Positions 1 through 64,000 of a DNA stretch of 64,000 nucleotides are shown here, one piece after another. The notes below the pieces were generated by a model. The model saw only the letters and a program-made list of their open reading frames with translations. It was not told the DNA's origin and did no database searches. The stretch comes from Streptomyces sp. NBC_00708. GTDB taxonomy: Bacteria; Actinomycetota; Actinomycetes; Streptomycetales; Streptomycetaceae. Location: NCBI GenBank assembly GCA_036226585.1, contig CP108997.1, positions 1,984,001-2,048,000 on the forward strand, in the 5' to 3' direction. A program made the translations under genes and the position numbers. The number at the start of each line of letters is the position of its first letter. Within the stretch, counting starts at the first letter, position 1.

Positions 1-2
1 TC

Positions 3-923
3 GCCCGTACCGGTACGCGGCCCTCGCGCGACCTGGTCCTCGCCTTCCTCGCGGACGAGGAGGCGGGCGGGAAGTTCGGCGCCCACTGGCTCGTCGAGCA
101 CCGCCCGGAGCTGTTCGCCGGGGTCACCGAGGCGATCGGTGAGGGCGGCGGGTTCTCCTTCGCGATCGACGACACCCGCCGGCTGTACCCGATCGAGAAC
201 GCCCAGCGCGGCATGGCCTGGATGGAACTGACCGCCACCGGCCGGGCCGGCCACGGCTCCTCCCCCAACGACGAGAACGCCGTCACCGACCTCGCCGAGT
301 CGCTGACCCGGATCGGCCGCGAGACCTTCCCGGTCCGGCTGATCGAGCCGGTCCGCGCGCTGCTCGAAGAGGCCGCCCGGCTCTACGGGGTCGAGTTCGA
401 CGAGGACGACATCGAAGGCAGCCTCGCCCGGCTGGGTCCGGTCGCCGACTTCATGCAGGTGGTGCTGCGCAACTCGGCGAACCCGACGATGTTCAGCGCC
501 GGTTACCAGACCAACGTGATCCCGGGGAAGGCGACCGCCCGCGTCGACGGCCGCTTCCTGCCCGGCCACGAGCAGGAGCTGATCGACACCATCGACCGGC
601 TGCTGCTGCCCTCGGTGAGCCGGGAGTGGGTCAACCACGACATCGCGATGGAGACCACGTTCGACGGCCCGCTCGTCGACGCCATGTGCGCGGCGGTGCG
701 CGCCGAGGACCCGGACGGCCACCCGGTGCCGTACTGCAACCCCGGTGGCACGGACGCCAAGGCCTTCACGCACCTGGGCATCCGCTGCTTCGGCTTCAAG
801 GGCCTCAAGCTCCCGCACGACCTGGACTACGGCCGCCTCTTCCACGGCGTGGACGAGCGCGTCCCGCTGGAGGGCCTGCGCTTCGGCGTCCGCGTCATGA
901 CCCGCCTCTGGCAGAGCTGCTGA
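3..923 (+). CDS. M20 family metallopeptidase (5'-truncated by window)
   Basis: The reading frame is open from the left edge, so the N-terminus lies outside the window; about 306 codons are visible of a family that usually has 430-450 residues. The fragment begins inside the catalytic domain: the DEEAGG motif (residues 18-23 of the fragment) carries the general-base and metal-binding glutamates of ArgE/DapE/CPG2-type amidohydrolases. A GHGSSP dimerisation-domain motif follows near residue 80 and NPGGTDAK near residue 247. These enzymes are two-zinc cytosolic peptidases or deacylases acting on dipeptides or N-acyl amino acids. The substrate cannot be read from sequence. A hairpin just after the stop suggests the transcript ends here. 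Confidence 0.88.
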   Translation, partial: ARTGTRPSRDLVLAFLADEEAGGKFGAHWLVEHRPELFAGVTEAIGEGGGFSFAIDDTRRLYPIENAQRGMAWMELTATGRAGHGSSPNDENAVTDLAESLTRIGRETFPVRLIEPVRALLEEAARLYGVEFDEDDIEGSLARLGPVADFMQVVLRNSANPTMFSAGYQTNVIPGKATARVDGRFLPGHEQELIDTIDRLLLPSVSREWVNHDIAMETTFDGPLVDAMCAAVRAEDPDGHPVPYCNPGGTDAKAFTHLGIRCFGFKGLKLPHDLDYGRLFHGVDERVPLEGLRFGVRVMTRLWQSC

Positions 924-943
924 TCCTTCGCCGCTCCCCTTCG

Positions 944-972
944 CGCCCCCGCCGGTACCTTCGGCGGGGGCG
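944..972 (+). terminator. Intrinsic-type hairpin after the M20 peptidase gene
   Basis: There is a perfect 11-bp stem (944-954 with 962-972) and a 7-base loop. It starts 20 bases after the stop codon of the peptidase gene. There is no U-tract, as is usual in Streptomyces. Confidence 0.6.
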
Positions 973-1015
973 TACGGCACGATGGCGCCCTACCCGTCCC
1001 ACCAGGAGGAACACC

Positions 1016-1660
1016 GTGGCCGCCGAGCCCAAGCCGGAGATTCTCGCCGCGTTCCAGGCCGCCAAGGGCTTCATGCCGGTGGTCGAGGGGCTCGCGCTGT
1101 ACGACGCCGCCACCGAGGCCGCCGCGCTCGGCCTGCCGCTGCTGGAGGTCGGCACCTACTGCGGGCGCTCCACGATCCTGATCGCCGACGCGGCGCGGGC
1201 CGCCGGAGTGACCGCGCTCACCGTCGACCACCACCGGGGCAGCGAGGAGCAGCAGCCCGGCTGGGAGTACCACGACCCGACCGTGGTGGACCCGGAGGTG
1301 GGCCGGATGGACACCCTGCCCACCTTCCGCAGGACGCTGCACGCGGCGGGCCTGGAGGACCACGTGGTGGCGCTCGTGGGGCGTTCGCCGCAGGTGGCGG
1401 CGGTGTGGGGCGGCGAGCTCGGCTTCGTCTTCATCGACGGCGGCCACACCGACGAGCACGCGAACGGCGACTACGAGGGCTGGGCCCCGCATGTCGCCGA
1501 GGGCGGGCTGCTGGTGATCCACGACGTGTTCCCGGACCCGGCGCACGGCGGGCAGGCCCCGTACCGGGTGTATCTGCGGGCGCTGGAGTCGGGGGCCTTC
1601 ACGGAGATCTCCGTCACGGACTCGCTGCGGGTGCTGCGCCGCACGGGCCCCGGCATCTGA
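1016..1660 (+). CDS. Class I SAM-dependent methyltransferase
   Basis: The product has 214 residues. The GTG start is chosen because AGGAGGA at 1004-1010 sits at ideal spacing and the protein similarity begins there; the open frame runs further upstream through the peptidase gene. The glycine-rich SAM-binding motif LEVGTYCGRST is at residues 43-53, an acidic loop (VDHHRG) follows at about 74, and FIDGGHTDEHANGD at about 138 matches the metal/substrate loop of Methyltransf_24 / CmcI-like enzymes. The acceptor is unknown. The gene is probably transcribed alone: a hairpin precedes it and an unrelated secreted amidase gene follows after 80 bases. Confidence 0.82.
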   Translation: MAAEPKPEILAAFQAAKGFMPVVEGLALYDAATEAAALGLPLLEVGTYCGRSTILIADAARAAGVTALTVDHHRGSEEQQPGWEYHDPTVVDPEVGRMDTLPTFRRTLHAAGLEDHVVALVGRSPQVAAVWGGELGFVFIDGGHTDEHANGDYEGWAPHVAEGGLLVIHDVFPDPAHGGQAPYRVYLRALESGAFTEISVTDSLRVLRRTGPGI

Positions 1661-1740
1661 GGGCAGCAGCCGTACGGGGGTGGTCCGGCCGGTCCGTGGA
1701 CGCCCCGGACACCGCCGGGCCCGGCCGATAGCATCGCCGG

Positions 1741-2673
1741 GTGCGTCACGACGAGAGCCTTCCCCCCACCCGCCGCCCGCTCCGGCTCGCCGCCGCCGCT
1801 GCCCTGATGTGCCTGGGCCTGGCCGGCTGCGGCGGCGGGGGCGGCTCCGCCGCCGAGGCCCAGGCGGGGCCGAGCGGCGGCCCGGCCACGACACCGGCCC
1901 CGCCGTCACCGGCGCCCACGAAGGCCGCCCCGTCGCCGTCGAAGTCCCCGGCGAAGTCCCCTGCGCAGCGCCCCTCGAAGACCGCACCCGCTCCCGACGG
2001 GCCGCTGTCCGGCAGGACCGTGGTCATCGACCCCGGGCACAACCCCAGCAACCATCTGCACACCGCCGAGATCAACCGCCAGGTCGACATCGGCACCGGG
2101 CGCAAGGAGTGCGACACCACCGGGACGGCCACCAACGGGGGGTACGCCGAGGCGGAGTTCACCCTCGACGTGGCACACCGGATGCGGAAGCTGCTGCAAG
2201 CCCAGGGCGCGACGGTGATCCTGACCTACGACCGCGACCGGGCGTTCGGGCCGTGCGTGGACGAGCGGGCGCGCATCGGCAACAAGGCCCACGCGGACGC
2301 GGTGGTCTCGGTCCACGCGGACGGATCGGCCGCCGGCAACCGGGGCTTCCATGTGATCCTTCCCGCGTCCGTGCGCGGCGGGGGCGCGGATACCTCGAAG
2401 ATCGTCGCCCCCTCGCGCGACCTCGGCACCCGTATCGCCGGTCTGTTCGTACGCAGTACCGGAAGTTCCCCTTCCAATTACGTGGGCGGCAAAACAGGTT
2501 TGGACGTCCGCAAGGATCTCGGCGGACTGAATTTGTCGACCGTGCCCAAAGTCTTCATCGAATGCGGCAATATGCGTGATCCCAAGGACGCCGCCCTGCT
2601 CACCGACCCGGGTTGGCGCCAGAAGGCCGCCCAGGGCATCGCGGACGGCATCAGCAGCTACCTCAAGGGGTAA
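1741..2673 (+). CDS. N-acetylmuramoyl-L-alanine amidase, lipoprotein (Amidase_3)
   Basis: The 310-residue product has a lipoprotein signal: a basic N-region, an alanine/leucine core and the lipobox LAGC with Cys30. A proline/alanine/serine-rich linker (about 35-90) spans the cell wall. The Amidase_3 zinc-hydrolase fold follows: DPGHN (His near 100), the zinc-ligand glutamate in YAEAEFT (about 137), SVHAD (about 190) and the catalytic glutamate in IECGNM (about 273). The family cleaves the amide bond between MurNAc and the L-alanine of the stem peptide. The enzyme would act at the outer face of the membrane in wall remodelling or cell separation. The start is GTG. Confidence 0.9.
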   Translation: MRHDESLPPTRRPLRLAAAAALMCLGLAGCGGGGGSAAEAQAGPSGGPATTPAPPSPAPTKAAPSPSKSPAKSPAQRPSKTAPAPDGPLSGRTVVIDPGHNPSNHLHTAEINRQVDIGTGRKECDTTGTATNGGYAEAEFTLDVAHRMRKLLQAQGATVILTYDRDRAFGPCVDERARIGNKAHADAVVSVHADGSAAGNRGFHVILPASVRGGGADTSKIVAPSRDLGTRIAGLFVRSTGSSPSNYVGGKTGLDVRKDLGGLNLSTVPKVFIECGNMRDPKDAALLTDPGWRQKAAQGIADGISSYLKG

Positions 2674-2863
2674 GCAAGGGGTGATTCTGCGATGAATTCG
2701 GGAGGATGTCCGCGCAGCAACCGGGCAGGAACACAACCCGCCCGAGCAGACGATAGATTCATCCGTACGATGGGGAGCCGTTCCCGAGCTTCAAGCCGTC
2801 CCCGCCGAGTATCCGGCGGCAACGACGACCGCCCCGACGAGACGACCGACTAAGGACCTTCAC

Positions 2864-3688
2864 GTGAATATCCGCTCCCTCACTCGAGGCGATGGCGTGG
2901 TGATCGGAGCAGCGGTCGTGCTGTTCATCGCCTCGTTCCTGGACTACTTCGACTACGGAAGCACCAGCGTCGACGCCCCCAACTCCTGGGACTCCCTGGG
3001 CAACGGCATCGGCGTCTACATGGTCGGGGTGATCGGCGCAGCGCTGATCGTGCTCTCCCGTTCGCAGCCCCAGCCGCGCAAGGTCGCGGGCCTCGATCTC
3101 GCCCAGTTCGGCGTCGCCGCCACCGTCTTCACGGCGTGGAACATGTTCTGGACGATCATCGACCTCGGCCAGATCGACGCGGGCGCCGGCCTGATCCTCG
3201 GCCTCATCGCCTCCCTGGCGCTGGCCGCCGGCGCGGTGGCCTCCCCGCTGGTCCCGGGCCTGAAGGCCCCGCTCGCGGGCGCCCCGAACCAGCAGGCCAT
3301 GCAGCCGCCGTACGGTGCCCAGCCCGGTCAGGGCTACGGCTACCCGGGCGGTCCGCAGCCGGCGTTCGGCGGTCAGCAGCCGGGCCAGCCGCAGCAGCCG
3401 TACGGTGCGCAGCAGCAGCCGGGTCAGGGTCAGCCGGAGATGCAGAAGGCTCCGGCCCCGCAGGCCCCGGCGGCCGGTGGCGGCTCCGGTGACTTCACCC
3501 CGTTCTGGTTCGCGGTGCCGGTGGCCCGCCAGCTGTACAACGAGGACGGTTCGCAGGCCCCGATCGCCGAGCTGGCGCCGGGCACCTGGTACCTCGCGGT
3601 CGAGCAGCGCGGTGCGGCGCTGATCGCCCAGACGCAGGACGGCCGTCGCGGCGTCCTCCAGGACACCACGGGCATCCAGCGCGGCTGA
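2864..3688 (+). CDS. DUF5336-like four-helix membrane protein with Gly/Gln/Pro-rich tail
   Basis: The product has 274 residues. About four hydrophobic segments fill the first 125 residues (near 12-28, 45-63, 72-90 and 103-122). A linker of repeated YG/QPG/PQQ units covers about 140-200, and a compact C-terminal domain of about 65 residues begins near FTPFWFAVP. The N-terminal half resembles the actinobacterial DUF5336 / 34-kDa antigen family, whose function is not established. The tail is probably cytoplasmic. The C-terminal segment looks like a small ligand- or protein-binding domain, but I do not recognise it. A 190-base upstream gap separates it from the amidase gene and a strong hairpin follows. 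Confidence 0.75.
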   Translation: MNIRSLTRGDGVVIGAAVVLFIASFLDYFDYGSTSVDAPNSWDSLGNGIGVYMVGVIGAALIVLSRSQPQPRKVAGLDLAQFGVAATVFTAWNMFWTIIDLGQIDAGAGLILGLIASLALAAGAVASPLVPGLKAPLAGAPNQQAMQPPYGAQPGQGYGYPGGPQPAFGGQQPGQPQQPYGAQQQPGQGQPEMQKAPAPQAPAAGGGSGDFTPFWFAVPVARQLYNEDGSQAPIAELAPGTWYLAVEQRGAALIAQTQDGRRGVLQDTTGIQRG

Positions 3689-3704
3689 CGCGCCCCGGTC
3701 CACC

Positions 3705-3739
3705 AGCGGCCCCCCGCCCTCTCCGGGCGGGGGGCCGCT
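3705..3739. terminator. Bidirectional hairpin between convergent genes
   Basis: Perfect 15-bp stem (3705-3719 with 3725-3739) and a 5-base loop. It lies between the stop codons of the convergent DUF5336-like and PHP genes, so it can serve both strands. Confidence 0.75.
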
Positions 3740-3755
3740 GTCGTGTCCGCCGGGC

Positions 3756-4796
3756 TCAACCGGCCGCCCTCCTGGGGATCTTGCCCTTCCGGGTCCAGCG
3801 GAGCAGTTCGTCCGCCGTCCAGGTGGTGACCACCCGCTCCGGCGGGACCTCGCACTCCTCGGCGCGGGCGCAGCCGTACGCCTGCCAGTCCAGCTGGCCC
3901 GGGGCGTGCGCGTCGGTGTCCACGGCGAACAGGGTGCCCGCCGCCACGGCCCGGCGCAGCAGCCGGCGGGGCGGGTCGAGGCGTTCGGGCCTGCTGTTGA
4001 TCTCGACGGCCGTGCCCGCTTCGGCGCAGGCGGCGAACACCTCGTCGGCGTCGAACGCCGACTCGGGGCGGCCCCGGCCGGTGACCAGGCGCCCGGTGCA
4101 GTGGCCGAGGACGTCGGCCTGCGGGTGGCGTACGGCGGCGGCCATCCGCCGGGTCATCGGGGCGGCGTCCATGCGGAGCTTGGAGTGGACAGAGACCACG
4201 ACCAGGTCGACCTGTTCGAGCAGGTCCTCCTCCTGGTCCAGGGTGCCGTCGAGGTTGATGTCGCACTCGATGCCGGTGAGCAGCCGGAACGGCGCCCAGC
4301 GCTCGTTGAGTTCGGCGATCTCGGCCAGCTGCCGGCGCAGCCGCTCGGGCGAGAGGCCGTTCGCGACGGTGAGCCGGGGCGAGTGGTCGGTGAGCACCGT
4401 CCAGTCGTGTCCCAGCTCCGCCGCCGCGCGGCCCATCTCCTCGATGGGGCTGCCGCCGTCCGACCAGTCGGAGTGCGTATGGCAGTCGCCGCGCAGCAGC
4501 GAGAGCAGGTGCTCGCCGCCCTTCGCGAGGGGTCCGGCGCTCGAAGCCTCGGCCTCCAGCCGGTCCAGATAGCCCGGTGTCTCCCCGGCCACGGCCTCGC
4601 GGATCACCTGGGCGGTGCGGGGGCCGATGCCCTTGACCCGTTCAAGCGAGCCGTCGGCCACGCGTCGCTCCACCTCGCCGTCGTCCATCGCGGCGACGGT
4701 GCGGGCTGCGGTGCGGAAGGCCTGGACGCGGTAGGTGACCGCCCTGTCGCGCTCCAGCAGGAAGGCGATCCGTTCCAGGGCCCGGACCGGGTCCAT
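3756..4796 (-). CDS. PHP-domain phosphoesterase-like protein with helix-hairpin-helix N-terminus
   Basis: The product has 346 residues. The ATG at 4796 is chosen because GAGGAGG lies just upstream; the frame continues 24 codons further without a good ribosome site. The N-terminal part resembles the 8-kDa and helix-hairpin-helix regions of family X DNA polymerases (VKGIGPRTAQVI near residue 55). The PHP domain then shows the metal-site motifs in order: HTHSDWSDGG (about 108), TDHS, GIECDIN, VSVHSKL, LGHCTGR and DTDAHAPGQL (about 295). It matches the C-terminal half of bacterial PolX without the polymerase palm. Family members are metal-dependent phosphoesterases or nucleases; a DNA-repair role is plausible but unproven. 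Confidence 0.85.
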   Translation of the reverse strand: MDPVRALERIAFLLERDRAVTYRVQAFRTAARTVAAMDDGEVERRVADGSLERVKGIGPRTAQVIREAVAGETPGYLDRLEAEASSAGPLAKGGEHLLSLLRGDCHTHSDWSDGGSPIEEMGRAAAELGHDWTVLTDHSPRLTVANGLSPERLRRQLAEIAELNERWAPFRLLTGIECDINLDGTLDQEEDLLEQVDLVVVSVHSKLRMDAAPMTRRMAAAVRHPQADVLGHCTGRLVTGRGRPESAFDADEVFAACAEAGTAVEINSRPERLDPPRRLLRRAVAAGTLFAVDTDAHAPGQLDWQAYGCARAEECEVPPERVVTTWTADELLRWTRKGKIPRRAAG

Positions 4797-4883
4797 CGGC
4801 ACCTCCTCGCGGGACGGGACGGCCGGCGGCCGCCCGTCCAGCTTGGCCCAGCACGGCCCGGCCCGCACACCGGCCGGTCCGGC

Positions 4884-5660
4884 TCAGCCGAAGGAGGTGC
4901 GCGCCAGCCAGAAGTCCAGCAGCCCGGCGTCGCCCCGTACCTCGACACGGTCGCTGTCCGGGGCGAGGCGGCGGTTGAAGACCAGCATGATGTCGGTGAG
5001 CGGCCCGCGCAGCGCCACGTCCGCCGTGCCGTGCTCGCGGCTCCAGGTGATGCCGTCCGCGCCGAGCTCGATGAGCCACTCGGCGCCGGGCACGTCGGTG
5101 GCGTGCAGGTGCAGGGTGCGTCCGTCCCCGAGCAGCTCGGCGGCCTCGCGGTCGTCATGGCTCTGGGCGAAGCGGACGATCTCCAGCCACTCCTCGATGG
5201 TGTCCGCCGCCGGCTCCGGCGTCATCGTGTACGGGACCTGCGCGGCGAGGGCGGCGTCGGCGAGGTGGACGACGGTCTCGATGGCCATGCGGCGGGCCCA
5301 GAAGCCCGTGCTGTGGTCCCAGGCCCAGGACCACACCTCGGTGTCGGGACCGGCCTCCCGCAGCGCCGCCACGGTGCCGGCGGCGCCCTCGGCGAGCCAG
5401 GCGTCGAGCGCGGCGGGGTCGTCGCCCGCGGGGCTGTTGTCGGGCACCTTCTCGTCCGGCACCGCCTCGGTGGCCCGGGTGCGGACGATCTCGCCGGCCC
5501 AGCGGTGGGCGCGACCGACGTGCTCGGCCAGTTCGCGCAGGGTCCAGTCGGGGCAGGTCGGTACGGTCGCGCCGAGGTCGGCTCCCCGGATCGCCGCCCT
5601 CAACTCGTCGGTCAGCCGGACGATTTCCTCGCAGTAGCGCTCGTGCGCAAGAAGAGCCAT
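4884..5660 (-). CDS. Maleylpyruvate isomerase family mycothiol-dependent enzyme (MDMPI fold)
   Basis: The product has 258 residues. The N-terminal DinB/MDMPI four-helix bundle is recognisable from TCPDWTLRELAEHV and the following HRW (residues about 38-56), a typical metal-site histidine region. The C-terminal MDMPI domain (about 170-255) includes the conserved VALRGPLTDIMLV-type segment. Actinobacterial members use mycothiol as cofactor or are simply named after maleylpyruvate isomerase; most have no known substrate. It is on the same strand as the PHP gene, 87 bases upstream of it, and could be co-transcribed. Confidence 0.82.
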   Translation of the reverse strand: MALLAHERYCEEIVRLTDELRAAIRGADLGATVPTCPDWTLRELAEHVGRAHRWAGEIVRTRATEAVPDEKVPDNSPAGDDPAALDAWLAEGAAGTVAALREAGPDTEVWSWAWDHSTGFWARRMAIETVVHLADAALAAQVPYTMTPEPAADTIEEWLEIVRFAQSHDDREAAELLGDGRTLHLHATDVPGAEWLIELGADGITWSREHGTADVALRGPLTDIMLVFNRRLAPDSDRVEVRGDAGLLDFWLARTSFG

Positions 5661-5700
5661 GATCGCACCCTAGTGCGACCGGCACCGCGCTCACATGCGG

Positions 5701-6255
5701 TTATCCGCCGAGCTGCGAGGTCGACGGGACCTTGTCCTTCACCTCGGCGCCCGCGCTCTTCCCGGCGTCCTTGATGCCGCTGATGACGTCCTCGAAGGCG
5801 CCGATGTCCCCGGCGCCCGCCTCGCCCTTGCGGAGCTTGGTGCCGAGGCCCTTGAGCGAGGCGATGCCCGCGGTGAGCGGGGCGACGGCCTTCGACAGCA
5901 GCGGGTCGCCCTTGGCGTTCTCGGTCGCGGCCTTGAGCCGGTTGTAGGCGAAGCCGCCCGCGAGCCCCGCCTTGACGAGCGCGAAGGTGCGTCCGTCGGC
6001 GCCCTTCTTGAACTTCCCGGCCCGGTACGGCTTCACGATCCACTGGTACGTGGCACCCGCCGCGAGCCCCGCGTTGGCGACGAACCTGGTCTTGGCCCAC
6101 TTCTGTGCCTCGGCCGACGAGGTGCCGGTGGGCGAGGCCGAACTGCTCGTACCGCCGTCCTCGTCGTCGCTCCCGCACGCGGTGGTGCCCGCGAGCACGG
6201 CGCAGCTCAGCAGCAGCGCGACGAGCAGACGGCGGAGCGGCACGGGTCGGGGCAC
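5701..6255 (-). CDS. Secreted or lipoprotein-like hypothetical protein
   Basis: The product has 184 residues. The GTG at 6255 is preferred: GGGAGG lies 9 bases upstream and a good signal peptide begins there, although the frame stays open to 6669. Hydrophobic residues 9-25 are followed by TTACGSDDED. The cysteine could be a lipid-attachment site, but the -3 residue is threonine and not leucine, so the lipobox is imperfect. The mature part is lysine/alanine/glycine-rich and mostly helical, with a WIVKPYRAGKFKKGA segment. I do not recognise a family beyond conserved Streptomyces secreted proteins. Confidence 0.7.
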   Translation of the reverse strand: MPRPVPLRRLLVALLLSCAVLAGTTACGSDDEDGGTSSSASPTGTSSAEAQKWAKTRFVANAGLAAGATYQWIVKPYRAGKFKKGADGRTFALVKAGLAGGFAYNRLKAATENAKGDPLLSKAVAPLTAGIASLKGLGTKLRKGEAGAGDIGAFEDVISGIKDAGKSAGAEVKDKVPSTSQLGG

Positions 6256-6408
6256 GGCGGGCCTCCCTGGCGGGGCGGGGCGGGGCGGGTGCCGGGGCCC
6301 GGCACTCCCCGCCAGGCTGGCCGCGCCCCGGCCAACCCGCCACCGCTGCGCGCCCGTACGGGTTCGGCCAACGGGTTTCGGCCGCGCGAAAGCGGCAACG
6401 CGGATTCC

Positions 6409-6696
6409 ATGTCCTACAGCAGAGGCAACGGCTTCACCGCAGCACGTGTCATCGCCCTCGTGGCGGACGTCATGGCCTTCATCATCGGCCTGTGGATCCT
6501 GATGTACCTGCTCGACGCGAACCGCGGCAACGAGCTGGTCGAGTTCGTGCGGGACACCGCCAGGTGGCTCGCGGGCTGGTCGTACGACCTGTTCACGTTC
6601 GACAGGGCGTGGGCCAACGTCGTCGCCGGCTACGGCCTCGCCGCCCTGGTGTACCTGTTCATCGGGCACGCCGTGGCAGGCCGCGTCCGGCGCTGA
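6409..6696 (+). CDS. Small membrane protein, hypothetical
   Basis: The product has 95 residues, starting at the ATG of MSYSRGNGF. Two membrane segments are clear: about 14-33 (VIALVADVMAFIIGLWILMY) and about 71-88 near the C-terminus. Between them is an amphipathic stretch with several tryptophans. No strong Shine-Dalgarno is visible. It is encoded on the opposite strand between two minus-strand genes, so it has its own promoter or is read from the 6256-6408 gap. Similar short two-helix proteins are common in Streptomyces and have no assigned function. Confidence 0.7.
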   Translation: MSYSRGNGFTAARVIALVADVMAFIIGLWILMYLLDANRGNELVEFVRDTARWLAGWSYDLFTFDRAWANVVAGYGLAALVYLFIGHAVAGRVRR

Positions 6697-6714
6697 CGCG
6701 GCCCTCGCAGCCGC

Positions 6715-7788
6715 TCAGCAGCGGCAGTCCGGCTCCAGCCCCTTCGGCAGCCGGTCCCCGCTGAACACGGCGGTGGTCGCCTCGTCCCCCCCGAGCGCGG
6801 CCACCGCCAGCAGCAGCGAACCCGCCGTCCACGAGGTGTGCTCCTCGGGCCAGAACGCCCGGTTGCCCTCGAAGACGTACCCCGTCCAGTACAGGCCGCC
6901 CTCGGCCCGCAGGTGCTGGATGGACTGGAGGATCTCCAGTGCCCGGTCGGACTCGCCCATCACCCAGAGGGCCAGGGCCAGTTCGCAGCTCTCGCCGCCG
7001 GTCACCCACGGGTTGGGCAGCACACAGCGCACGCCGAGGCCCGGGACGACGAAGCGGTCCCAGCCCTCCTCGATGCGCTCCTTTGCCGCCACCCCGGCGA
7101 CCGCGCCGCCGAGCACCGGGTAGTACCAGTCCATCGAGTACTGGCTCTTGTCCAGGAAGCGCTCCGGGTGGCTGCGGATCGCGTGGCCGAGCGCCCCGGT
7201 CGCCAGCTCCCAGTCCGGCTGGGGCTCCTCGCGGCGTTCGGCGATGGCGAGCGCGCAGCGCAGGGCCTGGTGGATGGAGGAGGAGCCGGTCAGCAACGCG
7301 TCCGTCACCTCCGTGCCGTCGTCCTCCCGCTTCCAGCCGATCTCGCCGCCGGGCTGCTGGAGCCGCAGGACGAACTCGACGGCCGCGTAGACGGTGGGCC
7401 ACATCCGGTCGACGAAGGCGTCGTCGCCGGTGGCGAGGTAGTGGTGCCAGACGCCGACGGCCACGTAGGCGCAGAAGTTGGTCTCCCGGCCCCGGTCGGT
7501 CGGCCGCAGCGGGTCGCCGTCGTGGTAGGCGGCGTACCAGGAGCCGTCCTCGTTCTGGTGGCGGGCCAGCCACTCGTAGGCGCGTTCGGCGGCGGCGTGC
7601 TCGCCGGCCGCGTCCAGGGCCATGGCGGCCTCGGTGTGGTCCCACGGGTCGAGGTGGTGGCCGCGGAACCACGGGATCGCGCCGTCCTCGCACTGCGTGG
7701 CGAGCAGCGCGGTGACGGTCTCGGCGGCCTGCGCGGCGGTGAGGACTCCGGGCAGGACGAGGTGTTCGGTCCGCTCGGGAAGGCTCAC
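6715..7788 (-). CDS. Prenyltransferase-like alpha/alpha-barrel protein, last gene of a glycan/methyltransferase operon
   Basis: The product has 357 residues. The GTG start overlaps the TGA of the upstream methyltransferase gene by 4 bases, implying translational coupling. The sequence has repeated helical-hairpin motifs such as YEWLARHQNEDGSWYAAY and LQSIQHLRAEGGLYWTGY, with QxxDGSW-like units typical of alpha/alpha-toroid proteins (squalene cyclase, prenyltransferase and glycosidase-like barrels). The DxDD motif of terpene cyclases is absent. The tryptophan-rich, acidic surface looks more like a carbohydrate-active barrel. It probably acts with the glycosyltransferase and methyltransferase of the same operon on a shared glycoconjugate; the substrate is unknown. 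Confidence 0.72.
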   Translation of the reverse strand: MSLPERTEHLVLPGVLTAAQAAETVTALLATQCEDGAIPWFRGHHLDPWDHTEAAMALDAAGEHAAAERAYEWLARHQNEDGSWYAAYHDGDPLRPTDRGRETNFCAYVAVGVWHHYLATGDDAFVDRMWPTVYAAVEFVLRLQQPGGEIGWKREDDGTEVTDALLTGSSSIHQALRCALAIAERREEPQPDWELATGALGHAIRSHPERFLDKSQYSMDWYYPVLGGAVAGVAAKERIEEGWDRFVVPGLGVRCVLPNPWVTGGESCELALALWVMGESDRALEILQSIQHLRAEGGLYWTGYVFEGNRAFWPEEHTSWTAGSLLLAVAALGGDEATTAVFSGDRLPKGLEPDCRC

Positions 7789-8546
7789 GCCTCGGCCTCG
7801 GCGGCTGCCGCTGCGGCGACGGGCAGGTGCGGCTTGGTCGCGTACGCCACGAAGCTCTTGCCGACGACCGGGTTGAGCAGCTGCTCGGCGACCCGGGTCA
7901 GGGCGGGCTTCTTCATGATGTCCCAGACCAGGAGCTTGTGGTACGCCTTCACCGGCAGCGCTGCGTCCTTGCCGTCGCGGCCCACACCGAACGCGCACTT
8001 GAGCCACCAGTACGGGGAGTGCAGCGCGTGCGCGTGGTGGGTGCCGTACGGCTTGAGACCGGCGCCGCGCATCTTGCCGAGCAGTTCGTCCGCCTTGTAG
8101 ATGCGGATGTGGCCGCCCTCGACCTCGTGGTAGGCGTCGGAGAGGGTCCAGCAGACCTTCTCGGGGCCGTAGCGCGGGACGGTGACGGCGATCCGGCCGC
8201 CGGGCCTGAGCACCCGGACCATCTCGGCGAGCACGCCCTTGTCGTCGGGGATGTGCTCCATGACCTCGGAGATGATCACGACGTCGAAGGACTCGTCGGG
8301 GAAGGGCAGGTTGAGCGCGTCGCCCTCCATCGCGGTGGCGGTGGCGCCCTCGGGGGCCTCCCCGGCCTCCTTCATCGCCGCGAACCACTTCGCGACCTCC
8401 CGGATCTCCTCGCCGTTCCGGTCGAGGGCCACCACCTGGGCGCCGCGCCGGTAGCACTCGAAGGCGTGGCGTCCGGCGCCGCACCCGAGGTCGAGCACGC
8501 GGTCGCCTGCGGCGAGCGGGAAGCGGGTGAAGTCCACGGTCAGCAC
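7785..8546 (-). CDS. Class I SAM-dependent methyltransferase (Methyltransf_11 type)
   Basis: The product has 253 residues, from the GTG at 8546 (VLTVDFTRF). SAM motif I, VLDLGCGAGRHAFE, is at about 18-31. An acidic residue ends strand 2 (VALDRN), FDVVIISEVMEHI is at about 95-107, and the post-motif LRPGGRIAVTVPR follows. The domain is followed by about 90 helical residues and an alanine-rich tail. It lies 73 bases downstream of the glycosyltransferase gene and overlaps the next gene by 4 bases. An alternative GTG at 8537 would remove three residues. The acceptor is unknown; a sugar or lipid-linked intermediate is suggested by the neighbours. Confidence 0.84.
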   Translation of the reverse strand: MLTVDFTRFPLAAGDRVLDLGCGAGRHAFECYRRGAQVVALDRNGEEIREVAKWFAAMKEAGEAPEGATATAMEGDALNLPFPDESFDVVIISEVMEHIPDDKGVLAEMVRVLRPGGRIAVTVPRYGPEKVCWTLSDAYHEVEGGHIRIYKADELLGKMRGAGLKPYGTHHAHALHSPYWWLKCAFGVGRDGKDAALPVKAYHKLLVWDIMKKPALTRVAEQLLNPVVGKSFVAYATKPHLPVAAAAAAEAEA

Positions 8547-8619
8547 GAATGCCTGCTTTCGCGGTCGGGGGTGGGGGTGGGTCGGGATCAGGTGCGGGGG
8601 CCCGGCGGGCGGGGCGGGG

Positions 8620-9951
8620 TCACCGCCGGCCGCCGGGGCCGGTGGCGGCGCGGGCGGCGATGGCCTGCCGGTAGAGGTCGGCGGTGCCGATCGCGGCCTG
8701 CTGCCAGGTGAACCGGGCGAGCACCCGCTCGCGGCCGGCGGTCCCGAGCCGGGCGCGCAGCTCCGCGTCGCCGAGCAGCCGGCCGAGCGCGTCGGCGAGG
8801 GCCCCCGGGTCGCCGGGCGGCACCGCGAGGCAGGTCTCGCCGTCGGGGCCGGCGACCTCCGGGATGGCGCCGCCGGTGGTCGCGACGAGCGGGGTGCCGG
8901 TGGCCATGGCCTCGGCGGCGGGCAGCGAGAAGCCCTCGTACAGCGAGGGGACGCAGGCGATCTGCGCGCCGCGCACCAGGTCGACCAGCTCGGTGTCGCT
9001 GATGCCCTTGACGAACTCGACGGCGTCCGCGAGCCCGTGCCGCTCGATGGCGCGGGCGACCGGCCCGTCCTCGGCGCGCTTGCCGACGACGACGAGATGG
9101 GCGGCGGGGTTGCCGGTGCGGAGCTTGGCGAGGGCTTCCACGAGGTGGACGAGGCCCTTGAGCGGGACGTCGGCGCTGGACGTGGTGACGATACGGCCGG
9201 GGATCTCGGCCACCGAGGGGTCGGGCGACCACAGGTCGGTGTCGGCGCCGATGTGGACGACCTGGACGCGGCGCGGGTCGACGCCGAGGTGGTCGACGAT
9301 CTCCTGCCGGGAGGAGCCGGAGACGGTGAGCACGGACGGCAGCCGGCGCGCGACCCGCTTCTGCATGCGGGTGAACGCGTACCAGCGGCGCACGGAGGCG
9401 CGGCGCCGCCGGCCGGTGGCGGCGTCCAGGTCGAGCTGCCGGTCGACGGTGATGGGGTGGTGGATCGTCGTGACGAGGGGGGCGCCGAGGTCGCCGAGGA
9501 GCCCGTAGCCGAGCGTCTGGTTGTCGTGGATGACGTCGAACTCGCCGCGCCGGGCCGCGAGATGGCGCCGGGCCCGCAGGCTGAAGGTGAGCGGTTCGGG
9601 GAAGCCGCCGGTCCACATGGTGGCGACCTCGGCGGCGTCGATCCAGTCCCGGTACTCGCCGCGCTTGGGGGTGCGGAAGGGGTCGGGCTGCCGGTAGAGG
9701 TCCAGGCTGGGCAGCTCGGTGAGCGGGACGCCCTCGTCGAGCACCGGGTAGGGCTGGGCGCCGATGACCTCGACGCTGTGGCCGAGCCGGGCGAGTTCCC
9801 GCGCGAGGTGCCGTACGTAGACGCCCTGTCCGCCGCAGAAGGGGTTGCCCTTGTACGTGAGGAGCGCGATGCGCAGGGGGCCGTCACCGGGGACCGTGCC
9901 CGACGTGGCGACGCCCGTACGGGGGCCCGACTCAACGGCCTCAGCGGTCAC
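8620..9951 (-). CDS. Glycosyltransferase family 4
   Basis: The product has 443 residues with the GT-B fold of GT4 retaining enzymes. The N-terminal glycine-rich loop GGQGVYVRHLARELARLGH (about 40-58) binds near the phosphate, HxxxHxPI-type residues occur in VTTIHHPITVD (about 155), and the C-terminal nucleotide-sugar site carries YEGFSLPAAEAMATG (about 335-350) with the E-x7-E pattern. It is cytosolic or membrane-associated and would transfer a sugar from an activated nucleotide donor. It is the first gene of a three-gene minus-strand operon. The promoter region faces the TetR gene and contains a KstR-type operator 55-68 bases upstream of this GTG start. Confidence 0.88.
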   Translation of the reverse strand: MTAEAVESGPRTGVATSGTVPGDGPLRIALLTYKGNPFCGGQGVYVRHLARELARLGHSVEVIGAQPYPVLDEGVPLTELPSLDLYRQPDPFRTPKRGEYRDWIDAAEVATMWTGGFPEPLTFSLRARRHLAARRGEFDVIHDNQTLGYGLLGDLGAPLVTTIHHPITVDRQLDLDAATGRRRRASVRRWYAFTRMQKRVARRLPSVLTVSGSSRQEIVDHLGVDPRRVQVVHIGADTDLWSPDPSVAEIPGRIVTTSSADVPLKGLVHLVEALAKLRTGNPAAHLVVVGKRAEDGPVARAIERHGLADAVEFVKGISDTELVDLVRGAQIACVPSLYEGFSLPAAEAMATGTPLVATTGGAIPEVAGPDGETCLAVPPGDPGALADALGRLLGDAELRARLGTAGRERVLARFTWQQAAIGTADLYRQAIAARAATGPGGRR

Positions 9952-10005
9952 ACTCGGCCCCCTTCTCCCTGCGTGTTCGCCGGAGCGTAACCGCTGGCGC
10001 TAATC

Positions 10006-10019
10006 TAGAACAAGTTTCA
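10006..10019. promoter_or_regulatory. Perfect KstR-consensus operator in a divergent promoter region
   Basis: TAGAACAAGTTTCA matches all eight fixed positions of the published KstR consensus TnnAACnnGTTnnA. It lies in the 167-base gap between the divergent glycosyltransferase and TetR genes. The TetR protein next door closely resembles KstR, so autoregulation and control of the minus-strand operon is the natural inference. Confidence 0.7.
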
Positions 10020-10118
10020 GACCGGATGGTTCAATGAGCTACGAATCTACCGGCAGGTAGCGTCGGTGCAACGGCCGGATCAGGTGATTCACGCCACGGC
10101 ACGCACCCCGGCCCCGGG

Positions 10119-10739
10119 ATGGGACACATGACAGCGGAAGCCCGACCGGCATCGCCGCCCCTGACGGAACGCCAGGAGGCCCGCCGCCTCCGCATCCTGC
10201 GGGCCACCGCCGAGCTCGCCGGCCGGGGCGGTTTCGAGGCCGTCCAGATGCGCGAGGTCGCGGAGGCCGCCGAGGTCGCCCTCGGCACCCTGTACCGGTA
10301 CTTCCCGTCCAAGGTCCACCTCCTCGTCGCCACCCTGCGGGACCGGCTCCAGCACCTGCGCACGGCCCTGCGCAAGCGCCCACCGGCCGGGGACGACGCG
10401 GCGGCCCGGGTCACCGAGACCCTGATGCGGGCCTTCCGGGCGATGCGGCGCGAACCGCAGCTGGCGGACGCGATGGTGCGCGCCCTGACCTTCGCGGACC
10501 GCGGCGCGAGCGCCGAGACCGACGCCGTCTCGCGGCTCACGACGGCGATCATCCTGGACGCGATGGGCACCGGCCACCCGACGCCGGGGCAGCTCTCCGC
10601 CGTGCGGGTGATCGAGCACACCTGGCACTCGGCGCTGATCTGCTGGCTCTCCGGCCGGGCCACGGTCGCGCAGGTGCGCGCGGACATCGAGACGGCGTGC
10701 CGGCTGATCGGCCCGGCGGCCCCGGATCCGGCCCCCTGA
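10119..10739 (+). CDS. kstR: KstR-like TetR family transcriptional repressor
   Basis: The product has 206 residues from ATG 10119; a second in-frame ATG at 10128 is equally possible and neither has a strong ribosome site. The N-terminal TetR HTH reads MREVAEAAEVALGTLYRYFPSKVHLLV (about 40-66). This is nearly the wording of mycobacterial KstR, the repressor of cholesterol/steroid catabolism that responds to steroid-CoA intermediates. The C-terminal effector domain also follows KstR (EPQLADAMVRALTFAD, and the HTWHSALICWLSGRAT region). A perfect KstR operator lies 100 bases upstream. No sterol-degradation genes occur in this window, so its regulon here may be limited to neighbours or lie elsewhere. 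Confidence 0.82.
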   Translation: MGHMTAEARPASPPLTERQEARRLRILRATAELAGRGGFEAVQMREVAEAAEVALGTLYRYFPSKVHLLVATLRDRLQHLRTALRKRPPAGDDAAARVTETLMRAFRAMRREPQLADAMVRALTFADRGASAETDAVSRLTTAIILDAMGTGHPTPGQLSAVRVIEHTWHSALICWLSGRATVAQVRADIETACRLIGPAAPDPAP

Positions 10740-10874
10740 CGGCCGCGGGCACCTGCCATGTGCGGTGCCCACACGCCGCGGGGGCGAGGTGGGGTGCCCT
10801 GCACCATATCGACGACGGCACGGTGTTCATACGGTTCGGCGACATCACAGGAACACGCCGAGGAGCCGGTCACC

Positions 10875-12122
10875 ATGCCCCGCACCCGCATCGCCCGCAG
10901 AGCCCGCAGATCCCTCAGTGACATCCGTACCGTCGCCGTCCTGGCCGCAGCCGGTCTGCTGCTGACGGGCTGTACCGCCGCCGGGAAGGCGGGCGGCTCC
11001 GGCTCGGGGAAGTCCGCCGACGACGCGGCCGTCAAGGTCGGCCTGGTCTACTCCAGGACCGGGCTCCTCGCGGACTACGGCAAGCAGTACCGCGACGGAT
11101 TCATGGCCGGCCTCGACTACGCCACCCAGGGGACGCGCAAGGTCGCGGGCCACCGCATCGAGGTCACCGAGCAGGACGACGCGGGCGACCCCGGCAAGGC
11201 CGTCTCCGCCGCGAAGAACCTCATCGGCAAGGGCTACAAGGTGCTGGCCGGCACCACGGACTCCGGCGTCGCACTCCAGATGGCCCCGCTCGCCGCCCAG
11301 AACAAGGTGCTCTACGTCAGCGGACCCGCCGCCACCGACGCGGTGACCGGCATCAACGACTACACCTTCCGCTCCGGCCGCCAGTCCTACCAGGACATCC
11401 TCACGGCGGGCACCATGCTCGGCGACGCCAAGGGCAAGAAGGTCACGGTCCTCGCCCAGGACTCCACCTTCGGCCAGGCCAACGTGGCCGCCGTCAAGGC
11501 GGTGCTCGGCGAGAAGGGCGCGAAGGTCGGCTCGGTGCTGGCGCCGCCCAGCGCGACGGACCTGACGCCGTTCGCCCGGCAGGTCAAGGCGGGCGGGCCC
11601 GACCTGGTCTTCGTGGCCTGGGCCGGCTCCACCGCACCGGCGCTGTGGACCGCGCTCGACCAGCAGGGCGTGCTCGGCGCGAGCAAGGTCGTCACCGGCC
11701 TGGCGGGCACCGCCTCGTACCCGGTCTTCGGCGCTGCCGGGTCCAAGGTGTCGTTCCTGGCGCACTACTTCCCGGGCGCGGGCGGGAACAACGCCGTGGA
11801 GAAGGCGATGCTGGAAGCCGTGACCAAGGACGGCGGCAAGCCCGACCTGTTCACGCCGGACGGCTTCACGGCCGCCCAGATGATCGTGCACGCCATCGAG
11901 AAGGGCGGCGCCGACGACACCGCCGCGATGGTGAAGGCCCTGGAGGGCTGGAGCTTCGACGGGGTCAAGGGACAGACCCGGGTGCGCGGCGAGGACCACG
12001 CGCTGCTCCAGCCGATGTTCGTGGCCAAGCTGACCGGCACGGGCAAGACGGCCGAGCCGAAGCTGCTGGACACCGAGCGGATGGACGCCGTGGCGCCGGC
12101 CGTGAAGCCCGCGGCGGGCTGA
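10875..12122 (+). CDS. Branched-chain-amino-acid-type ABC transporter, substrate-binding lipoprotein
   Basis: The product has 415 residues. The ATG at 10875 is preceded by GAGGAG. A lipoprotein signal with arginine-rich N-region ends in the lipobox LLTGC (Cys33). The mature protein is a type I periplasmic-binding fold (Peripla_BP_6) beginning VKVGLVYSRTGLLADYGKQ, with LVFVAWAGS and FTPDGFTAAQMIVHAI in the C-terminal lobe. LivJ-type receptors bind leucine/isoleucine/valine, but close relatives bind amides, urea or aromatic acids, so the ligand is open. It is the first gene of a six-gene operon whose later genes overlap by 1-4 bases. Confidence 0.88.
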   Translation: MPRTRIARRARRSLSDIRTVAVLAAAGLLLTGCTAAGKAGGSGSGKSADDAAVKVGLVYSRTGLLADYGKQYRDGFMAGLDYATQGTRKVAGHRIEVTEQDDAGDPGKAVSAAKNLIGKGYKVLAGTTDSGVALQMAPLAAQNKVLYVSGPAATDAVTGINDYTFRSGRQSYQDILTAGTMLGDAKGKKVTVLAQDSTFGQANVAAVKAVLGEKGAKVGSVLAPPSATDLTPFARQVKAGGPDLVFVAWAGSTAPALWTALDQQGVLGASKVVTGLAGTASYPVFGAAGSKVSFLAHYFPGAGGNNAVEKAMLEAVTKDGGKPDLFTPDGFTAAQMIVHAIEKGGADDTAAMVKALEGWSFDGVKGQTRVRGEDHALLQPMFVAKLTGTGKTAEPKLLDTERMDAVAPAVKPAAG

Positions 12123-12125
12123 ACC

Positions 12126-12914
12126 GTGACCGCACCCCACCCCCTCGGGCAGAAGAGCCCGGCGGACCGGGTGGCCCCCGTGCTCCAGCTGGAGGGACTC
12201 GGCTGGAGCGTCGGCGGCGCCACCATCGTCCAGGACGTCTCGCTGAGCGTCCGCGAGGGCGAGTTCCTCGCCTTCATCGGGCCCAACGGGGCGGGCAAGA
12301 CCTCCCTGTTCAACCTGATCAGCGGGCTCAGCCTGCCCACCGCCGGGCGGATCGAGCTGGACGGCGCCGAGATGACGGACCGGCCCGCGCACGTGCGGGC
12401 CCGGCGCGGGATCGGCCGCACCTTCCAGACCTCCAGCCTCTGGCCCGCGATGACCGTGGCCGACCACGTGAGGCTCGCCGCGCAGGCCGCCCGGGGCGGC
12501 TCGTACCGGCTGTGGCGGCGCGCCGACCCGTACACCGCCGAGGTGGCCGGCGTCCTGGAGCGCACCGGCCTCGGCCACCGGGCCGGGGCGACGGCGGGCG
12601 AACTGTCGCACGGCGAGAAGCGGAAGCTGGAGCTGGCCGTGCTGCTGGTGGGCGAGCCCCGGCTGATGCTGCTCGACGAGCCGATGGCCGGGGTGAGCGC
12701 CGAGGAGGTCCCCGCCCTGACCGAACTCATCCGCACCCTGCACCGGGAGGAGGGGCGCACGGTCCTCATGGTCGAACACCACATGGACGTCCTGCTGGGC
12801 CTCGCGGACCGGCTCGCCGTGATGCACCACGGCCGGCTGCTCGCCCTGGACACCCCGGAGGCGGTCACCGCCGACCCGGTCGTGCAGCAGGCGTACCTCG
12901 GGGAGGGGCTGTGA
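12126..12914 (+). CDS. livG: ABC transporter ATP-binding protein (LivG type)
   Basis: The product has 262 residues, with a GTG start 4 bases after the binding-protein stop. Walker A GPNGAGKTS is at about 52-60, a Q-loop is in RTFQTSSLW, the signature is LSHGEKRKLELA (about 160) and Walker B is LMLLDEPMAG (about 180). The histidine of the H-loop is in VEHHMDVL. The signature LSHGE and long H-loop helix are typical of LivG and not LivF. It would form a heterodimer with the next gene product and power the LivH/LivM channel on the cytoplasmic side. Confidence 0.9.
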   Translation: MTAPHPLGQKSPADRVAPVLQLEGLGWSVGGATIVQDVSLSVREGEFLAFIGPNGAGKTSLFNLISGLSLPTAGRIELDGAEMTDRPAHVRARRGIGRTFQTSSLWPAMTVADHVRLAAQAARGGSYRLWRRADPYTAEVAGVLERTGLGHRAGATAGELSHGEKRKLELAVLLVGEPRLMLLDEPMAGVSAEEVPALTELIRTLHREEGRTVLMVEHHMDVLLGLADRLAVMHHGRLLALDTPEAVTADPVVQQAYLGEGL

Positions 12915-13657
12915 CGGAGCAACCCCTCCTGGACGTACGGGATCTGCGGGTCCTGATCGGCGGCCGGCACATCCTGCACGGCGTCGACCTGGACGTCAGC
13001 GCGCACGGCGTGACCGCGCTGCTCGGCCGCAACGGCGCCGGGAAGACCACCACGGTCCGGGGCATCCTGGGGCTCGTCCCCCGCGCCGGGAGCGTACGGC
13101 TCGACGGCGAGGAGACCGTGGGCCTGCCCACGCACGCCCTGGTCCGGCGCGGTATCGGCTACGCCCCCGAGGACCGGGGGATCTTCGCCGGGCTGACCGT
13201 CGCGGAGAACCTGCGCCTCGCCGAGCGGCGCGGCGCGGGCGAGCCGGCGTACACCCTGGTCCACGAGCTGTTCCCCGAACTCAAGCAGCGAGCACGGCAG
13301 TTGGCCGGAACGCTGTCCGGCGGCCAGCAGCAGATGGTCGCCATCGGGCGCACCCTGCTCAACGCCAACCGGCTGATCATCGCGGACGAGCCCACCAAGG
13401 GCCTGGCGCCCAAGGTCGTGACCGAGGTGGCGCAGGTGCTGGAACGGGCCGCCGAGGCGGTGCCGGTGCTGCTCGTGGAGCAGAACCTCGCCGTGGTGCG
13501 CCGGCTGGCCGGGCACTGCGTGGTCCTCGCCGACGGCCGCACCGCCCACCGGGGCCCGGCCGCCGAGCTGCTGGGCGACGCGGAGGCGGCCCGCACGCTG
13601 CTCGGTGTGGGCCACGGCCCGCTCCCCGCACACCCTTCCGTGAAGGCGGATTCCTGA
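12911..13657 (+). CDS. livF: ABC transporter ATP-binding protein (LivF type)
   Basis: The product has 248 residues. The GTG start overlaps the livG-like stop by 4 bases. Walker A GRNGAGKTT (about 39), signature LSGGQQQMVAIGR (about 136), Walker B LIIADEPTKGLAPK (about 155) and VEQNLAVVRRLA are all diagnostic of LivF. The DEPTKGLAP wording is characteristic of this subfamily. It partners the LivG-type ATPase. Confidence 0.9.
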   Translation: MTEQPLLDVRDLRVLIGGRHILHGVDLDVSAHGVTALLGRNGAGKTTTVRGILGLVPRAGSVRLDGEETVGLPTHALVRRGIGYAPEDRGIFAGLTVAENLRLAERRGAGEPAYTLVHELFPELKQRARQLAGTLSGGQQQMVAIGRTLLNANRLIIADEPTKGLAPKVVTEVAQVLERAAEAVPVLLVEQNLAVVRRLAGHCVVLADGRTAHRGPAAELLGDAEAARTLLGVGHGPLPAHPSVKADS

Positions 13658-14544
13658 TGTCCACCCTCGTCCTGCTCACCATGACCGGTCTCGGTCTGGG
13701 GGCCCTCTACTTCCTCGTCGCGTCCGGACTCTCGCTGATCTTCGGCCTGATGGACGTGCTCAACTTCGCGCACGGGGCGCTGCTGTCCATCGGCGCGTAC
13801 GGCACCTGGTGGGCGGCGTCCGGGAATCTGCCCGGCGCGGGCCCCGGCGGCGCCGGCTTCGTGCTGGCGGTCCTGTTCGGTACGGCGGTGGGCACCGCCG
13901 CCGCCGTGCTCCTCGAACTCGCGGTCGTCCGCCCGCTCTACACCCGGCCGCGCGAGCAGGTGCTCGCCACGGTCGGGGTGGGGCTCGCGGTGCCGGCGCT
14001 GCTCTCCGGCATCTGGGGCTCGGACGCCCACACCTTCCCCGGGCCCGAGGCACTGTCCGGCACCTTCGGGCTGCTGGGCGCGCAGGTCCCGGTCAACCGG
14101 CTGGTCCTGGTGGGGGCGGCGGTCGTGGTGCTGGTGGCGCTGCGGCTGTTCCTCGGCCGGACCCGGCACGGCCTGGTCGTCCGGGCGGGCGTCGAGGACC
14201 GGGCGATGGTCACCGCGCTCGGCATCGACGTCCGCAGGGCGTTCACGCTGGTCTTCGCGATCGGCGGCTGCGCGGCGGCGCTGGGCGGGGCGCTCGGCGG
14301 GCTGTACTTCGGCTCGGTCGACCCGCGCCAGGGCACCTCGCTGCTGATCTTCGCGTTCGTCGTCGTGGTCACCGGCGGCATGGGGTCGGTGACCGGCGCC
14401 GCCGTGGCGTCCGTGGTCATCGGCCTGGTCCAGCAGTTCGCCAACTACTACACCGCAGCGGGGCTCGGCGACCTGGCGGTCGTCGTCCTGCTCGCCGTGC
14501 TGCTGCTCGTCCGGCCGCGCGGACTGACGGGGAGGCTCGCGTGA
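13657..14544 (+). CDS. livH: Branched-chain-type ABC transporter permease (LivH type)
   Basis: The product has 295 residues and its ATG shares one base with the preceding stop (TGATG). It has about eight membrane segments. The start contains the LivH hallmark GLGALYFLVASGLSLIFGLMDVLNFAHGA, and the cytoplasmic coupling loop reads GLVVRAGVEDRAMVTALGIDVRR. It would form the channel with the LivM-type protein encoded next. Confidence 0.9.
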   Translation: MSTLVLLTMTGLGLGALYFLVASGLSLIFGLMDVLNFAHGALLSIGAYGTWWAASGNLPGAGPGGAGFVLAVLFGTAVGTAAAVLLELAVVRPLYTRPREQVLATVGVGLAVPALLSGIWGSDAHTFPGPEALSGTFGLLGAQVPVNRLVLVGAAVVVLVALRLFLGRTRHGLVVRAGVEDRAMVTALGIDVRRAFTLVFAIGGCAAALGGALGGLYFGSVDPRQGTSLLIFAFVVVVTGGMGSVTGAAVASVVIGLVQQFANYYTAAGLGDLAVVVLLAVLLLVRPRGLTGRLA

Positions 14545-15665
14545 GCACCGCCACCGACACACCCGACCGCACCGCCGGCCGCCCGGCCACCGTCCCGGCT
14601 CCGGCCGGGCGGGCCCGGCTGCTGCGCTGGTGGCCCGCCGCCGTCCTGCTGGTGCTGGTGGCCGCACCGTTCAGCGCGGTGCCGGTGCCGGGGCTGCTCG
14701 ACGGGCCGCTCGGCTCGGCCGGCAGTCTGCAACTCCTGGCCACCTGCCTGCTGTTCGGCGCCCTGGCCACCGGCTACGACCTGCTGCTCGGGCGGACCGG
14801 GCTGCTCTCCTTCGGGCACGCCCTGTACTTCGCGGCGGGCAGCTACGCCACCAATCTGTTCCTGCTGGAGGCGGGCCTGCCGTTCGCGCTCGCCACGGTC
14901 CTCGGGCTGCTCTTCGGGATCGCGCTCGCGCTGGCCCTGGGCTCGGTGAGCCTGCGCGTCACCGGCATCGGCTTCTCCATGGTGACCCTCGCCTTCGCCC
15001 AGGCCGGCTCGATCCTGGTGTCCCGGGACCCCGGCGGCGTCACCGGCGGCGAGGAGGGCCGGGCGGCCCCGTCCGACCTGCTGCCGTCCTCGCTGGTCGG
15101 GATCGACAACACCGCCAACCTGTACTGGATCGCGCTGGCCTACCTGGTCCTGACCCTGGGCGTCGTCCACTGGGCGGTCCGCTCCCCCACCGGCCGCGTC
15201 TGGGAGGGCATCAAGGAGAACGAGCGCCGGGTGGAGGTGCTGGGCCTGAAGCCGTACGGCTTCAAGCTCACCGCCTTCGTCGTCGCGGGCGGACTCGCGG
15301 CCCTCGGCGGGATCGTGCACCTTCTCCTGACGGGCGGTTCGACCCCGCAGACCACCACCTCCGACTTCACGCTGTCGCTGCTGGTGATGGTGGTGCTCGG
15401 CGGCTCGGGCACCCGCTGGGGTCCGATGGTCGGCGGCATCCTCTACACCTGGGCCGACCACCGGCTCGGCGACCTGGCCGGATCGGGCGCGGTCGCGGAT
15501 CTGCCGGCGGTGCTGCGCGTACCGCTCTCGCAGCCGCTGTTCCTGCTGGGCGTGCTGTTCGTGGCCGTGGTACATCTGCTGCCCGGCGGCCTGGCCCGGC
15601 TGCCGTCCCGGCTGGGACGGGCCCTGGGGGCAGCCTCGAACCGTAAGGAGACCGGAGTCAGTTGA
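14541..15665 (+). CDS. livM: Branched-chain-type ABC transporter permease (LivM type)
   Basis: The product has 374 residues. The GTG start overlaps the LivH stop by 4 bases. A proline/arginine-rich N-terminal extension of about 30 residues precedes eight to nine membrane segments. LivM features include LSFGHALYFAAGSYATNLFL, RVTGIGFSMVTLAFAQ and the coupling loop GRVWEGIKENERRVEVLGLKPYGFKL. It ends in overlap with the hydrolase gene. Confidence 0.9.
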   Translation: MSTATDTPDRTAGRPATVPAPAGRARLLRWWPAAVLLVLVAAPFSAVPVPGLLDGPLGSAGSLQLLATCLLFGALATGYDLLLGRTGLLSFGHALYFAAGSYATNLFLLEAGLPFALATVLGLLFGIALALALGSVSLRVTGIGFSMVTLAFAQAGSILVSRDPGGVTGGEEGRAAPSDLLPSSLVGIDNTANLYWIALAYLVLTLGVVHWAVRSPTGRVWEGIKENERRVEVLGLKPYGFKLTAFVVAGGLAALGGIVHLLLTGGSTPQTTTSDFTLSLLVMVVLGGSGTRWGPMVGGILYTWADHRLGDLAGSGAVADLPAVLRVPLSQPLFLLGVLFVAVVHLLPGGLARLPSRLGRALGAASNRKETGVS

Positions 15666-16555
15666 GCCCGCTCGCGGAGTACGAAGAGATCGAAGTCCCC
15701 GTGCGCGGGGGCATGCTGGCAGCCCTGCGCTGGCCGGCCGCCGACCCGGACGCGCCGGTGGTGGTGGCCCTGCACGGCATCACCTCCAACGCCCTGTCCT
15801 GGGCGGCGGTGGCCCGGCTGCTGGCCGGCCGGGTCACGCTGGTCGCCCCGGATCTGCGCGGCCGGGCCGGGAGCGCGCGGCTGCCCGGTCCGTACGGGAT
15901 CGTCGCGCACACCGACGACATCGCCGCCCTGGCCGACGGTCTGGGCCGGGGCCCGGTGGTCCTCGCGGGCCACTCGATGGGCGCGTTCGTGGCGGCCCTG
16001 GCGGCGGTGCGCCACCCGGACCGCTTCGGGCCGCTGCTGCTGGTGGACGGCGGCATCGGCTTCCCGGCGCCGACGCACCTGACGCCGGACGAGCTGATGA
16101 CGGCGGTGATCGGCCCGGCGATGGACCGGCTGTCGATGACCTTCCCGGACCGGGCCGCGTACCGCGCGTTCTGGCAGGCGCATCCGGCGTTCGCCGGCGC
16201 CTGGTCCGACGAGGTGGACGCGTACATCCAGCGCGACCTGACCGGCCAGGAACCGGAGCTGCGTTCGTCGTGCCGGATCGAGGCGATCCGCACGGACGGG
16301 GTCGGCCTGTTCGACGAGGAGGTCCTGTCGGCGGTGCGCAAGCTGCCCGTCGACGCGACGCTGCTGTGGGCGGCGCGCGGGCTGATGGACGAGGAGCAGG
16401 GCCTGTACGACGAGGGCAGGCTGGCCGCCGCCGGTCTGGACGGGACCCGGCTGGAGCCGGTCGCGGTGAAGGACGTGAACCACTACACGGTTCTGACGGG
16501 CGACCGGGGCGGCCGGGAGATCGCGGAGCGTCTGGTGGCGCTGGCGCGCGGCTGA
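15662..16555 (+). CDS. Alpha/beta hydrolase, last gene of the ABC importer operon
   Basis: The product has 297 residues. The TTG start overlaps the LivM stop by 4 bases (TTGA). The fold is clear: HGITSN oxyanion loop (about 39), DLRGRAGS, nucleophile elbow GHSMGAF with Ser near 104, and the catalytic histidine in VNHYTVL near 271. Tight overlap with the transporter suggests it hydrolyses the imported solute, for example an ester, amide or lactone. That would argue that the transporter carries such a compound and not only leucine. A strong bidirectional hairpin ends the operon. Confidence 0.85.
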   Translation: MSPLAEYEEIEVPVRGGMLAALRWPAADPDAPVVVALHGITSNALSWAAVARLLAGRVTLVAPDLRGRAGSARLPGPYGIVAHTDDIAALADGLGRGPVVLAGHSMGAFVAALAAVRHPDRFGPLLLVDGGIGFPAPTHLTPDELMTAVIGPAMDRLSMTFPDRAAYRAFWQAHPAFAGAWSDEVDAYIQRDLTGQEPELRSSCRIEAIRTDGVGLFDEEVLSAVRKLPVDATLLWAARGLMDEEQGLYDEGRLAAAGLDGTRLEPVAVKDVNHYTVLTGDRGGREIAERLVALARG

Positions 16556-16565
16556 GATCCCGTAC

Positions 16566-16598
16566 GAGCAGGGCCCGGCAGCACGCCGGGCCCTGCTC
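16566..16598. terminator. Bidirectional hairpin between hydrolase and PHB-esterase genes
   Basis: Perfect 14-bp stem (16566-16579 with 16585-16598) and a 5-base loop. It lies between the stops of two convergent genes. Confidence 0.75.
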
Positions 16599-16606
16599 TC
16601 CGTGCG

Positions 16607-17842
16607 TCAGGCGGTGCAGCCGCTGTCGGCGATGACGAAGTAGCCCGCGGGTGTCTCCTTCAGGGTGTGGCTGACGAAGACGTTGTACAGGCCCATGTTC
16701 TGGTTGGAGCCGTTGGCGTAGACGTACCCGCCGGACATGTGCGCCCGGCCGGCGGTGACATGGGCGTAGTTGGTGGCGGTGTAGCACTGCGCGGGGTCGG
16801 GGTCGCCCGGATCACCGGGGTCGCCCGGATCGGTGCCGGTGCCGCCGTCCAGGCCCCAGAAGACGCCCGTGTAGTACGTGGAGCAGAGGGTGTTCAGGAA
16901 GTACGCGGCCGTCGAGCCGCACTGCTGGGCGCCCGAGCCGGGGCCGACGGGCAGTCCGTGGCCCATGCCGGAGACCGAGTACATCTCCACGGCGGGCTTT
17001 CCCGAGGCGTCGTTGTAGACGGTGCGGGTGGTGCTGCCGGGGAGGCTGTCCGTGGCGGACGGGGTCTGGCTGATGCCCCACACATTGGTCCACTGGTCGC
17101 GCAGGGCCGTGGCGTTGGCCGGGTAGACCGTGTAGTCCGAAGTTCCCTGCCAGATCGCGACCTTGGGCCAGGGACCGCTGTAACCGGGGTAGGCGGCCCG
17201 GACCTTGTCGCCCCACTGCGCGGGCGTCAGCTTCTGCGGGCCCGTCTGGCAGCCCGAGGCGGCGGCCTGGCTCGTCGCGCACTGGGCGGGCAGCCCGGAG
17301 GCCACCGAGCCGCCCGCGAAGACGTCCGGGTAGGCGGCGAGAAGGTCGGCGGTCATCCCGCCGCCCGCCGAGAGCCCGGTGACGTACACCCGGCGCCCGT
17401 CGGAGCCGTAGGTCTTCTTCGCGTAGTCGACCATCTGCACGATCGACGCGGCCTCGCCCTTGCCCCGGGTGTCCTCGTTCGGATCGAACCAGCCGAAGCA
17501 GGACAGCGCGTTGTTGGCCGAGGTGGTCTGCGGGAAGACGACGGCGAAGCCCCACGCGTCGGCGTACTTCGGCCAGCCGGAGTTGGTGTAGTACGCGTCG
17601 GCGGTCTGCGTGCAGCCGTGCAGGGCGACGACCAGGGGGGCGTTCGCGGGGAGTCCTGCCGGGGTGTACGCGTACATCTGGAGGTTGCCGGGGTTGGAGC
17701 CGAAGCCGGTCACCTGCTGGAGGCCGGCGGCAGCGGCGGCGGGCTGCGCGGCGGTGGTGGCGCTCAGCGTCGCCGCGAGCAGTCCGAGGGCGGCGGCGGA
17801 CGCGAGGCGCCGCAGCAGACGTTTCAGGATCGGTGGTCGCAC
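16607..17842 (-). CDS. Secreted PHB depolymerase family esterase with C-terminal accessory domain
   Basis: The product has 411 residues from the GTG at 17842, with GGGAG upstream. A Sec signal peptide (arginine-rich start, alanine-rich core, cleavage near AAQPAAAAAG) shows export. The catalytic domain has the oxyanion motif ALHGCTQTADAYY, nucleophile motif GLSAGGGMT (Ser near 157), an aspartate in GTSDYTVYP and the histidine in GMGHGLPVGP. This is the order of the LpqC/type-1 PHB depolymerase and feruloyl esterase family. A GDP-repeat linker (about 335-347) leads to a 60-residue domain rich in Tyr/Asn/Gly (ATNYAHVTAGRAH, SHTLKETPAGYFV), probably a binding domain found on Streptomyces exo-enzymes. 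The divergent hydroxybutyrate dehydrogenase gene supports a PHB substrate. Confidence 0.86.
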   Translation of the reverse strand: MRPPILKRLLRRLASAAALGLLAATLSATTAAQPAAAAAGLQQVTGFGSNPGNLQMYAYTPAGLPANAPLVVALHGCTQTADAYYTNSGWPKYADAWGFAVVFPQTTSANNALSCFGWFDPNEDTRGKGEAASIVQMVDYAKKTYGSDGRRVYVTGLSAGGGMTADLLAAYPDVFAGGSVASGLPAQCATSQAAASGCQTGPQKLTPAQWGDKVRAAYPGYSGPWPKVAIWQGTSDYTVYPANATALRDQWTNVWGISQTPSATDSLPGSTTRTVYNDASGKPAVEMYSVSGMGHGLPVGPGSGAQQCGSTAAYFLNTLCSTYYTGVFWGLDGGTGTDPGDPGDPGDPDPAQCYTATNYAHVTAGRAHMSGGYVYANGSNQNMGLYNVFVSHTLKETPAGYFVIADSGCTA

Positions 17843-18125
17843 GGGTGGTTTCTCCCTGCCGTGGGGGTACGGGTTGCTGCCGGAACCTACGAGCGGGGCC
17901 GGTCCCCGCCCATGGGACCGGTGGCCACACCCCGGCGCCCGCTGTGTGCCCCGACTCCCTTGCGCGGCGGGGCGCCGCGGTGGACCCGGAGCGAGGCGCC
18001 CCGCCGGTCGCGGCCCGGCGGCCGGGCGCCGGGCCGCACCATGTACGCCCGCACCATGCCCCGGTACGCGGGTGTGTGCACCGGCGCCGTGTGACGCGGG
18101 GCGTCGCGTACCTACGGTGACGGCC

Positions 18126-18944
18126 ATGGAGACTTCCCGCAGACCGGATCACCAGCCCGCCGCCGCCGTGTCCGGCGGCCCCGCGCAGGCGCCCGCAGAA
18201 CCCGTCCTGGCCGGGCGCACCGCGCTGGTGACCGGGGCGGCGAGCGGGATCGGGCGGGCCTGTGCGCAGGTGCTCGCCGCCGCGGGCGCCCATGTGCACG
18301 TCGTGGACCGGGCCGGTGAGGCCGCCGAGCGGCTGGCGAAGGAGATCGGCGGGACGCCCTGGGTGGTGGACCTGTCCGAGCCGGCGGTCGTGGACACCCT
18401 GCCCGCCGACGTGGACGTCGTGGTCAACAACGCGGGCATCCAGCACGTGGCCCCGGTGCACGAGTTCCCGCCGGACCGGTTCGCCCTGATCCAGCGCGTG
18501 ATGGTGGAGACCCCGTTCCGCGTCTTGCGCAGGACCCTGCCGGGCATGTACGAACGCGGCTGGGGGCGCGTGGTCAACATCTCGTCGGTGCACGGCCTGC
18601 GCGCGAGCCCGTACAAATCGGCCTATGTGACGGCCAAGCACGCACTGGAGGGGCTGAGCAAGGTGGTCGCGCTCGAAGCGGCGGAGCACGGGGTGACGAG
18701 CAACTGCGTCTGCCCCGGGTACGTGCGCACCCCGCTGGTGGAGAACCAGATCGCCGACCAGGCCCGCACGCACGGCATCTCCGAGGAGGAGGTGGTGGGG
18801 CGGGTCATGCTGGAGCGCAGCGCGGTCAAGCGGCTGATCGAACCGGCGGACGTGGCCGAGGCGGTCCTGTGGCTGTGCGGCCCGCGCACCGGGCACATCA
18901 CCGGCTCCTCGCTCTCCATGGACGGCGGCTGGACCGCGAACTGA
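18126..18944 (+). CDS. bdhA: 3-hydroxybutyrate dehydrogenase (SDR)
   Basis: The product has 272 residues with a poorly conserved 30-residue N-terminal extension. Rossmann motif TGAASGIG is at 36-43, NNAGIQHVAPVHEFP at about 103, the catalytic serine in ISSVHGL, and YVTAK supplies the Tyr-x3-Lys pair near 167. NNAGIQHVAPVEEFP-like wording and the GLRASPYKSAY segment are typical of D-3-hydroxybutyrate dehydrogenase, which oxidises 3-hydroxybutyrate to acetoacetate with NAD. It is divergent from the secreted PHB esterase gene (283-base intergenic region) and 32 bases ahead of a GAF/PucR regulator. Confidence 0.84.
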   Translation: METSRRPDHQPAAAVSGGPAQAPAEPVLAGRTALVTGAASGIGRACAQVLAAAGAHVHVVDRAGEAAERLAKEIGGTPWVVDLSEPAVVDTLPADVDVVVNNAGIQHVAPVHEFPPDRFALIQRVMVETPFRVLRRTLPGMYERGWGRVVNISSVHGLRASPYKSAYVTAKHALEGLSKVVALEAAEHGVTSNCVCPGYVRTPLVENQIADQARTHGISEEEVVGRVMLERSAVKRLIEPADVAEAVLWLCGPRTGHITGSSLSMDGGWTAN

Positions 18945-18976
18945 CCGCCCCGACCCCCGAGGAACCCTGGAACGCC

Positions 18977-20959
18977 ATGCCTGAACCGCTCCCCTCCGCC
19001 GCGCCGCACCTCCGGCGCCTGTTCGACCTGCTGGCCGACGACGCCCCGGCCGAGGCGCTGGGCGCGGTCGCCTCGCAGGCACGGGCGGAGGGGGTGCCCG
19101 CCGACGGGCTGGCCGAGGTGGAGCGGGCGACGGCGACCGCGCTGCGGATCAGGGGCGCGCTGCGCCAGCACCGGCGGCGCGAGGCCCAGCTGACCGCGCT
19201 CTTCGACACGGCGGGCGACCTGGCGGCCTCGCGGGACCTGGACGACGTGCTGAAGGCGATCGTGCGGCGGGCCAGGATGCTGCTGGGTACGGACACCGCG
19301 TATCTGACCCTGCCGGACGAGGAGGCCGGGGACACCTACATGCGGGTGACCGACGGCTCGGTCTCGGTGCTCTTCCAGCGGCTGCGCCTGGAGCTGGGCG
19401 AGGGTCTCGGCGGTCTGGTGGCGCAGACGGCGAGCCCGTACGCGACGCCCGACTACCGCACCGACGACCGCTTCCGCCACACCCGCAACATCAACGCCGG
19501 GGTCCTGGACGAGGGCCTGGTCGCGATCCTGGGCGTGCCGCTGCTGCTGGGGTCGAGCCGGGGCGGTACGGGCAAGGTGATCGGCGTCCTGTTCGCGGCG
19601 GACCGCTCGCCCCGGGTCTTCAGCCCGGACGAGGTGGCCCTGCTCTGCTCGCTGGCCGCGCACGCGGCGATCGCCATCGACACGGCCCGCGCGCTCGCCG
19701 ACACCACGTCCGCGCTGGCCGAACTGGCCGAGGCGAACGCGGAGCTGGCGGAGGCCAACGCCTCGGTGCGGGCGCACTCGGCGGCCATGGCGCGGGCCGA
19801 GGAGTCGCACGACCGGCTCACCGATCTGGTGCTGCGCGGCCGGGACGTCAAGGACGTGGCGGCGGCCGTCGCCGGGCTGCTCGGCTCGCCGCTGACCATC
19901 CACGACCCGGGCGGCCGCCCGCTGGCCGCCGTCCGCCCGGACGGTACGGGCTTCGCCGCCGACAGCATGGACGCCGGCTGGCTGGCGGAGGCGGCCGAGG
20001 AGTCGCGTACGGGCGCGCGGGCCGTGCACCGCGACGGGCGGGTGGTGTGCGCGGTGCTCGCCGGCCAGGAGCTGCTGGCCGGTCTCGTCCTGCACCGGGC
20101 CCGCCCGCTGGACGACTCCGACCGGCGGCTGTTCGAGCGGTCGGCGGTGGTGACGGGGCTGCTGTTGCTGCTGCGCCGCACGGTGGCCGAGACGGAGAAC
20201 CGGATACGCGGTGAGCTCATCGCGGACCTGCTGTCGGACCCGGCCCGTGACCCGGCGGGGCTGGCCGAGCGGGGCCGCCGCCTCGGCATCGACCTGGACC
20301 GCCCGCATCTGCTGCTCGTGGCGGAGACCGGGGCGCGGGAGCGGCTGGCACCGGCCGCGATGCGCTTCCTGTTCGGCGGCGAGAACCAGGGCGTGAGCGC
20401 CGAGCACGCGGGCACGGTGGTGCTGCTGATCGAGGACGCCGGTACGGGTGCGGGTGCGGCGGCCCGGTCGGCGGCGGCCCAGCTGGGGCAGCTGGCCCAG
20501 TCCCCGGTCACGGTGGCCGCCGCCGGTCCGGCCCGGGGCCCCGGCGGTCTGGCCGCCGCCCACGCGGAGGCGGCGCGCTGTCTGCGGGCGATGCGGGTGC
20601 TGGGGCGGGCGGGCGAGGGCGCGTGCGTGGAGGAGCTGGGCTTCCTGGGTGTGGTGCTGGGCAACGCGCAGGACGTCGACGGGTTCGTGGCGGCGACGCT
20701 GGGGCCGCTGCTGGAGTACGACGCCCAGCGCGGCACTCATCTGGTGCGGACGCTGAGCGCGTACTTCGGCGCGGGCGGCAGCCTGATCCGGGCCAAGGAC
20801 GAGCTGCACGTCCACGTGAACACGGTGGTGCAGCGCCTGGACCGCATCCAGGTGCTGCTGGGCCGCGACTGGAACGAACCGGACCGGGCGCTGGAGCTCC
20901 AGCTCGCCCTGCGGCTGCACCTGCTGTCGGGGGCGGGCGGGGGCCCGGCCGCGCCCTAG
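18977..20959 (+). CDS. GAF-domain PucR-family transcriptional regulator
   Basis: The product has 660 residues. A GAF sensor domain spans about 65-225 (LTALFDTAGDLAASRDLDDVL onward). A short coiled coil of EANAELAEAN repeats (about 240-265) follows, then a GGDEF-like/CdaR middle region, and a C-terminal PucR HTH (about 595-655: YFGAGGSLIRAKDELHVHVNTVVQRLDRI). GAF-PucR proteins typically activate catabolic operons in response to small molecules. It begins 32 bases after the hydroxybutyrate dehydrogenase gene and is probably co-transcribed, so control of bdhA and the divergent esterase is a reasonable inference. Confidence 0.82.
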   Translation: MPEPLPSAAPHLRRLFDLLADDAPAEALGAVASQARAEGVPADGLAEVERATATALRIRGALRQHRRREAQLTALFDTAGDLAASRDLDDVLKAIVRRARMLLGTDTAYLTLPDEEAGDTYMRVTDGSVSVLFQRLRLELGEGLGGLVAQTASPYATPDYRTDDRFRHTRNINAGVLDEGLVAILGVPLLLGSSRGGTGKVIGVLFAADRSPRVFSPDEVALLCSLAAHAAIAIDTARALADTTSALAELAEANAELAEANASVRAHSAAMARAEESHDRLTDLVLRGRDVKDVAAAVAGLLGSPLTIHDPGGRPLAAVRPDGTGFAADSMDAGWLAEAAEESRTGARAVHRDGRVVCAVLAGQELLAGLVLHRARPLDDSDRRLFERSAVVTGLLLLLRRTVAETENRIRGELIADLLSDPARDPAGLAERGRRLGIDLDRPHLLLVAETGARERLAPAAMRFLFGGENQGVSAEHAGTVVLLIEDAGTGAGAAARSAAAQLGQLAQSPVTVAAAGPARGPGGLAAAHAEAARCLRAMRVLGRAGEGACVEELGFLGVVLGNAQDVDGFVAATLGPLLEYDAQRGTHLVRTLSAYFGAGGSLIRAKDELHVHVNTVVQRLDRIQVLLGRDWNEPDRALELQLALRLHLLSGAGGGPAAP

Positions 20960-21093
20960 GGTTCCGGCGGCAGCCCGTACCGTAGGTGGCGGTGTGAGGG
21001 GCGGCCCTTCTCACCTCGTACAACGCTTGGGCGGGCTCGGGAGTCTTCCTTGTCCGGCCTCCCGCATTCCCGCACGTCACCTGGAGTTCCTGA

Positions 21094-23313
21094 ATGCCCC
21101 GATTCAGCATTGTCATCCCTGTGTTCAAGGTTCAGGGATACCTGCACGAGTGCCTGGACTCGGTACTGGGGCAGTCGTTCCGGGACATCGAGGTGATCGC
21201 GGTCGACGACTGCTCGCCGGACGCCTGCGGGGCGATCATCGACGAGTACGCCGCCCGCGACGAACGGGTCCGGGCGGTGCACCTGCCCGAGAACGTGGGC
21301 CTGGGACGGGCGCGCAACGCCGGGGTGCAGCGCGCGCGGGGCGACTACGTCCTCTTCCTCGACAGTGACGACTCGTACACCCCCGGCCTGCTCCAGGCAC
21401 TGGCCACCCGGCTCGACGAGGCGGGGGAACTGGACATCCTGGTCTTCGACCATGTGCGCACCCACTGGTACGGCAAGGGTCCGCGCAGCCAGACGGCGGA
21501 CCTGATCGACCGGGCGGGTACGGAGGTCTTCCGCATCCAGGACCGGCCCGAGTTCATCGAGCTGTTCCTGGTGGCCTGGAACAAGGCGTTCCGCCGCGAG
21601 TTCTTCCTCAAGGAGGGATTCCAGTACGCGCCCGGCCTGTACGAGGACGCGCCGGTCTCCCACCTGGCGATGGTCACGGCCGAGCGCATCGGCTGCCTGG
21701 ACAAGGTCGGCGTCGAGTACCGCCAGCGCCGCCACGGCGCGATCACGAAGACGCCGGGCCGCAAGCACTTCGACATCTTCCCGCAGTACGAGGGGCTGTT
21801 CGCCGAGCTGGAGGGCCGCCCGGAACTGGCGTGGGCCCGGAGCCTGCTGTTCGAGCGGGCCATGGACCACATGCTGTTCGTGATCAAGCGGCCCGACCGG
21901 GTGCGGGTCGCCGACCGCAAGGACTTCTTCGCCCTCACCGCGGACTTCTACGCGAAGCACGTCCCGGCGGACTTCACGCCGCCGGGCGGGGCGGTCGGGG
22001 CCTCGATCCGTGCCCTGGCCAAGCGGTCGTTCAGCACCTACCGGGCGACCGAGCTCGCCGTCCGGGTCCGCAGGCGGGGGCCCAAGAAGGTCCGCGGGAT
22101 CACGGGCAGGGCCGGCAGGCGCGCGTCCGCGGGCCTGTACACGGTGCACCGCCGGCGATTCCTGGATCCGGATCTCGCCGTCTACGTCTCGCACGGGGAG
22201 GGGCTGCCCTCCTGCAATCCGCTGGCCATTTACGAGAAGGCCAGGGAGCTGGCCCCGAAGGTGCGCGGCGTGTGGCTGGTGCGCGCGGAGCTCGCCCCCC
22301 AGGTGCCCGAGGGCATCGATTACGTCGTCCGCGGGTCGCGCCGCTACTGGGAGGTGATGGCCCGCGCCACGTACTTCGTGAGCAACGGGGACTTCCCGGA
22401 CGGCGTCGTCAAGCGCCCGGGGCAGGTGTATCTCCAGACGCATCGCGGCACCTCGCTCAAGCGCATGGGCCTGGACCAGAGGGAGCATCCCGCCGCCGCC
22501 CGGGGCGTGGACTTCGACCGCCTGCTCACGCGGGTGGACCAGTGGGACCTCAGCGTCTCGTCCAACCCGCACTCCACCGCCCAGTGGGAGCGGGTCTATC
22601 CCGGCACCTTCGAGCCCCTCGCCACGGGCTACCCGCGCAATGACCGCTACTACACCTCCGGCGCCGAGGACGTCGCCGCCGCCCGCGCGGAGCTGGGCAT
22701 CGCCCCCGGAAAGACCGCCCTGCTGTACGCGCCGACCCACCGCGACTACCAGAAGGACTGGACGCCCCCCTTCGACCCGGCGCGGCTGGCGGATGCGCTG
22801 GGCGACGACTTCGTCCTGCTGGTGCGGACCCACCCCCTCGACAGCGGGAGCCCGCGCCTGGGCGAACTCGCCGGACACGACCGCGTCATCGACGTGTCCC
22901 GGCACCCCTCGGTGGAGACGCTGTGCCTGGCGGCGGACGCGCTGATCTCGGACTACTCGTCCGTGATCTTCGACTACGCCAACCTCGACCGCCCCATCGT
23001 GGTACACGCCGACGACTGGGAGACCTACTCGCGGGTCCGCGGGGTCACCTTCGACCTTCTCTCCGGCCTCCCCGGCGACACCCCGGGCCCCGTCACGACC
23101 ACCGAGGACGAGCTCGCCGACGTCTTCCGCAGCGGTCGTTGGCACGGCACCGAGTCCACCGCCCTGCGCGCCGCCTTCCGGGAGCGCTTCTGCCCGTACG
23201 ACGACGGGCATGCCGCCGAGCGCGTCGTGCGCCGCCTCTTCCTCTCCGAGGAACCGGGCCGGCCGGCCCCGCTCGCGCAGCGCACCCCGGCGCCCGCGCC
23301 GGACCGGGCGTAG
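21094..23313 (+). CDS. Bifunctional family 2 glycosyltransferase / CDP-glycerol glycerophosphotransferase
   Basis: The product has 739 residues. N-terminal GT2 domain: FSIVIPVFKVQGYLHECLDSVLGQ, DDCSPDACG and the DxD-type LDSDDSY (about 88-95). The C-terminal Glyphos_transf (TagF) domain runs from about 370 to 720: QTHRGTSLKRMG near 450 holds the catalytic histidine, then YAPTHRDYQKDW and DYSSVIFDYANLDRP near 625. TagF polymerises or adds glycerol phosphate from CDP-glycerol to teichoic acid, and the fused GT2 would add a sugar. It would act at the cytoplasmic membrane face in synthesis of a wall-linked anionic polymer. It appears monocistronic. Confidence 0.88.
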   Translation: MPRFSIVIPVFKVQGYLHECLDSVLGQSFRDIEVIAVDDCSPDACGAIIDEYAARDERVRAVHLPENVGLGRARNAGVQRARGDYVLFLDSDDSYTPGLLQALATRLDEAGELDILVFDHVRTHWYGKGPRSQTADLIDRAGTEVFRIQDRPEFIELFLVAWNKAFRREFFLKEGFQYAPGLYEDAPVSHLAMVTAERIGCLDKVGVEYRQRRHGAITKTPGRKHFDIFPQYEGLFAELEGRPELAWARSLLFERAMDHMLFVIKRPDRVRVADRKDFFALTADFYAKHVPADFTPPGGAVGASIRALAKRSFSTYRATELAVRVRRRGPKKVRGITGRAGRRASAGLYTVHRRRFLDPDLAVYVSHGEGLPSCNPLAIYEKARELAPKVRGVWLVRAELAPQVPEGIDYVVRGSRRYWEVMARATYFVSNGDFPDGVVKRPGQVYLQTHRGTSLKRMGLDQREHPAAARGVDFDRLLTRVDQWDLSVSSNPHSTAQWERVYPGTFEPLATGYPRNDRYYTSGAEDVAAARAELGIAPGKTALLYAPTHRDYQKDWTPPFDPARLADALGDDFVLLVRTHPLDSGSPRLGELAGHDRVIDVSRHPSVETLCLAADALISDYSSVIFDYANLDRPIVVHADDWETYSRVRGVTFDLLSGLPGDTPGPVTTTEDELADVFRSGRWHGTESTALRAAFRERFCPYDDGHAAERVVRRLFLSEEPGRPAPLAQRTPAPAPDRA

Positions 23314-23335
23314 AGGCCCCGGCGCGCCGGTCCGC

Positions 23336-23806
23336 TCACCCCGCCGCCGCTCCCGTGGGCGGCGGGTGGGGCGAGCGGAAGGTGAAGGCGTCGGGGCTCT
23401 CGCCCTTCTCGCGGAGCAGGGCGACGCGCTCCATCGCCTCCTTCACGCTCGGGCGGTGGCCCGCCGGGACCCACCACAGGGCCATGTGGTGGTCGGCGAG
23501 GCGCTCGAACCATTCGCGGCGGCGGGCCAGGACTCTGAGGTGGTCGCTGCGGTAGACGTACGCCTTCAGCGCGTCGGCCGATTCCCAGACCGAGCAGTTG
23601 ATGAGGAAGAGGTCGTCCTCCGCCTCGGGGCGCAGGTTCGTCGCGTCGGCCCCCTCGTCGTCGACCATGCGCCAGACGAAGCCGGGGGCCCCGTCGGCGA
23701 GGGCGTTGATCTCGGGAAGCTGGGCGACGAAGTCGGCGAGCTGGGGGCTGTCGAGCGGGGCGAGGATGCGCCCGACGTTGACCTGGGCGAGGTGGAAGTC
23801 GTTCAC
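23336..23806 (-). CDS. DUF3291 domain-containing protein
   Basis: The product has 156 residues from the GTG at 23806 (VNDFHLAQVNVGRILAPLD). FHLAQVNVGRI at the N-terminus, GFVWRMVDDEG near 44 and HMALWWVPAGHRPSVKEAMERV near 108 are the hallmarks of DUF3291, an uncharacterised alpha/beta-barrel family related to small dimeric monooxygenases. It lies 47 bases downstream of the HTH regulator gene on the same strand. The AT-rich gap between them carries a possible promoter. Confidence 0.82.
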   Translation of the reverse strand: MNDFHLAQVNVGRILAPLDSPQLADFVAQLPEINALADGAPGFVWRMVDDEGADATNLRPEAEDDLFLINCSVWESADALKAYVYRSDHLRVLARRREWFERLADHHMALWWVPAGHRPSVKEAMERVALLREKGESPDAFTFRSPHPPPTGAAAG

Positions 23807-23830
23807 GGGCCCAGCATGGCGGGGTGAACC

Positions 23831-23862
23831 TTCTAAAGTCAACGAATTCTTTTTTAGACTTC
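23831..23862 (-). promoter_or_regulatory. Possible promoter/operator upstream of the DUF3291 gene
   Basis: This is an unusually AT-rich patch in the surrounding GC-rich DNA. On the minus strand it contains TTGACT (23842-23837), a perfect -35 hexamer, but no good -10 follows at usual spacing. AAGTC (23836-23840) and GACTT (23857-23861) form an inverted pair that could be an operator for the HTH regulator encoded immediately upstream. Confidence 0.3.
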
Positions 23863-24510
23863 AGTGCTCTCCCCGGGCTCTTCCAGCGCGACGCAGCACC
23901 CGTCCGGCAGCGGGTCCATCTCCGCGCTCCAGCCCTCGGCGCCGGGCATCCCGGCGAGCAGCCCCTGAATAGCGGCGAGGTTCATCCCGCAGACCAGGGC
24001 GGGGAACTGCTCGGCCAGCGCGTGGAAGGGGCAGTTGTTGAGCCGCACCTTGCCGCAGTCCCGAAAGGGCTCGTAACCGCGCTCGCGCAGCGCGTCGAGG
24101 GGGTCGTCCGCCGTGTCCGCCGCCACACCGGCCGCGCGGGCCGCCGCCTGCAACTCGGCGTCGAGCCCGGCCCGTTCGACGACCTCGGCGAGCAGCCGGC
24201 CTGCGGTGTCGTACGACCGGGGCGGTACGGAGACGGCGTGCTCGCCGTCCGCCCGCCGGTACAGCTTCGAGGGCCGCCCCGCGCCGGGGCCACTGCGCCC
24301 GGAGAGCCGCTTGAAGCTCACCTCCAGCAGCCCGGCGTCGACCAGCTTGTCCAGGTGGAACGCGGCCGTCGCCCGCGCAACCCCGACGGCGTCCGCCGCC
24401 GCGTCCCGGGTGACGTCGCCGTGCGTCCCGCTGACATACCGGTACAGCCCGCGCCGCACGGGGTCCCCGAGCACGGCCAGCGCGTCCAGGGCGGCATCTT
24501 CACTGCTCAC
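23854..24510 (-). CDS. ArsR/SufR-like HTH transcriptional regulator with conserved cysteines
   Basis: The product has 218 residues from the GTG at 24510 (VSSEDAALDALAVLGDPVRRGLYRYV). An N-terminal winged helix occupies about 5-80 (DPVRRGLYRYV, ATAAFHLDKLVDAGLLEV). A C-terminal domain contains a cysteine series: DCG, then after 7 residues NCPFH, then after 13 residues VCGMN, and a late GCC. This resembles the cluster-binding tail of SufR-like regulators, where cysteines hold an iron-sulfur cluster. Metal or redox sensing is therefore an inference from spacing. The downstream partner is the DUF3291 gene. Confidence 0.75.
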   Translation of the reverse strand: MSSEDAALDALAVLGDPVRRGLYRYVSGTHGDVTRDAAADAVGVARATAAFHLDKLVDAGLLEVSFKRLSGRSGPGAGRPSKLYRRADGEHAVSVPPRSYDTAGRLLAEVVERAGLDAELQAAARAAGVAADTADDPLDALRERGYEPFRDCGKVRLNNCPFHALAEQFPALVCGMNLAAIQGLLAGMPGAEGWSAEMDPLPDGCCVALEEPGESTEV

Positions 24511-24564
24511 ACCGGCGAGTCTAGGCCGCCGCCGGCACCGGTTCCGGGGGCGCTGCCCCCGCAC

Positions 24565-24666
24565 CCCCGCGCCTCAAACGCCGGCGGGGCTGGATATTGC
24601 CTCCGTGGCCGCGGATCTGCGACTGCGGGGGCATCATTCAGCCCCGCCGGCGTTTGAGGCGCGGGG
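24565..24666. repeat. 28-bp perfect inverted repeat, Streptomyces intergenic type
   Basis: Left arm 24565-24592 and right arm 24639-24666 are perfect inverted copies separated by 46 bases. Short hairpins of the GGGGC-N3-GCCCC type flank the pair on both sides (near 24547-24559 and 24669-24683). This looks like a dispersed intergenic palindrome of the kind common in Streptomyces and could also terminate transcription. It fills the space between the HTH regulator start and the B12 riboswitch. Confidence 0.7.
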
Positions 24667-24715
24667 TCCGGGGCGGAGCCCCGGTCCCCGGACCGCCCGG
24701 TAGACTCCCCCAGTC

Positions 24716-24815
24716 GTCATCATGCCCGTTCAGGGGAAAGCCGGTGCAAACCCGGCACTGACCCGCAGCCGTAACCACCGCCCCGCGGTGGAAGTCGGAA
24801 TGCCCTGTCCGCGTC
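24716..24815 (+). promoter_or_regulatory. Cobalamin (AdoCbl) riboswitch
   Basis: The conserved core is plain. CAGGGGAAAGCCGGTG at 24731-24746 is followed by CAAACCCGGCACTGACCCGC, then CAGCCGTAA, a variable GC hairpin, and AAGTCGGAATGCCC at about 24792-24805. These match the B12-box order (AGGGAA-x-CCGGTG, CCCGCxxCxGT, GxCxGGAxxxCC). It lies about 120 bases upstream of the first gene of an ECF-transport operon, so it should repress that operon when coenzyme B12 is plentiful, probably by translational control since no U-rich terminator is seen. Confidence 0.92.
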
Positions 24816-24933
24816 GTGACCGGCTCGCGCCGTCGGGACCCCCCGGCGGCCGGCACCGTCGAGGTATACGGAGCCGGAGCCTGGTGCCTGTGTGTGCCTG
24901 TGCCCGGTTCCCCCAGGAGAGGCACCGCCCGCC

Positions 24934-26190
24934 ATGACCGTACGCCGCAGCGCCGCCGCGCTCGCCGCCACCGCCGCCGCGCTCTGCGCGGCCGCCGCCC
25001 CGGCCGCCGTCGCCGCGCCGTCCCCGTCTCCCTCCGCGGCGCTGCCCTCGGGCCTGTACGGGACGAACGACCCGACGTACGACGGGGTGTGGCGGCAGTC
25101 GCTCGCGTTCCTCGCGCAGCAGACCGCCGGTGTGACGCCCGCCGCGAAGGCGGTGGACTGGCTGACCGGCCAGCAGTGCGACAGCGGCGCGTTCCCCGCG
25201 TACCGCGCGGACGCCTCCGCGCCCTGCACCGACAAGACGATGGTCGACACGAACGCGACGGCCGCCGCCGTCCAGGCCCTGCGCACCGTCGGCGGGCACC
25301 AGGACGCCGTCGCCAACGCGGTCAGCTGGCTCAAGTCCGTCCAGAACGAGGACGGCGGCTGGGGCTACACCGCCGGCAGCCCCAGCGACGCGAACTCCAC
25401 GTCCATCGTGATCGGCGCCCTCGCGCGGGCCGGCGAGAAGCTGGGCGACGTGACGACCCACGGCGGCAAGACCCCGTACGCCGCACTGCTCACGTTCTCC
25501 ATCCCCTGCGGCGGCAAGGACGGCGGCGCCTTCGCCTACCAGCCCGACAAGGCCGGCAAGCTCGCCGCCAACGGTGACGCCACCGCCGCCGGTGTCCTCG
25601 GCGCGCTCGGCAAGGGCCTGGTCGTCGCGGACAACGCGGCCGTGAAGGACCCCGCCTGCCACAAGGGCTCCCCGCTGGAGCCCGAGCAGGCCGCGCAGAA
25701 CGGCGCCTCCTACCTCACCACCGCCCTCGCGAAGAGCGGCCACCTCGACGCGGCGCCGATGCCCGGCGCGGAGGACAGCAAGCCGCAGCCCGACTTCGGC
25801 AACACCGCCGACGCGGTCGTCGCGCTGTCCGCCGCCGGCCACAAGGACAAGGCCGCCGCCTCCGTGACCTGGCTGGAGAAGAACTCCGCGGCCTGGGCGA
25901 AGCAGAGCGGCCCCGCCGCCTACGCCCAGCTCATCCTGGCCGCCCACGCGACCGGCACCGACGTCCACGACTTCGGCGGCACCGACCTGGTCGCCCGGCT
26001 CAACGCGACCGGGCCCGAGCCCGCCGCCGTGAAGAAGCCGACGGCGACCGCCACCGAGGAGGAGGAGCAGAAGGACAGCGGCGACGGCGACGGCATCGGC
26101 GGCGTCTGGTGGTTCGTCGGGATCGGGCTCGCGGTCGGCGCGGGCGCCGGCTTCCTGATCAGCGGCCGCCGCAAGAACCAGCAGCTGTGA
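24934..26190 (+). CDS. Membrane-anchored surface protein with prenyltransferase/intrinsic-factor-like alpha/alpha barrel
   Basis: The product has 418 residues. The ATG at 24934 is preceded by AGGAGAGG. Signal peptide (residues 1-28) with cleavage near AVAAP; mature helical-hairpin repeats follow, such as AVDWLTGQQCDSGAFPAY (about 72), AVSWLKSVQNEDGGWGY (about 130) and ASVTWLEKNSAAW (about 310). An acidic stalk (EEEEQKDSGDGDG) leads to one C-terminal membrane helix and a basic tail. The repeat fold is that of squalene cyclases and also of human intrinsic factor and transcobalamin. Placed first behind a B12 riboswitch and before an ECF importer, it is best explained as an extracellular cobalamin-binding protein. 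Confidence 0.82.
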   Translation: MTVRRSAAALAATAAALCAAAAPAAVAAPSPSPSAALPSGLYGTNDPTYDGVWRQSLAFLAQQTAGVTPAAKAVDWLTGQQCDSGAFPAYRADASAPCTDKTMVDTNATAAAVQALRTVGGHQDAVANAVSWLKSVQNEDGGWGYTAGSPSDANSTSIVIGALARAGEKLGDVTTHGGKTPYAALLTFSIPCGGKDGGAFAYQPDKAGKLAANGDATAAGVLGALGKGLVVADNAAVKDPACHKGSPLEPEQAAQNGASYLTTALAKSGHLDAAPMPGAEDSKPQPDFGNTADAVVALSAAGHKDKAAASVTWLEKNSAAWAKQSGPAAYAQLILAAHATGTDVHDFGGTDLVARLNATGPEPAAVKKPTATATEEEEQKDSGDGDGIGGVWWFVGIGLAVGAGAGFLISGRRKNQQL

Positions 26191-26897
26191 ACCGCACCGC
26201 ACGAGCGGTCGCGCTCCTGGTCGCCGGCGCCGTCCTGGCCGTGCTCGGCGCGGGCACGGCGCAGGCCGCGGGCTACCGCTACTGGTCGTTCTGGGAGGGC
26301 TCGGCGGGCGGCTGGTCGTACGCCACCCAGGGGCCGTCGCTCGTGCGGCCCGAGGACGGCTCGGTGCAGGGCTTCCGGTTCGCGGTGAGCGCGGACTCGC
26401 AGGACGCCTCCCAGCCGCGCCGCGCCCCCGATTTCGGGAAGATCTGCGCGGACACCCCGGCGAAGGACGGCAGCAAGCGCGTCGCACTCGTCATCGACCC
26501 GGGCACCGCGGCCGACGCGCCGGACGGGGAGACCCCGCCCGCACTGCGGACCGCGTGCGCCCGGGTCCCAAAGGACGCGAGCAGCGCGGAGGCCCTGGCC
26601 TCGGTGGCCAAGCCGCTGCGCTACGACACGAGCGCCATGCTCTGCGCGATCTCCGGCTACCCGGCCTCCGGCTGCGGCGAGCAGGTCTCGGGCCACGGCG
26701 ACGGAGGCTCGGACAACGGCGGCTCCGACGGCGGCGGATCGGACGGCGGCAGCAAGGCCCCCACCTCGGCGTCCGCCGCCTCCTCCGGCGAAGGCGACGG
26801 TGACGGCGGCCCGTCCGCCGGGGTCCTCGTCGGGATCGGCGCCGTGCTGCTCCTCGGCATCGCCGCAGTCGCGCAGGCCCGCCGCCGCCGCGGATGA
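26187..26897 (+). CDS. Secreted, membrane-anchored protein of the B12 uptake operon
   Basis: The product has 236 residues. The GTG start overlaps the previous stop by 4 bases. Signal peptide (1-27, cleavage near GTAQAAG), then a domain with YRYWSFWEGSAGGWSYATQGP (about 28-48) and conserved cysteines. A Gly/Ser/Asp-rich stalk and a C-terminal membrane helix (VLVGIGAVLLLGIAAVA) with an RRRR tail complete it, the same topology as the preceding protein. The family is an SCO5960-like protein of unknown function found beside actinobacterial B12 ECF transporters; a partner in surface capture is inferred. Confidence 0.78.
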   Translation: MNRTARAVALLVAGAVLAVLGAGTAQAAGYRYWSFWEGSAGGWSYATQGPSLVRPEDGSVQGFRFAVSADSQDASQPRRAPDFGKICADTPAKDGSKRVALVIDPGTAADAPDGETPPALRTACARVPKDASSAEALASVAKPLRYDTSAMLCAISGYPASGCGEQVSGHGDGGSDNGGSDGGGSDGGSKAPTSASAASSGEGDGDGGPSAGVLVGIGAVLLLGIAAVAQARRRRG

Positions 26898-28054
26898 CCG
26901 GCCCGACGGCCGGCCGCACGGACACCGCGACACACCGGCTCCCCGCCTGGCGCGCCCCCGCCGCCACCCGCTCCAACGCGCTGCCGGCCGGGGCGTGGTG
27001 GCTGTGGGCGCTGGGCCTGGCCACCGCCGCGTCCCGGACCACCAACCCGCTGCTGCTCGGCCTGCTGGTCGGTGTCGCCGGTTATGTGGTGGCCGCGCGC
27101 CGCACGGACGCGCCGTGGGCCCGGTCGTACGGGATGTTCATCCGGATCGGGCTCTTCGTGATCGCGGTCCGGCTGCTGTTCTCCGTCTTCCTCGGCTCCC
27201 CGATCCCCGGCACGCACACCCTGTTCACGCTGCCCGAGGTGCCGCTGCCGGACTGGGCGAAGGGCGTCCGGATCGGCGGCCGGGTCACCGCCGAGCAGCT
27301 GCTGTTCGCGCTGTACGACGGGGCGAAGCTGGCGACCCTGCTGATCTGCGTCGGCGCGGCGAACTCCCTCGCCAACCCGGCCCGGCTGCTGAAGTCGCTG
27401 CCCGGCGCGCTGTACGAGGCCGGGGTCGCCGTCGTCGTCGCGATGACGTTCGCGCCGAACATGGTCGCCGACGTGCTGCGGCTGCGCACCGCCCGCCGGC
27501 TGCGCGGCCGGCCGACCGGCGGGGTGCGGGCCGTCCTCCAGATCGGGCTGCCGGTCCTGGAGGGGGCGCTGGAACGGTCGGTCGCCGTGGCCGCCTCCAT
27601 GGACGCGCGCGGCTACGGCCGCACCGCGCGGGTCCCGGCCGCCGTCCGGCACACCACCAACGTCCTCACGCTCGGCGGCCTGCTCGGCGTGTGCGCCGGT
27701 ACGTACGGACTGCTGGCCGCCGAGGGCGCCGGCTACGGGGTCCCGGTGCTCGTCGCCGGTCTCGCCGCGGCGATGGCGGGGCTCCGGCTGGGCGGGGCGC
27801 GTTCGGTGCGGACCCGCTACCGGCCCGACCGGTGGGGCGTACGGGCCTGGCTGGTCGCCGGGTCCGGCGCGGCGGTCGCGGTGGCGATGATCTGGGCCGG
27901 GAACGCCGACCCCGCCGCGCTGCACCCCGGCGTCGTCCCGCTCACCGCCCCCGTGCTGCCGCTGTGGCCGGCCGCCGCCGTACTGATCGGCCTGCTGCCC
28001 GCGGTGGTCGCGCCCGTCCCGCCCTCCCCCACAGGCTTCGAGGAGCAGGTGTGA
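26894..28054 (+). CDS. ecfT: ECF transporter transmembrane component (EcfT type)
   Basis: The product has 386 residues. The ATG start overlaps the previous stop by 4 bases. Several membrane segments lie in the first 200 residues. The CbiQ/EcfT coupling motifs are visible: a cytoplasmic helix with RLRTARRLRGR and the late AASMDARGYGRTAR, which is the A-R-G signature contacting the ATPases. About 150 extra C-terminal residues add further hydrophobic segments. It links the S-component to the fused ATPases. Confidence 0.86.
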   Translation: MTGPTAGRTDTATHRLPAWRAPAATRSNALPAGAWWLWALGLATAASRTTNPLLLGLLVGVAGYVVAARRTDAPWARSYGMFIRIGLFVIAVRLLFSVFLGSPIPGTHTLFTLPEVPLPDWAKGVRIGGRVTAEQLLFALYDGAKLATLLICVGAANSLANPARLLKSLPGALYEAGVAVVVAMTFAPNMVADVLRLRTARRLRGRPTGGVRAVLQIGLPVLEGALERSVAVAASMDARGYGRTARVPAAVRHTTNVLTLGGLLGVCAGTYGLLAAEGAGYGVPVLVAGLAAAMAGLRLGGARSVRTRYRPDRWGVRAWLVAGSGAAVAVAMIWAGNADPAALHPGVVPLTAPVLPLWPAAAVLIGLLPAVVAPVPPSPTGFEEQV

Positions 28055-29844
28055 TCCGGTTCGACGATGTTTCGGTGCGGTACGAGGGTGCGGAGCGCCC
28101 CACCCTGTCGGGGGTCGACCTGACGGTCCCGGAAGGTGAACTGGTGCTGCTCGTCGGCCCGTCCGGGGTCGGCAAGTCGACGCTGCTCGGTGCCGTTTCG
28201 GGCCTGGTGCCGCACTTCACGGGCGGCACGCTGACCGGACGGGTCACCGTGGGCGGGCGCGACACCCGTACGCACAAGCCCCGGGAGCTCGCCGATCTGG
28301 TCGGCACGGTGGGCCAGGACCCCCTGGCGCACTTCGTGACGGACACCGTCGAGGACGAGCTGGCCTACGGCATGGAGTCGCTGGGCCTGGCCCCGGACGT
28401 GATGCGGCGGCGGGTGGAGGAGACCCTCGACCTGCTGGGCCTGGCCGGGCTGCGCGACCGCCCGATCGCCACCCTGTCCGGCGGACAGCAGCAGCGGGTC
28501 GCGATCGGCTCGGTCCTCACCCCGCACCCCCGGGTCCTGGTGCTCGACGAGCCGACGTCCGCGCTGGACCCGGCGGCGGCCGAGGAGGTCCTCGCGGTCC
28601 TCCAGCGGCTCGTCCACGACCTGGGCACGACGGTCCTGATGGCGGAACACCGTCTGGAGCGCGTGGTGCAGTACGCGGACCAGGTCGTCCTGCTCCCCTC
28701 GCCGGGCGCCGCCCCGGTGATGGGGGCGCCCGCCGACGTCATGGCGGTGTCCCCGGTGCACCCGCCGGTCGTCGCGCTGGGGCGGCTCGCGGGCTGGCAG
28801 CCGCTGCCGCTCTCGGTCCGGGACGCCCGGCGCAGGGCCGGCGGTCTGCGCGACCGGCTGGCGGAGGCGGGTGCGGTGGGCGGACAGCCCGCGGCCGGGA
28901 CCGCCGGTCCGGAAGACGCGGGCACGGCACCTTCGCGCACCACTCCGGAAGGGCCCGACACCCCGCACCCCGCCACACCGGACGCCCCCGGCCCCCTGCC
29001 CCGCCGCGGCGCCCTCGCCCGGCTGTTCCGGCGCGCCCCGCACGAGACCCCCGTCACGAACCCCGCCGCCGCCCCCGGCACGGCCCCCGCCGCCCGCGTC
29101 GAGCGCCTCGGCATCCGACGCGGCCGCGTCGAAGCGCTGCGCCGGGTGACGCTCACCGTCCGGGCCGGCGAGACCGTGGCCCTGATGGGGCGCAACGGCG
29201 CGGGCAAGTCCACGCTGCTCGGCGCCCTCGTCGGCATGGTCGAGCCCACCTCCGGCACCGTCCTGACCGGCGGCCTGGCCCCGCACCGCACCCCGCCGCG
29301 CGAGATGGTGCGCCGCGTCGGTCTCGTACCGCAGGAGCCGCGCGACCTGCTGTACGCGGACACGGTCGCCGCCGAGTGCGCGGCGGCCGACGCCGACGCG
29401 GGGGCGGAGCCGGGCAGCTGCCGGGCCCTGGTCTCCGAGCTGCTGCCGGGGGTGGCGGACGACACCCACCCCCGCGATCTGTCCGAGGGGCAGCGCCTCG
29501 CGCTGGCCCTGGCCCTCGTGCTCACCGCCCGGCCGCCGCTGCTCCTGCTCGACGAGCCGACCCGGGGTCTGGACTACGCGGCGAAGGCCCGGCTGGTCGG
29601 GGTGCTGCGCGCGCTGGCCGACGAGGGGCACGCCATCGTGCTCGCCACCCATGACGTGGAGCTGGCCGCCGAGCTGGCGCACCGGGTGGTGATCCTCGCC
29701 GACGGGGAGGTCGTCGCGGACGGGCCGACCGCCGAGGTCGTGGTGTCCTCGCCCGCGTTCTCCCCGCAGACCGCCAAGATCCTCGCCCCGCAGGAATGGC
29801 TCACCGTCTCCCAGGTCCGCGCGGCCCTGGGGGGTGGCGCGTGA
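28051..29844 (+). CDS. ecfA: Fused ECF transporter ATPase (EcfA1-EcfA2)
   Basis: The product has 597 residues containing two ABC ATPase domains in one chain; the GTG start overlaps the EcfT stop by 4 bases. Domain 1: Walker A GPSGVGKST (about 36), signature LSGGQQQRVAIG (about 143), Walker B VLVLDEPTSALD. Domain 2: Walker A GRNGAGKST (about 381), signature LSEGQRLALALALV (about 476), Walker B LLLLDEPTRGLD. A Pro/Ala/Thr-rich linker (about 275-345) joins them. Such fusions replace the usual EcfA-EcfA' heterodimer. Confidence 0.9.
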   Translation: MIRFDDVSVRYEGAERPTLSGVDLTVPEGELVLLVGPSGVGKSTLLGAVSGLVPHFTGGTLTGRVTVGGRDTRTHKPRELADLVGTVGQDPLAHFVTDTVEDELAYGMESLGLAPDVMRRRVEETLDLLGLAGLRDRPIATLSGGQQQRVAIGSVLTPHPRVLVLDEPTSALDPAAAEEVLAVLQRLVHDLGTTVLMAEHRLERVVQYADQVVLLPSPGAAPVMGAPADVMAVSPVHPPVVALGRLAGWQPLPLSVRDARRRAGGLRDRLAEAGAVGGQPAAGTAGPEDAGTAPSRTTPEGPDTPHPATPDAPGPLPRRGALARLFRRAPHETPVTNPAAAPGTAPAARVERLGIRRGRVEALRRVTLTVRAGETVALMGRNGAGKSTLLGALVGMVEPTSGTVLTGGLAPHRTPPREMVRRVGLVPQEPRDLLYADTVAAECAAADADAGAEPGSCRALVSELLPGVADDTHPRDLSEGQRLALALALVLTARPPLLLLDEPTRGLDYAAKARLVGVLRALADEGHAIVLATHDVELAAELAHRVVILADGEVVADGPTAEVVVSSPAFSPQTAKILAPQEWLTVSQVRAALGGGA

Positions 29845-30665
29845 ACGCCGTGCGCAGACGTGGCCGGCCGGTCCGGCTGGGGCCCCGGGCGATCGTGGCG
29901 CTGGTGCTGATCAGCGCGATCGGGGTGGCCGCCTTCGGGTGGCCGCTGCTCGCGGACCGGGACTCGGGGCTCGCGCACGCGCAGGACGCGCCGTGGCTGT
30001 TCGCCGCGCTGCTGCCGCTGCTCGTCGGGGTGGTGGTCGCGATGATCGCGGACGCCGGGCTCGACGCGAAGGCGGTGGCGATGCTGGGGGTGCTGGCCGC
30101 GGTCGGAGCCGCGCTGCGCCCGCTGGGGGCGGGCACGGCGGGCCTGGAGCCGATGTTCTTCCTGATGGTGCTGAGCGGCCGGGTGCTGGGGCCGGGGTTC
30201 GGCTTCGTGCTGGGGTCCGTGACGATGTTCGCCTCCGCGCTGCTGACCGGCGGGGTCGGGCCGTGGATGCCGTTCCAGATGCTGTCGATGAGCTGGTTCA
30301 CGATGGGCGCGGGCCTGCTGCCGGGCCCGGACCGGCTGCGCGGGCGCGGCGAGCTGCTGATGCTCGCGGCCTACGGGGCGGTCGCGTCGTTCGCGTACGG
30401 GACGATCATGAATCTGTACGGGTGGACGATCGTGCCCGGCCTCGCCTCGGGCATCTCGTTCCGGCCGGGCGACCCGCTGGGCGAGAACCTGGTCCGCTTC
30501 CTCGCGTACTGCGCGACGACCTCGCTCGGCTGGGACCTGGGCCGGGCCGTGCTCACGGTGGTCCTGACGCTGACGGTCGGGGCGCCGCTGCTGAAGGCGC
30601 TGCGGCGGGCCACGCGGCGCGCTTCCTTCGAGGCCCAGGTCACATTCGGCGCCCGGGGCGAGTGA
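29841..30665 (+). CDS. ECF transporter S-component, probable cobalamin-binding (CbrT-like)
   Basis: The product has 274 residues. The GTG start overlaps the ATPase stop by 4 bases. It has about six to seven membrane helices, with the small-residue GPGFGFVLGSVTMFASALLTGGVGPW stretch typical of S-components near 115-140 and EcfT-contact alanine/glycine patterns near the start. The B12 riboswitch and operon composition make cobalamin (CbrT group) the likely substrate; sequence alone would leave other vitamins possible. Confidence 0.82.
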   Translation: MNAVRRRGRPVRLGPRAIVALVLISAIGVAAFGWPLLADRDSGLAHAQDAPWLFAALLPLLVGVVVAMIADAGLDAKAVAMLGVLAAVGAALRPLGAGTAGLEPMFFLMVLSGRVLGPGFGFVLGSVTMFASALLTGGVGPWMPFQMLSMSWFTMGAGLLPGPDRLRGRGELLMLAAYGAVASFAYGTIMNLYGWTIVPGLASGISFRPGDPLGENLVRFLAYCATTSLGWDLGRAVLTVVLTLTVGAPLLKALRRATRRASFEAQVTFGARGE

Positions 30666-30835
30666 GGGCACCCACAGGACCTTGGTCCCGTACGAAGCGG
30701 GATAGGAGACGAGCGGGCGGACCGCAGGCCCCCGCCACGACCATCGCGACCTGCCATGACGCGGTTTGAGGCGGTTCGGGACCTTCGGCCCCCGGTGCGA
30801 GGCGGGGTCGTAACAGGGGTCGTTGCCACGGCAGA

Positions 30836-30960
30836 ACGGCGCCGCTAAGACTGGATCCCGTCGCCGAGCACCGCAGGGTCCTCACCAGGGATCGCGGTCA
30901 ACGAGCGCCGGTCCACGCAGGATTCGGACCGAGCCCCGCGACTCCCCCGTTCCCGACCGT
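30836..30960 (+). promoter_or_regulatory. Structured leader, possible c-di-AMP (ydaO-type) riboswitch
   Basis: The leader of the transglycosylase gene contains two similar blocks, GTCGCCGAGCA-CCGCAGGG (about 30860) and CAACGAGCGCCGG-ACGCAGGA (about 30898), with intervening GGGATCGCGG. Streptomyces cell-wall hydrolase genes, including rpfA, are known to have conserved ydaO-like leaders of this kind. I assign it by resemblance and context only. The rest of the 30666-30971 gap holds no gene I can support. Confidence 0.42.
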
Positions 30961-30971
30961 TAGGTTCCTCT

Positions 30972-31409
30972 GTGTCGTTCGCCCGTAACCTCATCGCCAA
31001 GCCCCGCACCGCCCGTCGCAAGGCCGCCGTCGCCGGCGCCACCGTGCTGCTGGGAGCCACCGGCATCGGCCTGGGTGTCTCCCCGGCCATGGCGGCCCCG
31101 ACCGCCGCGCCGACGTCCGCCGGCAGTGCCCAGGACACGGCGAAGCAGATGATCGGTGACGACGCCCAGTTCCAGTGCTTCAGCAACATCGTCAGCCACG
31201 AGAGCGGCTGGAACCCGAGCGCGACCAACGCCTCCTCCGGTGCCTACGGCCTGGTCCAGGCGCTGCCCGGCTCGAAGATGGCGTCCGCCGGTTCCGACTG
31301 GAAGACCAACCCCGGCACGCAGATCAAGTGGGGCATGGACTACATGAACTCCCGCTACGGCAGCCCCTGTGGCGCCTGGTCCTTCTGGCAGGCCCACAAC
31401 TGGTACTGA
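30972..31409 (+). CDS. Secreted lytic-transglycosylase-like (SLT/aggregation-promoting-factor) protein
   Basis: The product has 145 residues, GTG start. A long basic N-region and signal peptide end near SPAMAAP (residue about 39). The mature domain of about 95 residues starts AKQMIGDDAQFQCFSNIVSHESGWNP; the glutamate in HESGW (about 76) is the likely catalytic acid. GAYGLVQALPGSKM, a WKTNPGTQIKWGMDYM segment and a WSFWQAHNWY ending match single-domain Streptomyces transglycosylase-like hydrolases. It would cleave peptidoglycan glycan strands outside the cell, for example at germination or sporulation. Confidence 0.84.
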   Translation: MSFARNLIAKPRTARRKAAVAGATVLLGATGIGLGVSPAMAAPTAAPTSAGSAQDTAKQMIGDDAQFQCFSNIVSHESGWNPSATNASSGAYGLVQALPGSKMASAGSDWKTNPGTQIKWGMDYMNSRYGSPCGAWSFWQAHNWY

Positions 31410-31437
31410 GCCGGCCCGGCCCGAGCCAGTGACCTCC

Positions 31438-31468
31438 GATGCCCCGACCGCCCCGCGGCCGGGGCATC
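31438..31468 (+). terminator. Hairpin after the transglycosylase gene
   Basis: A 13-bp imperfect stem with one mismatch (31438-31450 with 31456-31468) and a 5-base loop, starting 28 bases after the stop. Confidence 0.55.
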
Positions 31469-31556
31469 GGCATGACATCCGAGTGAGCCCCCGGGCGTCC
31501 GGCCGCCTCGCACCCCCGTCCGCATGCCGGACAGACGTACGAGGATCATGGCGGCC

Positions 31557-32504
31557 ATGCATGCCCTGCTCTCCGCCTTCGCCCCCATCTGGGTCCTGAC
31601 CGGCATCGGTTACGCGGTCGGGCGCGGCGGACTGCTCGGGGAGCAGGCGGAGGCCGTGCTCGGCCGGTTCGTCTTCCATGTGGCCATGCCCGCCGCCCTG
31701 TTCACCATGGTGTCGGGGGCGAGCCCGGACGTCTTCGGCCATCCGTCGATGCTGGCGTTCGCGGCGAGCACGGCCGTGGCCGCCGGGTCCGGATTCGCGC
31801 TCGTGCGGCGGGTGTTCGGCCGGGGGCGGGCGGACGCGGCGATCGGCGCCATGTCCTCGGGCCATGTGAACTCCGCCAATCTCGGCATCCCGGTGGCGGT
31901 GCAGGTGCTCGGCGACGCCTCGTTCGTCGCGCAGGTCATCCTCTTCCAGGTGCTGGTGCTCTCGCCGGTGATCCTGACCCTGCTGGACTCGGGGACGCGC
32001 GGGGAGGACGGGCGGCGCGCCGGCGGCGGGCTGCGGCGGATGCTCACCATGCCCGTGCGCAACCCGATCATCCTGGCCTCGCTGCTCGGCGTGGTGGTCT
32101 CCGCGACCGGGCTGCGGCTGCCGGCCGCCGTGACGCACCCGTGCGACGTCCTGGGCGCGGCGGCGGTGCCCACGGCCCTGATCACGCTCGGCCTGTCGCT
32201 GCACCGGGGTCCGGGCGGCGGGGGCCGGACGCGCCGGGACCGGGCGGAGACGGCGGTCGTCGTCGCCGTGAAGACGCTGGGGCAGCCGCTGGCCGCGCTG
32301 CTCGTCGCGGGGCCGCTCCTGCACCTCCCGGACCACCAGCTGCTCGCGGTGGTGCTCTGCGCGGCGCTGCCCACGGCGCAGAACTCGTTCATCTATGCCC
32401 GCGAGTACGGCCTCGGCACCGGCCTCGCCCGGGACGCGATCGTGGCCTCCACCCTGGTGTCGATGGTCACGCTGTCGGTGGCCACGTGGGCACTGGGGCC
32501 GTGA
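31557..32504 (+). CDS. AEC family transporter (auxin efflux carrier type)
   Basis: The product has 315 residues from ATG 31557, 12 bases after a GAGG site; in-frame ATGs at 31548 and 31524 are alternatives. About ten membrane segments form two inverted five-helix bundles. The start APIWVLTGIGYAVGRGGLL, MPAALFTMVSGASPDVF, SSGHVNSANLGIPVAVQVLG in the middle, and QNSFIYAREYG near the end are typical. AEC proteins export organic anions or similar solutes by secondary transport; the substrate is unknown. It stands alone between unrelated genes. Confidence 0.85.
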   Translation: MHALLSAFAPIWVLTGIGYAVGRGGLLGEQAEAVLGRFVFHVAMPAALFTMVSGASPDVFGHPSMLAFAASTAVAAGSGFALVRRVFGRGRADAAIGAMSSGHVNSANLGIPVAVQVLGDASFVAQVILFQVLVLSPVILTLLDSGTRGEDGRRAGGGLRRMLTMPVRNPIILASLLGVVVSATGLRLPAAVTHPCDVLGAAAVPTALITLGLSLHRGPGGGGRTRRDRAETAVVVAVKTLGQPLAALLVAGPLLHLPDHQLLAVVLCAALPTAQNSFIYAREYGLGTGLARDAIVASTLVSMVTLSVATWALGP

Positions 32505-32623
32505 GCCGTTCGAGTGGCGGGGCGCGGGCGGCGGGCGGATGCTGGAGGGGCGACGATCCACATGCCGAAGGGGTGCGGGGACGTTTTCACGTTTCCCCGC
32601 GCCCCTTCGGCGTTCCCGCACGC

Positions 32624-34660
32624 CTACGGTTTGCCGCCCACCGGCTCACCGTTCGCCTCCGGGGCGGCGGGAGCGGGCACCCGGGCGCCCTCCCCCTCCG
32701 GCGCCTCGGCGTCCCGCAGCCGGCGCGGTCCCGCGAGCACGTACGCGATCAGGAACCCGAGCGCGACGACCGTCGCCCCGCCCACGGCGTCGAGCACCCA
32801 GTGGTTGGCGGTCGCGACGATCGCCGCGACCGTGAACAGCGGATGCAGCACCCCGAGCGCCTTCATCCACGCCTTCGGGGCGAGCAGCACGACGATCACC
32901 CCGCACCACAGGGACCAGCCGAAGTGCAGCGAGGGCATCGCCGCGTACTGGTTGGTCATCGCCGTCAGCGCCCCGTAGCCGGGCTTGGCGAAGTCCTGCA
33001 CACCGTGGACCGTGTCGATGAATCCGAGGCCGGGCATCAGGCGCGGCGGGGCCAGCGGGTAGAGCCAGAAGCCGGCCAGGGCCAGGAGCGTGGCGAGGCC
33101 GAGGGTGGAGCGCGCCCAGCGGTAGTCGGCGGGGCGGCGTACGTACAGCACGGCGAGGACGGCCAGCGGCACGATGAAGTGGAACGTCGAGTAGTAGTAG
33201 TCGAAGAAGTCCCGCAGCCGGCCGATGCCCGCGACCGCGTGGTTGACCCGGTGCTCGATGTCGATGTGCAGCCACTGTTCGATCGAGTGGATCTGCCGCC
33301 CGTGCCGCTCGGCGGTCTCCCGCCCGGCGGTGGCGGCCAGCCTGACGTGCGCGTACGCGGAGTAGACGACCCGGAGCAGCAGGAGTTCGAGGAGCAGGTG
33401 GGGCCGGCCGAGCACCCGCCGCCACAACGGCAGCAGCGGCACCCCGCTCCAGCGGGCCGGGACGGGCCGCGCGTACGCGGTGGGCACGGGCCTTTGCCAG
33501 TACGGGGAGGTGCGCGGCAGGAACGGGGCGGCGCAGGCGGCCCCGAGCGCGACGATCAGCAGCACGTTGTCGCGGACCGGGAACAGCGCCCCGATGTTCG
33601 GCAGCAGCATCGTGCCCGGCAGCGTGATGACCAGGATCACGACGGCCGGCCACACCATCCGGTCCGACGCGCGGCGGCCCGCCCGGCCGGCCACGGCGAA
33701 CAGCACCCACAGCAGCTGGTGCTGCCAGGCGGTCGGGGACACGGCGACGGCGACGCAGCCGGTCACGGCCACGGCGAGCAGGAGCTGCCCGTCGCGGGCG
33801 TAGCGCACGGCGCGGCGCAGGCCGATGACGCAGACGGCGGCGGCCAGCACCAGGAACAGCGCGATCTCCGGCGGCCCGGCGAGGCCCAGCCGCAGCAGCG
33901 CTCCGTGCAGGGACTGGTTGCCGAGGCTGTCCGCCTGGTCGCCGAGGCCGGCCCCGGCGACGTGGTGCACCCAGTACGTCCACGAGTCGTGCGGCATCGC
34001 GGCCCACGCCAGCGCCGTGCAGGCGGCGAACGCGGCGGCGGCGGTCACCGCCGCCCGGCGTCTGCCGGTGAGGAGCAGGAGCACGGCGAAGAGCAGCACG
34101 GTCGGCTGGAGGGCGGCGGCCACCCCGATGAGGACCCCGGCCTTGCGTTCCCCCCGGACGGCGAAGAGGCCGGCGAGGACCAGGAGGACGGGCAGGATGC
34201 TGACCTGGCCGAGGTGGAGGGCGTTGCGCACCGGCAGCGAGAGCATCAGCAGGCTGATCGCGACGGGCGCGGCGAGCAGGGCCGTGCGCCGGCCGACGGG
34301 GCCCGGCAGGGCGCGGGCCGCGACCACGCCGAGGGCGGCGACGAGCAGCAGCGAGCCGAAGGTCCAGGCGACGCCGAGGCTCTGTTCGACCGTACGGGTC
34401 AGCGGCTTGAGGACGAGCCCGGCGAACGGGGTGCCGGTGAACCGGTCGGTGTCGTACAGCGAGCCGGTCACATGGAGCACGCCGTTCTCACCGGTCCAGG
34501 TCTCCAGATCGGTGAGCCGTTCGCCCGGCGGCTGCCGCAGCACCACCGCCATCTGCCGGACGGCCAGCGCGGCCACGACCAGCCAGAGCACCGCCCGTGC
34601 CGCCCCGGTCCTCGCTCCCGCCGTCGCGCTTCCGCTCCCACTGTGCTCCACGTTCGCCAC
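32624..34660 (-). CDS. Bifunctional GT87 glycosyltransferase / PAP2 phosphatase membrane protein
   Basis: The product has 678 residues from the GTG at 34660, with GGGAGGG about 11 bases upstream; the frame is open to an ATG at 34732. The N-terminal 420 residues form a polytopic GT-C enzyme of the GT87 (polyprenyl-phosphate mannosyltransferase-like) type. The C-terminal 230 residues are an inositolphosphotransferase-type PAP2 domain with IEQWLHIDIEHRVN, SLHFGWSLWCG (about 590) and ANHWVLDAVGG (about 640) carrying the catalytic histidines. It would transfer a sugar from a lipid-phosphate donor and dephosphorylate or exchange a lipid head group at the outer membrane face. Confidence 0.84.
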   Translation of the reverse strand: MANVEHSGSGSATAGARTGAARAVLWLVVAALAVRQMAVVLRQPPGERLTDLETWTGENGVLHVTGSLYDTDRFTGTPFAGLVLKPLTRTVEQSLGVAWTFGSLLLVAALGVVAARALPGPVGRRTALLAAPVAISLLMLSLPVRNALHLGQVSILPVLLVLAGLFAVRGERKAGVLIGVAAALQPTVLLFAVLLLLTGRRRAAVTAAAAFAACTALAWAAMPHDSWTYWVHHVAGAGLGDQADSLGNQSLHGALLRLGLAGPPEIALFLVLAAAVCVIGLRRAVRYARDGQLLLAVAVTGCVAVAVSPTAWQHQLLWVLFAVAGRAGRRASDRMVWPAVVILVITLPGTMLLPNIGALFPVRDNVLLIVALGAACAAPFLPRTSPYWQRPVPTAYARPVPARWSGVPLLPLWRRVLGRPHLLLELLLLRVVYSAYAHVRLAATAGRETAERHGRQIHSIEQWLHIDIEHRVNHAVAGIGRLRDFFDYYYSTFHFIVPLAVLAVLYVRRPADYRWARSTLGLATLLALAGFWLYPLAPPRLMPGLGFIDTVHGVQDFAKPGYGALTAMTNQYAAMPSLHFGWSLWCGVIVVLLAPKAWMKALGVLHPLFTVAAIVATANHWVLDAVGGATVVALGFLIAYVLAGPRRLRDAEAPEGEGARVPAPAAPEANGEPVGGKP

Positions 34661-34880
34661 GCTGCGCCGACCCTCCCAAGGTCTGTAGCCGGTCAATTGC
34701 CCGGCATGGGTGAAACCTTCGCAATGCGTCATGAGGTAGACCCAATCAACCCGTTTTCTGCCTGACTGTCATCCCGCCTCTCGCGGAAGACCGCCCGGCC
34801 GAGTGCCCCGGACCGGCCGGAACCGGCGGGGGCCCGCGCACGTCTGAGCCCGTGATCAGTAACGACGGGGAGGACGGAAG

Positions 34881-36047
34881 ATGCGGCGCGCGCGGAGAGA
34901 AAGCGGAGCGGGGAGGGGAGCGCGCGGCTGGGCGGCGCGCGCCCTCTCCCTGGCCCTGATGCTGGTGTCGTTGCAGCTGGGGTCGCTGATCGCGCCTGCG
35001 TACGCCTGTGGCTGCGGGGCGATGGTCGTGCACCGCAACAGCCAGGTGGCCGTCGACCGGGAGACGTCGGCGGTCGGCTGGGACGGCAGCACCGAGCAGA
35101 TCGTGATGCAGCTCAGCGTCCGGGGGAACGCGCCGGACGCCGCCTGGATCATGCCGGTCCCGCACCGCGCCACGGTCGAGCTCGGTGACGCGGCGCTGTT
35201 CTCCGAGCTCAGGGCCATCACCGCACCGGTCCACGAGGAGCGGCACTACTTCTGGCCCCGCGACAAGGACTGGCCGTTCGGCGGTTCCGGCGGCTCGTCC
35301 GCCGACGGCGCCGGCGCCCCCAGGGCCTCCGCACCGGTCGACGTGGTCGGCCGGGAACGGCTCGGCCCCTTCGACGTGGCCCGGCTGGCGGCGACCGACC
35401 CGGAGGCGCTGGAGAGCTGGCTGAAGGAGAACGGCTTCGAGCTGCCGGACCGCCTCGCCACGGCCCTGACGCCGTACGTCGAGCAGAAGTGGGAGTACGT
35501 GGCGGTGCGCCTCGCGCCGGAGAAGCGGGGGACCACGCTGAGCGGCACGCTCGACCCGTTGCGGCTGCGGTTCGCCAGTGACCGGCTGGTCTATCCGATG
35601 CGCCTGTCGAAGCTGGCGGCGACCCCACAGTCCCTCGGCCTGTATGTGCTGGCCGACCACCGCATGGAACCGCGCGGGGCGATCGGCGGGCGGCCCCCGA
35701 AGGTCGCGTACGCGGGCCGGGTGGACCCCGCGAAGGAGCCGTACGAGGCGCTGGCGGCGGTCACGGGCGACAAGCCGGTCTTCGTGACGGCGATCGACCA
35801 GTACTTCCCGTCACCGGAGCGGATCGACGGCGACCACGAGCTGCGGGCGACCGCCGAGGACACCCCGTACCGGACCGTGGTCTACCGGGACACGCTGCTG
35901 ACCTGGGGCGGCATGCCGGTCTGGCTGCTGGTGCCGCTCGGCGGCGCGCTCGTGGTGATCGCGGCCCTGTTGCTGGCGGTCCGCGCCCGGCGGCGGCGCC
36001 CGGTACTGCCCCCGCCGCCGGTCTTCACACCGCCGCCGCTGCGATGA
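34881..36047 (+). CDS. DUF2330 family membrane-anchored protein
   Basis: The product has 388 residues; the ATG is preceded by GGGGAGG. A basic N-region and hydrophobic segment end near APAYACGCGAMVV, the usual DUF2330 start with a Cys-x-Cys just after the signal. Features near the start of the mature domain include STEQIVMQLSV and AAWIMPVPH. A single membrane helix near 345-367 and a proline/arginine tail end the protein. The family is uncharacterised; the domain faces outside. Confidence 0.83.
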   Translation: MRRARRESGAGRGARGWAARALSLALMLVSLQLGSLIAPAYACGCGAMVVHRNSQVAVDRETSAVGWDGSTEQIVMQLSVRGNAPDAAWIMPVPHRATVELGDAALFSELRAITAPVHEERHYFWPRDKDWPFGGSGGSSADGAGAPRASAPVDVVGRERLGPFDVARLAATDPEALESWLKENGFELPDRLATALTPYVEQKWEYVAVRLAPEKRGTTLSGTLDPLRLRFASDRLVYPMRLSKLAATPQSLGLYVLADHRMEPRGAIGGRPPKVAYAGRVDPAKEPYEALAAVTGDKPVFVTAIDQYFPSPERIDGDHELRATAEDTPYRTVVYRDTLLTWGGMPVWLLVPLGGALVVIAALLLAVRARRRRPVLPPPPVFTPPPLR

Positions 36048-36086
36048 GGGAGTGGCCCTCCGCCGGAGTCCGGATGTGCGTACGAA

Positions 36087-36142
36087 GGGTGAATCGCGGA
36101 ACGGAGAGGGTCCGCCCCCTCTACAAAGCACTTGATTCACCC
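36087..36142. repeat. Spaced inverted repeat upstream of a GNAT gene
   Basis: GGGTGAATC (36087-36095) and GATTCACCC (36134-36142) are perfect inverses. They are flanked by further pairing GTACG/CGTAC interrupted by two to three bases, with a small hairpin (AGAGGG/CCCTCT) in the loop. It lies between DUF2330 and GNAT genes and may be a terminator or an operator. Confidence 0.4.
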
Positions 36143-36168
36143 GTACGTGCGACAGCGAGAATGGCCCC

Positions 36169-39920
<3,752 letters not shown>

Positions 39921-40123
39921 CGAGAACCACGGGGCCGCACAGCCTCCGGGACGGGGATCCGAGCCGCCCCGGCAGGGGATTCGCGTTTGCGACCCCGTTT
40001 TTGTATCGTGGAGAAACAAAGTGGCCTCCGCGCGCACACCCTGACCGGCGGGCGGGGGCCGCTTGATGTCTCCCGCGCCGCCCACCCCCGCGGCGTTCGC
40101 TTCCCCCGTTCTGGAGCCCGCCC

Positions 40124-40783
40124 ATGCCGGCCACCGCCCTCACCGCCCAAGCACTGCTGCTCGACATGGACGGCACCCTGGTGAACTCCGACGCCGTCGT
40201 GGAGCGCTGCTGGCGGCGCTGGGCGCTGCGGCAGGGCCTGGATCCGGAAGAGGCGCTGAAGGTGGTCCACGGCCGCCAGGGCTACGCCACGATGGCGGTA
40301 CTGCTCCCGGACCGCCCGATGGAGCAGAACTACGCGGACAACCGGGTGATGCTCGCCGAGGAGACCGCCGACACCGACGGGGTCGTCCCGGTCGGCGGCG
40401 CCCCCGCCTTCATGGACGCCATCGCGGCCCTTCCGCACGCCCTGGTCACCTCGGCCGACCTCGCGCTGGCGACGGCCCGGATGAACGCGGCCTCGCTGCG
40501 GATGCCGGACCTCCGCATCACCGCCGAGAGCGTCGGCGCCAGCAAGCCGGACCCGGAGGGCTTCCTCAAGGGCGCGGCCGCGCTGGGCTTCGCACCGGCG
40601 GACTGCGTCGTCTTCGAGGACTCCGAGGCGGGCATCGCGGCGGGCCGGGCGGCCGGTATGCGCGTCGTGGGCGTCGGCCCGCGCGCGGGGGCCCACTCCC
40701 CCGACGCCCATGTGGCCGACCTGACGCAGCTGCGCGTGGAGGCGTCGGACGGCTCTATCACCCTGCACTTCGACGCGCGGTAG
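40124..40783 (+). CDS. HAD-superfamily phosphatase (sugar-phosphatase type)
   Basis: The product has 219 residues. Motif I DMDGTLVNSD (about 14-23) has the nucleophile and acid/base aspartates; motif II is VTSAD, motif III KPDPEGF (about 143) and motif IV FEDSEAG (about 164). The helical C1 cap between motifs I and II places it with beta-phosphoglucomutase and sugar-phosphatases. It follows a 203-base gap and ends before a strong hairpin. Confidence 0.86.
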   Translation: MPATALTAQALLLDMDGTLVNSDAVVERCWRRWALRQGLDPEEALKVVHGRQGYATMAVLLPDRPMEQNYADNRVMLAEETADTDGVVPVGGAPAFMDAIAALPHALVTSADLALATARMNAASLRMPDLRITAESVGASKPDPEGFLKGAAALGFAPADCVVFEDSEAGIAAGRAAGMRVVGVGPRAGAHSPDAHVADLTQLRVEASDGSITLHFDAR

Positions 40784-40889
40784 CCCCGCCCCGGGGCGTC
40801 GGCCGCCCGCACCGAGGCGCCCCGCGCCCCGCCGGATCCAGCCCCCGGGGCCGCTGACCCCACGTCAAACACCAGCACCACGAACCTCC

Positions 40890-40924
40890 GTACGGCCCTC
40901 GCCCACCCCGGGCGGGGGCCGTAC
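40890..40924. terminator. Strong hairpin downstream of the HAD phosphatase gene
   Basis: A 15-bp stem (40890-40904 with 40910-40924) in which the only non-Watson-Crick pair is a G-U, with a 5-base loop. A second GC hairpin follows at 40958-40978. The 40784-41162 gap otherwise holds only the promoter and leader of the nuclease gene. Confidence 0.6.
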
Positions 40925-41032
40925 GCATGCGCTCCCGCGCAGGTCGTGAGCGCCCGTGCCCCGCCGGACCGGCGGGGCGCGCCCGCGCGCACGGGCCCGT
41001 ACGCCCCCCTCGCCACGAACCCCTTTGTCAGA

Positions 41033-41156
41033 TCCCTTGATGTGACGTGCGCATGTCGCCACCCTGTTACCTGGCGCCCACCCCACGGAAACCGGACGCC
41101 GCCACGATGGCCGGGCCGTTCATGACAGCCCGTCCACATCCCCCCACATCAAGGGA
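41033..41156 (+). promoter_or_regulatory. Long-range inverted repeat that can hide the Shine-Dalgarno of the nuclease gene
   Basis: TCCCTTGATGTG at 41033-41044 is the exact inverse of CACATCAAGGGA at 41145-41156. The right arm contains the AAGGGA ribosome-binding site, 7-11 bases before the ATG at 41163. Pairing of the arms across a 100-base loop would close the ribosome site. Confidence 0.55.
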
Positions 41157-41162
41157 GTTCGC

Positions 41163-41807
41163 ATGTCAGGTGTCTACGCGCGTCGCATAGCCGTCCTCAC
41201 CGCATCCGCCGCACTCGCCGTCACCACCGGCCTGCTCACCGCCCCCGGCGCCCAGGCGGCCATGCCCACTCCGGTCTCCGCGTCCACGGCCCGCACCTAT
41301 CTGAGCGAGCTGACCGTGCAGGCGGAGGGTTCGTCCAGCGGGTACAGCAGGGACAAGTTCCCGCACTGGATCACCCAGTCGGGAGCCTGCAACACCCGCG
41401 AGGTCGTCCTGAAGCGGGACGGCACCAACGTCTCGCAGGACTCCAGCTGCGCCGCGACCAGCGGCAGTTGGTACTCGGAGTACGACGGCGCCACCTGGAC
41501 CGCCGCGTCCGATCTGGACATCGACCACATGGTCCCGCTCGCCGAGGCCTGGCGCTCGGGCGCGTCCAGCTGGACCACCGCCCAACGGCAGGCGTACGCC
41601 AACGACCTGACCCGGCCGCAGCTGATCGCGGTCACGGACAACGTCAACCAGGCCAAGGGCGACAAGGACCCGGCGTCCTGGATGCCGTCGCGTGCCGCGT
41701 ACAAGTGCACCTATGTGCGCGCCTGGATCCACGTGAAGCACTACTACAAGCTGACCGTCGACTCGGCCGAGAAGTCGGCCCTGCAGTCCGCGCTCAGCGG
41801 CTGCTGA
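41163..41807 (+). CDS. Secreted HNH endonuclease family protein (DUF1524)
   Basis: The product has 214 residues with a Sec signal peptide (cleavage near GAQAAMP, about 34). The mature domain has DIDHMVPLAEAWRSG (about 119-133), giving the metal-binding Asp-His pair, then RPQLIAVTDNVNQAKGDKDPASW (about 155-178) completing the beta-beta-alpha-metal site. Cysteines near 78, 99, 180 and the C-terminus suggest disulfides. Such secreted nucleases degrade DNA outside the cell for nutrition or during developmental lysis. Confidence 0.87.
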   Translation: MSGVYARRIAVLTASAALAVTTGLLTAPGAQAAMPTPVSASTARTYLSELTVQAEGSSSGYSRDKFPHWITQSGACNTREVVLKRDGTNVSQDSSCAATSGSWYSEYDGATWTAASDLDIDHMVPLAEAWRSGASSWTTAQRQAYANDLTRPQLIAVTDNVNQAKGDKDPASWMPSRAAYKCTYVRAWIHVKHYYKLTVDSAEKSALQSALSGC

Positions 41808-41838
41808 ACCGAGGATCACCCGGCGGCATCCGCCACCC

Positions 41839-41892
41839 CGGTGGCCCCGCCGGCCGACGCCCGCACGACGGGCCAGGCCGGCGGGGCCACCG
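41839..41892 (+). terminator. Strong intrinsic terminator of the nuclease gene
   Basis: Perfect 17-bp stem (41839-41855 with 41876-41892), a 20-base loop and then ACGTGTTTT. It starts 31 bases after the stop codon. The remainder of the 41808-42276 gap shows no supportable gene; its right part is relatively AT-rich promoter DNA. Confidence 0.75.
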
Positions 41893-42204
41893 ACGTGTTT
41901 TCGGCCGACTACGGCGCTCCACGACCCACAGCCCGCCCCCGGCCACCCGCCGACGGGCCGGCAGTCCCCCAACGGGGCGCGAGGGGGCCGGGAACTCCAG
42001 CGGTATGCGAGCGAAACCCGGGGCTGCCGTGGTCGGAGCAGCAACCGCCGGGACACCGCCGCCATGGCCGGAAAACTGCGCCGTCATTGGTTCAGGCCAA
42101 GCGAAGAAAGGAGGTTGCCCAGTTCGAGGCGGTATTGGCGCGTCCAACCGCTCACGACAGACAGTCGATTCTCGGCCAGTCGACAGAACGTTGAACTTGC
42201 AAGT

Positions 42205-42223
42205 ATTGGTGAGGTCTACCTAA
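42205..42223. promoter_or_regulatory. Candidate iron box (DmdR1/IdeR type) upstream of doxX
   Basis: The 19-mer at this position matches the palindromic actinobacterial iron-box sequence TTAGGTTAGGCTAACCTAA at 13 of 19 positions, and the common variant with GTGAGGCTTACC at 15 of 19. It lies 53 bases before the DoxX start, in an AT-rich promoter region. Confidence 0.4.
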
Positions 42224-42276
42224 TCTTTGGCGCCCAGTCGGTTCACGTCCCCACCAGACCGAAGGAGCCTCCCCCC

Positions 42277-42735
42277 ATGACCCCACACCTGCACCGCGCC
42301 CAGCCCTACGCCCTCGCGCTCTTCCGCATCGTCGTCGGCCTGCTCTTCGCGTGCCACGGTGCCGCCTCGATCTTCGGGGTGCTCGGCGGCGCCCGGGACG
42401 GCGGCTCCATACCCGCCGGCACCTGGCCGGGCTGGTACGCGGCGGTGATCCAGCTCATCGGCGGCGCCCTGGTCGCCCTGGGCCTGGGCACCCGTCTCGC
42501 CGCCCTGATCTCGTCCGGGTCCATGGCCTACGCCTACTTCACGGTCCACCAGTCCCACGCACTCTTCCCCCTCCAGAACGGCGGTGAACCGTCCGCCATC
42601 TACTGCTGGGTGTTCCTGCTGCTCGTCTTCACCGGCCCCGGCGCCCTCGCCCTGGACGGGCTCTTCACCGACCGCGCACCGGACCGGCAGGACCGCGACC
42701 ACACGGCGGAGCAGAACGCCCCGGTCGCCGTCTGA
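42277..42735 (+). CDS. DoxX family membrane protein
   Basis: The product has 152 residues; GAAGGAG lies upstream of the ATG. It has four membrane helices with the DoxX start ALALFRIVVGLLFACHGAASIFG, then QLIGGALVALGLGTRLAALI and a last helix near 108-125. DoxX-like proteins are linked to thiosulfate/quinone chemistry or redox stress, but most are uncharacterised. A candidate iron box upstream hints at iron- or redox-responsive expression. A hairpin follows. Confidence 0.85.
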   Translation: MTPHLHRAQPYALALFRIVVGLLFACHGAASIFGVLGGARDGGSIPAGTWPGWYAAVIQLIGGALVALGLGTRLAALISSGSMAYAYFTVHQSHALFPLQNGGEPSAIYCWVFLLLVFTGPGALALDGLFTDRAPDRQDRDHTAEQNAPVAV

Positions 42736-42793
42736 CCCGCCCTCCCCGCTTCCCCCGGGCCCGCCGACCGACCGGGCCCCGCATCTCCTCCGT

Positions 42794-42823
42794 GTACCGC
42801 CGGGATCCGCTCCCCGGCGGTAC
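42794..42823 (+). terminator. Hairpin after doxX
   Basis: Perfect 11-bp stem (42794-42804 with 42813-42823) and an 8-base loop, 59 bases after the stop. Confidence 0.55.
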
Positions 42824-42972
42824 GCGCTCAAGCCCCGCTCGACCGGGGTGCCCAACATCACGCATATATATGGATCACCGGGTGAACGACAGGCGTACGC
42901 TGTACAGCTGAACCTGCCGCTCCTGCCGCTCCCCTGCGACGTCGCGGCGTTGTCACGGATCGGGGAGTAGAA

Positions 42973-43635
42973 GTGCTGGAGAGTGTGGGTGCGCTGACCG
43001 GCAGCCCATGGATCTATGTCGTGGTCGCCCTCTCCGTGCTGCTGGACGTCTTCCTCCCCGTACTGCCCAGCGGCGTGCTGGTGATCACCGCCGCCACGGC
43101 CGCCGCAGCGGGCACCACCGGCGTGGCCGCCGACGCGGCGGGCGCCGCCCGCCAGGTCACCGAGGTCCCCTCGCTCCTGGCACTCCTCCTGTGCGCCGCC
43201 ACCGCCTCGGTACTCGGCGACCTCGCCGCGTACCGGCTGGCCCGGATCGGCGGCGAGCGGCTGGACCGCGCCATAGCGCGCTCCCGGCGCCTCACCTCCG
43301 CGCAGGAACGCCTGGGCGCCGCCCTGAGCCGGGGCGGCGGCATCCTCGTCGTCATCGCGCGCTTCGCCCCGGCCGGGCGCTCCGTCGTCTCACTGGGCGC
43401 AGGCGCCTCGCACCGCAAGGTGAAGGAATTCCTGCCGTGGTCGGCCGTCGCCGGCCTGGCCTGGGCCGGCTACAGCGTGGGCCTCGGCTACTTCGGCGCG
43501 CAGTGGCTGGGCGCGAGCTGGCTGGGCACGGCCGTCTCGGTCCTCGCCCTGTTCGTCGCGGGCTCCTTCGCCGCGCTGCTCATGCGGCGCCCGGCCGAGG
43601 CGGCACGCGCCGCCTCGGTGTCCACGGCGTCCTGA
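42973..43635 (+). CDS. DedA/VTT family membrane protein
   Basis: The product has 220 residues; the GTG at 42973 follows GGGGAG. Reentrant/VTT features are present: LSVLLDVFLPVLPSGVLVI near the start, LGDLAAYRLARIGGERLD near 81, and RFAPAGRSVVSLGAGASHRKVKEFLPWSAVAGLAWAGYSVGLGYFGA, the family hallmark. DedA proteins flip or exchange lipid carriers such as undecaprenyl phosphate or support membrane homeostasis. It is preceded by a promoter-like AT-rich CATATATATGG stretch at 42863-42873. Confidence 0.86.
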   Translation: MLESVGALTGSPWIYVVVALSVLLDVFLPVLPSGVLVITAATAAAAGTTGVAADAAGAARQVTEVPSLLALLLCAATASVLGDLAAYRLARIGGERLDRAIARSRRLTSAQERLGAALSRGGGILVVIARFAPAGRSVVSLGAGASHRKVKEFLPWSAVAGLAWAGYSVGLGYFGAQWLGASWLGTAVSVLALFVAGSFAALLMRRPAEAARAASVSTAS

Positions 43636-43641
43636 AGCCGA

Positions 43642-43866
43642 CTACGGCGTCCTGACACCACCCCGTATCTCCAGGCCGTCCAGCAGCCGGGCGGTCGCCT
43701 CGGCGATCTCGTCGACGGCACGGTCGAAGACTTCCCTGTTGTGCGCGGCCGGCGCACGGAAGCCCGACACCTTGCGGACGAACTGCAGGGCGGCGGCGCG
43801 GATGTCCTCCTCGGTGGCCTCTTCGGGGAGGGCGGGCGGTCGGAGCGTCTTGATACTGCGGCACAT
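43642..43866 (-). CDS. DUF2277 family protein
   Basis: The product has 74 residues. The start MCRSIKTLRPP is the invariant opening of DUF2277, followed by EDIRAAALQFVRKVSGFRAP and a helix with EIAEATARLLDGL. The family is a small uncharacterised actinobacterial protein, related to components found beside DinB-like or mycothiol genes. It converges on the DedA gene with only 6 bases between stops. Confidence 0.88.
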   Translation of the reverse strand: MCRSIKTLRPPALPEEATEEDIRAAALQFVRKVSGFRAPAAHNREVFDRAVDEIAEATARLLDGLEIRGGVRTP

Positions 43867-43909
43867 GTCTCCAGTGTGACCCGCACCACTGACAACGGCG
43901 CCCAGGCGG

Positions 43910-44353
43910 TCAGACGACCGGCTTCAGGCGTCCCGTGCACAGGGCCCAGATCACGAAGGTGTCGATGGCGAGCGAGACCACGGCCCAGATCGGCTGGTAG
44001 GGCAGCCACATGAAGTTGGCGATCATGTTGAGGGCCGCGAGCCCCACGCCGACCCCACGCGCCCAGCCGAAGCCCCGGAGGATGCCCCAGCCGACGATCG
44101 CGATGACGATGCCGAGGATCAGGTGGATCCATCCCCAGGTCGTGACGTCGAACTTGAAGACGTAGTTGTTGATCCGCGTGTAGACGTCGTCCGACGCGAT
44201 CCCGGCGATGCCCTTGATCGCCCCGAGCACGCCGTCGACCATCAGCAGCACACCGGCGAACATGATCCCGCCGGTCGCCCAGGGGTTGTCCTCCTCCGGG
44301 CGGGGGCCCGTGGGCGGGGAAGGGGTGCCCGGCGGGGGCGCGGTCTGTGCCAT
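43910..44353 (-). CDS. DUF7144-like four-helix membrane protein
   Basis: The product has 147 residues. A Pro-rich cytoplasmic N-terminus (1-25) precedes four membrane helices: GGIMFAGVLLMVDGVLGAIKGI, WGWIHLILGIVIAIVGWGILRG, VGVGLAALNMIANFMWLPY and WAVVSLAIDTFVIWALC. This GWxHLxxG/NFxWLPYYP pattern is widespread in Streptomyces and matches a vitamin-K-epoxide-like or stress membrane family of unknown function. It lies 43 bases upstream of the DUF2277 gene on the same strand. Confidence 0.82.
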   Translation of the reverse strand: MAQTAPPPGTPSPPTGPRPEEDNPWATGGIMFAGVLLMVDGVLGAIKGIAGIASDDVYTRINNYVFKFDVTTWGWIHLILGIVIAIVGWGILRGFGWARGVGVGLAALNMIANFMWLPYQPIWAVVSLAIDTFVIWALCTGRLKPVV

Positions 44354-44417
44354 GAAGGACTCCTGGGCTGTGGAACGTGCAGGTCGGAACGACCTTGCGA
44401 CACCCTTCCCGGAGTGG

Positions 44418-45881
44418 CTAGGCGGAGGCGCCCGTACGGGTGACGCCCTCCGGCCGGCCCTCCGCCGGCTCCGTGTCCCGGCGCGGCCGGCCCGAGGTGC
44501 CGAGCACCACGAACACCGTCGCGACGAGGAGCACCGCCGCCACGACCCGCAGGCCGTCGGACATCGCCGGGGCGAACGCGGCGGCGTGCCCGGCCGTGAC
44601 GTGGTCCGTACCGGCCCCGGAGGCCAGCACCGTGCCGACGACGGCCACCCCGAGCGCCGCCCCGATCTCGCGCGCCGCCGTGTTGAGCCCGGAACCGAGC
44701 CCGCTGCGGTGCGCGGGCAGTCCGGCGACGACGGCCACGGTCAGCGCGGGCGCGCACAGCCCCGTACCGGCGGAAATGACGAGGAGGTACACGGCGTACA
44801 GGGCGTACGGGGTGCTCCCGTCGGCGGTCGAGACGAGGAGCAGCCCCAGGCCGATGACCGCGAGCCCGCCGCCCGCCACGGGCCGGATGCCGTACCGGTC
44901 CTGCCAGCGCGCCCCGATCTTCGGCATGACGGCCATCCCCACGGTCAGCGGGACGATCGCCACCCCGGCGAGGCCGACCGGGAAGCCCTTCACGTACTGG
45001 AGGTACTGGGAGTTGACGTAGAACAGCGCGAAGAGACCGAAGAAGGCGGTGGCGATGCCGAGCGTCCCTGCGCGCAGCACCGGCGAGGCGAAGATCCGGG
45101 GGTCGAGCAGCGGCCTGGTGGCGCGCAGCCCGTGCACGGTGAAGACGGTGAGCAGTACGGCTCCGAGGCCGAAGGCGGTCAGCACCCGCGCCGATCCCCA
45201 GCCGTGCGGCGGGCCCTCGATGATCCCGTACACCAGGGAGGTGAGGGCGGCGACGAGGAGCAGCGAGCCGACCGGGTCGGGTGCGGTGTCCGTGCGCTCG
45301 GGGCTGCGGGGCGCGAGGCGGGCGACGGCGAGGGCGAGCAGCGCGGCGAGCGGCACCATGGCCCAGAACAGGGAGCGCCAGGTCCCGAACTGTCCGGCGA
45401 GGCCGCCGCCGACGTTGCCCGCGAGGCCGCCGAGTCCGGCGGCGAGCGTCCAGGTCGCCAGTGCCTGGGACCGGCGGGCGGGCGGGGTGAGGGTGACCAG
45501 GAGCGACATGGTCGCGGGCATGATGAGCGCGGCCCCCGCCCCGCACACCCCGCGTCCGGCGATGAGCACGGCGGGGGCGGTGGCGAGCGCGCTGGTGGCG
45601 GCGCCGACGGCGAAGAGGCCGAGGCCGGTGAGCAGGGCGCCCTTGCGTCCGAAGCGGTCGCCGAGCGCGCCCGCCGGGATCAGCAGGCCCGCGAAGACGA
45701 TGACGTACGCGTCGACCGCCCACAGCAGTTCGCTGGACGAGGGATGCAGAGTGGAGGCGGCGAGCTGCGGGATGAGCAGGTTGACGGCGGCGACCATGCC
45801 CTGCGCGACGAGCACACAGGCGCAGAGCACGTACAGCGCGGCACGGGTGAGGCCGGGGGCCTTCTGGGCATACGGGGACAA
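44418..45881 (-). CDS. MFS multidrug exporter (14-helix type)
   Basis: The product has 487 residues. I choose the TTG at 45881 (LSPYAQKAPGLTRAALY) because AGGAGGAG lies immediately upstream; a GTG at 45923 is in frame but lacks a ribosome site. DHA2-type motifs: LLWAVDAYVIVFAGLLIPAGALGDRFGRKGALL, RGVCGAGAALIMPATMSLL and GGLAGNVGGGLAGQFGTWRSLFW. A divergent LysR gene shares the 91-base promoter region, so drug- or metabolite-induced expression is likely. Confidence 0.87.
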   Translation of the reverse strand: MSPYAQKAPGLTRAALYVLCACVLVAQGMVAAVNLLIPQLAASTLHPSSSELLWAVDAYVIVFAGLLIPAGALGDRFGRKGALLTGLGLFAVGAATSALATAPAVLIAGRGVCGAGAALIMPATMSLLVTLTPPARRSQALATWTLAAGLGGLAGNVGGGLAGQFGTWRSLFWAMVPLAALLALAVARLAPRSPERTDTAPDPVGSLLLVAALTSLVYGIIEGPPHGWGSARVLTAFGLGAVLLTVFTVHGLRATRPLLDPRIFASPVLRAGTLGIATAFFGLFALFYVNSQYLQYVKGFPVGLAGVAIVPLTVGMAVMPKIGARWQDRYGIRPVAGGGLAVIGLGLLLVSTADGSTPYALYAVYLLVISAGTGLCAPALTVAVVAGLPAHRSGLGSGLNTAAREIGAALGVAVVGTVLASGAGTDHVTAGHAAAFAPAMSDGLRVVAAVLLVATVFVVLGTSGRPRRDTEPAEGRPEGVTRTGASA

Positions 45882-45972
45882 CGCTCCTCCTGGGGAGCCG
45901 TGGTGACGGGGTGTGCTGTCCACCGTAGAGTTGGCGCGACTTGCTTTCCAATGCATCTTCGACAAGGGATGT

Positions 45973-46944
45973 ATGCGCGTGACGCAATCCGGCCTTGACC
46001 TCAATCTTCTGGTGGCCCTGGACGTCCTCATCGAGGAATCCAGCGTCTCGGGCGCCGCCGCCCGGCTGCATCTGTCCGAGCCCGCGATGAGCCGCACCCT
46101 GGGCCGCATCCGCAAGGCGCTGAGTGATCCGGTGCTGGTGCGCGCGGGGCGCACGATGGTGCCCACGCCGCACGCCCTGGCCATCCACGGCGAGGTGCGC
46201 GCCGTCGTGGAGCGGGCGCGCGGGGTGTTCCTGTCGGGCGGCAAGGTCGATCTGCGCGCCCTGTCGCGGACGTTCACCGTGCTGGCCCAGGACATCCTGG
46301 CGGCGGTCTCCGGCCCGGCGCTGTTCGCCCGGATCGCCCGTGAGGCGCCCGGTGTGCGGCTCCGCTTCCTGATGGAGAGCCATGTGGACGGGCCGTTCCT
46401 GCGCGAGGGCGCCGCCGATCTGGAGGTGGGGGTGCTCGACACGCGTGCGCCGGAGGTGCACCGTGAACACCTCTACGACGACCGGATGATGGGCGTGGTG
46501 CGCCCCGGCCATCCGCTCCTGGACGGGGAGATCACCCCGGCCAGGTTCGCCGCCGCCGACCATGTGACGGTGTCCCGGCGTGGCCGGACGCAGGGCCCGG
46601 TGGACACCGCTCTCGCACAACTCGGTCTGCGCAGGCGGGTGGTGGGCAGTGTGGGCACGCTCCCCTCGTCGCTCTTCCTCCTGCTCGGCAGCGACCTGGT
46701 CGGCCTGGCCTCGCGGCGCACCCGCCCCCTCACGGACCCGCTGGGCCTGCGGACGTTCGAGATCCCCTTCCCGCTGCCGCCGCTCTCCTTCGGGATGGCC
46801 TGGCACCCGCGCCACGACGCGGACCCGGCGCACGCCTGGCTGCGGAGCTGCTTCCGGGAGCTGGCCCGCGCGGAGGCCCCGGACGGCGCGGGAGAACTCC
46901 CCCCGATCGCAGGTCAGGACAGCCCGTCATATGCCGGTGAGTGA
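45973..46944 (+). CDS. LysR family transcriptional regulator
   Basis: The product has 323 residues from ATG 45973 with AAGGG upstream. The HTH reads LDLNLLVALDVLIEESSVSGAAARLHLSEPAMSRTLGRIRKAL (about 7-49). The effector domain starts near 95 and follows the NodD/PcpR-like wording SHVDGPFLREGAADLEVGV. The divergent MFS gene is the probable target. The intergenic region contains a TTGG-N13-CCAA pair (45931-45951) that fits a LysR T-N11-A-type site. Confidence 0.87.
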   Translation: MRVTQSGLDLNLLVALDVLIEESSVSGAAARLHLSEPAMSRTLGRIRKALSDPVLVRAGRTMVPTPHALAIHGEVRAVVERARGVFLSGGKVDLRALSRTFTVLAQDILAAVSGPALFARIAREAPGVRLRFLMESHVDGPFLREGAADLEVGVLDTRAPEVHREHLYDDRMMGVVRPGHPLLDGEITPARFAAADHVTVSRRGRTQGPVDTALAQLGLRRRVVGSVGTLPSSLFLLLGSDLVGLASRRTRPLTDPLGLRTFEIPFPLPPLSFGMAWHPRHDADPAHAWLRSCFRELARAEAPDGAGELPPIAGQDSPSYAGE

Positions 46945-46952
46945 CCCATTCC

Positions 46953-46970
46953 TGCCGTACGATACGGGCA
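46953..46970. promoter_or_regulatory. Near-perfect palindrome at the PadR start codon
   Basis: TGCCGTA-CGA-TACGGGCA is an inverted repeat with one extra G in the right half. It runs into the ATG at 46970. It is a likely autoregulatory operator for the PadR protein. Confidence 0.4.
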
Positions 46971-47308
46971 TGAGCGAACGCGCGATGCAGGAACCGACCC
47001 TCCTCCTCCTGACCGCCCTGGCGGACGAGCCCCGGCACGGCTACGCCATCGCGCGCGAGGTCGAGACGATCTCCGGCGGCCGGGTCAAGATGCGCACCGG
47101 CACCCTGTACGGGGCGCTGGAGCGGCTGCTGAGCGAGGGCCTGATCGAGGTGCACGCGGAGGAGGTCGTGGACAGCAGGCTGCGCCGCACCTACACGCTC
47201 ACCGCCACCGGCCGGGAGGTCCTGGCCACCGAGGCCCGCCGGATCGCGGCCACCGCGCGCGAGGCCACCCGGCGCCTGGGCGTCGGCGGGAAGCCGGCCA
47301 CGGCATGA
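46970..47308 (+). CDS. PadR family transcriptional regulator
   Basis: The product has 112 residues. The winged helix is standard: TLLLLTALADEPRHGYAIAREVE, VKMRTGTLYGALERLLSEGLIEV, RRTYTLTATGREVL. Proteins of this short class dimerise through the C-terminal helix and repress a neighbouring transporter or membrane gene. The next gene overlaps by 4 bases and encodes a membrane protein, the usual PadR partnership. Confidence 0.88.
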   Translation: MSERAMQEPTLLLLTALADEPRHGYAIAREVETISGGRVKMRTGTLYGALERLLSEGLIEVHAEEVVDSRLRRTYTLTATGREVLATEARRIAATAREATRRLGVGGKPATA

Positions 47309-48192
47309 GCGCCCCGCTGCTGCGGCTGTACCCGACCGGCTACCGCCGCGCGTTCGGGGACGACATCGCGGAGGCGTACCGCGCGGCGACCGAGGGGGCC
47401 GGCCGGGTCGCCCGGTTCCGGGAGGCGGGCGACATCGTGGCGCACGCGCTGCGGATGCGCCTGCGTCTGGGGTCCGCCCAGCGCGCCGGCCGCCTCTTCG
47501 CCGCCGCCGCGCCCTTCGCCCTGGCCGCGACCGCCGCGTACGCCGCCTTCGGCCTCGTCTCGATGCTCGGCGACTGGCGGCTCAGCGGGAACCCGGACTT
47601 CCTGGTGCCGCTCAGCTTCGTCATGATCGGCTGCGACCTGGTGACGCTGGCCGGAGCGGTCCTGGCGCTGGGCGGGCGCTTCGCGGCGGGGGCGCGGTGC
47701 GCGTTCGCGGGCGCGCTGGCCGAGGCGCTCGCGCTCGTCCTGGTCCCGCTGTCGGCCGGGGCGCTGCTCCCGCCGGCCGCCGTCCCCTACCTCCTGGCCC
47801 CGGTCGCGGTGGCCGCGCTGCCCCTCGCCTGCCCGCCGGATCTGCGCCCGCCGGGCCGCCTCCTCGGCACGGCGGGCCGTACGGCGCTGGTGCTGTGGAC
47901 GCTGCTCGGGGTGGCCGCCCTGACGCTGACGGACGCGCACAGCCATCTCACGGCCGTCCTGTGGCGCCTGGGTGTCCCGATGGCCGCCGCCCTCGTGCTC
48001 GCGGGCCGCGCGGCGCTGTCCCGGCTGCGCACCCCCGGCCGGTTCGCGCTGGCCGGGGCGCCGTTCCTCGCGATGGGGTACAGCGCCGGGGTGGTGGACC
48101 AGGACACCGTGGTCCCGGCCCTGGCGCTGCTGGCGGCGGCCGGGGTGGCGCTGCGCCTGTGGCGGCTGCGGGGAAGGCCGAGCGCCGGCTGA
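47305..48192 (+). CDS. Polytopic membrane protein, PadR partner
   Basis: The product has 295 residues; the ATG overlaps the PadR stop by 4 bases. A cytoplasmic N-terminal segment (LLRLYPTGYRRAFGDDIAEAYRAA, about 4-30) resembles the permease prefix domain often seen in PadR-linked transporters. About eight Ala/Leu-rich membrane helices follow. No transport motif is recognisable. Translational coupling suggests the PadR protein controls this gene in response to a membrane-active compound. Confidence 0.72.
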   Translation: MSAPLLRLYPTGYRRAFGDDIAEAYRAATEGAGRVARFREAGDIVAHALRMRLRLGSAQRAGRLFAAAAPFALAATAAYAAFGLVSMLGDWRLSGNPDFLVPLSFVMIGCDLVTLAGAVLALGGRFAAGARCAFAGALAEALALVLVPLSAGALLPPAAVPYLLAPVAVAALPLACPPDLRPPGRLLGTAGRTALVLWTLLGVAALTLTDAHSHLTAVLWRLGVPMAAALVLAGRAALSRLRTPGRFALAGAPFLAMGYSAGVVDQDTVVPALALLAAAGVALRLWRLRGRPSAG

Positions 48193-48204
48193 ACGGCCGG
48201 GGCG

Positions 48205-48978
48205 TCAGGCGGTGACGCGTATCTTCGACTGCCCGTGCCCCAGCTTCTCCCAGTCCTCCATGAACCGCGCCCGCAGCCCGTGCTTCGCGGCGAGGTCGGT
48301 CAGGGTCTCGGTCCGGTAGTAGAAGTCCTCGCGCAGGACCTGGTGTTCGGCACCGGTGGTGCGGTCGAAGGTGAAGTCGAAGTGCCCGCCGGGCGCCAGG
48401 ATGCGCCCCACGTGGGCCAGGCACTCGTCGATGATCTCCAGCGGCGAGTGCGAGAACACGCTGTGGGCGTGCACGACGTCGAAGTGCGCGTCCGGCAGGA
48501 AGTCCAGCGTCAGGTCCTTGGTGATGGTCAGATGCGGCACCTTGGCCTGGAGCCCCTGCGTGGTCAGGGTCTGCTTGGCGGCGATCAGGATGTCGGGCGA
48601 GATGTCGATGCCGTAGTAGTGCCCGGCCTCCAGATAGTCGATGAACCGCCAGCCGGCGCGCAGGTTGCCGCACCCGATGTCGAGCATCCGGGCCCCGGGG
48701 GCGAGCCCGTGCTCGACGAGGTAGTCGAACTGCATCTGCCCCAGGGCCAGCCACCGGTCGTGCGTCTGGCTGCCGACGGCGGCCTCGGGGTTGCGCCGGG
48801 TGTCCGAGGCCATCACGGCCCGGTAGTAGTTCACGTGGTCCGGGTGCTTGAACGCCAGCCACCGGTCCCGGGCCGCCCGCTTCAGATAGGGCGCGATGCG
48901 GTCCGGACGGCTCGCGGCGTAACGGACCTTGTGGGCAAGCGACTCACGGTTGGCGACGAGGTTCTTCTTGGAGGCCAT
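48205..48978 (-). CDS. Class I SAM-dependent methyltransferase
   Basis: The product has 257 residues from ATG 48978 with GGTGGAG at 6 bases. An N-terminal helical region of about 90 residues rich in Arg/Lys/Trp (YLKRAARDRWLAFKHPDHVNYY) precedes SAM motif I MLDIGCGNLRAGWRFIDYL (about 95-113). GIDISPDIL, VHAHSVFSHSP and LAPGGHFDFTFDRT follow. The motif wording (GCGxLRxG, YYGIDIS) resembles methyltransferases of polysaccharide or glycolipid loci. The target is unknown. Confidence 0.8.
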   Translation of the reverse strand: MASKKNLVANRESLAHKVRYAASRPDRIAPYLKRAARDRWLAFKHPDHVNYYRAVMASDTRRNPEAAVGSQTHDRWLALGQMQFDYLVEHGLAPGARMLDIGCGNLRAGWRFIDYLEAGHYYGIDISPDILIAAKQTLTTQGLQAKVPHLTITKDLTLDFLPDAHFDVVHAHSVFSHSPLEIIDECLAHVGRILAPGGHFDFTFDRTTGAEHQVLREDFYYRTETLTDLAAKHGLRARFMEDWEKLGHGQSKIRVTA

Positions 48979-49062
48979 GACTGCTCCACCTTCTCCACTG
49001 CGGGGCGGCGTCCCGGAAAACCCGCAGCGTGAAGCGGGCCCATGGCGGGACGTGACGCTGCC

Positions 49063-49092
49063 ACTATAGGTCGGCGACCGACATATACAAAC
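49063..49092 (-). promoter_or_regulatory. Sigma70-type promoter of the methyltransferase gene
   Basis: On the minus strand TTGTAT is followed after 16 bases by TATAGT (complement of 49063-49068), about 85 bases before the ATG. An inverted pair TAGGTCG (49067-49073) / CGACCTA (49096-49102) brackets the promoter and may bind a regulator. Confidence 0.5.
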
Positions 49093-49135
49093 CAGCGACC
49101 TACGCATCCACCTCCTTCCCGGCTCCCGCGCGCCC

Positions 49136-50404
49136 TCACAGCCGCCTGATCCGGTACACATCGCGTACGCAGGCGTTGGCCACCCCGGCGACGAGGACGA
49201 CGGCGGAGCACACCAGCAGGATGCGCCCGCTGCTCCAGTACGCGGAAGTGGCCGCGACCAACAGATATCCGACGGGAATGGCGATCTGCTCCCCGAGAGA
49301 GTTGAGAGAGCTGAGCCGCCCCAACTCCTCGTCGGGCACCTGCTGTTGCATGACGGTGGACCAGGTGACGATGGCCACGTCCATGCCCGCCCCGGCGACG
49401 GCGGTCGCCCCCAGCACCCAGGGCAGCGGCAGCCCGAGACCCAGGGCCGCCAACGGCAGCATGAGCCCCGAGCTGGTCACGACGCAGACCAGCATCAGCC
49501 GCTGCGGCTTCCACAGCAGGCAGACGACCGTCCCGGCCAGCAGCCCCGCCGCGAACGCCCCCTGCACCAGCCCCCAGGAACCGGCGCCCGCGTAGCTGCG
49601 GTCCGCAACGATGGGCCCGAGCAGCTGGTACCCGGCCAGCCAGGCGGCCACGACCGCCGTACCGGACAGCGTGAAACTCCAGAGCCAGATACGGGACTTG
49701 AACCCGGACCACCCCACGCGCAGGTCGGCCACAAGCCCGCCGGAGCCGCCGGGGGACACCGCGCCCGGCAACCGCAGCCCGGAGAGCAGCAGCGCGGCGA
49801 GGACGAAGGTGAGGGCGTCCCAGCCGAGCGCCCAGGCGGGCCCGGTCAGCGCGACGACGAACCCGCCGATGACGGGCCCGACGACCTTGACGGCGTTTCT
49901 GGGCACCCGTACCAGCGCGTTCGCCTGCTGGAGCTGCTCCGGCGGCACGAGCCGGGACGCCACTCCCTGGGCCGCCGGCGCGGTGAACGCGGACGCCACC
50001 CCCGACGCACAGGCGCAGACGCCGATCGTGGCGGTGGTCGCCGTCCCCGTCGCGACGAGCACGGCGACGGCCGCCTGCGCCGCCCCGGCACCGAGGTTCC
50101 CGAGGAAGAGGATCCGGCTGCGGGACATCCGGTCCGCCAGCACCCCGCCGACGAGAAGGAAGACCAGGGTCGGCACGGTGTTCGCGGTGAGCACGATCCC
50201 GAGCGACCCGGCTCCCCCGCCCTGCCCGATCACGGCGAACGCCAGTGCCACGGGCGCCATCGCCGAGCCGGTCGCGGAGACGAGGTGAGCGAGCAGGAAC
50301 CGCCGGAAGGCCGGCAGCCGCAGGGGCGACCCGGCCACGGGAGGGGGAGGAGGCGGCTCGTCCCGGTCGCCGACAGCCATCAGCCCTTCGCGCCCGTCAT
50401 CCAT
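49136..50404 (-). CDS. MFS transporter
   Basis: The product has 422 residues from ATG 50404; an in-frame ATG eight codons downstream is also possible. It has 12 membrane helices. Motif A-like GGVLADRMSRSRIL is near 80, and the sequence GPVIGGFVVALTGPAWALGWDALTFVLAALLL is characteristic of the MFS_3/enterobactin-exporter-like group (MefA/EntS type). It would act as an efflux carrier for a macrolide, siderophore or similar compound; the substrate is unknown. Confidence 0.84.
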   Translation of the reverse strand: MDDGREGLMAVGDRDEPPPPPPVAGSPLRLPAFRRFLLAHLVSATGSAMAPVALAFAVIGQGGGAGSLGIVLTANTVPTLVFLLVGGVLADRMSRSRILFLGNLGAGAAQAAVAVLVATGTATTATIGVCACASGVASAFTAPAAQGVASRLVPPEQLQQANALVRVPRNAVKVVGPVIGGFVVALTGPAWALGWDALTFVLAALLLSGLRLPGAVSPGGSGGLVADLRVGWSGFKSRIWLWSFTLSGTAVVAAWLAGYQLLGPIVADRSYAGAGSWGLVQGAFAAGLLAGTVVCLLWKPQRLMLVCVVTSSGLMLPLAALGLGLPLPWVLGATAVAGAGMDVAIVTWSTVMQQQVPDEELGRLSSLNSLGEQIAIPVGYLLVAATSAYWSSGRILLVCSAVVLVAGVANACVRDVYRIRRL

Positions 50405-50471
50405 GGCGGTCAGGGTAGGGGGAGCGCGGCGGGGGCGGCACCGGCTTTCGGGACGCCGTCCCGGCAGGAGA

Positions 50472-50657
50472 CTACTGCCGCCCGTGATCGGGGTCCTCGT
50501 CCAGGCCGGGCAGTTCCTCGTGCCCCTCCGAGTAGTGGTTGACCCACCCGCAGAGCGCACAGGCGTACCGCCCGGCCAGGCCGTGCACCTCGGTGCCGCA
50601 CCGCGCGCAGTCGGTGCGGGTGATCTCCGGAATCGCCGGTTCGGGCTTGCTGGTCAC
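50472..50657 (-). CDS. Small zinc-ribbon protein
   Basis: The product has 61 residues from the GTG at 50657 (VTSKPEPAIPEITRTDCARCG). Two Cys-x2-Cys pairs (CARCG at about 17-21 and CALCG at about 33-37) around an aromatic/arginine turn form a rubredoxin-like zinc ribbon, then an acidic tail. The GTG overlaps by 4 bases the TGA of a reading frame running in from upstream (50654-50789), so the gene was once translationally coupled to a now truncated partner. Confidence 0.65.
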   Translation of the reverse strand: MTSKPEPAIPEITRTDCARCGTEVHGLAGRYACALCGWVNHYSEGHEELPGLDEDPDHGRQ

Positions 50658-50789
50658 ACAGGGACTGTACCGAGCGCGACGGCCCCGGCGGAGTCCGCGT
50701 ACGGACTGATCATGGTGTCGAAGTACCCCTCGGGCGAGGCCTCCAGAAAGGTGTCCAGATGGTCGAGGAAGGCGCGCAGCGCGCGCCGC
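50654..50789 (-). pseudogene. 3' remnant of a gene truncated at its 5' end
   Basis: On the minus strand a frame of about 45 codons ends at TGA 50656-50654 (…RAFLDHLDTFLEASPEG, YFDTMISPYADSAGAV…). It has codon use like a real gene and is coupled to the zinc-ribbon start. Upstream it runs into the MerR remnant on the other strand and stops at a TAG. The N-terminal part and promoter are missing. The family is not recognised. Confidence 0.5.
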
Positions 50790-51045
50790 CTCGCCGGCGG
50801 CCACCGCCGCTACGACGCCGACGCCCCGGGCGTGGTCCGCCGCATCCGCTCGCTGCTGGACGCGGGCCTGCCGACCCGCACCATCCGCGACCTGCTCCCG
50901 TGCGTACGGCAGGACGGCACGGGTGGCCCTGTGCGAGCTGGAGACCCTGGAAACAGCACCTCCAGGGCCTCGACGACCGCTTGCACAGGGCCACCGTGCC
51001 GTCCTGGTGGGGGCGGCCCGCGCCGAGGGGCCGTGACCGGCCCGC
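50787..51045 (+). pseudogene. Decayed MerR family regulator (5' truncated, frameshifted)
   Basis: GHRRYDADAPGVVRRIRSLLDAGLPTRTIRDLLPCVRQD is the second half of a MerR DNA-binding domain plus the LP(C)V segment of the MerR/SoxR-like family, but the initial helix-turn-helix (GELARRTGV-like) is missing. After the PCVRQDG stretch the frame shifts: LQGLDDRLHRA, matching the usual dimerisation helix, continues in another frame. No start codon or ribosome site fits. Confidence 0.65.
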
Positions 51046-51059
51046 CTTAAGGTGTGCCG

Positions 51060-52112
51060 GTGATCTTCAACCGAAAGCAGCAGGACGCGCGCTTCACCGC
51101 CGCCGTGTCCGACCTGGAAGAGGCGGTCTCCGCCCGCGACGGCGAGCGCACCGGGCACGCGTTCAGCGCCGTGATGAAGCGTGCGGAGTCGGCGTCGGAC
51201 GCCGAATGCCTCGACGCCGGGCCCCGGTTGGCGGCCCTGATCCCCGCGTTCCCGCCGACCGGCCCGCGCACGATGCTGGCGACGGCGGCCGGCTTCTGCG
51301 TCGAACGGGGAGCCGCCCCGCTGGCCTGCGCGGAACCGATCCTGGACGGCGTCCACCGGGACCTGCTGGACGCCCTGGAGTTCGCCCGCCGCTGGACGGC
51401 GACGGGCGCAGAACTCCCGGCCACGGGCCAGGAGTTGATCGACGATGCGCACCTCTCCCGGCTGGGCGACGACACGTACGAGGCGACCCGCCTGGCCCTG
51501 GCCTGGTGCTCGCTGGAGGAGTGGCAGCCGCCCGCCCTCGCGGTGCTGTGCCGCAGTACCGAGGTACGCCGCCGGCACGCGTCGGACGTCCTCCCGCTCT
51601 GCCGCGAGGTGGAGGCCCTGGACCGCCACGACCTCAAGTGCCTCTCGTACGCCCTGGCGGTACTGAACGACGAACCGCTGATCGTGCTGCACCGGCCCAC
51701 CGACAAGGCCTTCGAGATACGCGTCGACGGTATCGGCGACAACTTCCAGCTCCACACCCTGCTCGCCCACGTCCTGGTGGGCGGCGGCCACGTCCCCGGC
51801 ACACCGCCCTCCCCCGAGAGCGTCCACCTGGCGACGGACCCCGCCCCCGCCCGGGGCACCTCGGACGCGACGGCGACCGGCACCTTCGAACTCCTCGCCC
51901 CGGACGGCACCCGCATCTGGAACGAGGGCCTCCCCGACGACATCCCGGTGGTGGAGGGCCGCCGCGTGCTGGTCCTGGACGACCCGTCGTACCAGCGCAG
52001 CTGGAACGCCGACCGCTTCTTCCCGCACCTGCCGGGGAAGGCGGAGCTGCTGCGCGTACTGCCGCCGGACGAGGCGAAGACCTGGTACGCCCTCACGTCA
52101 CCGGCCGCCTGA
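51060..52112 (+). CDS. Hypothetical protein, about 350 residues
   Basis: The start is placed at GTG 51060, 7 bases after TTAAGG; GTG 51054 is an alternative. The protein is soluble with no signal or membrane segment. The first 200 residues are helical and read like tandem helical repeats (ALEFARRWTATGAELP, ATRLALAWCSLEEWQPPALAVL); a more mixed C-terminal part contains FELLAPDGTRIWNEGLPD and ends near YALTSPA. I do not recognise the family. It lies next to the MerR remnant and has normal Streptomyces codon use. Confidence 0.68.
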   Translation: MIFNRKQQDARFTAAVSDLEEAVSARDGERTGHAFSAVMKRAESASDAECLDAGPRLAALIPAFPPTGPRTMLATAAGFCVERGAAPLACAEPILDGVHRDLLDALEFARRWTATGAELPATGQELIDDAHLSRLGDDTYEATRLALAWCSLEEWQPPALAVLCRSTEVRRRHASDVLPLCREVEALDRHDLKCLSYALAVLNDEPLIVLHRPTDKAFEIRVDGIGDNFQLHTLLAHVLVGGGHVPGTPPSPESVHLATDPAPARGTSDATATGTFELLAPDGTRIWNEGLPDDIPVVEGRRVLVLDDPSYQRSWNADRFFPHLPGKAELLRVLPPDEAKTWYALTSPAA

Positions 52113-52128
52113 CCGGCCCGGGGCCTCC

Positions 52129-52740
52129 TCACGCACCCGGCGCCACGAAGCACAGAGCGTCGAAGTGCCGCCCCGCGAAGAAGTGCCGGAGCTCACCGAT
52201 CCGCTGCCATCCGAGCCGCTCGTACAGCCGGATGGCAGCGGCATCCTTGGTCAGAACCTCCAGCACCAACGGCAGCCCGTGCGCCCGCGCGTACCCCTCC
52301 GCCGCCGCCACGAGCCGCGCCCCCGCGGAAGCCCCCCGAGCCTCCCGCCCCACGAAGAACCGGGCCAGCACCGCGACCTCCGCATCCCCGGGCGCCCCCC
52401 GTCGCTCCCTCCAGAGCCGGGCCACGTCCTCCCCGCGCTGTGCCCGGTTGACGGCAACATGCCCCACGACCCGCCCGCCGACCTCGGCAACCCAGGCCGC
52501 GATCAACCCCTCCGGCGACAACCACGCCTCGGGATCCGCCACCCCTTCGACGGGATACCCATCGGACTCATGCACCCCGGCAAGCACAACAGCCGCCGCC
52601 CCCAGATCCCCCTCCACCCGCGCCCGAACCACAACTCCCGACACGTCGGCCCCCTCCACCAGCGACAGCGCTTGCCGGACCACCTTGCCATCCGGCCCCT
52701 GCGCCCATGCCCACTTGCGTGCATCGCCAACAGGCCGCAC
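52129..52740 (-). CDS. GNAT family N-acetyltransferase
   Basis: The product has 203 residues. The acetyl-CoA site is VLARFFVGREARGASAGARLVAAAEGYARAHG (about 122-153), followed by LPLVLEVLTKDAAAIRLYERLGWQRIG. The first 30 residues are unusual and the true start may be an internal GTG. The gene is convergent with the preceding hypothetical gene. Confidence 0.8.
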   Translation of the reverse strand: MRPVGDARKWAWAQGPDGKVVRQALSLVEGADVSGVVVRARVEGDLGAAAVVLAGVHESDGYPVEGVADPEAWLSPEGLIAAWVAEVGGRVVGHVAVNRAQRGEDVARLWRERRGAPGDAEVAVLARFFVGREARGASAGARLVAAAEGYARAHGLPLVLEVLTKDAAAIRLYERLGWQRIGELRHFFAGRHFDALCFVAPGA

Positions 52741-52796
52741 GGTTCACGTGTCACTGCTCGTCGTGATCGGCGTTCATCCGGGAGGGGCGGCACCTC

Positions 52797-53405
52797 GTGG
52801 GCTCAACAAGTGAGTGGGCACGTGAAACGTTCGGCGATGCGGCCGGCGAGCTGACGGATGTGATCCCGGCCTGCCTCCTACGCGCTCACACGAGGGCGCG
52901 CAGCGGGCACGAGGGCGTCCACACCCAGACCCTGGAGGCGTACGGGCATGGCCTGTACGCCGCACAGTACGAGGAACTGGCCACCGGCCTGGCCGACTTG
53001 CCGGATGCCAACCCCGTACGCCTTCAAGGACGCACGGTGGTCATCGTCTCAGGCCACGTCGTCTACCCGATTCGCTACGCGAAGAAGGACGTCCCCGTCA
53101 CAGCCGCCCGCCTGCGCCGGGCGACAGGTTTCCGCGCGGAACTCATCCGCCGGCACGGCCCGGAGCCGAGGCAACAGGTGCTCGATCTGGGCCTGGACGA
53201 ACTCGAAGAACCCGAAGCCCACCCCGACCTCGCGCTCCTCCCGGAAGACATCCGCCTGGTCCTGGTCGCCTACGCCTGCTCCATGGACCAGGGCGTCATG
53301 CGCGCCGAGTGGGGTTCAGCAGAACTGCGCCGCGAGGACCGCTACCTGATCTGGCACCGCCACGAACCACTCCCCCTCCCCGGCCGACCGGCAACCGCTG
53401 GCTGA
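52797..53405 (+). CDS. Hypothetical protein
   Basis: The product has 202 residues with a GTG start. There is no signal or membrane segment. A central beta-rich block (RTVVIVSGHVVYPIRYAKKDVPV, about 79-101) is followed by an acidic region (LGLDELEEPEAHPDLALLPEDIRLVLVAYACS) and WHRHEP near the end. The pattern recalls Streptomyces proteins of accessory regions with no known function. Codon use starts to relax here compared with the core genes to the left. Confidence 0.62.
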   Translation: MGSTSEWARETFGDAAGELTDVIPACLLRAHTRARSGHEGVHTQTLEAYGHGLYAAQYEELATGLADLPDANPVRLQGRTVVIVSGHVVYPIRYAKKDVPVTAARLRRATGFRAELIRRHGPEPRQQVLDLGLDELEEPEAHPDLALLPEDIRLVLVAYACSMDQGVMRAEWGSAELRREDRYLIWHRHEPLPLPGRPATAG

Positions 53406-53503
53406 GTCCCGTTGACGATGGCCGGCCACCGACAGCACCCTCCTGGCTGAGCGGCGGTGGCACTGCATGCTGACCGTCCACGGCAAGCGTGCCGCCCACT
53501 CCC

Positions 53504-53920
53504 TCACCTACCGCGAGCAGCCGCTCCTTCCGGCATGTCTGCCAACGGCCTGGCCGTCACCAGGTAACCCGCGAAGCTGACGCCCGGCTGATCCTTCGCC
53601 CACCCGTCCGCCTCCTCGACCGGAACCAACACGGTTGTGCCCGGAACGGGATAGTTCACCTGCTCCGTGGCACCCGGAGGCACCCCGTAACGGCAGTGCA
53701 CCTCCACGACGGAGACGACCTCCACCGAGGCGGGCGCGCGCTCCTCGCCCACCCCGTGGTGCTCCTCGCAAAAGTCGATCTCACTCGCGCGATCCTCGCC
53801 GACGAGGTCGGCATAGTCCTCGGGATCAACCTCCACCAGCGTCCACGACACAACGTCCCCGGATGCGAAGGGCTCCCCACAGCACTGCATCTGCCAGTCA
53901 TCGACCCAAATAGTCAACAT
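53504..53920 (-). CDS. DUF6578-like hypothetical protein
   Basis: The product has 138 residues from ATG 53920; several upstream GTG codons are in frame. The N-terminus IWVDDWQMQCCGEPFASGDVVSWTL resembles DUF6578, in which a WQMxCCGxPF motif opens the domain. The middle EEHHG and VVEVHCRYG histidine/cysteine pairs could bind metal. Function is unknown. It is divergent from the membrane-anchored coiled-coil gene that follows. Confidence 0.62.
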   Translation of the reverse strand: MLTIWVDDWQMQCCGEPFASGDVVSWTLVEVDPEDYADLVGEDRASEIDFCEEHHGVGEERAPASVEVVSVVEVHCRYGVPPGATEQVNYPVPGTTVLVPVEEADGWAKDQPGVSFAGYLVTARPLADMPEGAAARGR

Positions 53921-53985
53921 CACAAGGCCATTGTTCACCGTCACGCGGGCCGGACGAAGGCGCGAGCACCACCTACACTGCCCCG

Positions 53986-54531
53986 ATGGACAGCGGATGG
54001 ACGGCGGTCTGGCCCGTTGCGGCGTTCTTCCTCGGTGGGCTTGCTACCCAGTTCACGGCACTGCTCAATCATCGACGACAACGGGCGGAGCGCGCCGAGG
54101 ACAGCGCCGCAGCGCTACGACAGCGGCGCGAGGAGTTCGAGCTGACGCATCTGGTCGAGGTGAACTCGCTGTTGCAGGCAGACGCGAAGGCGCTGGGTGC
54201 CTTCTCCGACGCCCGGATGGCCTGGACGCGAGAACGACGCGCAGGTGCAGGTCTTGAACCGGCCTATCCCGATGGAGAGTGGGACAGCCTGGAAGCAGCG
54301 AATGCGGAGCTGCAGTCCCAGGTCGGCTTCATTCTCGCCGACGAGGTCCGGCACGAAGTGGAGGCCGCACGACTCGCAGTACTCGGAACAGCGCGTACCG
54401 TGCGGGCAGGCAGTGACGATCCGGAGTTCGAAAGCCTCGCGGTGACGCTGCAGACGGCACATTCCACGCTGTCGGCGCGCGTGCGTGAGATCTACGCGGG
54501 CCGGCATGTCGGTGGCAGAGCATCGCGCTGA
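53986..54531 (+). CDS. Membrane-anchored coiled-coil protein, hypothetical
   Basis: The product has 181 residues. One N-terminal membrane helix (VWPVAAFFLGGLATQFTALL, about 8-27) is followed by a basic stretch and a long charged helix (RRQRAERAEDSAAALRQRREEFEL, about 30-53). More helical sequence continues to about 172. The topology suggests a membrane-attached cytoplasmic coiled coil. Codon choice is distinctly less GC-biased than in core genes, consistent with recent acquisition. Confidence 0.65.
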   Translation: MDSGWTAVWPVAAFFLGGLATQFTALLNHRRQRAERAEDSAAALRQRREEFELTHLVEVNSLLQADAKALGAFSDARMAWTRERRAGAGLEPAYPDGEWDSLEAANAELQSQVGFILADEVRHEVEAARLAVLGTARTVRAGSDDPEFESLAVTLQTAHSTLSARVREIYAGRHVGGRASR

Positions 54532-54613
54532 GGCTTTTCCGGGTATGCGGAAAACGCCCGCTTCCGTCGGCCGAAGCCAGGGCAGGGGCATTGCATTTCA
54601 GGTGCGGCGTCGG

Positions 54614-54991
54614 TCAGACATGACCGCAGCAGTCGTCGGGCCCTCCAGCGCTCGAAGGTGATGAAGGGCCTGGACACCTCAGGCCGGCCTTGTCGTTGAG
54701 GTCCGGAAGGCGGGTGTCGATGGTGAACCTGCTGAGCGTCAGCTTGATCAGCTCGGCCCGGTCCTTCACCGTCTTGATCGAGCCGCACTGGTCCGTGCCT
54801 CGGGACACGGTCTGCTCTTCCTTGCCGGGCTTCGAGATGCGCGGGTCGATCTTGTTGAGGGCTTCAAGGTGGGCGTAGCGGGCGGTCGCACTGGGCTCGG
54901 GCGGAAGGCCGGCGGCATTGCGGCCGGCCTGGCCGATGGTCCTGCCGGGCGCGGCGGCGGGCTTGTCGTCGCCACCGCCACAGATCGGCAA
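54614..54991 (-). pseudogene. Remnant of a secreted Streptomyces lipoprotein-type gene
   Basis: The internal segment ARYAHLEALNKIDPRIS, VSRGTDQCGSIK and RAELIKLTLSRF follows the pattern of a common secreted DUF732-like protein (…ALDAIDPDI…, …VSRGRDQCSTI…, …LTLQRFT…). The expected ending with a second conserved cysteine is replaced by unrelated residues after SRFT. The start lacks a signal peptide: the frame begins at TTG with LPICGGGDD, perhaps the tail of a lost lipobox. Both ends therefore look damaged. Confidence 0.5.
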
Positions 54992-55004
54992 GGCTGCCAG
55001 AGAG

Positions 55005-55853
55005 TCAGCCCAGTGCGTCGATGGCCTTCACGATCAGGGCGCGCGCCTCCGCGCCGTACACCGCGGTGCGGCGCATCTGCTCGAACGCCCGCAGGTACAA
55101 ACCGATCTCGGTGGGCTGGGTGATGCGCACCTGCGCGGACACCAACTCGACGGACACCAGCGCGTCGTCGTAGACGTGGAACGTCTCGCGCGGCCACTGC
55201 CCCCGAGACGCCGTGGACGGGATGATGCCGAGCGACACGGCAGGCAAGGCACCGGCCGTGAGCAGGTAGCCGAGCTGGGCAGCCATCGCGTCAGCGCTGC
55301 CGATGCGGTACCGCAGCACGGCCTCTTCGACGAGGAGCACGAAGCGCCGGCCCCTCTCGTGGATGATCCGGGACCGTTCGACGCGGGCCCGCGCGGCGTC
55401 CGCGCTGTCGTCCACGGCGAGTTCCCGGAACCGGGCGCTCATGCTGAGTACGGCGGCGGCGTAGCCCTCTGTCTGGAGCAGGCCGGGGACGAGGGACGAG
55501 GAGTAGACCCGGAACAGCTCTGTCTGCTTGAAAAACGAGACGGCGCTGTCCTGAAGCTGCTTCAGGCCGGTGCGGGTCCGGTGCCGCCACTCGCTGTACA
55601 TCGACTCGGCGTGCAGCGACTGGGCGATGAGGTCTCCAGCCTCGCTCTCAGCGCCGACGGCCCGGCACCACAGGCGGATGTCGGTGGCGGTCGGGCCGGT
55701 GCGCCCGTTCTCGATCCGCGAGGTCTTCGAGTGGTGCCACCCGCATCTGCCGGCCAGCTGTACGACGGTGAGCCCGGCCCCCTTCCGCAGCTCGCGCAGC
55801 CGCCGGGCGACAACTTCGCGTGCGGACTGTGCGGAAGAGGAGGGGAGCGTCAT
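55005..55853 (-). CDS. XRE-type HTH regulator with DUF5753
   Basis: The product has 282 residues from ATG 55853 (GAGGAGGGGAGC just upstream). The N-terminal Cro/C1 HTH is LRELRKGAGLTVVQLAGRCGWHHSKTSRIENGRT (about 20-53). The rest (about 95-278) is DUF5753 with SLVPGLLQTEGYAAAVL, a WHxW-less ERSRIIHER stretch and LLTAGALPAVSLGIIP. DUF5753 regulators pair with small partners in Streptomyces (WhiJ-like systems). Here the partner is the DUF6879 gene 12 bases upstream in the same operon. Confidence 0.88.
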   Translation of the reverse strand: MTLPSSSAQSAREVVARRLRELRKGAGLTVVQLAGRCGWHHSKTSRIENGRTGPTATDIRLWCRAVGAESEAGDLIAQSLHAESMYSEWRHRTRTGLKQLQDSAVSFFKQTELFRVYSSSLVPGLLQTEGYAAAVLSMSARFRELAVDDSADAARARVERSRIIHERGRRFVLLVEEAVLRYRIGSADAMAAQLGYLLTAGALPAVSLGIIPSTASRGQWPRETFHVYDDALVSVELVSAQVRITQPTEIGLYLRAFEQMRRTAVYGAEARALIVKAIDALG

Positions 55854-55864
55854 GTCCGTCCTGG

Positions 55865-56395
55865 TCAGTGGATGTCGTACTGGTCGTGCGGGGTGGCGCG
55901 GTCCCACACCGCTTCGAAAGCATCGGCGCACAGCTTCACTGCGGCAGGGTCCTTGGTGACCTCGGGCCCCTGCGACGAGCCATCACCGGCAAAGTGGTTC
56001 CACTGGACCAGCTGCCCGTCGAACAACCAGAAGTCGTTGCCGGGCAGTGCAAGTTCGGAGGCTCGCCGCCGCGGAAACCACCGCACCTGCTCGCCCGCGG
56101 CCACGTTCGTGAAGGTGTTGTCGTACAAGTATCGGGTGTACTCGCTGACGGGCTCGGACACGACGCGGGCCCGCCGGATCGTGACGCCGCGACCGGCGGC
56201 CTCGGTCACAACGTCCAGCCACGGTCGCCACCACGACGCCCGGTCGGCGCGGTCGTGCCGGAGGCCGGCCCGCCAGTCCGCGAACGGGCCGCGCTCGTAG
56301 TCCACGGCGTAGACATCCCGCATCTCGAGGTGGACTGCCGACCGAGTGCACCTGTCAAGCAGATCAAGGAAGCTGGGCGGCACGTTCGACGGCAT
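55865..56395 (-). CDS. DUF6879 family protein
   Basis: The product has 176 residues. The core PFADWRAGLRHDRADRASWWRPWLDVVTEAAGRGVTIRRARVVSEPVSEYTRYLYDNT and the later ALPGNDFWLFDGQLVQWNHFAGDG are the standard DUF6879 features. The family almost always sits beside XRE/DUF5753 regulators, as here, and is thought to act as its effector or antagonist, though biochemistry is lacking. Its start overlaps the end of the small upstream gene by 32 bases. Confidence 0.85.
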   Translation of the reverse strand: MPSNVPPSFLDLLDRCTRSAVHLEMRDVYAVDYERGPFADWRAGLRHDRADRASWWRPWLDVVTEAAGRGVTIRRARVVSEPVSEYTRYLYDNTFTNVAAGEQVRWFPRRRASELALPGNDFWLFDGQLVQWNHFAGDGSSQGPEVTKDPAAVKLCADAFEAVWDRATPHDQYDIH

Positions 56396-56627
56396 CGCAT
56401 GCCTCCCTGATCATGTCCACCATCCTGGCGGGGATACGGACCACAGCCTCACTCTCGGGGATTCCCACAGCGTGACCGGGCAGTTCGAGCGCGGCGCACT
56501 CTGCCTCAAGTTCCGGGCTCGGCTTCCATCCCTGGAGCACAAGCTCGCCCTTGTCCTGGTCGACCCACACAGTCGGGCTCTCGTGGTCCCCGGTCTCGGG
56601 GTCGATCCCGATGAACAGTAACGACAT
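56364..56627 (-). CDS. Small hypothetical protein upstream of DUF6879
   Basis: The product has 87 residues from ATG 56627 with GGAG 6 bases upstream; an ATG four codons earlier is possible. Sequence: a beta-strand start MSLLFIGIDPETGDHESP, VWVDQDKGELVLQGWKP and a helical tail with MVDMIREACDAVERA. Such proteins precede the XRE/DUF6879 pair in many Streptomyces genomes. It overlaps the next gene, so the three form one operon. Confidence 0.68.
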   Translation of the reverse strand: MSLLFIGIDPETGDHESPTVWVDQDKGELVLQGWKPSPELEAECAALELPGHAVGIPESEAVVRIPARMVDMIREACDAVERAAQLP

Positions 56628-56819
56628 GCCGATCTCCATCCACGCGGCGTGCAGTTCTGTGCACCACCGTCCTGCCCACGACGGCCCCGGTCAAGAGCGC
56701 GAAGCGGACATCCACCCATGAGTGGGCCACGTGCGCACAGATCTGCACACAGCTGGAGCGCGCGCACATTCCACTCCTACGGTCATCCCCATCCACCGGC
56801 CGCGAACGGGGAGACGTCC

Positions 56820-57017
56820 GTGACAACTGCGCTACCTCTACCGGACCCCGCCACGCTGTCGGACGCGCAGCAGCGCGGAGCGAACTGCGTCTGGTGCGCA
56901 GCTCCGCTGGCCAACACCGAAGCCCATGACCTTGGCGCGCGACCGCTCCCCGAGTTTGGCCCCACGGTCCGCTGGTACCCCCGCTGCTGCCCCACCTGCC
57001 GAAGGGAACGGGCATGA
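56820..57017 (+). CDS. Small cysteine-rich protein (zinc-finger-like)
   Basis: The product has 65 residues; the GTG at 56820 follows GGGGAG. A CVWC pair near residue 23 and a CCPTC group near 60 could bind one zinc. It is divergent from the XRE/DUF6879 operon and starts a mini-operon of three tiny overlapping genes. Confidence 0.62.
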   Translation: MTTALPLPDPATLSDAQQRGANCVWCAAPLANTEAHDLGARPLPEFGPTVRWYPRCCPTCRRERA

Positions 57018-57166
57018 CGGCACAGACGAAACCCAAAGAGACGGCCGGAGACGCGGCGTACCTCGTGTGGATCGGGCACACCGTGGTCTGCGCGACCTGC
57101 CGCGCCGGTGCTCCCTGCGTGACGGCCATACGTCTCGGTCGGGCCTGGCGGAAGGTACGCGGATGA
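57014..57166 (+). CDS. Small cysteine-containing protein
   Basis: The product has 50 residues. The ATG overlaps the previous stop by 4 bases. It contains VVCATCRAGAPC (about 25-36), a CxxC-x5-C cluster, then a basic C-terminus. The overlap on both sides with similar mini-genes supports expression. Confidence 0.55.
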   Translation: MTAQTKPKETAGDAAYLVWIGHTVVCATCRAGAPCVTAIRLGRAWRKVRG

Positions 57167-57315
57167 GGTGCGCAAACCGCGGCCGCCCCCTCACCGCGGA
57201 GACTGCGGCGCGGTACCCGATCGAGGGAGGCAGCGGAACCGGCCGCATCGCCATCTTGTGCAAGTCCCCGTGTCGCCGCTCGCCCACGCACCCTCCGTCG
57301 TACCCGCCCCGCTGA
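57163..57315 (+). CDS. Small basic protein, third gene of the mini-operon
   Basis: The product has 50 residues. The ATG overlaps the previous stop by 4 bases (ATGA). It has cysteines at about 3, 33 and 37 and a Pro/Arg-rich end. A 15-bp hairpin begins 4 bases after the stop, closing the transcription unit. No homology is recognised. Confidence 0.45.
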   Translation: MRCANRGRPLTAETAARYPIEGGSGTGRIAILCKSPCRRSPTHPPSYPPR

Positions 57316-57318
57316 ACT

Positions 57319-57362
57319 CCTGCCCGCCACCCGACCGCGGCGGCGGCCGGGTGGCGGGCAGG
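57319..57362 (+). terminator. Strong hairpin after the mini-operon
   Basis: Perfect 15-bp stem (57319-57333 with 57348-57362), 14-base loop. From here to the att copy at 57582 I see no gene; TGGCA and TGCCA form a small inverted pair near 57492-57506. Confidence 0.7.
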
Positions 57363-57581
57363 GCTGCGCCCGGACCAGGTCTGCGAGCGGCACGCCGATG
57401 ACGTCGGCAACGAGCAGCAGGAGATCGAGGAGCGGAGGGGGTCGGCCGGCGCCCCGGTCGAGTGAGCGAGAGCGCGGTTTCCGTGGGGATGTGGCATCCA
57501 TGTGCCATCGATCATGGAAGCGGCCCCCTGATCCTTGCGGACCGGAGGGCCGATACAGACTTTCACCTGCGACTACCTGCT

Positions 57582-57624
57582 GTGGGCGCGGACGGTTTCG
57601 AACCGCCGACATCTGCTTTGTAAG
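57582..57624. repeat. att copy: duplicated 3' half of tRNA-Val
   Basis: These 43 bases are identical to 58892-58934 and cover the tRNA from the discriminator region through the T arm to the anticodon loop. The neighbouring sequence on either side differs, so this is a truncated copy and not a second tRNA gene. Confidence 0.85.
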
Positions 57625-57708
57625 TTCGACCCGACGTCCTCAGAAGGCGGCTGCCGCGAGGCTTGGGCTGACACCTACGGCCGCTCGGAGTCGTTGGCAT
57701 CCTGTGCT

Positions 57709-57731
57709 GTTGATGTCAGCCGTGGATGTCA
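57709..57731. repeat. Arm-like repeat, left copy
   Basis: GTTGATGTCAG-N2-GTGGATGTCA contains two GATGTCA units (57712-57718 and 57725-57731) with starts 13 bases apart. The same unit occurs at the other end of the element. Confidence 0.55.
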
Positions 57732-57862
57732 GGTGCCGCCCTATTCGGCTCCGGGCGACGGTAGACAGCCGGATCGGTTCCGGGTGCCGGAGCCCGCGAG
57801 AGATCCAGATAGCACGGGTAGGCGGGGTCGCCTACTTCCATGACCACGAACTGATCGACGTC

Positions 57863-58066
57863 GTGCTTGGCGAAGCGATGGAGGTACTGCAAGAAGAGTT
57901 CCAGTTCCAGCTCGCCACCGAGATCCCCGCCGCGATCCTCGCCCGTACCCTCGGCATCCACACCGACGTCGCCGTCGCCTGGCAACGGTTCTCCGCCGGC
58001 GACTGGGCCAGCTACGCAGCCGAAGTGAGCTTGCGGAACACCACCACCAAGGAGTCCTCACCATGA
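57863..58066 (+). pseudogene. C-terminal remnant of a Streptomyces integrase-like protein
   Basis: The last 47 codons (LATEIPAAILARTLGI, DVAVAWQRFSAGDWASYA) match by eye the C-terminus of a large family of Streptomyces site-specific integrases, where LATELPA-LLARMLGIHI-VAVAWQRASAGDW-YAAEVSRR is standard. The preceding residues (YFHDHELIDVVLGEAMEVLQ) do not fit that family. The catalytic region is absent. A GTG at 57863 could allow a 67-residue peptide, and the stop overlaps the HAD start by 4 bases. Confidence 0.55.
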
Positions 58067-58698
58067 CCGCTCGCCCCTACGACGCTGTGCTCTGTGACAT
58101 CGACGGCGTGGTCCGGCACTGGCCCACCGCCGATGGCATAGAACGCAGCCACGGGCTTCCCGCAGGTGCACTCGCGAAGGCGGCCTTCGCCCCGTCACGC
58201 CTTCACCCCGCGATCACCGGAAAGACCACCGACGAGCAGTGGCGCTCGACGGTGGCTGCGGACCTCACTGAAATCTGCGGATCGAGCGCCCGCGCCCACG
58301 CTGCGGTCACCGACTGGTCCAACCTGGTGCCCCGCGTCGATCACGAGGTCGTGTCCCTCCTCGCCCAGGCTCGCACCATCGCAACCGTCGCCCTGGTCTC
58401 CAACGCGACCACCCGACTGGAGTGGGATCTTGCCCGGCAAGGGCTCGACGACCTCGCCGACATCGTGGTGAACACATCCCGCGTCGGCGTCATGAAGCCG
58501 GATCCCCGCGTCTACCTCCTGGCCGCAGAACGCGTCGGCGCCCCGCTCCACCGCTGTCTCTTCATCGACGACACTGCCGCCAACGTCATCGCAGCCAGCG
58601 AAGTGGGCATGACCGCCCTGCACTACCGGCAGATCGAAGATCTCCGCACAGCCCTGGCGCCCCTCCTCAACACAGCACCAGACGCACAGCAGACGTGA
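58063..58698 (+). CDS. HAD-superfamily hydrolase (element cargo)
   Basis: The product has 211 residues; the ATG overlaps the upstream remnant by 4 bases. Motif I DIDGVVRHW (about 9-17) keeps both aspartates; SNAT is motif II, KPDPRVYLLAA (about 145) motif III, and FIDDTAANV (about 167) motif IV. It belongs to the phosphatase group near haloacid dehalogenases and epoxide-hydrolase N-terminal phosphatases. It is the only intact gene inside the tRNA-Val element. Codon use is less GC-biased than core genes. Confidence 0.82.
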   Translation: MTARPYDAVLCDIDGVVRHWPTADGIERSHGLPAGALAKAAFAPSRLHPAITGKTTDEQWRSTVAADLTEICGSSARAHAAVTDWSNLVPRVDHEVVSLLAQARTIATVALVSNATTRLEWDLARQGLDDLADIVVNTSRVGVMKPDPRVYLLAAERVGAPLHRCLFIDDTAANVIAASEVGMTALHYRQIEDLRTALAPLLNTAPDAQQT

Positions 58699-58741
58699 CC
58701 CGCAGGTGCATTCGGAAAGTTCCAAGACCCGACGTCACCAT

Positions 58742-58821
58742 TACACGTCGTTCAGGACACGCGCGAGGCGGTGAGTCACATCGACCGGATGCTGGAGCGG
58801 CAGCGTCCCGACCGTGGGTGA
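58742..58821 (+). pseudogene. 3' tail of a tyrosine recombinase gene
   Basis: Bases 58747-58821 encode VVQDTREAVSHIDRMLERQRP and three more residues, then stop. Actinobacterial integrases end with a YTHVVQ(D/E)-x-REAV-HMD-LL pattern after the catalytic tyrosine. Here TACACG is followed directly by TCGTTCAG, as if the four bases CACG were deleted between the tyrosine and the valine, destroying the frame. The rest of the gene upstream is gone. Confidence 0.5.
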
Positions 58822-58829
58822 TCGTGCCC

Positions 58830-58852
58830 GTTGATGTCAGAAGTGGATGTCA
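58830..58852. repeat. Arm-like repeat, right copy
   Basis: Same arrangement as at 57709-57731: GATGTCA at 58833-58839 and 58846-58852, identical spacing and orientation. It lies 39 bases from the att core. Confidence 0.55.
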
Positions 58853-58885
58853 AAGACCCCCAGCCATGATCGGCTGGGGGTCTTT
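58852..58885 (-). terminator. Terminator of tRNA-Val
   Basis: Perfect 14-bp stem (58852-58865 with 58872-58885), 6-base loop, beginning 4 bases after the tRNA CCA end on the minus strand. It lies inside the element, so the element supplies the tRNA terminator. Confidence 0.75.
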
Positions 58886-58889
58886 GTGC

Positions 58890-58964
58890 TGGTGGGCGCG
58901 GACGGTTTCGAACCGCCGACATCTGCTTTGTAAGAGCAGCGCTCTACCCCTGAGCTACGCACCC
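58890..58964 (-). tRNA. tRNA-Val (anticodon TAC)
   Basis: On the minus strand the 75-base gene folds fully. Acceptor GGGTGCG/CGCGCCC with one G-U, D stem GCTC/GAGC, anticodon stem CTGCT/AGCAG with loop CTTACAA giving anticodon TAC, and T stem GGCGG/CCGTC with TTCGAAA loop. The discriminator is A and CCA is encoded (58892-58890). It reads GTA valine codons, rare in this GC-rich genome. Confidence 0.95.
58892..58934. repeat. att copy within the intact tRNA-Val
   Basis: Partner of the 43-bp direct repeat at 57582-57624. The integration core covers the anticodon loop to the 3' end, so insertion leaves the tRNA functional. Confidence 0.85.
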
Positions 58965-59149
58965 GTGGATGAAGGAACAGGTTACATGGCCCGTGGGGTG
59001 TGTCGACAATCGGTTGTTGCGGGGCGGACCGAGGGCGTACGGGGGCTAGCCCCACCCCCGAGACGGTAGCCGTCCGGATCGTCCTGGTGGCGGGGAGTTG
59101 CCTACCGTGGGGGCACATCGCAGCACCGGCCCAGGGGGACCTGATCACC

Positions 59150-59917
59150 ATGACCATCCGTAATCGCAGCGCTCTCGTGGCCGTCGGGGGCACCGTTCTG
59201 CTCGTCGCGGCGCTCACCGGGTGCGGGAGCACCGACGCGGAGGACGCGCCCGCCGAGCACAAGTCGTTCGCGTACAGCGGGAAGGCGCTGACCATCGACG
59301 CGGAGAACTCCGTCGTCGATGTCGTCCCCGCCGATGTGGACGACATCGAGGTGACCCGGAGGGTCGACGGGTGGGTCGTGCTCGGGAGCGGGCCGGACCC
59401 CGTGTGGAAGCTGGAGGGGGACACGCTCACGCTCCGGGTGAAGTGCTCGGCGATGATCAGCGACTGCGAGGCGCGCCACGAGGTGAAGGTGCCGCGCGGG
59501 CTCGCGCTGACCGTGGACGCGGACAACGGGAAGATCACCGCGTCCAAGTTCAGTACGCCGCTCAAGCTCTACTCCGACAACGGCGGGGTCGTCGTCCGGG
59601 ATGTCAGCGGCCCCCTGGAGCTCAAGAGCGACAACGGGTCCGTCCGGGGCGAGCGGGTCTCCGCGCGGTCCGTGGTGGCGCGGTCGGACAACGGGTCCGT
59701 GGAGCTCGATCTCGACCGCGTCCCGGATCTCGTGGACACCGTCAGCGACAACGGGCGCATCTCCATCGACCTGCCCGCCGGGACCACCTCGTACGCCGTC
59801 TCCGCGTCGGCCGACAACGGGCATGTCGACGTGAAGGTGCCGCGCAGCGACGACAGCCGGCACGTGGTGAAGGCCCACAGCGACAACGGCGGGGTCGCCG
59901 TCCGGCGCGCGAGCTGA
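59150..59917 (+). CDS. DUF4097 family lipoprotein
   Basis: The product has 255 residues from ATG 59150, GGGGGA upstream. The lipobox is ALTGC (Cys25). The mature part is a beta-repeat domain with six to eight copies of an (S/A)DNGxVxV unit of roughly 20 residues (from about 120 to the end), the DUF4097 right-handed beta-helix/adhesin-like pattern. It would sit on the outer membrane face. The function of the family is unknown. Confidence 0.85.
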   Translation: MTIRNRSALVAVGGTVLLVAALTGCGSTDAEDAPAEHKSFAYSGKALTIDAENSVVDVVPADVDDIEVTRRVDGWVVLGSGPDPVWKLEGDTLTLRVKCSAMISDCEARHEVKVPRGLALTVDADNGKITASKFSTPLKLYSDNGGVVVRDVSGPLELKSDNGSVRGERVSARSVVARSDNGSVELDLDRVPDLVDTVSDNGRISIDLPAGTTSYAVSASADNGHVDVKVPRSDDSRHVVKAHSDNGGVAVRRAS

Positions 59918-60025
59918 GAAAAGGAACGCGGTCTGCGCGTCCGGCGTGAACTAACCGGCCCGTGTGTTCGTCCTTACCTGGTGGGAGAATGTATCCGGCA
60001 GGGCGAATCGGCACGGGAGAGGCAT

Positions 60026-61429
60026 GTGACGGCGACACACGCGCAGCCGCAGGCGGGAGTCGTCGGAGCGGACCGGGAGCGGAGTCGGCGTCGTACGGTC
60101 GGGTGGGGCCTGCGTGACGTGTGCCTGCTCGCCCTCGCGCCCCTGCCCCTTCTCGTCGCCGCCCTCCCTCTCGCCGTCACCGGCGGTGGGACGCGGCGGT
60201 GGTTCGGGGGGCGTGGCGAGAGCCAGCGGGCCGAGGCGCAGGCGGCGAAGGACGCGGCCGCCGAGGCGTTCTACGAGCTGGACACCGCCCAGCGCGACCT
60301 CAAGATCTCCATCGAGACGATCACCGCGGTCGACAGTTCGCCGGCCGCCCGCAAGGCCGTCGACGACTTCGCGGCACTGGGCCGGCGCATCGACGAGGCG
60401 AGCCACGCGTACATCACGGCTGTGGACGCCCACGACCTCGACCGGGACGATCTCGAACCGTCCGTCGCCTCCCGGGCGCGGGCCGAGCTGACCTCGGCGA
60501 AGGAGCAGCTGGTACGCGTCAAGGGGGACCTCGACCGGTTCGGCGCCGGGCTCGGGCCGCTGCTCGGGAGCGCCGAGACGCAGCTCGCCCGGCTCGCGCC
60601 CGCGGTGGAGCGGGCGCGACAGGCGCTCCTCGCCGCGAGCAACGCTCTCGATTCGGTGCGGGCGTCCGGGCTGCGGGCCGACGAGCTCGCGTCCCGGCTC
60701 GCCGCCCTCGCCCCCGAGCTGACCAAGCTGAACCAGGGCGCCGGGCGCCACGGCGTGACCGAGACCCTTCAGCGCGCCGACCGGGTGCTGCGTGACGCGG
60801 AGGCCGTGCGGGCCGAGGCGGAGAAGCTGCCGGAGCGCGCCGCGGAGATCGACCGCCGGCTGGTGACCCTGCGCACCCGTGCGCAGGCCCTGACGACCCG
60901 GGCCTCGTCGGTCGAGCCCGTGCTCAGCGAGTTGCGGCGGCGGTTCTCCGCGGCCTGCTGGCAGGACCTCCAGCCGGTTCCGGAGCAGGCGGCGGTCAAT
61001 GTGCGCCAGGCCGAGGAGAAGCTGAAGGAGGCTGCCCGCGCCCGCGAGGAACAGCGCTGGGCCGACGCGACCTCCCGGCTGAGCACCGTGCGCGCGCTGC
61101 TCAACGCGACGGACGAGGCGGTGTCCGCCGCCGGTGACCGGTTGCGGCGGCTCGACGAGGTGGCGAAGGACCCGCAGCAGGAGATCCAGCGCACCCGGTT
61201 CGCCATCCGCGACGCCCAGCGGCTGGCCATGGCCGGGCGCCACACCCCCGAGCCGCGTCACGCCCGTCCGCTGGACGACGCGGTGGCCCGCCTCGACCAG
61301 GCGATCACGGCGCTGGAGAACCGCCACCCCGACTACTGGCACTTCCTCACCGTGACGGAGGGCCTGCGGCAGATCGCCGCGGACGTCGTCGCCGACATCC
61401 GTGAGGAACGGGGCGCGGGCAGCCACTGA
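60026..61429 (+). CDS. Membrane-anchored coiled-coil protein, hypothetical
   Basis: The product has 467 residues from GTG 60026, with GGGAGAGG upstream; the frame continues 15 codons earlier. After an arginine-rich N-terminus comes one hydrophobic segment (VCLLALAPLPLLVAALPLAV, about 32-51). Then a very long alpha-helical region follows with heptad-like Ala/Leu/Arg/Glu patterns to the C-terminus (about 75-450). Domain layout resembles EzrA-like or other septum-associated coiled-coil proteins, but there is no specific match I can name. Confidence 0.72.
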   Translation: MTATHAQPQAGVVGADRERSRRRTVGWGLRDVCLLALAPLPLLVAALPLAVTGGGTRRWFGGRGESQRAEAQAAKDAAAEAFYELDTAQRDLKISIETITAVDSSPAARKAVDDFAALGRRIDEASHAYITAVDAHDLDRDDLEPSVASRARAELTSAKEQLVRVKGDLDRFGAGLGPLLGSAETQLARLAPAVERARQALLAASNALDSVRASGLRADELASRLAALAPELTKLNQGAGRHGVTETLQRADRVLRDAEAVRAEAEKLPERAAEIDRRLVTLRTRAQALTTRASSVEPVLSELRRRFSAACWQDLQPVPEQAAVNVRQAEEKLKEAARAREEQRWADATSRLSTVRALLNATDEAVSAAGDRLRRLDEVAKDPQQEIQRTRFAIRDAQRLAMAGRHTPEPRHARPLDDAVARLDQAITALENRHPDYWHFLTVTEGLRQIAADVVADIREERGAGSH

Positions 61430-61664
61430 CGCCTTGCGGCGTCGGCGTGCGGTGGGGCGGGCGCCGCGCGGCGCTCGCGCCACGGACCCGCGGGACGCGA
61501 GGGCCCCTCGCGCGGCCCCCGCACCACGGCCGCCCTGTCGGTACGCCCGGTCGGCGGGCGCTCCGTACGCCGACGCACGCAGGCCCCCTACGCCCGACGT
61601 ACGCGCACCCCGTCGCCGCAGTCGCCCAGCAGACTCCCCCGCCCCCGCCCGCTAACCTGGCGCC

Positions 61665-61880
61665 ATGCCTCGTTACGAATACCGCTGCCGCACCTGCGGA
61701 GACACCTTCGAGCTCAGCCGGCCCATGGCCGAGTCCTCGGCGCCCGCCTCCTGCCCCTCGGGGCACGAGGACACCGTGAAGCTGCTCTCCGCCGTCGCCG
61801 TCGGCGGCTCGGCCGGTTCCGCGCCCGCGCCTTCCGCCGGTGGCGGGGGCGGCTGCTGCGGCGGAGGCTGCTGCGGCTGA
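61665..61880 (+). CDS. FmdB-type zinc-ribbon protein
   Basis: The product has 71 residues. MPRYEYRCRTCGDTFELSRPM is the FmdB/CxxC_CxxC_SSSS opening, with CRTC and CPSGH giving the zinc site (Cys8, Cys11, Cys30, His33). The usual serine-rich tail is replaced by a Gly/Cys-rich end with two CCG clusters. FmdB proteins are small putative regulators. The 61430-61664 gap upstream holds no gene I can support. Confidence 0.88.
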   Translation: MPRYEYRCRTCGDTFELSRPMAESSAPASCPSGHEDTVKLLSAVAVGGSAGSAPAPSAGGGGGCCGGGCCG

Positions 61881-61988
61881 CCCCGGGGCACCCCGGACCA
61901 CGGCAGCGCCCCGGGCCCGGCGGCACTTCACCGCCGGCCGGCCCCCGGGGCGACCCGCGCCACCGGGCACCCCGCCGCCACCGGGCGG

Positions 61989-62648
61989 CTACCGCTTGCG
62001 CGACAGTGTCAGTCCGTCCGACACCGTCAGCAGCACGCTGTCCATGCGCGCGTCGGCCGACACATGGTCGTTGAACTCCTGGATGGCCTTCGCCGCGCCC
62101 GTCGCACCGGGGTCGGTCACGCGGCCGTTGAACAGCACGTTGTCCGTGGTGATGACCCCGCCCGGACGCATCCTGGGCACCAGCTCCTCCCAGTACGCGA
62201 TGTAGCCGTCCTTGTCCGCGTCCAGGTAGGCGAAGTCGATGTGGGGTTCCTCCGGCATCGCGCGCAGGGTGTCCAGCGCGGGGGCGATGCGCAGCTCGAT
62301 GCGGTCGGCGACGCCCGCCTTCTGCCAGGCCTCGCGGCCGTACGCCGTCCACTCCTCCGAGATGTCGCAGGCGATGAGCCGTCCGTCCTCGGGCAGGGCC
62401 TGGGCCATCGCCAGGGCGGAGAAGCCGGTGAAGGTGCCGACCTCGACGATGTGCCGGGCGCCGGTCAGCCGGACGAGGAAGGCGAGCAACGGGCCCTGTT
62501 CCTCGGCGGACTGCATGCCCGCGTGCTCGGGCAGCCGGGCGTAGGTGGTCTCGACGAGGTCGCGCTGCACGGCGTCCAGTGGCGGGTTGTGCGCCAGCAT
62601 GTACGCGTACAGCTCATCGGTGATCCTGGTGGAGTTTCCCTTGGTCAT
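61989..62648 (-). CDS. O-methyltransferase (CCoAOMT family)
   Basis: The product has 219 residues. VEVGTFTGFSALAMAQALP (about 68-86) is SAM motif I of the caffeoyl-CoA O-methyltransferase family. ISEEWTAYGREAWQKAG and IDFAYLDADKDGY (about 138-150) give the acidic and metal-binding residues, and PGGVITTDNVLFNGRV closes the site. It uses a divalent metal to methylate catechol-like hydroxyls. Such genes are common in Streptomyces primary chromosome regions. Confidence 0.88.
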   Translation of the reverse strand: MTKGNSTRITDELYAYMLAHNPPLDAVQRDLVETTYARLPEHAGMQSAEEQGPLLAFLVRLTGARHIVEVGTFTGFSALAMAQALPEDGRLIACDISEEWTAYGREAWQKAGVADRIELRIAPALDTLRAMPEEPHIDFAYLDADKDGYIAYWEELVPRMRPGGVITTDNVLFNGRVTDPGATGAAKAIQEFNDHVSADARMDSVLLTVSDGLTLSRKR

Positions 62649-62676
62649 CGCACAACTCTACGGTCGCCCAAGCGAT

Positions 62677-63504
62677 TTACCGGGCTTCCGACGCCCGCAG
62701 GAAGCGGCGCAGGATCTCCTCGCCCGCGGCCACGCCCCGCTCGGGGGTGGCCTCGACATGCGCGGCGTTCCAGCCGGCGTCGGCGAGTTCGCCGTGGCCG
62801 GGGCGCCAGCCGCGGTCGGCGGCGAGCAGGAGGTCGGCGTCCAGGAGCGAGTCGCCGGCGGCGAGGGTGTGGGTGGCGCCGGTGCGGCGGGCGACCTCGC
62901 GCATGGCGGCGCTCTTGGTGAGCGGGCGCGGTACGGCGTAGATCTTGCGGCCCTGGAGGGACACGGTCCAGCCGCGCGGCTCCGCCCAGGCGGCGAGCTC
63001 CTTGGTCCACTCCGGCGGCAGTTCGGCGCGGTCGACGACGAGATAGGCGAACAGGTCCTCGGCGACACGCTCCTTGAGGAGCCACGCGGGGTCGGAGGTA
63101 GCGGCGAGATGGGCGCGGACCTCGGCGAGCGGGGCGCACTCGTCGGTCAGCCGGCGGGCCACGGTCCGCTGCCAGTCCCGGTCGGACTCGCCGTTCACCA
63201 GGATGTGGCCCCCGTTGGCGCAGATCGCGAACTCGGCCGGGCCACCGGGGAGCCGGATGCGCTGGTACTGCTTCCGGGTGCGCGTGGTGGTGGGGACGAA
63301 GACCGTGGACGCGGCGCCGGTCAGGTCGGTGAGCAGACCGGCGGCGGTCTCGGTGACGTACGAGAGGGGCTTGTGCTTGTAGACCTCGACGCACAGCAGC
63401 CGGGGTGCCTGTGCGTCCTCCATGGTGAGCTGGAGCGCGGCGGCCGAGTAGATCAGGGTGCGGTCGAGGTCGCTGGCGACGAGGGTGACCGGGGAGGGCG
63501 TCAC
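62677..63504 (-). CDS. HAD family hydrolase of the Ter-associated type
   Basis: The product has 275 residues from GTG 63504, which overlaps the stop of the next upstream gene by 4 bases. Motif I SDLDRTLIYS (about 10-19) has the two aspartates. A C2-type cap follows, then KSAAMREVARRTG and AGDSLLDADLLLAAD (about 230-245) as motif IV. The order and overlap with the StiP-like gene match the conserved Ter biosynthetic module, in which this HAD is a sugar-phosphate or nucleotide phosphatase. Confidence 0.82.
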   Translation of the reverse strand: MTPSPVTLVASDLDRTLIYSAAALQLTMEDAQAPRLLCVEVYKHKPLSYVTETAAGLLTDLTGAASTVFVPTTTRTRKQYQRIRLPGGPAEFAICANGGHILVNGESDRDWQRTVARRLTDECAPLAEVRAHLAATSDPAWLLKERVAEDLFAYLVVDRAELPPEWTKELAAWAEPRGWTVSLQGRKIYAVPRPLTKSAAMREVARRTGATHTLAAGDSLLDADLLLAADRGWRPGHGELADAGWNAAHVEATPERGVAAGEEILRRFLRASEAR

Positions 63505-64000
63505 GCGGACTCCACCGCCTTGCCGTCGGCGCCGGTGGCCCCTCGGGTGTACTGGGGGTGGATGAGCCCGACGCAGGTGTACGGGAGTGAGTCGACCTCC
63601 TCGACCGGTACGCCGCGCTGCTCGGCCAGCAGCCTGATGTGGTCCAGGTCGGGGCCCGCGCCGCGCCGGGCGAGGATCTTCCACGGGACGCGGCGCAGCA
63701 GGACCCGGGTGGTCTCGCCGACACCCGGCTTCACGAGGTTGACGTCATGGATGCCGTACTCCTCGCTGATGCGCTCCACGGCGGCCCAGCCCTCCCAGGT
63801 GGGGGCCCGGTCGGCGGTGAGCAGCTCCCGCACCTCGGCGTCCACGGCGTCCGCGACCTCGTCGAAGCGCTCGGCGACCGTGTCGAGGAAGAGGCCGGAG
63901 ACATCGGATCCGGCGAGCTCGCGGTAGAACTTCGCGCCGTGGAAGTCGTGCGGCCCGACCAGGTCGGCGCGCAGGACCGTACGGGAAATGAGCCCGGAGA
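63501..64000 (-). CDS. StiP-like cysteine protease family protein, C-terminal part (cut by window)
   Basis: The frame is open to the right edge, so only the last 165 residues are visible. DFHGAKFYRELAGSDVSGLFLDTVA and the PELOTA-like VNLVKPGVGETTRVLLRRVPWKIL segment (about 100-123 of the fragment), ending LPYTCVGLIHPQYTRG, match the C-terminus of StiP family proteins linked to tellurite/Ter stress clusters. The 4-base overlap with the HAD gene shows co-transcription. The N-terminal peptidase domain lies beyond the window. Confidence 0.62.
   Translation of the reverse strand, partial: SGLISRTVLRADLVGPHDFHGAKFYRELAGSDVSGLFLDTVAERFDEVADAVDAEVRELLTADRAPTWEGWAAVERISEEYGIHDVNLVKPGVGETTRVLLRRVPWKILARRGAGPDLDHIRLLAEQRGVPVEEVDSLPYTCVGLIHPQYTRGATGADGKAVESA

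Follow-up and report, generated by a model that had tools for sequence, protein, structure and literature searches.

The window, i.e., the whole stretch of 64,000 nucleotides analyzed, contains a cobalamin riboswitch followed by five genes on the same strand (Table 1), which overlap by 4 bases at each of their four junctions (GTGA, ATGA, GTGA, and GTGA). The initial annotation had described this arrangement, together with signal peptides, stalks, and C-terminal membrane anchors in the first two gene products, helical-hairpin repeats of a type known from prenyltransferases, human intrinsic factor, and transcobalamin in the product of gene 1, and an importer composed of EcfT, a fused EcfA pair and an S-component. 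The observation was confirmed by the RF00174 match, the gene coordinates and junctions, and the profile matches given below (prenyltransferase/cyclase-type repeats for gene 1), with the hydrophobic stretches near both ends of the first two products judged by hydropathy only and with EcfT and the S-component below their Pfam cut-offs. Since the same gene order recurs over the phylum, it represents more than chance. The importer genes adjoin the gene of the beta protein (gene 2) in 73 of the 80 named loci, which supports the presence of an ECF importer in the operon; the remaining seven loci are all shorter than 9 kb and incomplete.

Table 1. Features of the riboswitch-associated operon, in positions of the window
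Feature	Positions	Strand	Remarks
Cobalamin riboswitch core, RF00174 model positions 45-169	24734..24805	+	about 130 bases before gene 1
Gene 1	24934..26190	+	SCO2321 family, 418 aa; ATG start, AGGAG upstream
Barrel (toroid) part of gene 1, about residues 40-365	25051..26028	+	putative, approximate limits
Gene 2	26187..26897	+	SCO2322 family, 236 aa
Gene 2 residues 29-68, resembling strands S4-S5 of the beta domain in transcobalamin, here in first position	26271..26390	+	strands 29-39, 42-45, 59-68; putative assignment
Gene 2 residues 96-159, resembling S1-S2-helix-S3 of the beta domain in transcobalamin, here in second position	26472..26663	+	putative assignment
C-terminal membrane helix of gene 2, after GPSAG	26817..26873	+	weak GPS-CTERM, NF040681 19.3 bits (cut-off 28); hydropathy
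Gene 3, EcfT-like transmembrane coupling protein	26894..28054	+	386 aa; weak PF02361, 8 hydrophobic stretches, conserved position
Gene 4, fused EcfA-EcfA' ATPase	28051..29844	+	597 aa; two ABC_tran stretches
Gene 5, S-component, ECF_trnsprt type	29841..30665	+	274 aa; weak PF12822, hydropathy, conserved position

Riboswitch and importer

The riboswitch core scored 31.3 bits (E 2.9e-6) in a scan of 501 bases, i.e., 0.2 bit below the Rfam gathering score of 31.5, which explains why it was missing from the default scan of the whole window; a scan of the whole genome recovered it at the same 31.3 bits, again under the cut-off. The association of the operon with a B12 riboswitch is supported by its relatives: 36 of 44 named loci have an RF00174 match in the equivalent position, 111–385 bases (median 179) upstream of the first gene match, and 20 of these 36 exceed the gathering score (e.g., 36.8, 32.3, 42.8, and 41.9 bits for loci L117, L135, L147, and L149). 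Of 15 loci taken from the phylum sample, 12 carry such a match ahead of the barrel or beta gene, five of them above the gathering score. Homology to the Rfam family suggests that the operon is controlled by adenosylcobalamin. We rejected matches to miRNA families at 24562–24669, which fall on a long hairpin formed by a sequence that is present 14 times in the genome.

Genes 3–5 appear to encode a dedicated (group I) ECF importer, with EcfT, EcfA, EcfA', and the S-component in one operon. EcfT, with 8 hydrophobic stretches, matches PF02361 at 18.4 bits (cut-off 25), and the S-component matches PF12822 at 25.9 bits (cut-off 30.7). Because PF12822, which is not cobalt-type, is the sole Pfam match of the S-component at E ≤ 1, and because a separate CbtA-type cobalt transporter is encoded elsewhere in the genome (behind a weak riboswitch match of 25.9 bits, below the cut-off), an importer for cobalt is disfavored. 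The cargo could also be cobinamide, other cobamides, the lower-ligand base, or another compound needed when B12 is short, instead of cobalamin: the sequence does not reveal the specificity of the S-component, and B12 riboswitches of this genome also lie ahead of genes with no role in transport (e.g., nrdA and metE, the latter named by eye) and of genes for cobalt or for biosynthesis. Such a cargo is, however, improbable, as the family matched by the S-component is not cobalt-type and the barrel and transcobalamin-type beta domains described below point to a whole corrinoid. The host carries cobN (1157 bits) with a riboswitch before the gene, and the idea that it is a B12 auxotroph was rejected on this basis.

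Gene 1, a predicted barrel protein

The product of gene 1 belongs to the SCO2321 family (NF053823, 609 bits, cut-off 300), homologues of which make up 2796 of 8000 scored candidates. It is predicted to comprise a signal peptide, repeats of the alpha/alpha-toroid type, an acidic stalk and a C-terminal membrane helix, with hydrophobic stretches at residues 8–26 and 391–409 (hydropathy only). The repeats match PF13243, of the alpha/alpha toroid superfamily, above the curated cut-off (36.3 bits, cut-off 26.1), and the motifs D-T-N-A-T, S-D-A-N-S-T, and N-T-A-D-A-V occur in 117, 119, and 116, respectively, of 119 aligned proteins (its own sequence included).

Among proteins of solved structure, gene 1 is nearest in sequence to squalene-hopene cyclases (E 1.7e-13), as would be expected if it encoded a surface enzyme whose barrel resembles that of a cyclase or glycosidase, in an operon that does not serve as a binding relay. 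The catalytic motif of these cyclases is D-x-D-D. It was found in only 1 of the 119 aligned proteins. The product of gene 1 has roughly 330 barrel residues, begins with what looks like a signal peptide and carries a membrane stretch near its C terminus, and the same operon encodes a beta-domain protein and an importer. On these grounds, we consider an enzymatic role highly improbable.

Gene 2 and its putative beta domain

Gene 2 encodes a member of the SCO2322 family (NF040672, 232 bits, cut-off 85; 3508 homologues among 8000 scored candidates) for which the sequence predicts a signal peptide, a beta-grasp-like domain, a Gly/Ser stalk and a C-terminal membrane helix; hydropathy alone places its hydrophobic stretches at residues 7–25 and 211–229. 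The AlphaFold2 model has ten-residue pLDDT means of 91–98 over residues 31–160, and its second half consists of strands 96–104 and 121–128, a helix (133–140), and strands 144–146 and 152–155. Read from residue 96 round to residue 68, the model has the order S1-S2-helix-strand-S3-S4-(short strand)-S5, which is compatible with the strand order of transcobalamin-type SLBB domains in the tabulated part of PMC1949818. The order S1-S2-helix-insert-S3-S4-S5 is obtained only after this rotation, as judged from the strands of the model. In transcobalamin-type domains, the insert is a beta-hairpin with an aromatic residue stacking against the base; the corresponding region of gene 2 holds just the short strand 144–146 between the helix and S3. 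Within this strand, Y146 is invariant in a close alignment of 121 rows and is not among the conserved residues of a wider one of 132 rows. Gene 2 looks like a transcobalamin beta domain (DUF4430/SLBB beta-grasp) with its halves swapped.

The permutation is traceable among the homologues. Both halves of the beta domain match one frame in opposite order in four genomes, and homologues from outside the class of Streptomyces and Kribbella have the domain in the normal order. When the order was checked in 30 loci, full-length family matches were permuted in 13 out of 13 cases and partial matches unpermuted in 16 out of 17, the script leaving one unresolved. Compared with the profile of the unpermuted family, the SCO2322 profile gave an E of 2e-16 over 61 columns as it stands and of 2.2e-26 over 124 columns after rotation in silico. 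The unpermuted profile in turn scored 34.0 against DUF4430, whereas none of 20 column-shuffled controls exceeded 15.7. Once the two sets had been trimmed to 16 and 11 sequences, P was 6.4e-6 over 98 columns; it was 2.6e-4 before cleaning, when two mis-extracted rows were included. The rotated SCO2322 family itself aligned with DUF4430 over 43 columns only. These sequence comparisons argue for homology of gene 2 to the DUF4430/transcobalamin beta domain, indirectly, via the unpermuted family. DUF4430 does occur in the phylum of the host (51 of 296 genomes).

Direct searches were negative. No Pfam family matched gene 2 at E ≤ 1, and PF14478 does not match the SCO2322 family; the 21 Pfam families hit by 132 homologues, the commonest in 10 members, were taken for chance. 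Foldseek and VIA searches with the model of gene 2 gave no relative and no PDB match, which may be due to the permutation, as it would hide one. The unpermuted profile had no matches among the PDB sequences, and the PDB sequence matches of gene 2, mostly antibody-fragment and linker-like, were rejected.

Distribution and paralogues

The beta protein and the whole importer occur without a barrel gene detectable nearby in 41 of the 80 loci, and in such loci the riboswitch match precedes gene 2; in 12 of 14 genomes with such loci no SCO2321-like match was found at E ≤ 1e-6. The suggestion that the product of gene 1 acts as the carrier by itself is not supported in view of these loci, its proximity to the cyclases, and the absence of PF01122 (animal cobalamin-binding) from its Pfam matches at E ≤ 1. 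The barrel-less loci would fit a gene 2 product that is the real receptor docking on the S-component. The barrel would then be not half of a clamp but an optional partner confined to certain lineages, such as a reservoir for B12 or a protein that binds corrinoids attached to proteins or to the wall. We regard this as rather unlikely, as the barrel gene, where present, adjoins gene 2 (with a 4-base overlap in the window), barrel and beta domains are fused in paralogues from the same genome, and both domains of transcobalamin contact B12, according to Burroughs et al. (2007; PMC1796856).

These paralogues are a 952-aa protein with a beta domain and two barrels and a 472-aa secreted protein with a barrel followed by a beta domain, each behind its own riboswitch; beta and barrels are fused in a second B12-riboswitch ECF operon of the genome. 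The beta part of the 472-aa protein compares with DUF4430 at P 2.3e-6, and the 952-aa protein has a sub-threshold match to PF01122 (14.0 bits, cut-off 25). The analogy with animal carriers drawn in the initial annotation is stronger than proposed, since gene 2 resembles the beta domain and fused barrel and beta proteins stand behind B12 riboswitches; gene 1 alone as the carrier is not supported.

Discussion

Vitamin B12 is probably captured on the cell surface by the two anchored proteins of the operon, which resemble the two halves of the animal carriers, and then passed to an importer. With somewhat better than even confidence, we interpret genes 1 and 2 as a surface corrinoid clamp that feeds the ECF importer. 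The riboswitch would keep expression low when B12 is plentiful, and scarcity of adenosylcobalamin would turn on the corrinoid import system. The alpha/alpha barrel of gene 1 and the permuted beta-grasp domain of gene 2 would jointly bind a single corrinoid, in the manner of the two transcobalamin domains, and hand it to the S-component, with EcfT and the EcfA pair powering uptake. We infer the corrinoid as ligand, the single clamp formed by two proteins and the hand-over to the S-component. A more specific scenario is conceivable, but we hold it only tentatively: a single circular permutation of the beta-grasp lid, in the ancestors of the class of Streptomyces and Kribbella, may have yielded a membrane-tethered two-protein counterpart of transcobalamin in which the lid opens to hand cobalamin to the S-component, the lid alone sufficing in lineages that lost the barrel or never had it. 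In that case, ECF importers would possess dedicated extracellular capture proteins, and the operons would amount to a natural experiment on the contribution of each transcobalamin domain.

How Gram-positives, which lack an outer-membrane receptor, concentrate rare B12 ahead of an ECF importer is poorly known. If the clamp is real, the widespread NCBIfam families named only after SCO2321 and SCO2322 would gain a testable role. The operon would be a bacterial, split version of the animal B12 carriers, with barrel and lid open to separate study. It further points to an investment in recapture by an organism that makes B12 itself. If our reading is right, circular permutation explains why the domain and structure searches performed here did not file SCO2322 with transcobalamin.

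The general idea of bacterial B12 scavenging by operons of toroid and SLBB proteins is not new. Burroughs et al. (2007) predicted it for such proteins in CbiO/CbiQ operons, mainly of low-GC Gram-positives, and described a transcobalamin-like SLBB clade from low-GC Gram-positives, planctomycetes, and euryarchaea, whose members usually lack B12 synthesis. What is apparently new is the split, permuted form in actinobacteria and a host that produces B12. Our literature searches turned up no paper on SCO2321 or SCO2322 in B12 uptake or on a permutation of SLBB domains, though older riboswitch or ECF surveys may list the operon. Judging by its title and abstract, the one paper that contains the term SCO2321 deals with a transdermal peptide. 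For S. lividans, PMC8079986 lists two riboswitches of the RF00174 family, identified there by other genes.

As in the bacterial transcobalamin-like SLBB proteins (Pfam DUF4430/PF14478), for which PMC1796856 predicts B12 scavenging, a secreted or anchored beta-grasp domain has a toroid partner and a CbiO/CbiQ-type ECF operon. Unlike in that clade as described there, the toroid and the beta domain reside in two separate anchored proteins, the latter domain is apparently circularly permuted and has no PF14478 match, and the host has cobN. ECF-CbrT of Lactobacillus delbrueckii (PMC5997447) likewise combines an ECF module with an S-component, and cobalamin is the substrate of CbrT; the available text of that paper mentions no extracellular capture protein and places CbrT in an nrdJ-cbrS-cbrT-pduO cluster, whereas here two surface proteins are encoded and the energizing module lies inside the operon. 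With squalene-hopene cyclases and prenyltransferase beta subunits, gene 1 shares the alpha/alpha toroid repeats (PF13243), but, in contrast to the cyclases, D-x-D-D is absent from 118 of the 119 gene 1-type proteins, and the protein is apparently secreted and anchored. The combination of a barrel with a beta-grasp domain is that of animal transcobalamin, haptocorrin, and intrinsic factor, whose barrel-then-beta order is shared by the 472-aa protein. The animal carriers are single soluble polypeptides taken up through receptors, whereas here two anchored proteins are combined with an ECF importer.

Structure of the operon

The initial annotation described a B12 riboswitch followed by five genes with four-base overlaps, the first two products carrying C-terminal membrane anchors and the other three forming an ECF importer, and this description was borne out. 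The riboswitch core matches the cobalamin riboswitch model RF00174 (see table), genes 2–5 each begin within the last four bases of the preceding gene (GTGA, ATGA, GTGA and GTGA), and hydropathy points to both anchors. Gene 1 encodes the barrel protein, gene 2 belongs to the SCO2322 family, gene 3 is EcfT-like, gene 4 encodes a fused EcfA pair and gene 5 an ECF S-component; since EcfT and the S-component lie below the Pfam cut-offs, the naming of these two leans also on hydropathy and position. Among the matches listed, the closest named homologues of genes 1 and 2 are from Streptomyces.

The operon is flanked by a gene for a helix-turn-helix regulator (PF12840) and by one for a small, secreted protein of transglycosylase-like type (PF01464). 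Between this upstream regulator and the riboswitch lies a long near-perfect inverted repeat, either a dispersed repeat or a terminator element, whose arm CCCGCCGGCGTTTGAGG has 14 copies in the 7.65 Mb genome (reversed-pattern control, 0). At the end of gene 2 a GPS-CTERM signal is weakly matched (19.3 bits against a cut-off of 28), which may point to a dedicated route by which the anchor is sorted or processed.

Coordinates of features in the window, elsewhere in the same genome (G000:C1) and in one related locus
Feature	Record	Position	Strand	Remark
Helix-turn-helix regulator	window	23854-24564	-	PF12840
Inverted repeat	window	24567-24665
Cobalamin riboswitch core	window	24734-24805	+	31.3 bits, 0.2 bit under Rfam gathering score
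Gene 1, SCO2321 family	window	24934-26190	+	NCBIfam family match
GPS-CTERM signal, gene 2	window	26817-26897
Transglycosylase-like protein	window	30972-31406	+	PF01464
Second ECF cluster	L041 (G000:C1:6850000-6869999)	9330-18598
Divergent riboswitch	L041	10867-10941	-	precedes gene of 472-aa protein
Riboswitch	L041	11041-11174		precedes gene of 952-aa protein
RF00174 match	L002 (G000:C1)	403979-404164		87 bits
RF00174 match	L004 (G000:C1)	6855917-6856049		44.9 bits
Mixed beta-protein cluster	L049 (G171)	5996-13137

Circular permutation of the SCO2322 family

Gene 2 is the key to the operon. The local Pfam copy named no family for it; SCO2322 proteins also have precomputed assignments to a more recent Pfam family, PF28005, whose description may already hold more on them. 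Among 396 genomes of the phylum the SCO2322 model matched in 54, 13 of them over the cut-off, and in four genomes (G134, G284, G366 and G390) both halves of the model match one open frame in reversed order. When 30 loci were sorted by script, the ‘YW..W’ half came first in all 13 full-length matches (12 from the same genus, the own genome included, and one from the same class) and last in 16 of the 17 partial matches, none of them from within the class; to the remaining one the script gave no order, and inspection by eye shows it to be unpermuted. The same holds for the two paralogues in this genome. Compared as profiles, SCO2322 (128 sequences) and the 19-sequence unpermuted family align over 61 columns (E 2e-16); rotating the halves of SCO2322 (125 sequences) extends the match to 124 columns (E 2.2e-26). 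SCO2322 and its unpermuted homologues are related by a circular permutation, as visible at the sequence level.

The AlphaFold2 model of the gene 2 domain has a high ten-residue mean confidence of 91-98 over residues 31-160 and, read round from residue 96, runs strand, strand, helix, short strand, strand, strand, short strand, strand; linear structure searches with it gave no match. W33, W43 and R64 are among the invariant positions of this beta domain.

Probable relation to transcobalamin

The C-terminal domain of transcobalamin, named DUF4430 (PF14478) in a passage of PMC4350170, is matched in 51 of 296 phylum genomes. The unpermuted family aligns with 18 DUF4430 domains at a score of 34.0 (P 3.8e-5; maximum of 20 column-shuffled controls, 15.7), and trimmed sets (16 and 11 sequences) are colinear over 98 columns (P 6.4e-6). 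The match of the rotated SCO2322 family to DUF4430 is confined to 43 columns (score 31.0, against a maximum of 15.2 in ten controls). Against the PDB the DUF4430 profile gave marginal matches to 3u7z (E 0.015), transcobalamin-1 (E 0.098) and transcobalamin-2 (E 0.2), the best row being an unrelated translation factor (E 0.013).

At L049, a locus of the same genus, the order is beta protein, EcfT, EcfA, S-component, barrel and then an ordinary DUF4430 protein, and the actinobacterial-type and ordinary beta proteins thus occur together in one cluster. In six genomes from outside the class (G027, G054, G142, G249, G260 and G271) DUF4430 lies inside very large frames of about 1240-1940 codons, several of these genomes having another DUF4430 match ~2-3 kb off.

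Fused proteins in the same genome

A second B12-riboswitch ECF cluster (L041) lies about 4.85 Mb from the operon. Its 952-aa protein contains an unpermuted beta domain, then two barrel stretches and, by eye, a C-terminal anchor; next comes a beta protein of 320 aa that matches a sortase signal weakly (20.7 bits against a cut-off of 30), and after it EcfT, an EcfA pair and an S-component. The divergently encoded 472-aa protein, secreted by eye, consists of a barrel and then a beta domain. Its barrel aligns with that of gene 1 over 129 columns (P 1.3e-5, score 45.6; ten shuffled controls, 10.2-26.1), and its beta part matches DUF4430 (P 2.3e-6) and, weakly, the unpermuted family (P 0.0059). The 472-aa protein is present in 9 of 81 family genomes, and 13 of 61 have relatives of the 320-aa one, the own genome included in both counts. 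A metE gene (named by eye) with its own riboswitch adjoins the cluster.

Distribution and regulation

EcfT, EcfA and S-component matches were found in all 15 loci that we chose among the phylum genomes matching the SCO2322 model; no barrel match was seen in L042, L045, L046 and L048 of this sample, and in L054 the surface-protein genes are divergent from the importer genes. The named collection holds at least 506 confirmed relatives, and in 73 of the best 80 of these the order is gene 2, EcfT, EcfA, S-component, the other seven being loci under 9 kb. Of the same best 80 loci, 35 showed a barrel, and only three of these 35 bear a title other than Streptomyces or Kitasatospora; in 41, gene 2 and the whole importer occurred without one. 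As detection was by blastp at 1e-4, very divergent barrels may have been overlooked in these counts. With the SCO2321 model (E<=1e-6) no match was found in 12 of 14 genomes lacking a local barrel. This model also matches, below its cut-off, in the control genomes Corynebacterium glutamicum and Methanosarcina acetivorans.

In 44 of these 80 loci RF00174 was searched, the numbered contig being taken as the locus's own record from coordinates and strand. A first scan, with matches listed down to about 30 bits, placed it in 27 loci among the matches listed, 20 of them above the gathering score; closer scans of 10 of the remaining loci found it in nine, never above that score. A same-strand match thus lies upstream of the first gene in at least 36 of the 44 (median 179 bases); L121, among the eight without a match, begins inside gene 1. 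In the phylum sample the riboswitch is in place, judged from coordinates, in 12 of 15 loci (5 over the gathering score); L053 gave no match, and L042 and L049 were scanned at the gathering score only.

B12 economy of the host

The whole genome has ten RF00174 matches, eight over the cut-off. By position their neighbors are metE (named by eye), a PF01497 binding protein, cobD, cobN, nrdA, CbtA (match below cut-off), the operon in the window, the 952-aa-protein cluster and the 472-aa protein, and a short Cys-rich frame (128 codons) follows the match at L004. As these neighbors include cobN, the host is a B12 maker, and it may have several uptake routes. The strong riboswitch at L002 precedes the PF01497 binding lipoprotein, whose closest NCBIfam names are of the siderophore and F420-0 type, with BtuF matching weakly; this system is possibly a BtuF-type B12 importer, which could mask phenotypes of the ECF operon.

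Proposed mechanism and comparison with known systems

At low adenosylcobalamin the leader would permit expression, and the products of genes 1 and 2 would be exported and stay membrane-anchored through the helices at their C-termini, as predicted from hydropathy. Candidate corrinoid contacts are the polar barrel motifs D-T-N-A-T (117 of 119 aligned proteins), S-D-A-N-S-T (119 of 119) and N-T-A-D-A-V (116 of 119), together with the Trp and Arg positions of the beta domain. Strands S4-S5 at the N-terminus would shift chain entry and exit and, speculatively, could turn the lid toward the membrane. The S-component would then take over the corrinoid for import by the ECF module.

Our literature search found no actinobacterial split form, no permutation and no function for SCO2321/SCO2322. 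In the relevant passages of PMC1949818, transcobalamin-type SLBB domains are listed as S1 S2 H (insert) S3 S4 S5, and circular permutation is mentioned there only for the E1 UFD domain. According to the pertinent sections of PMC1796856, B12 scavenging by toroid and SLBB proteins beside CbiO/CbiQ genes was proposed in 2007, the transcobalamin clade was then known from animals, low-GC Gram-positives, planctomycetes and euryarchaea, and bacteria with such proteins usually lack key B12-synthesis enzymes. Transcobalamin has the same domain order, barrel then beta domain, as the 472-aa protein.
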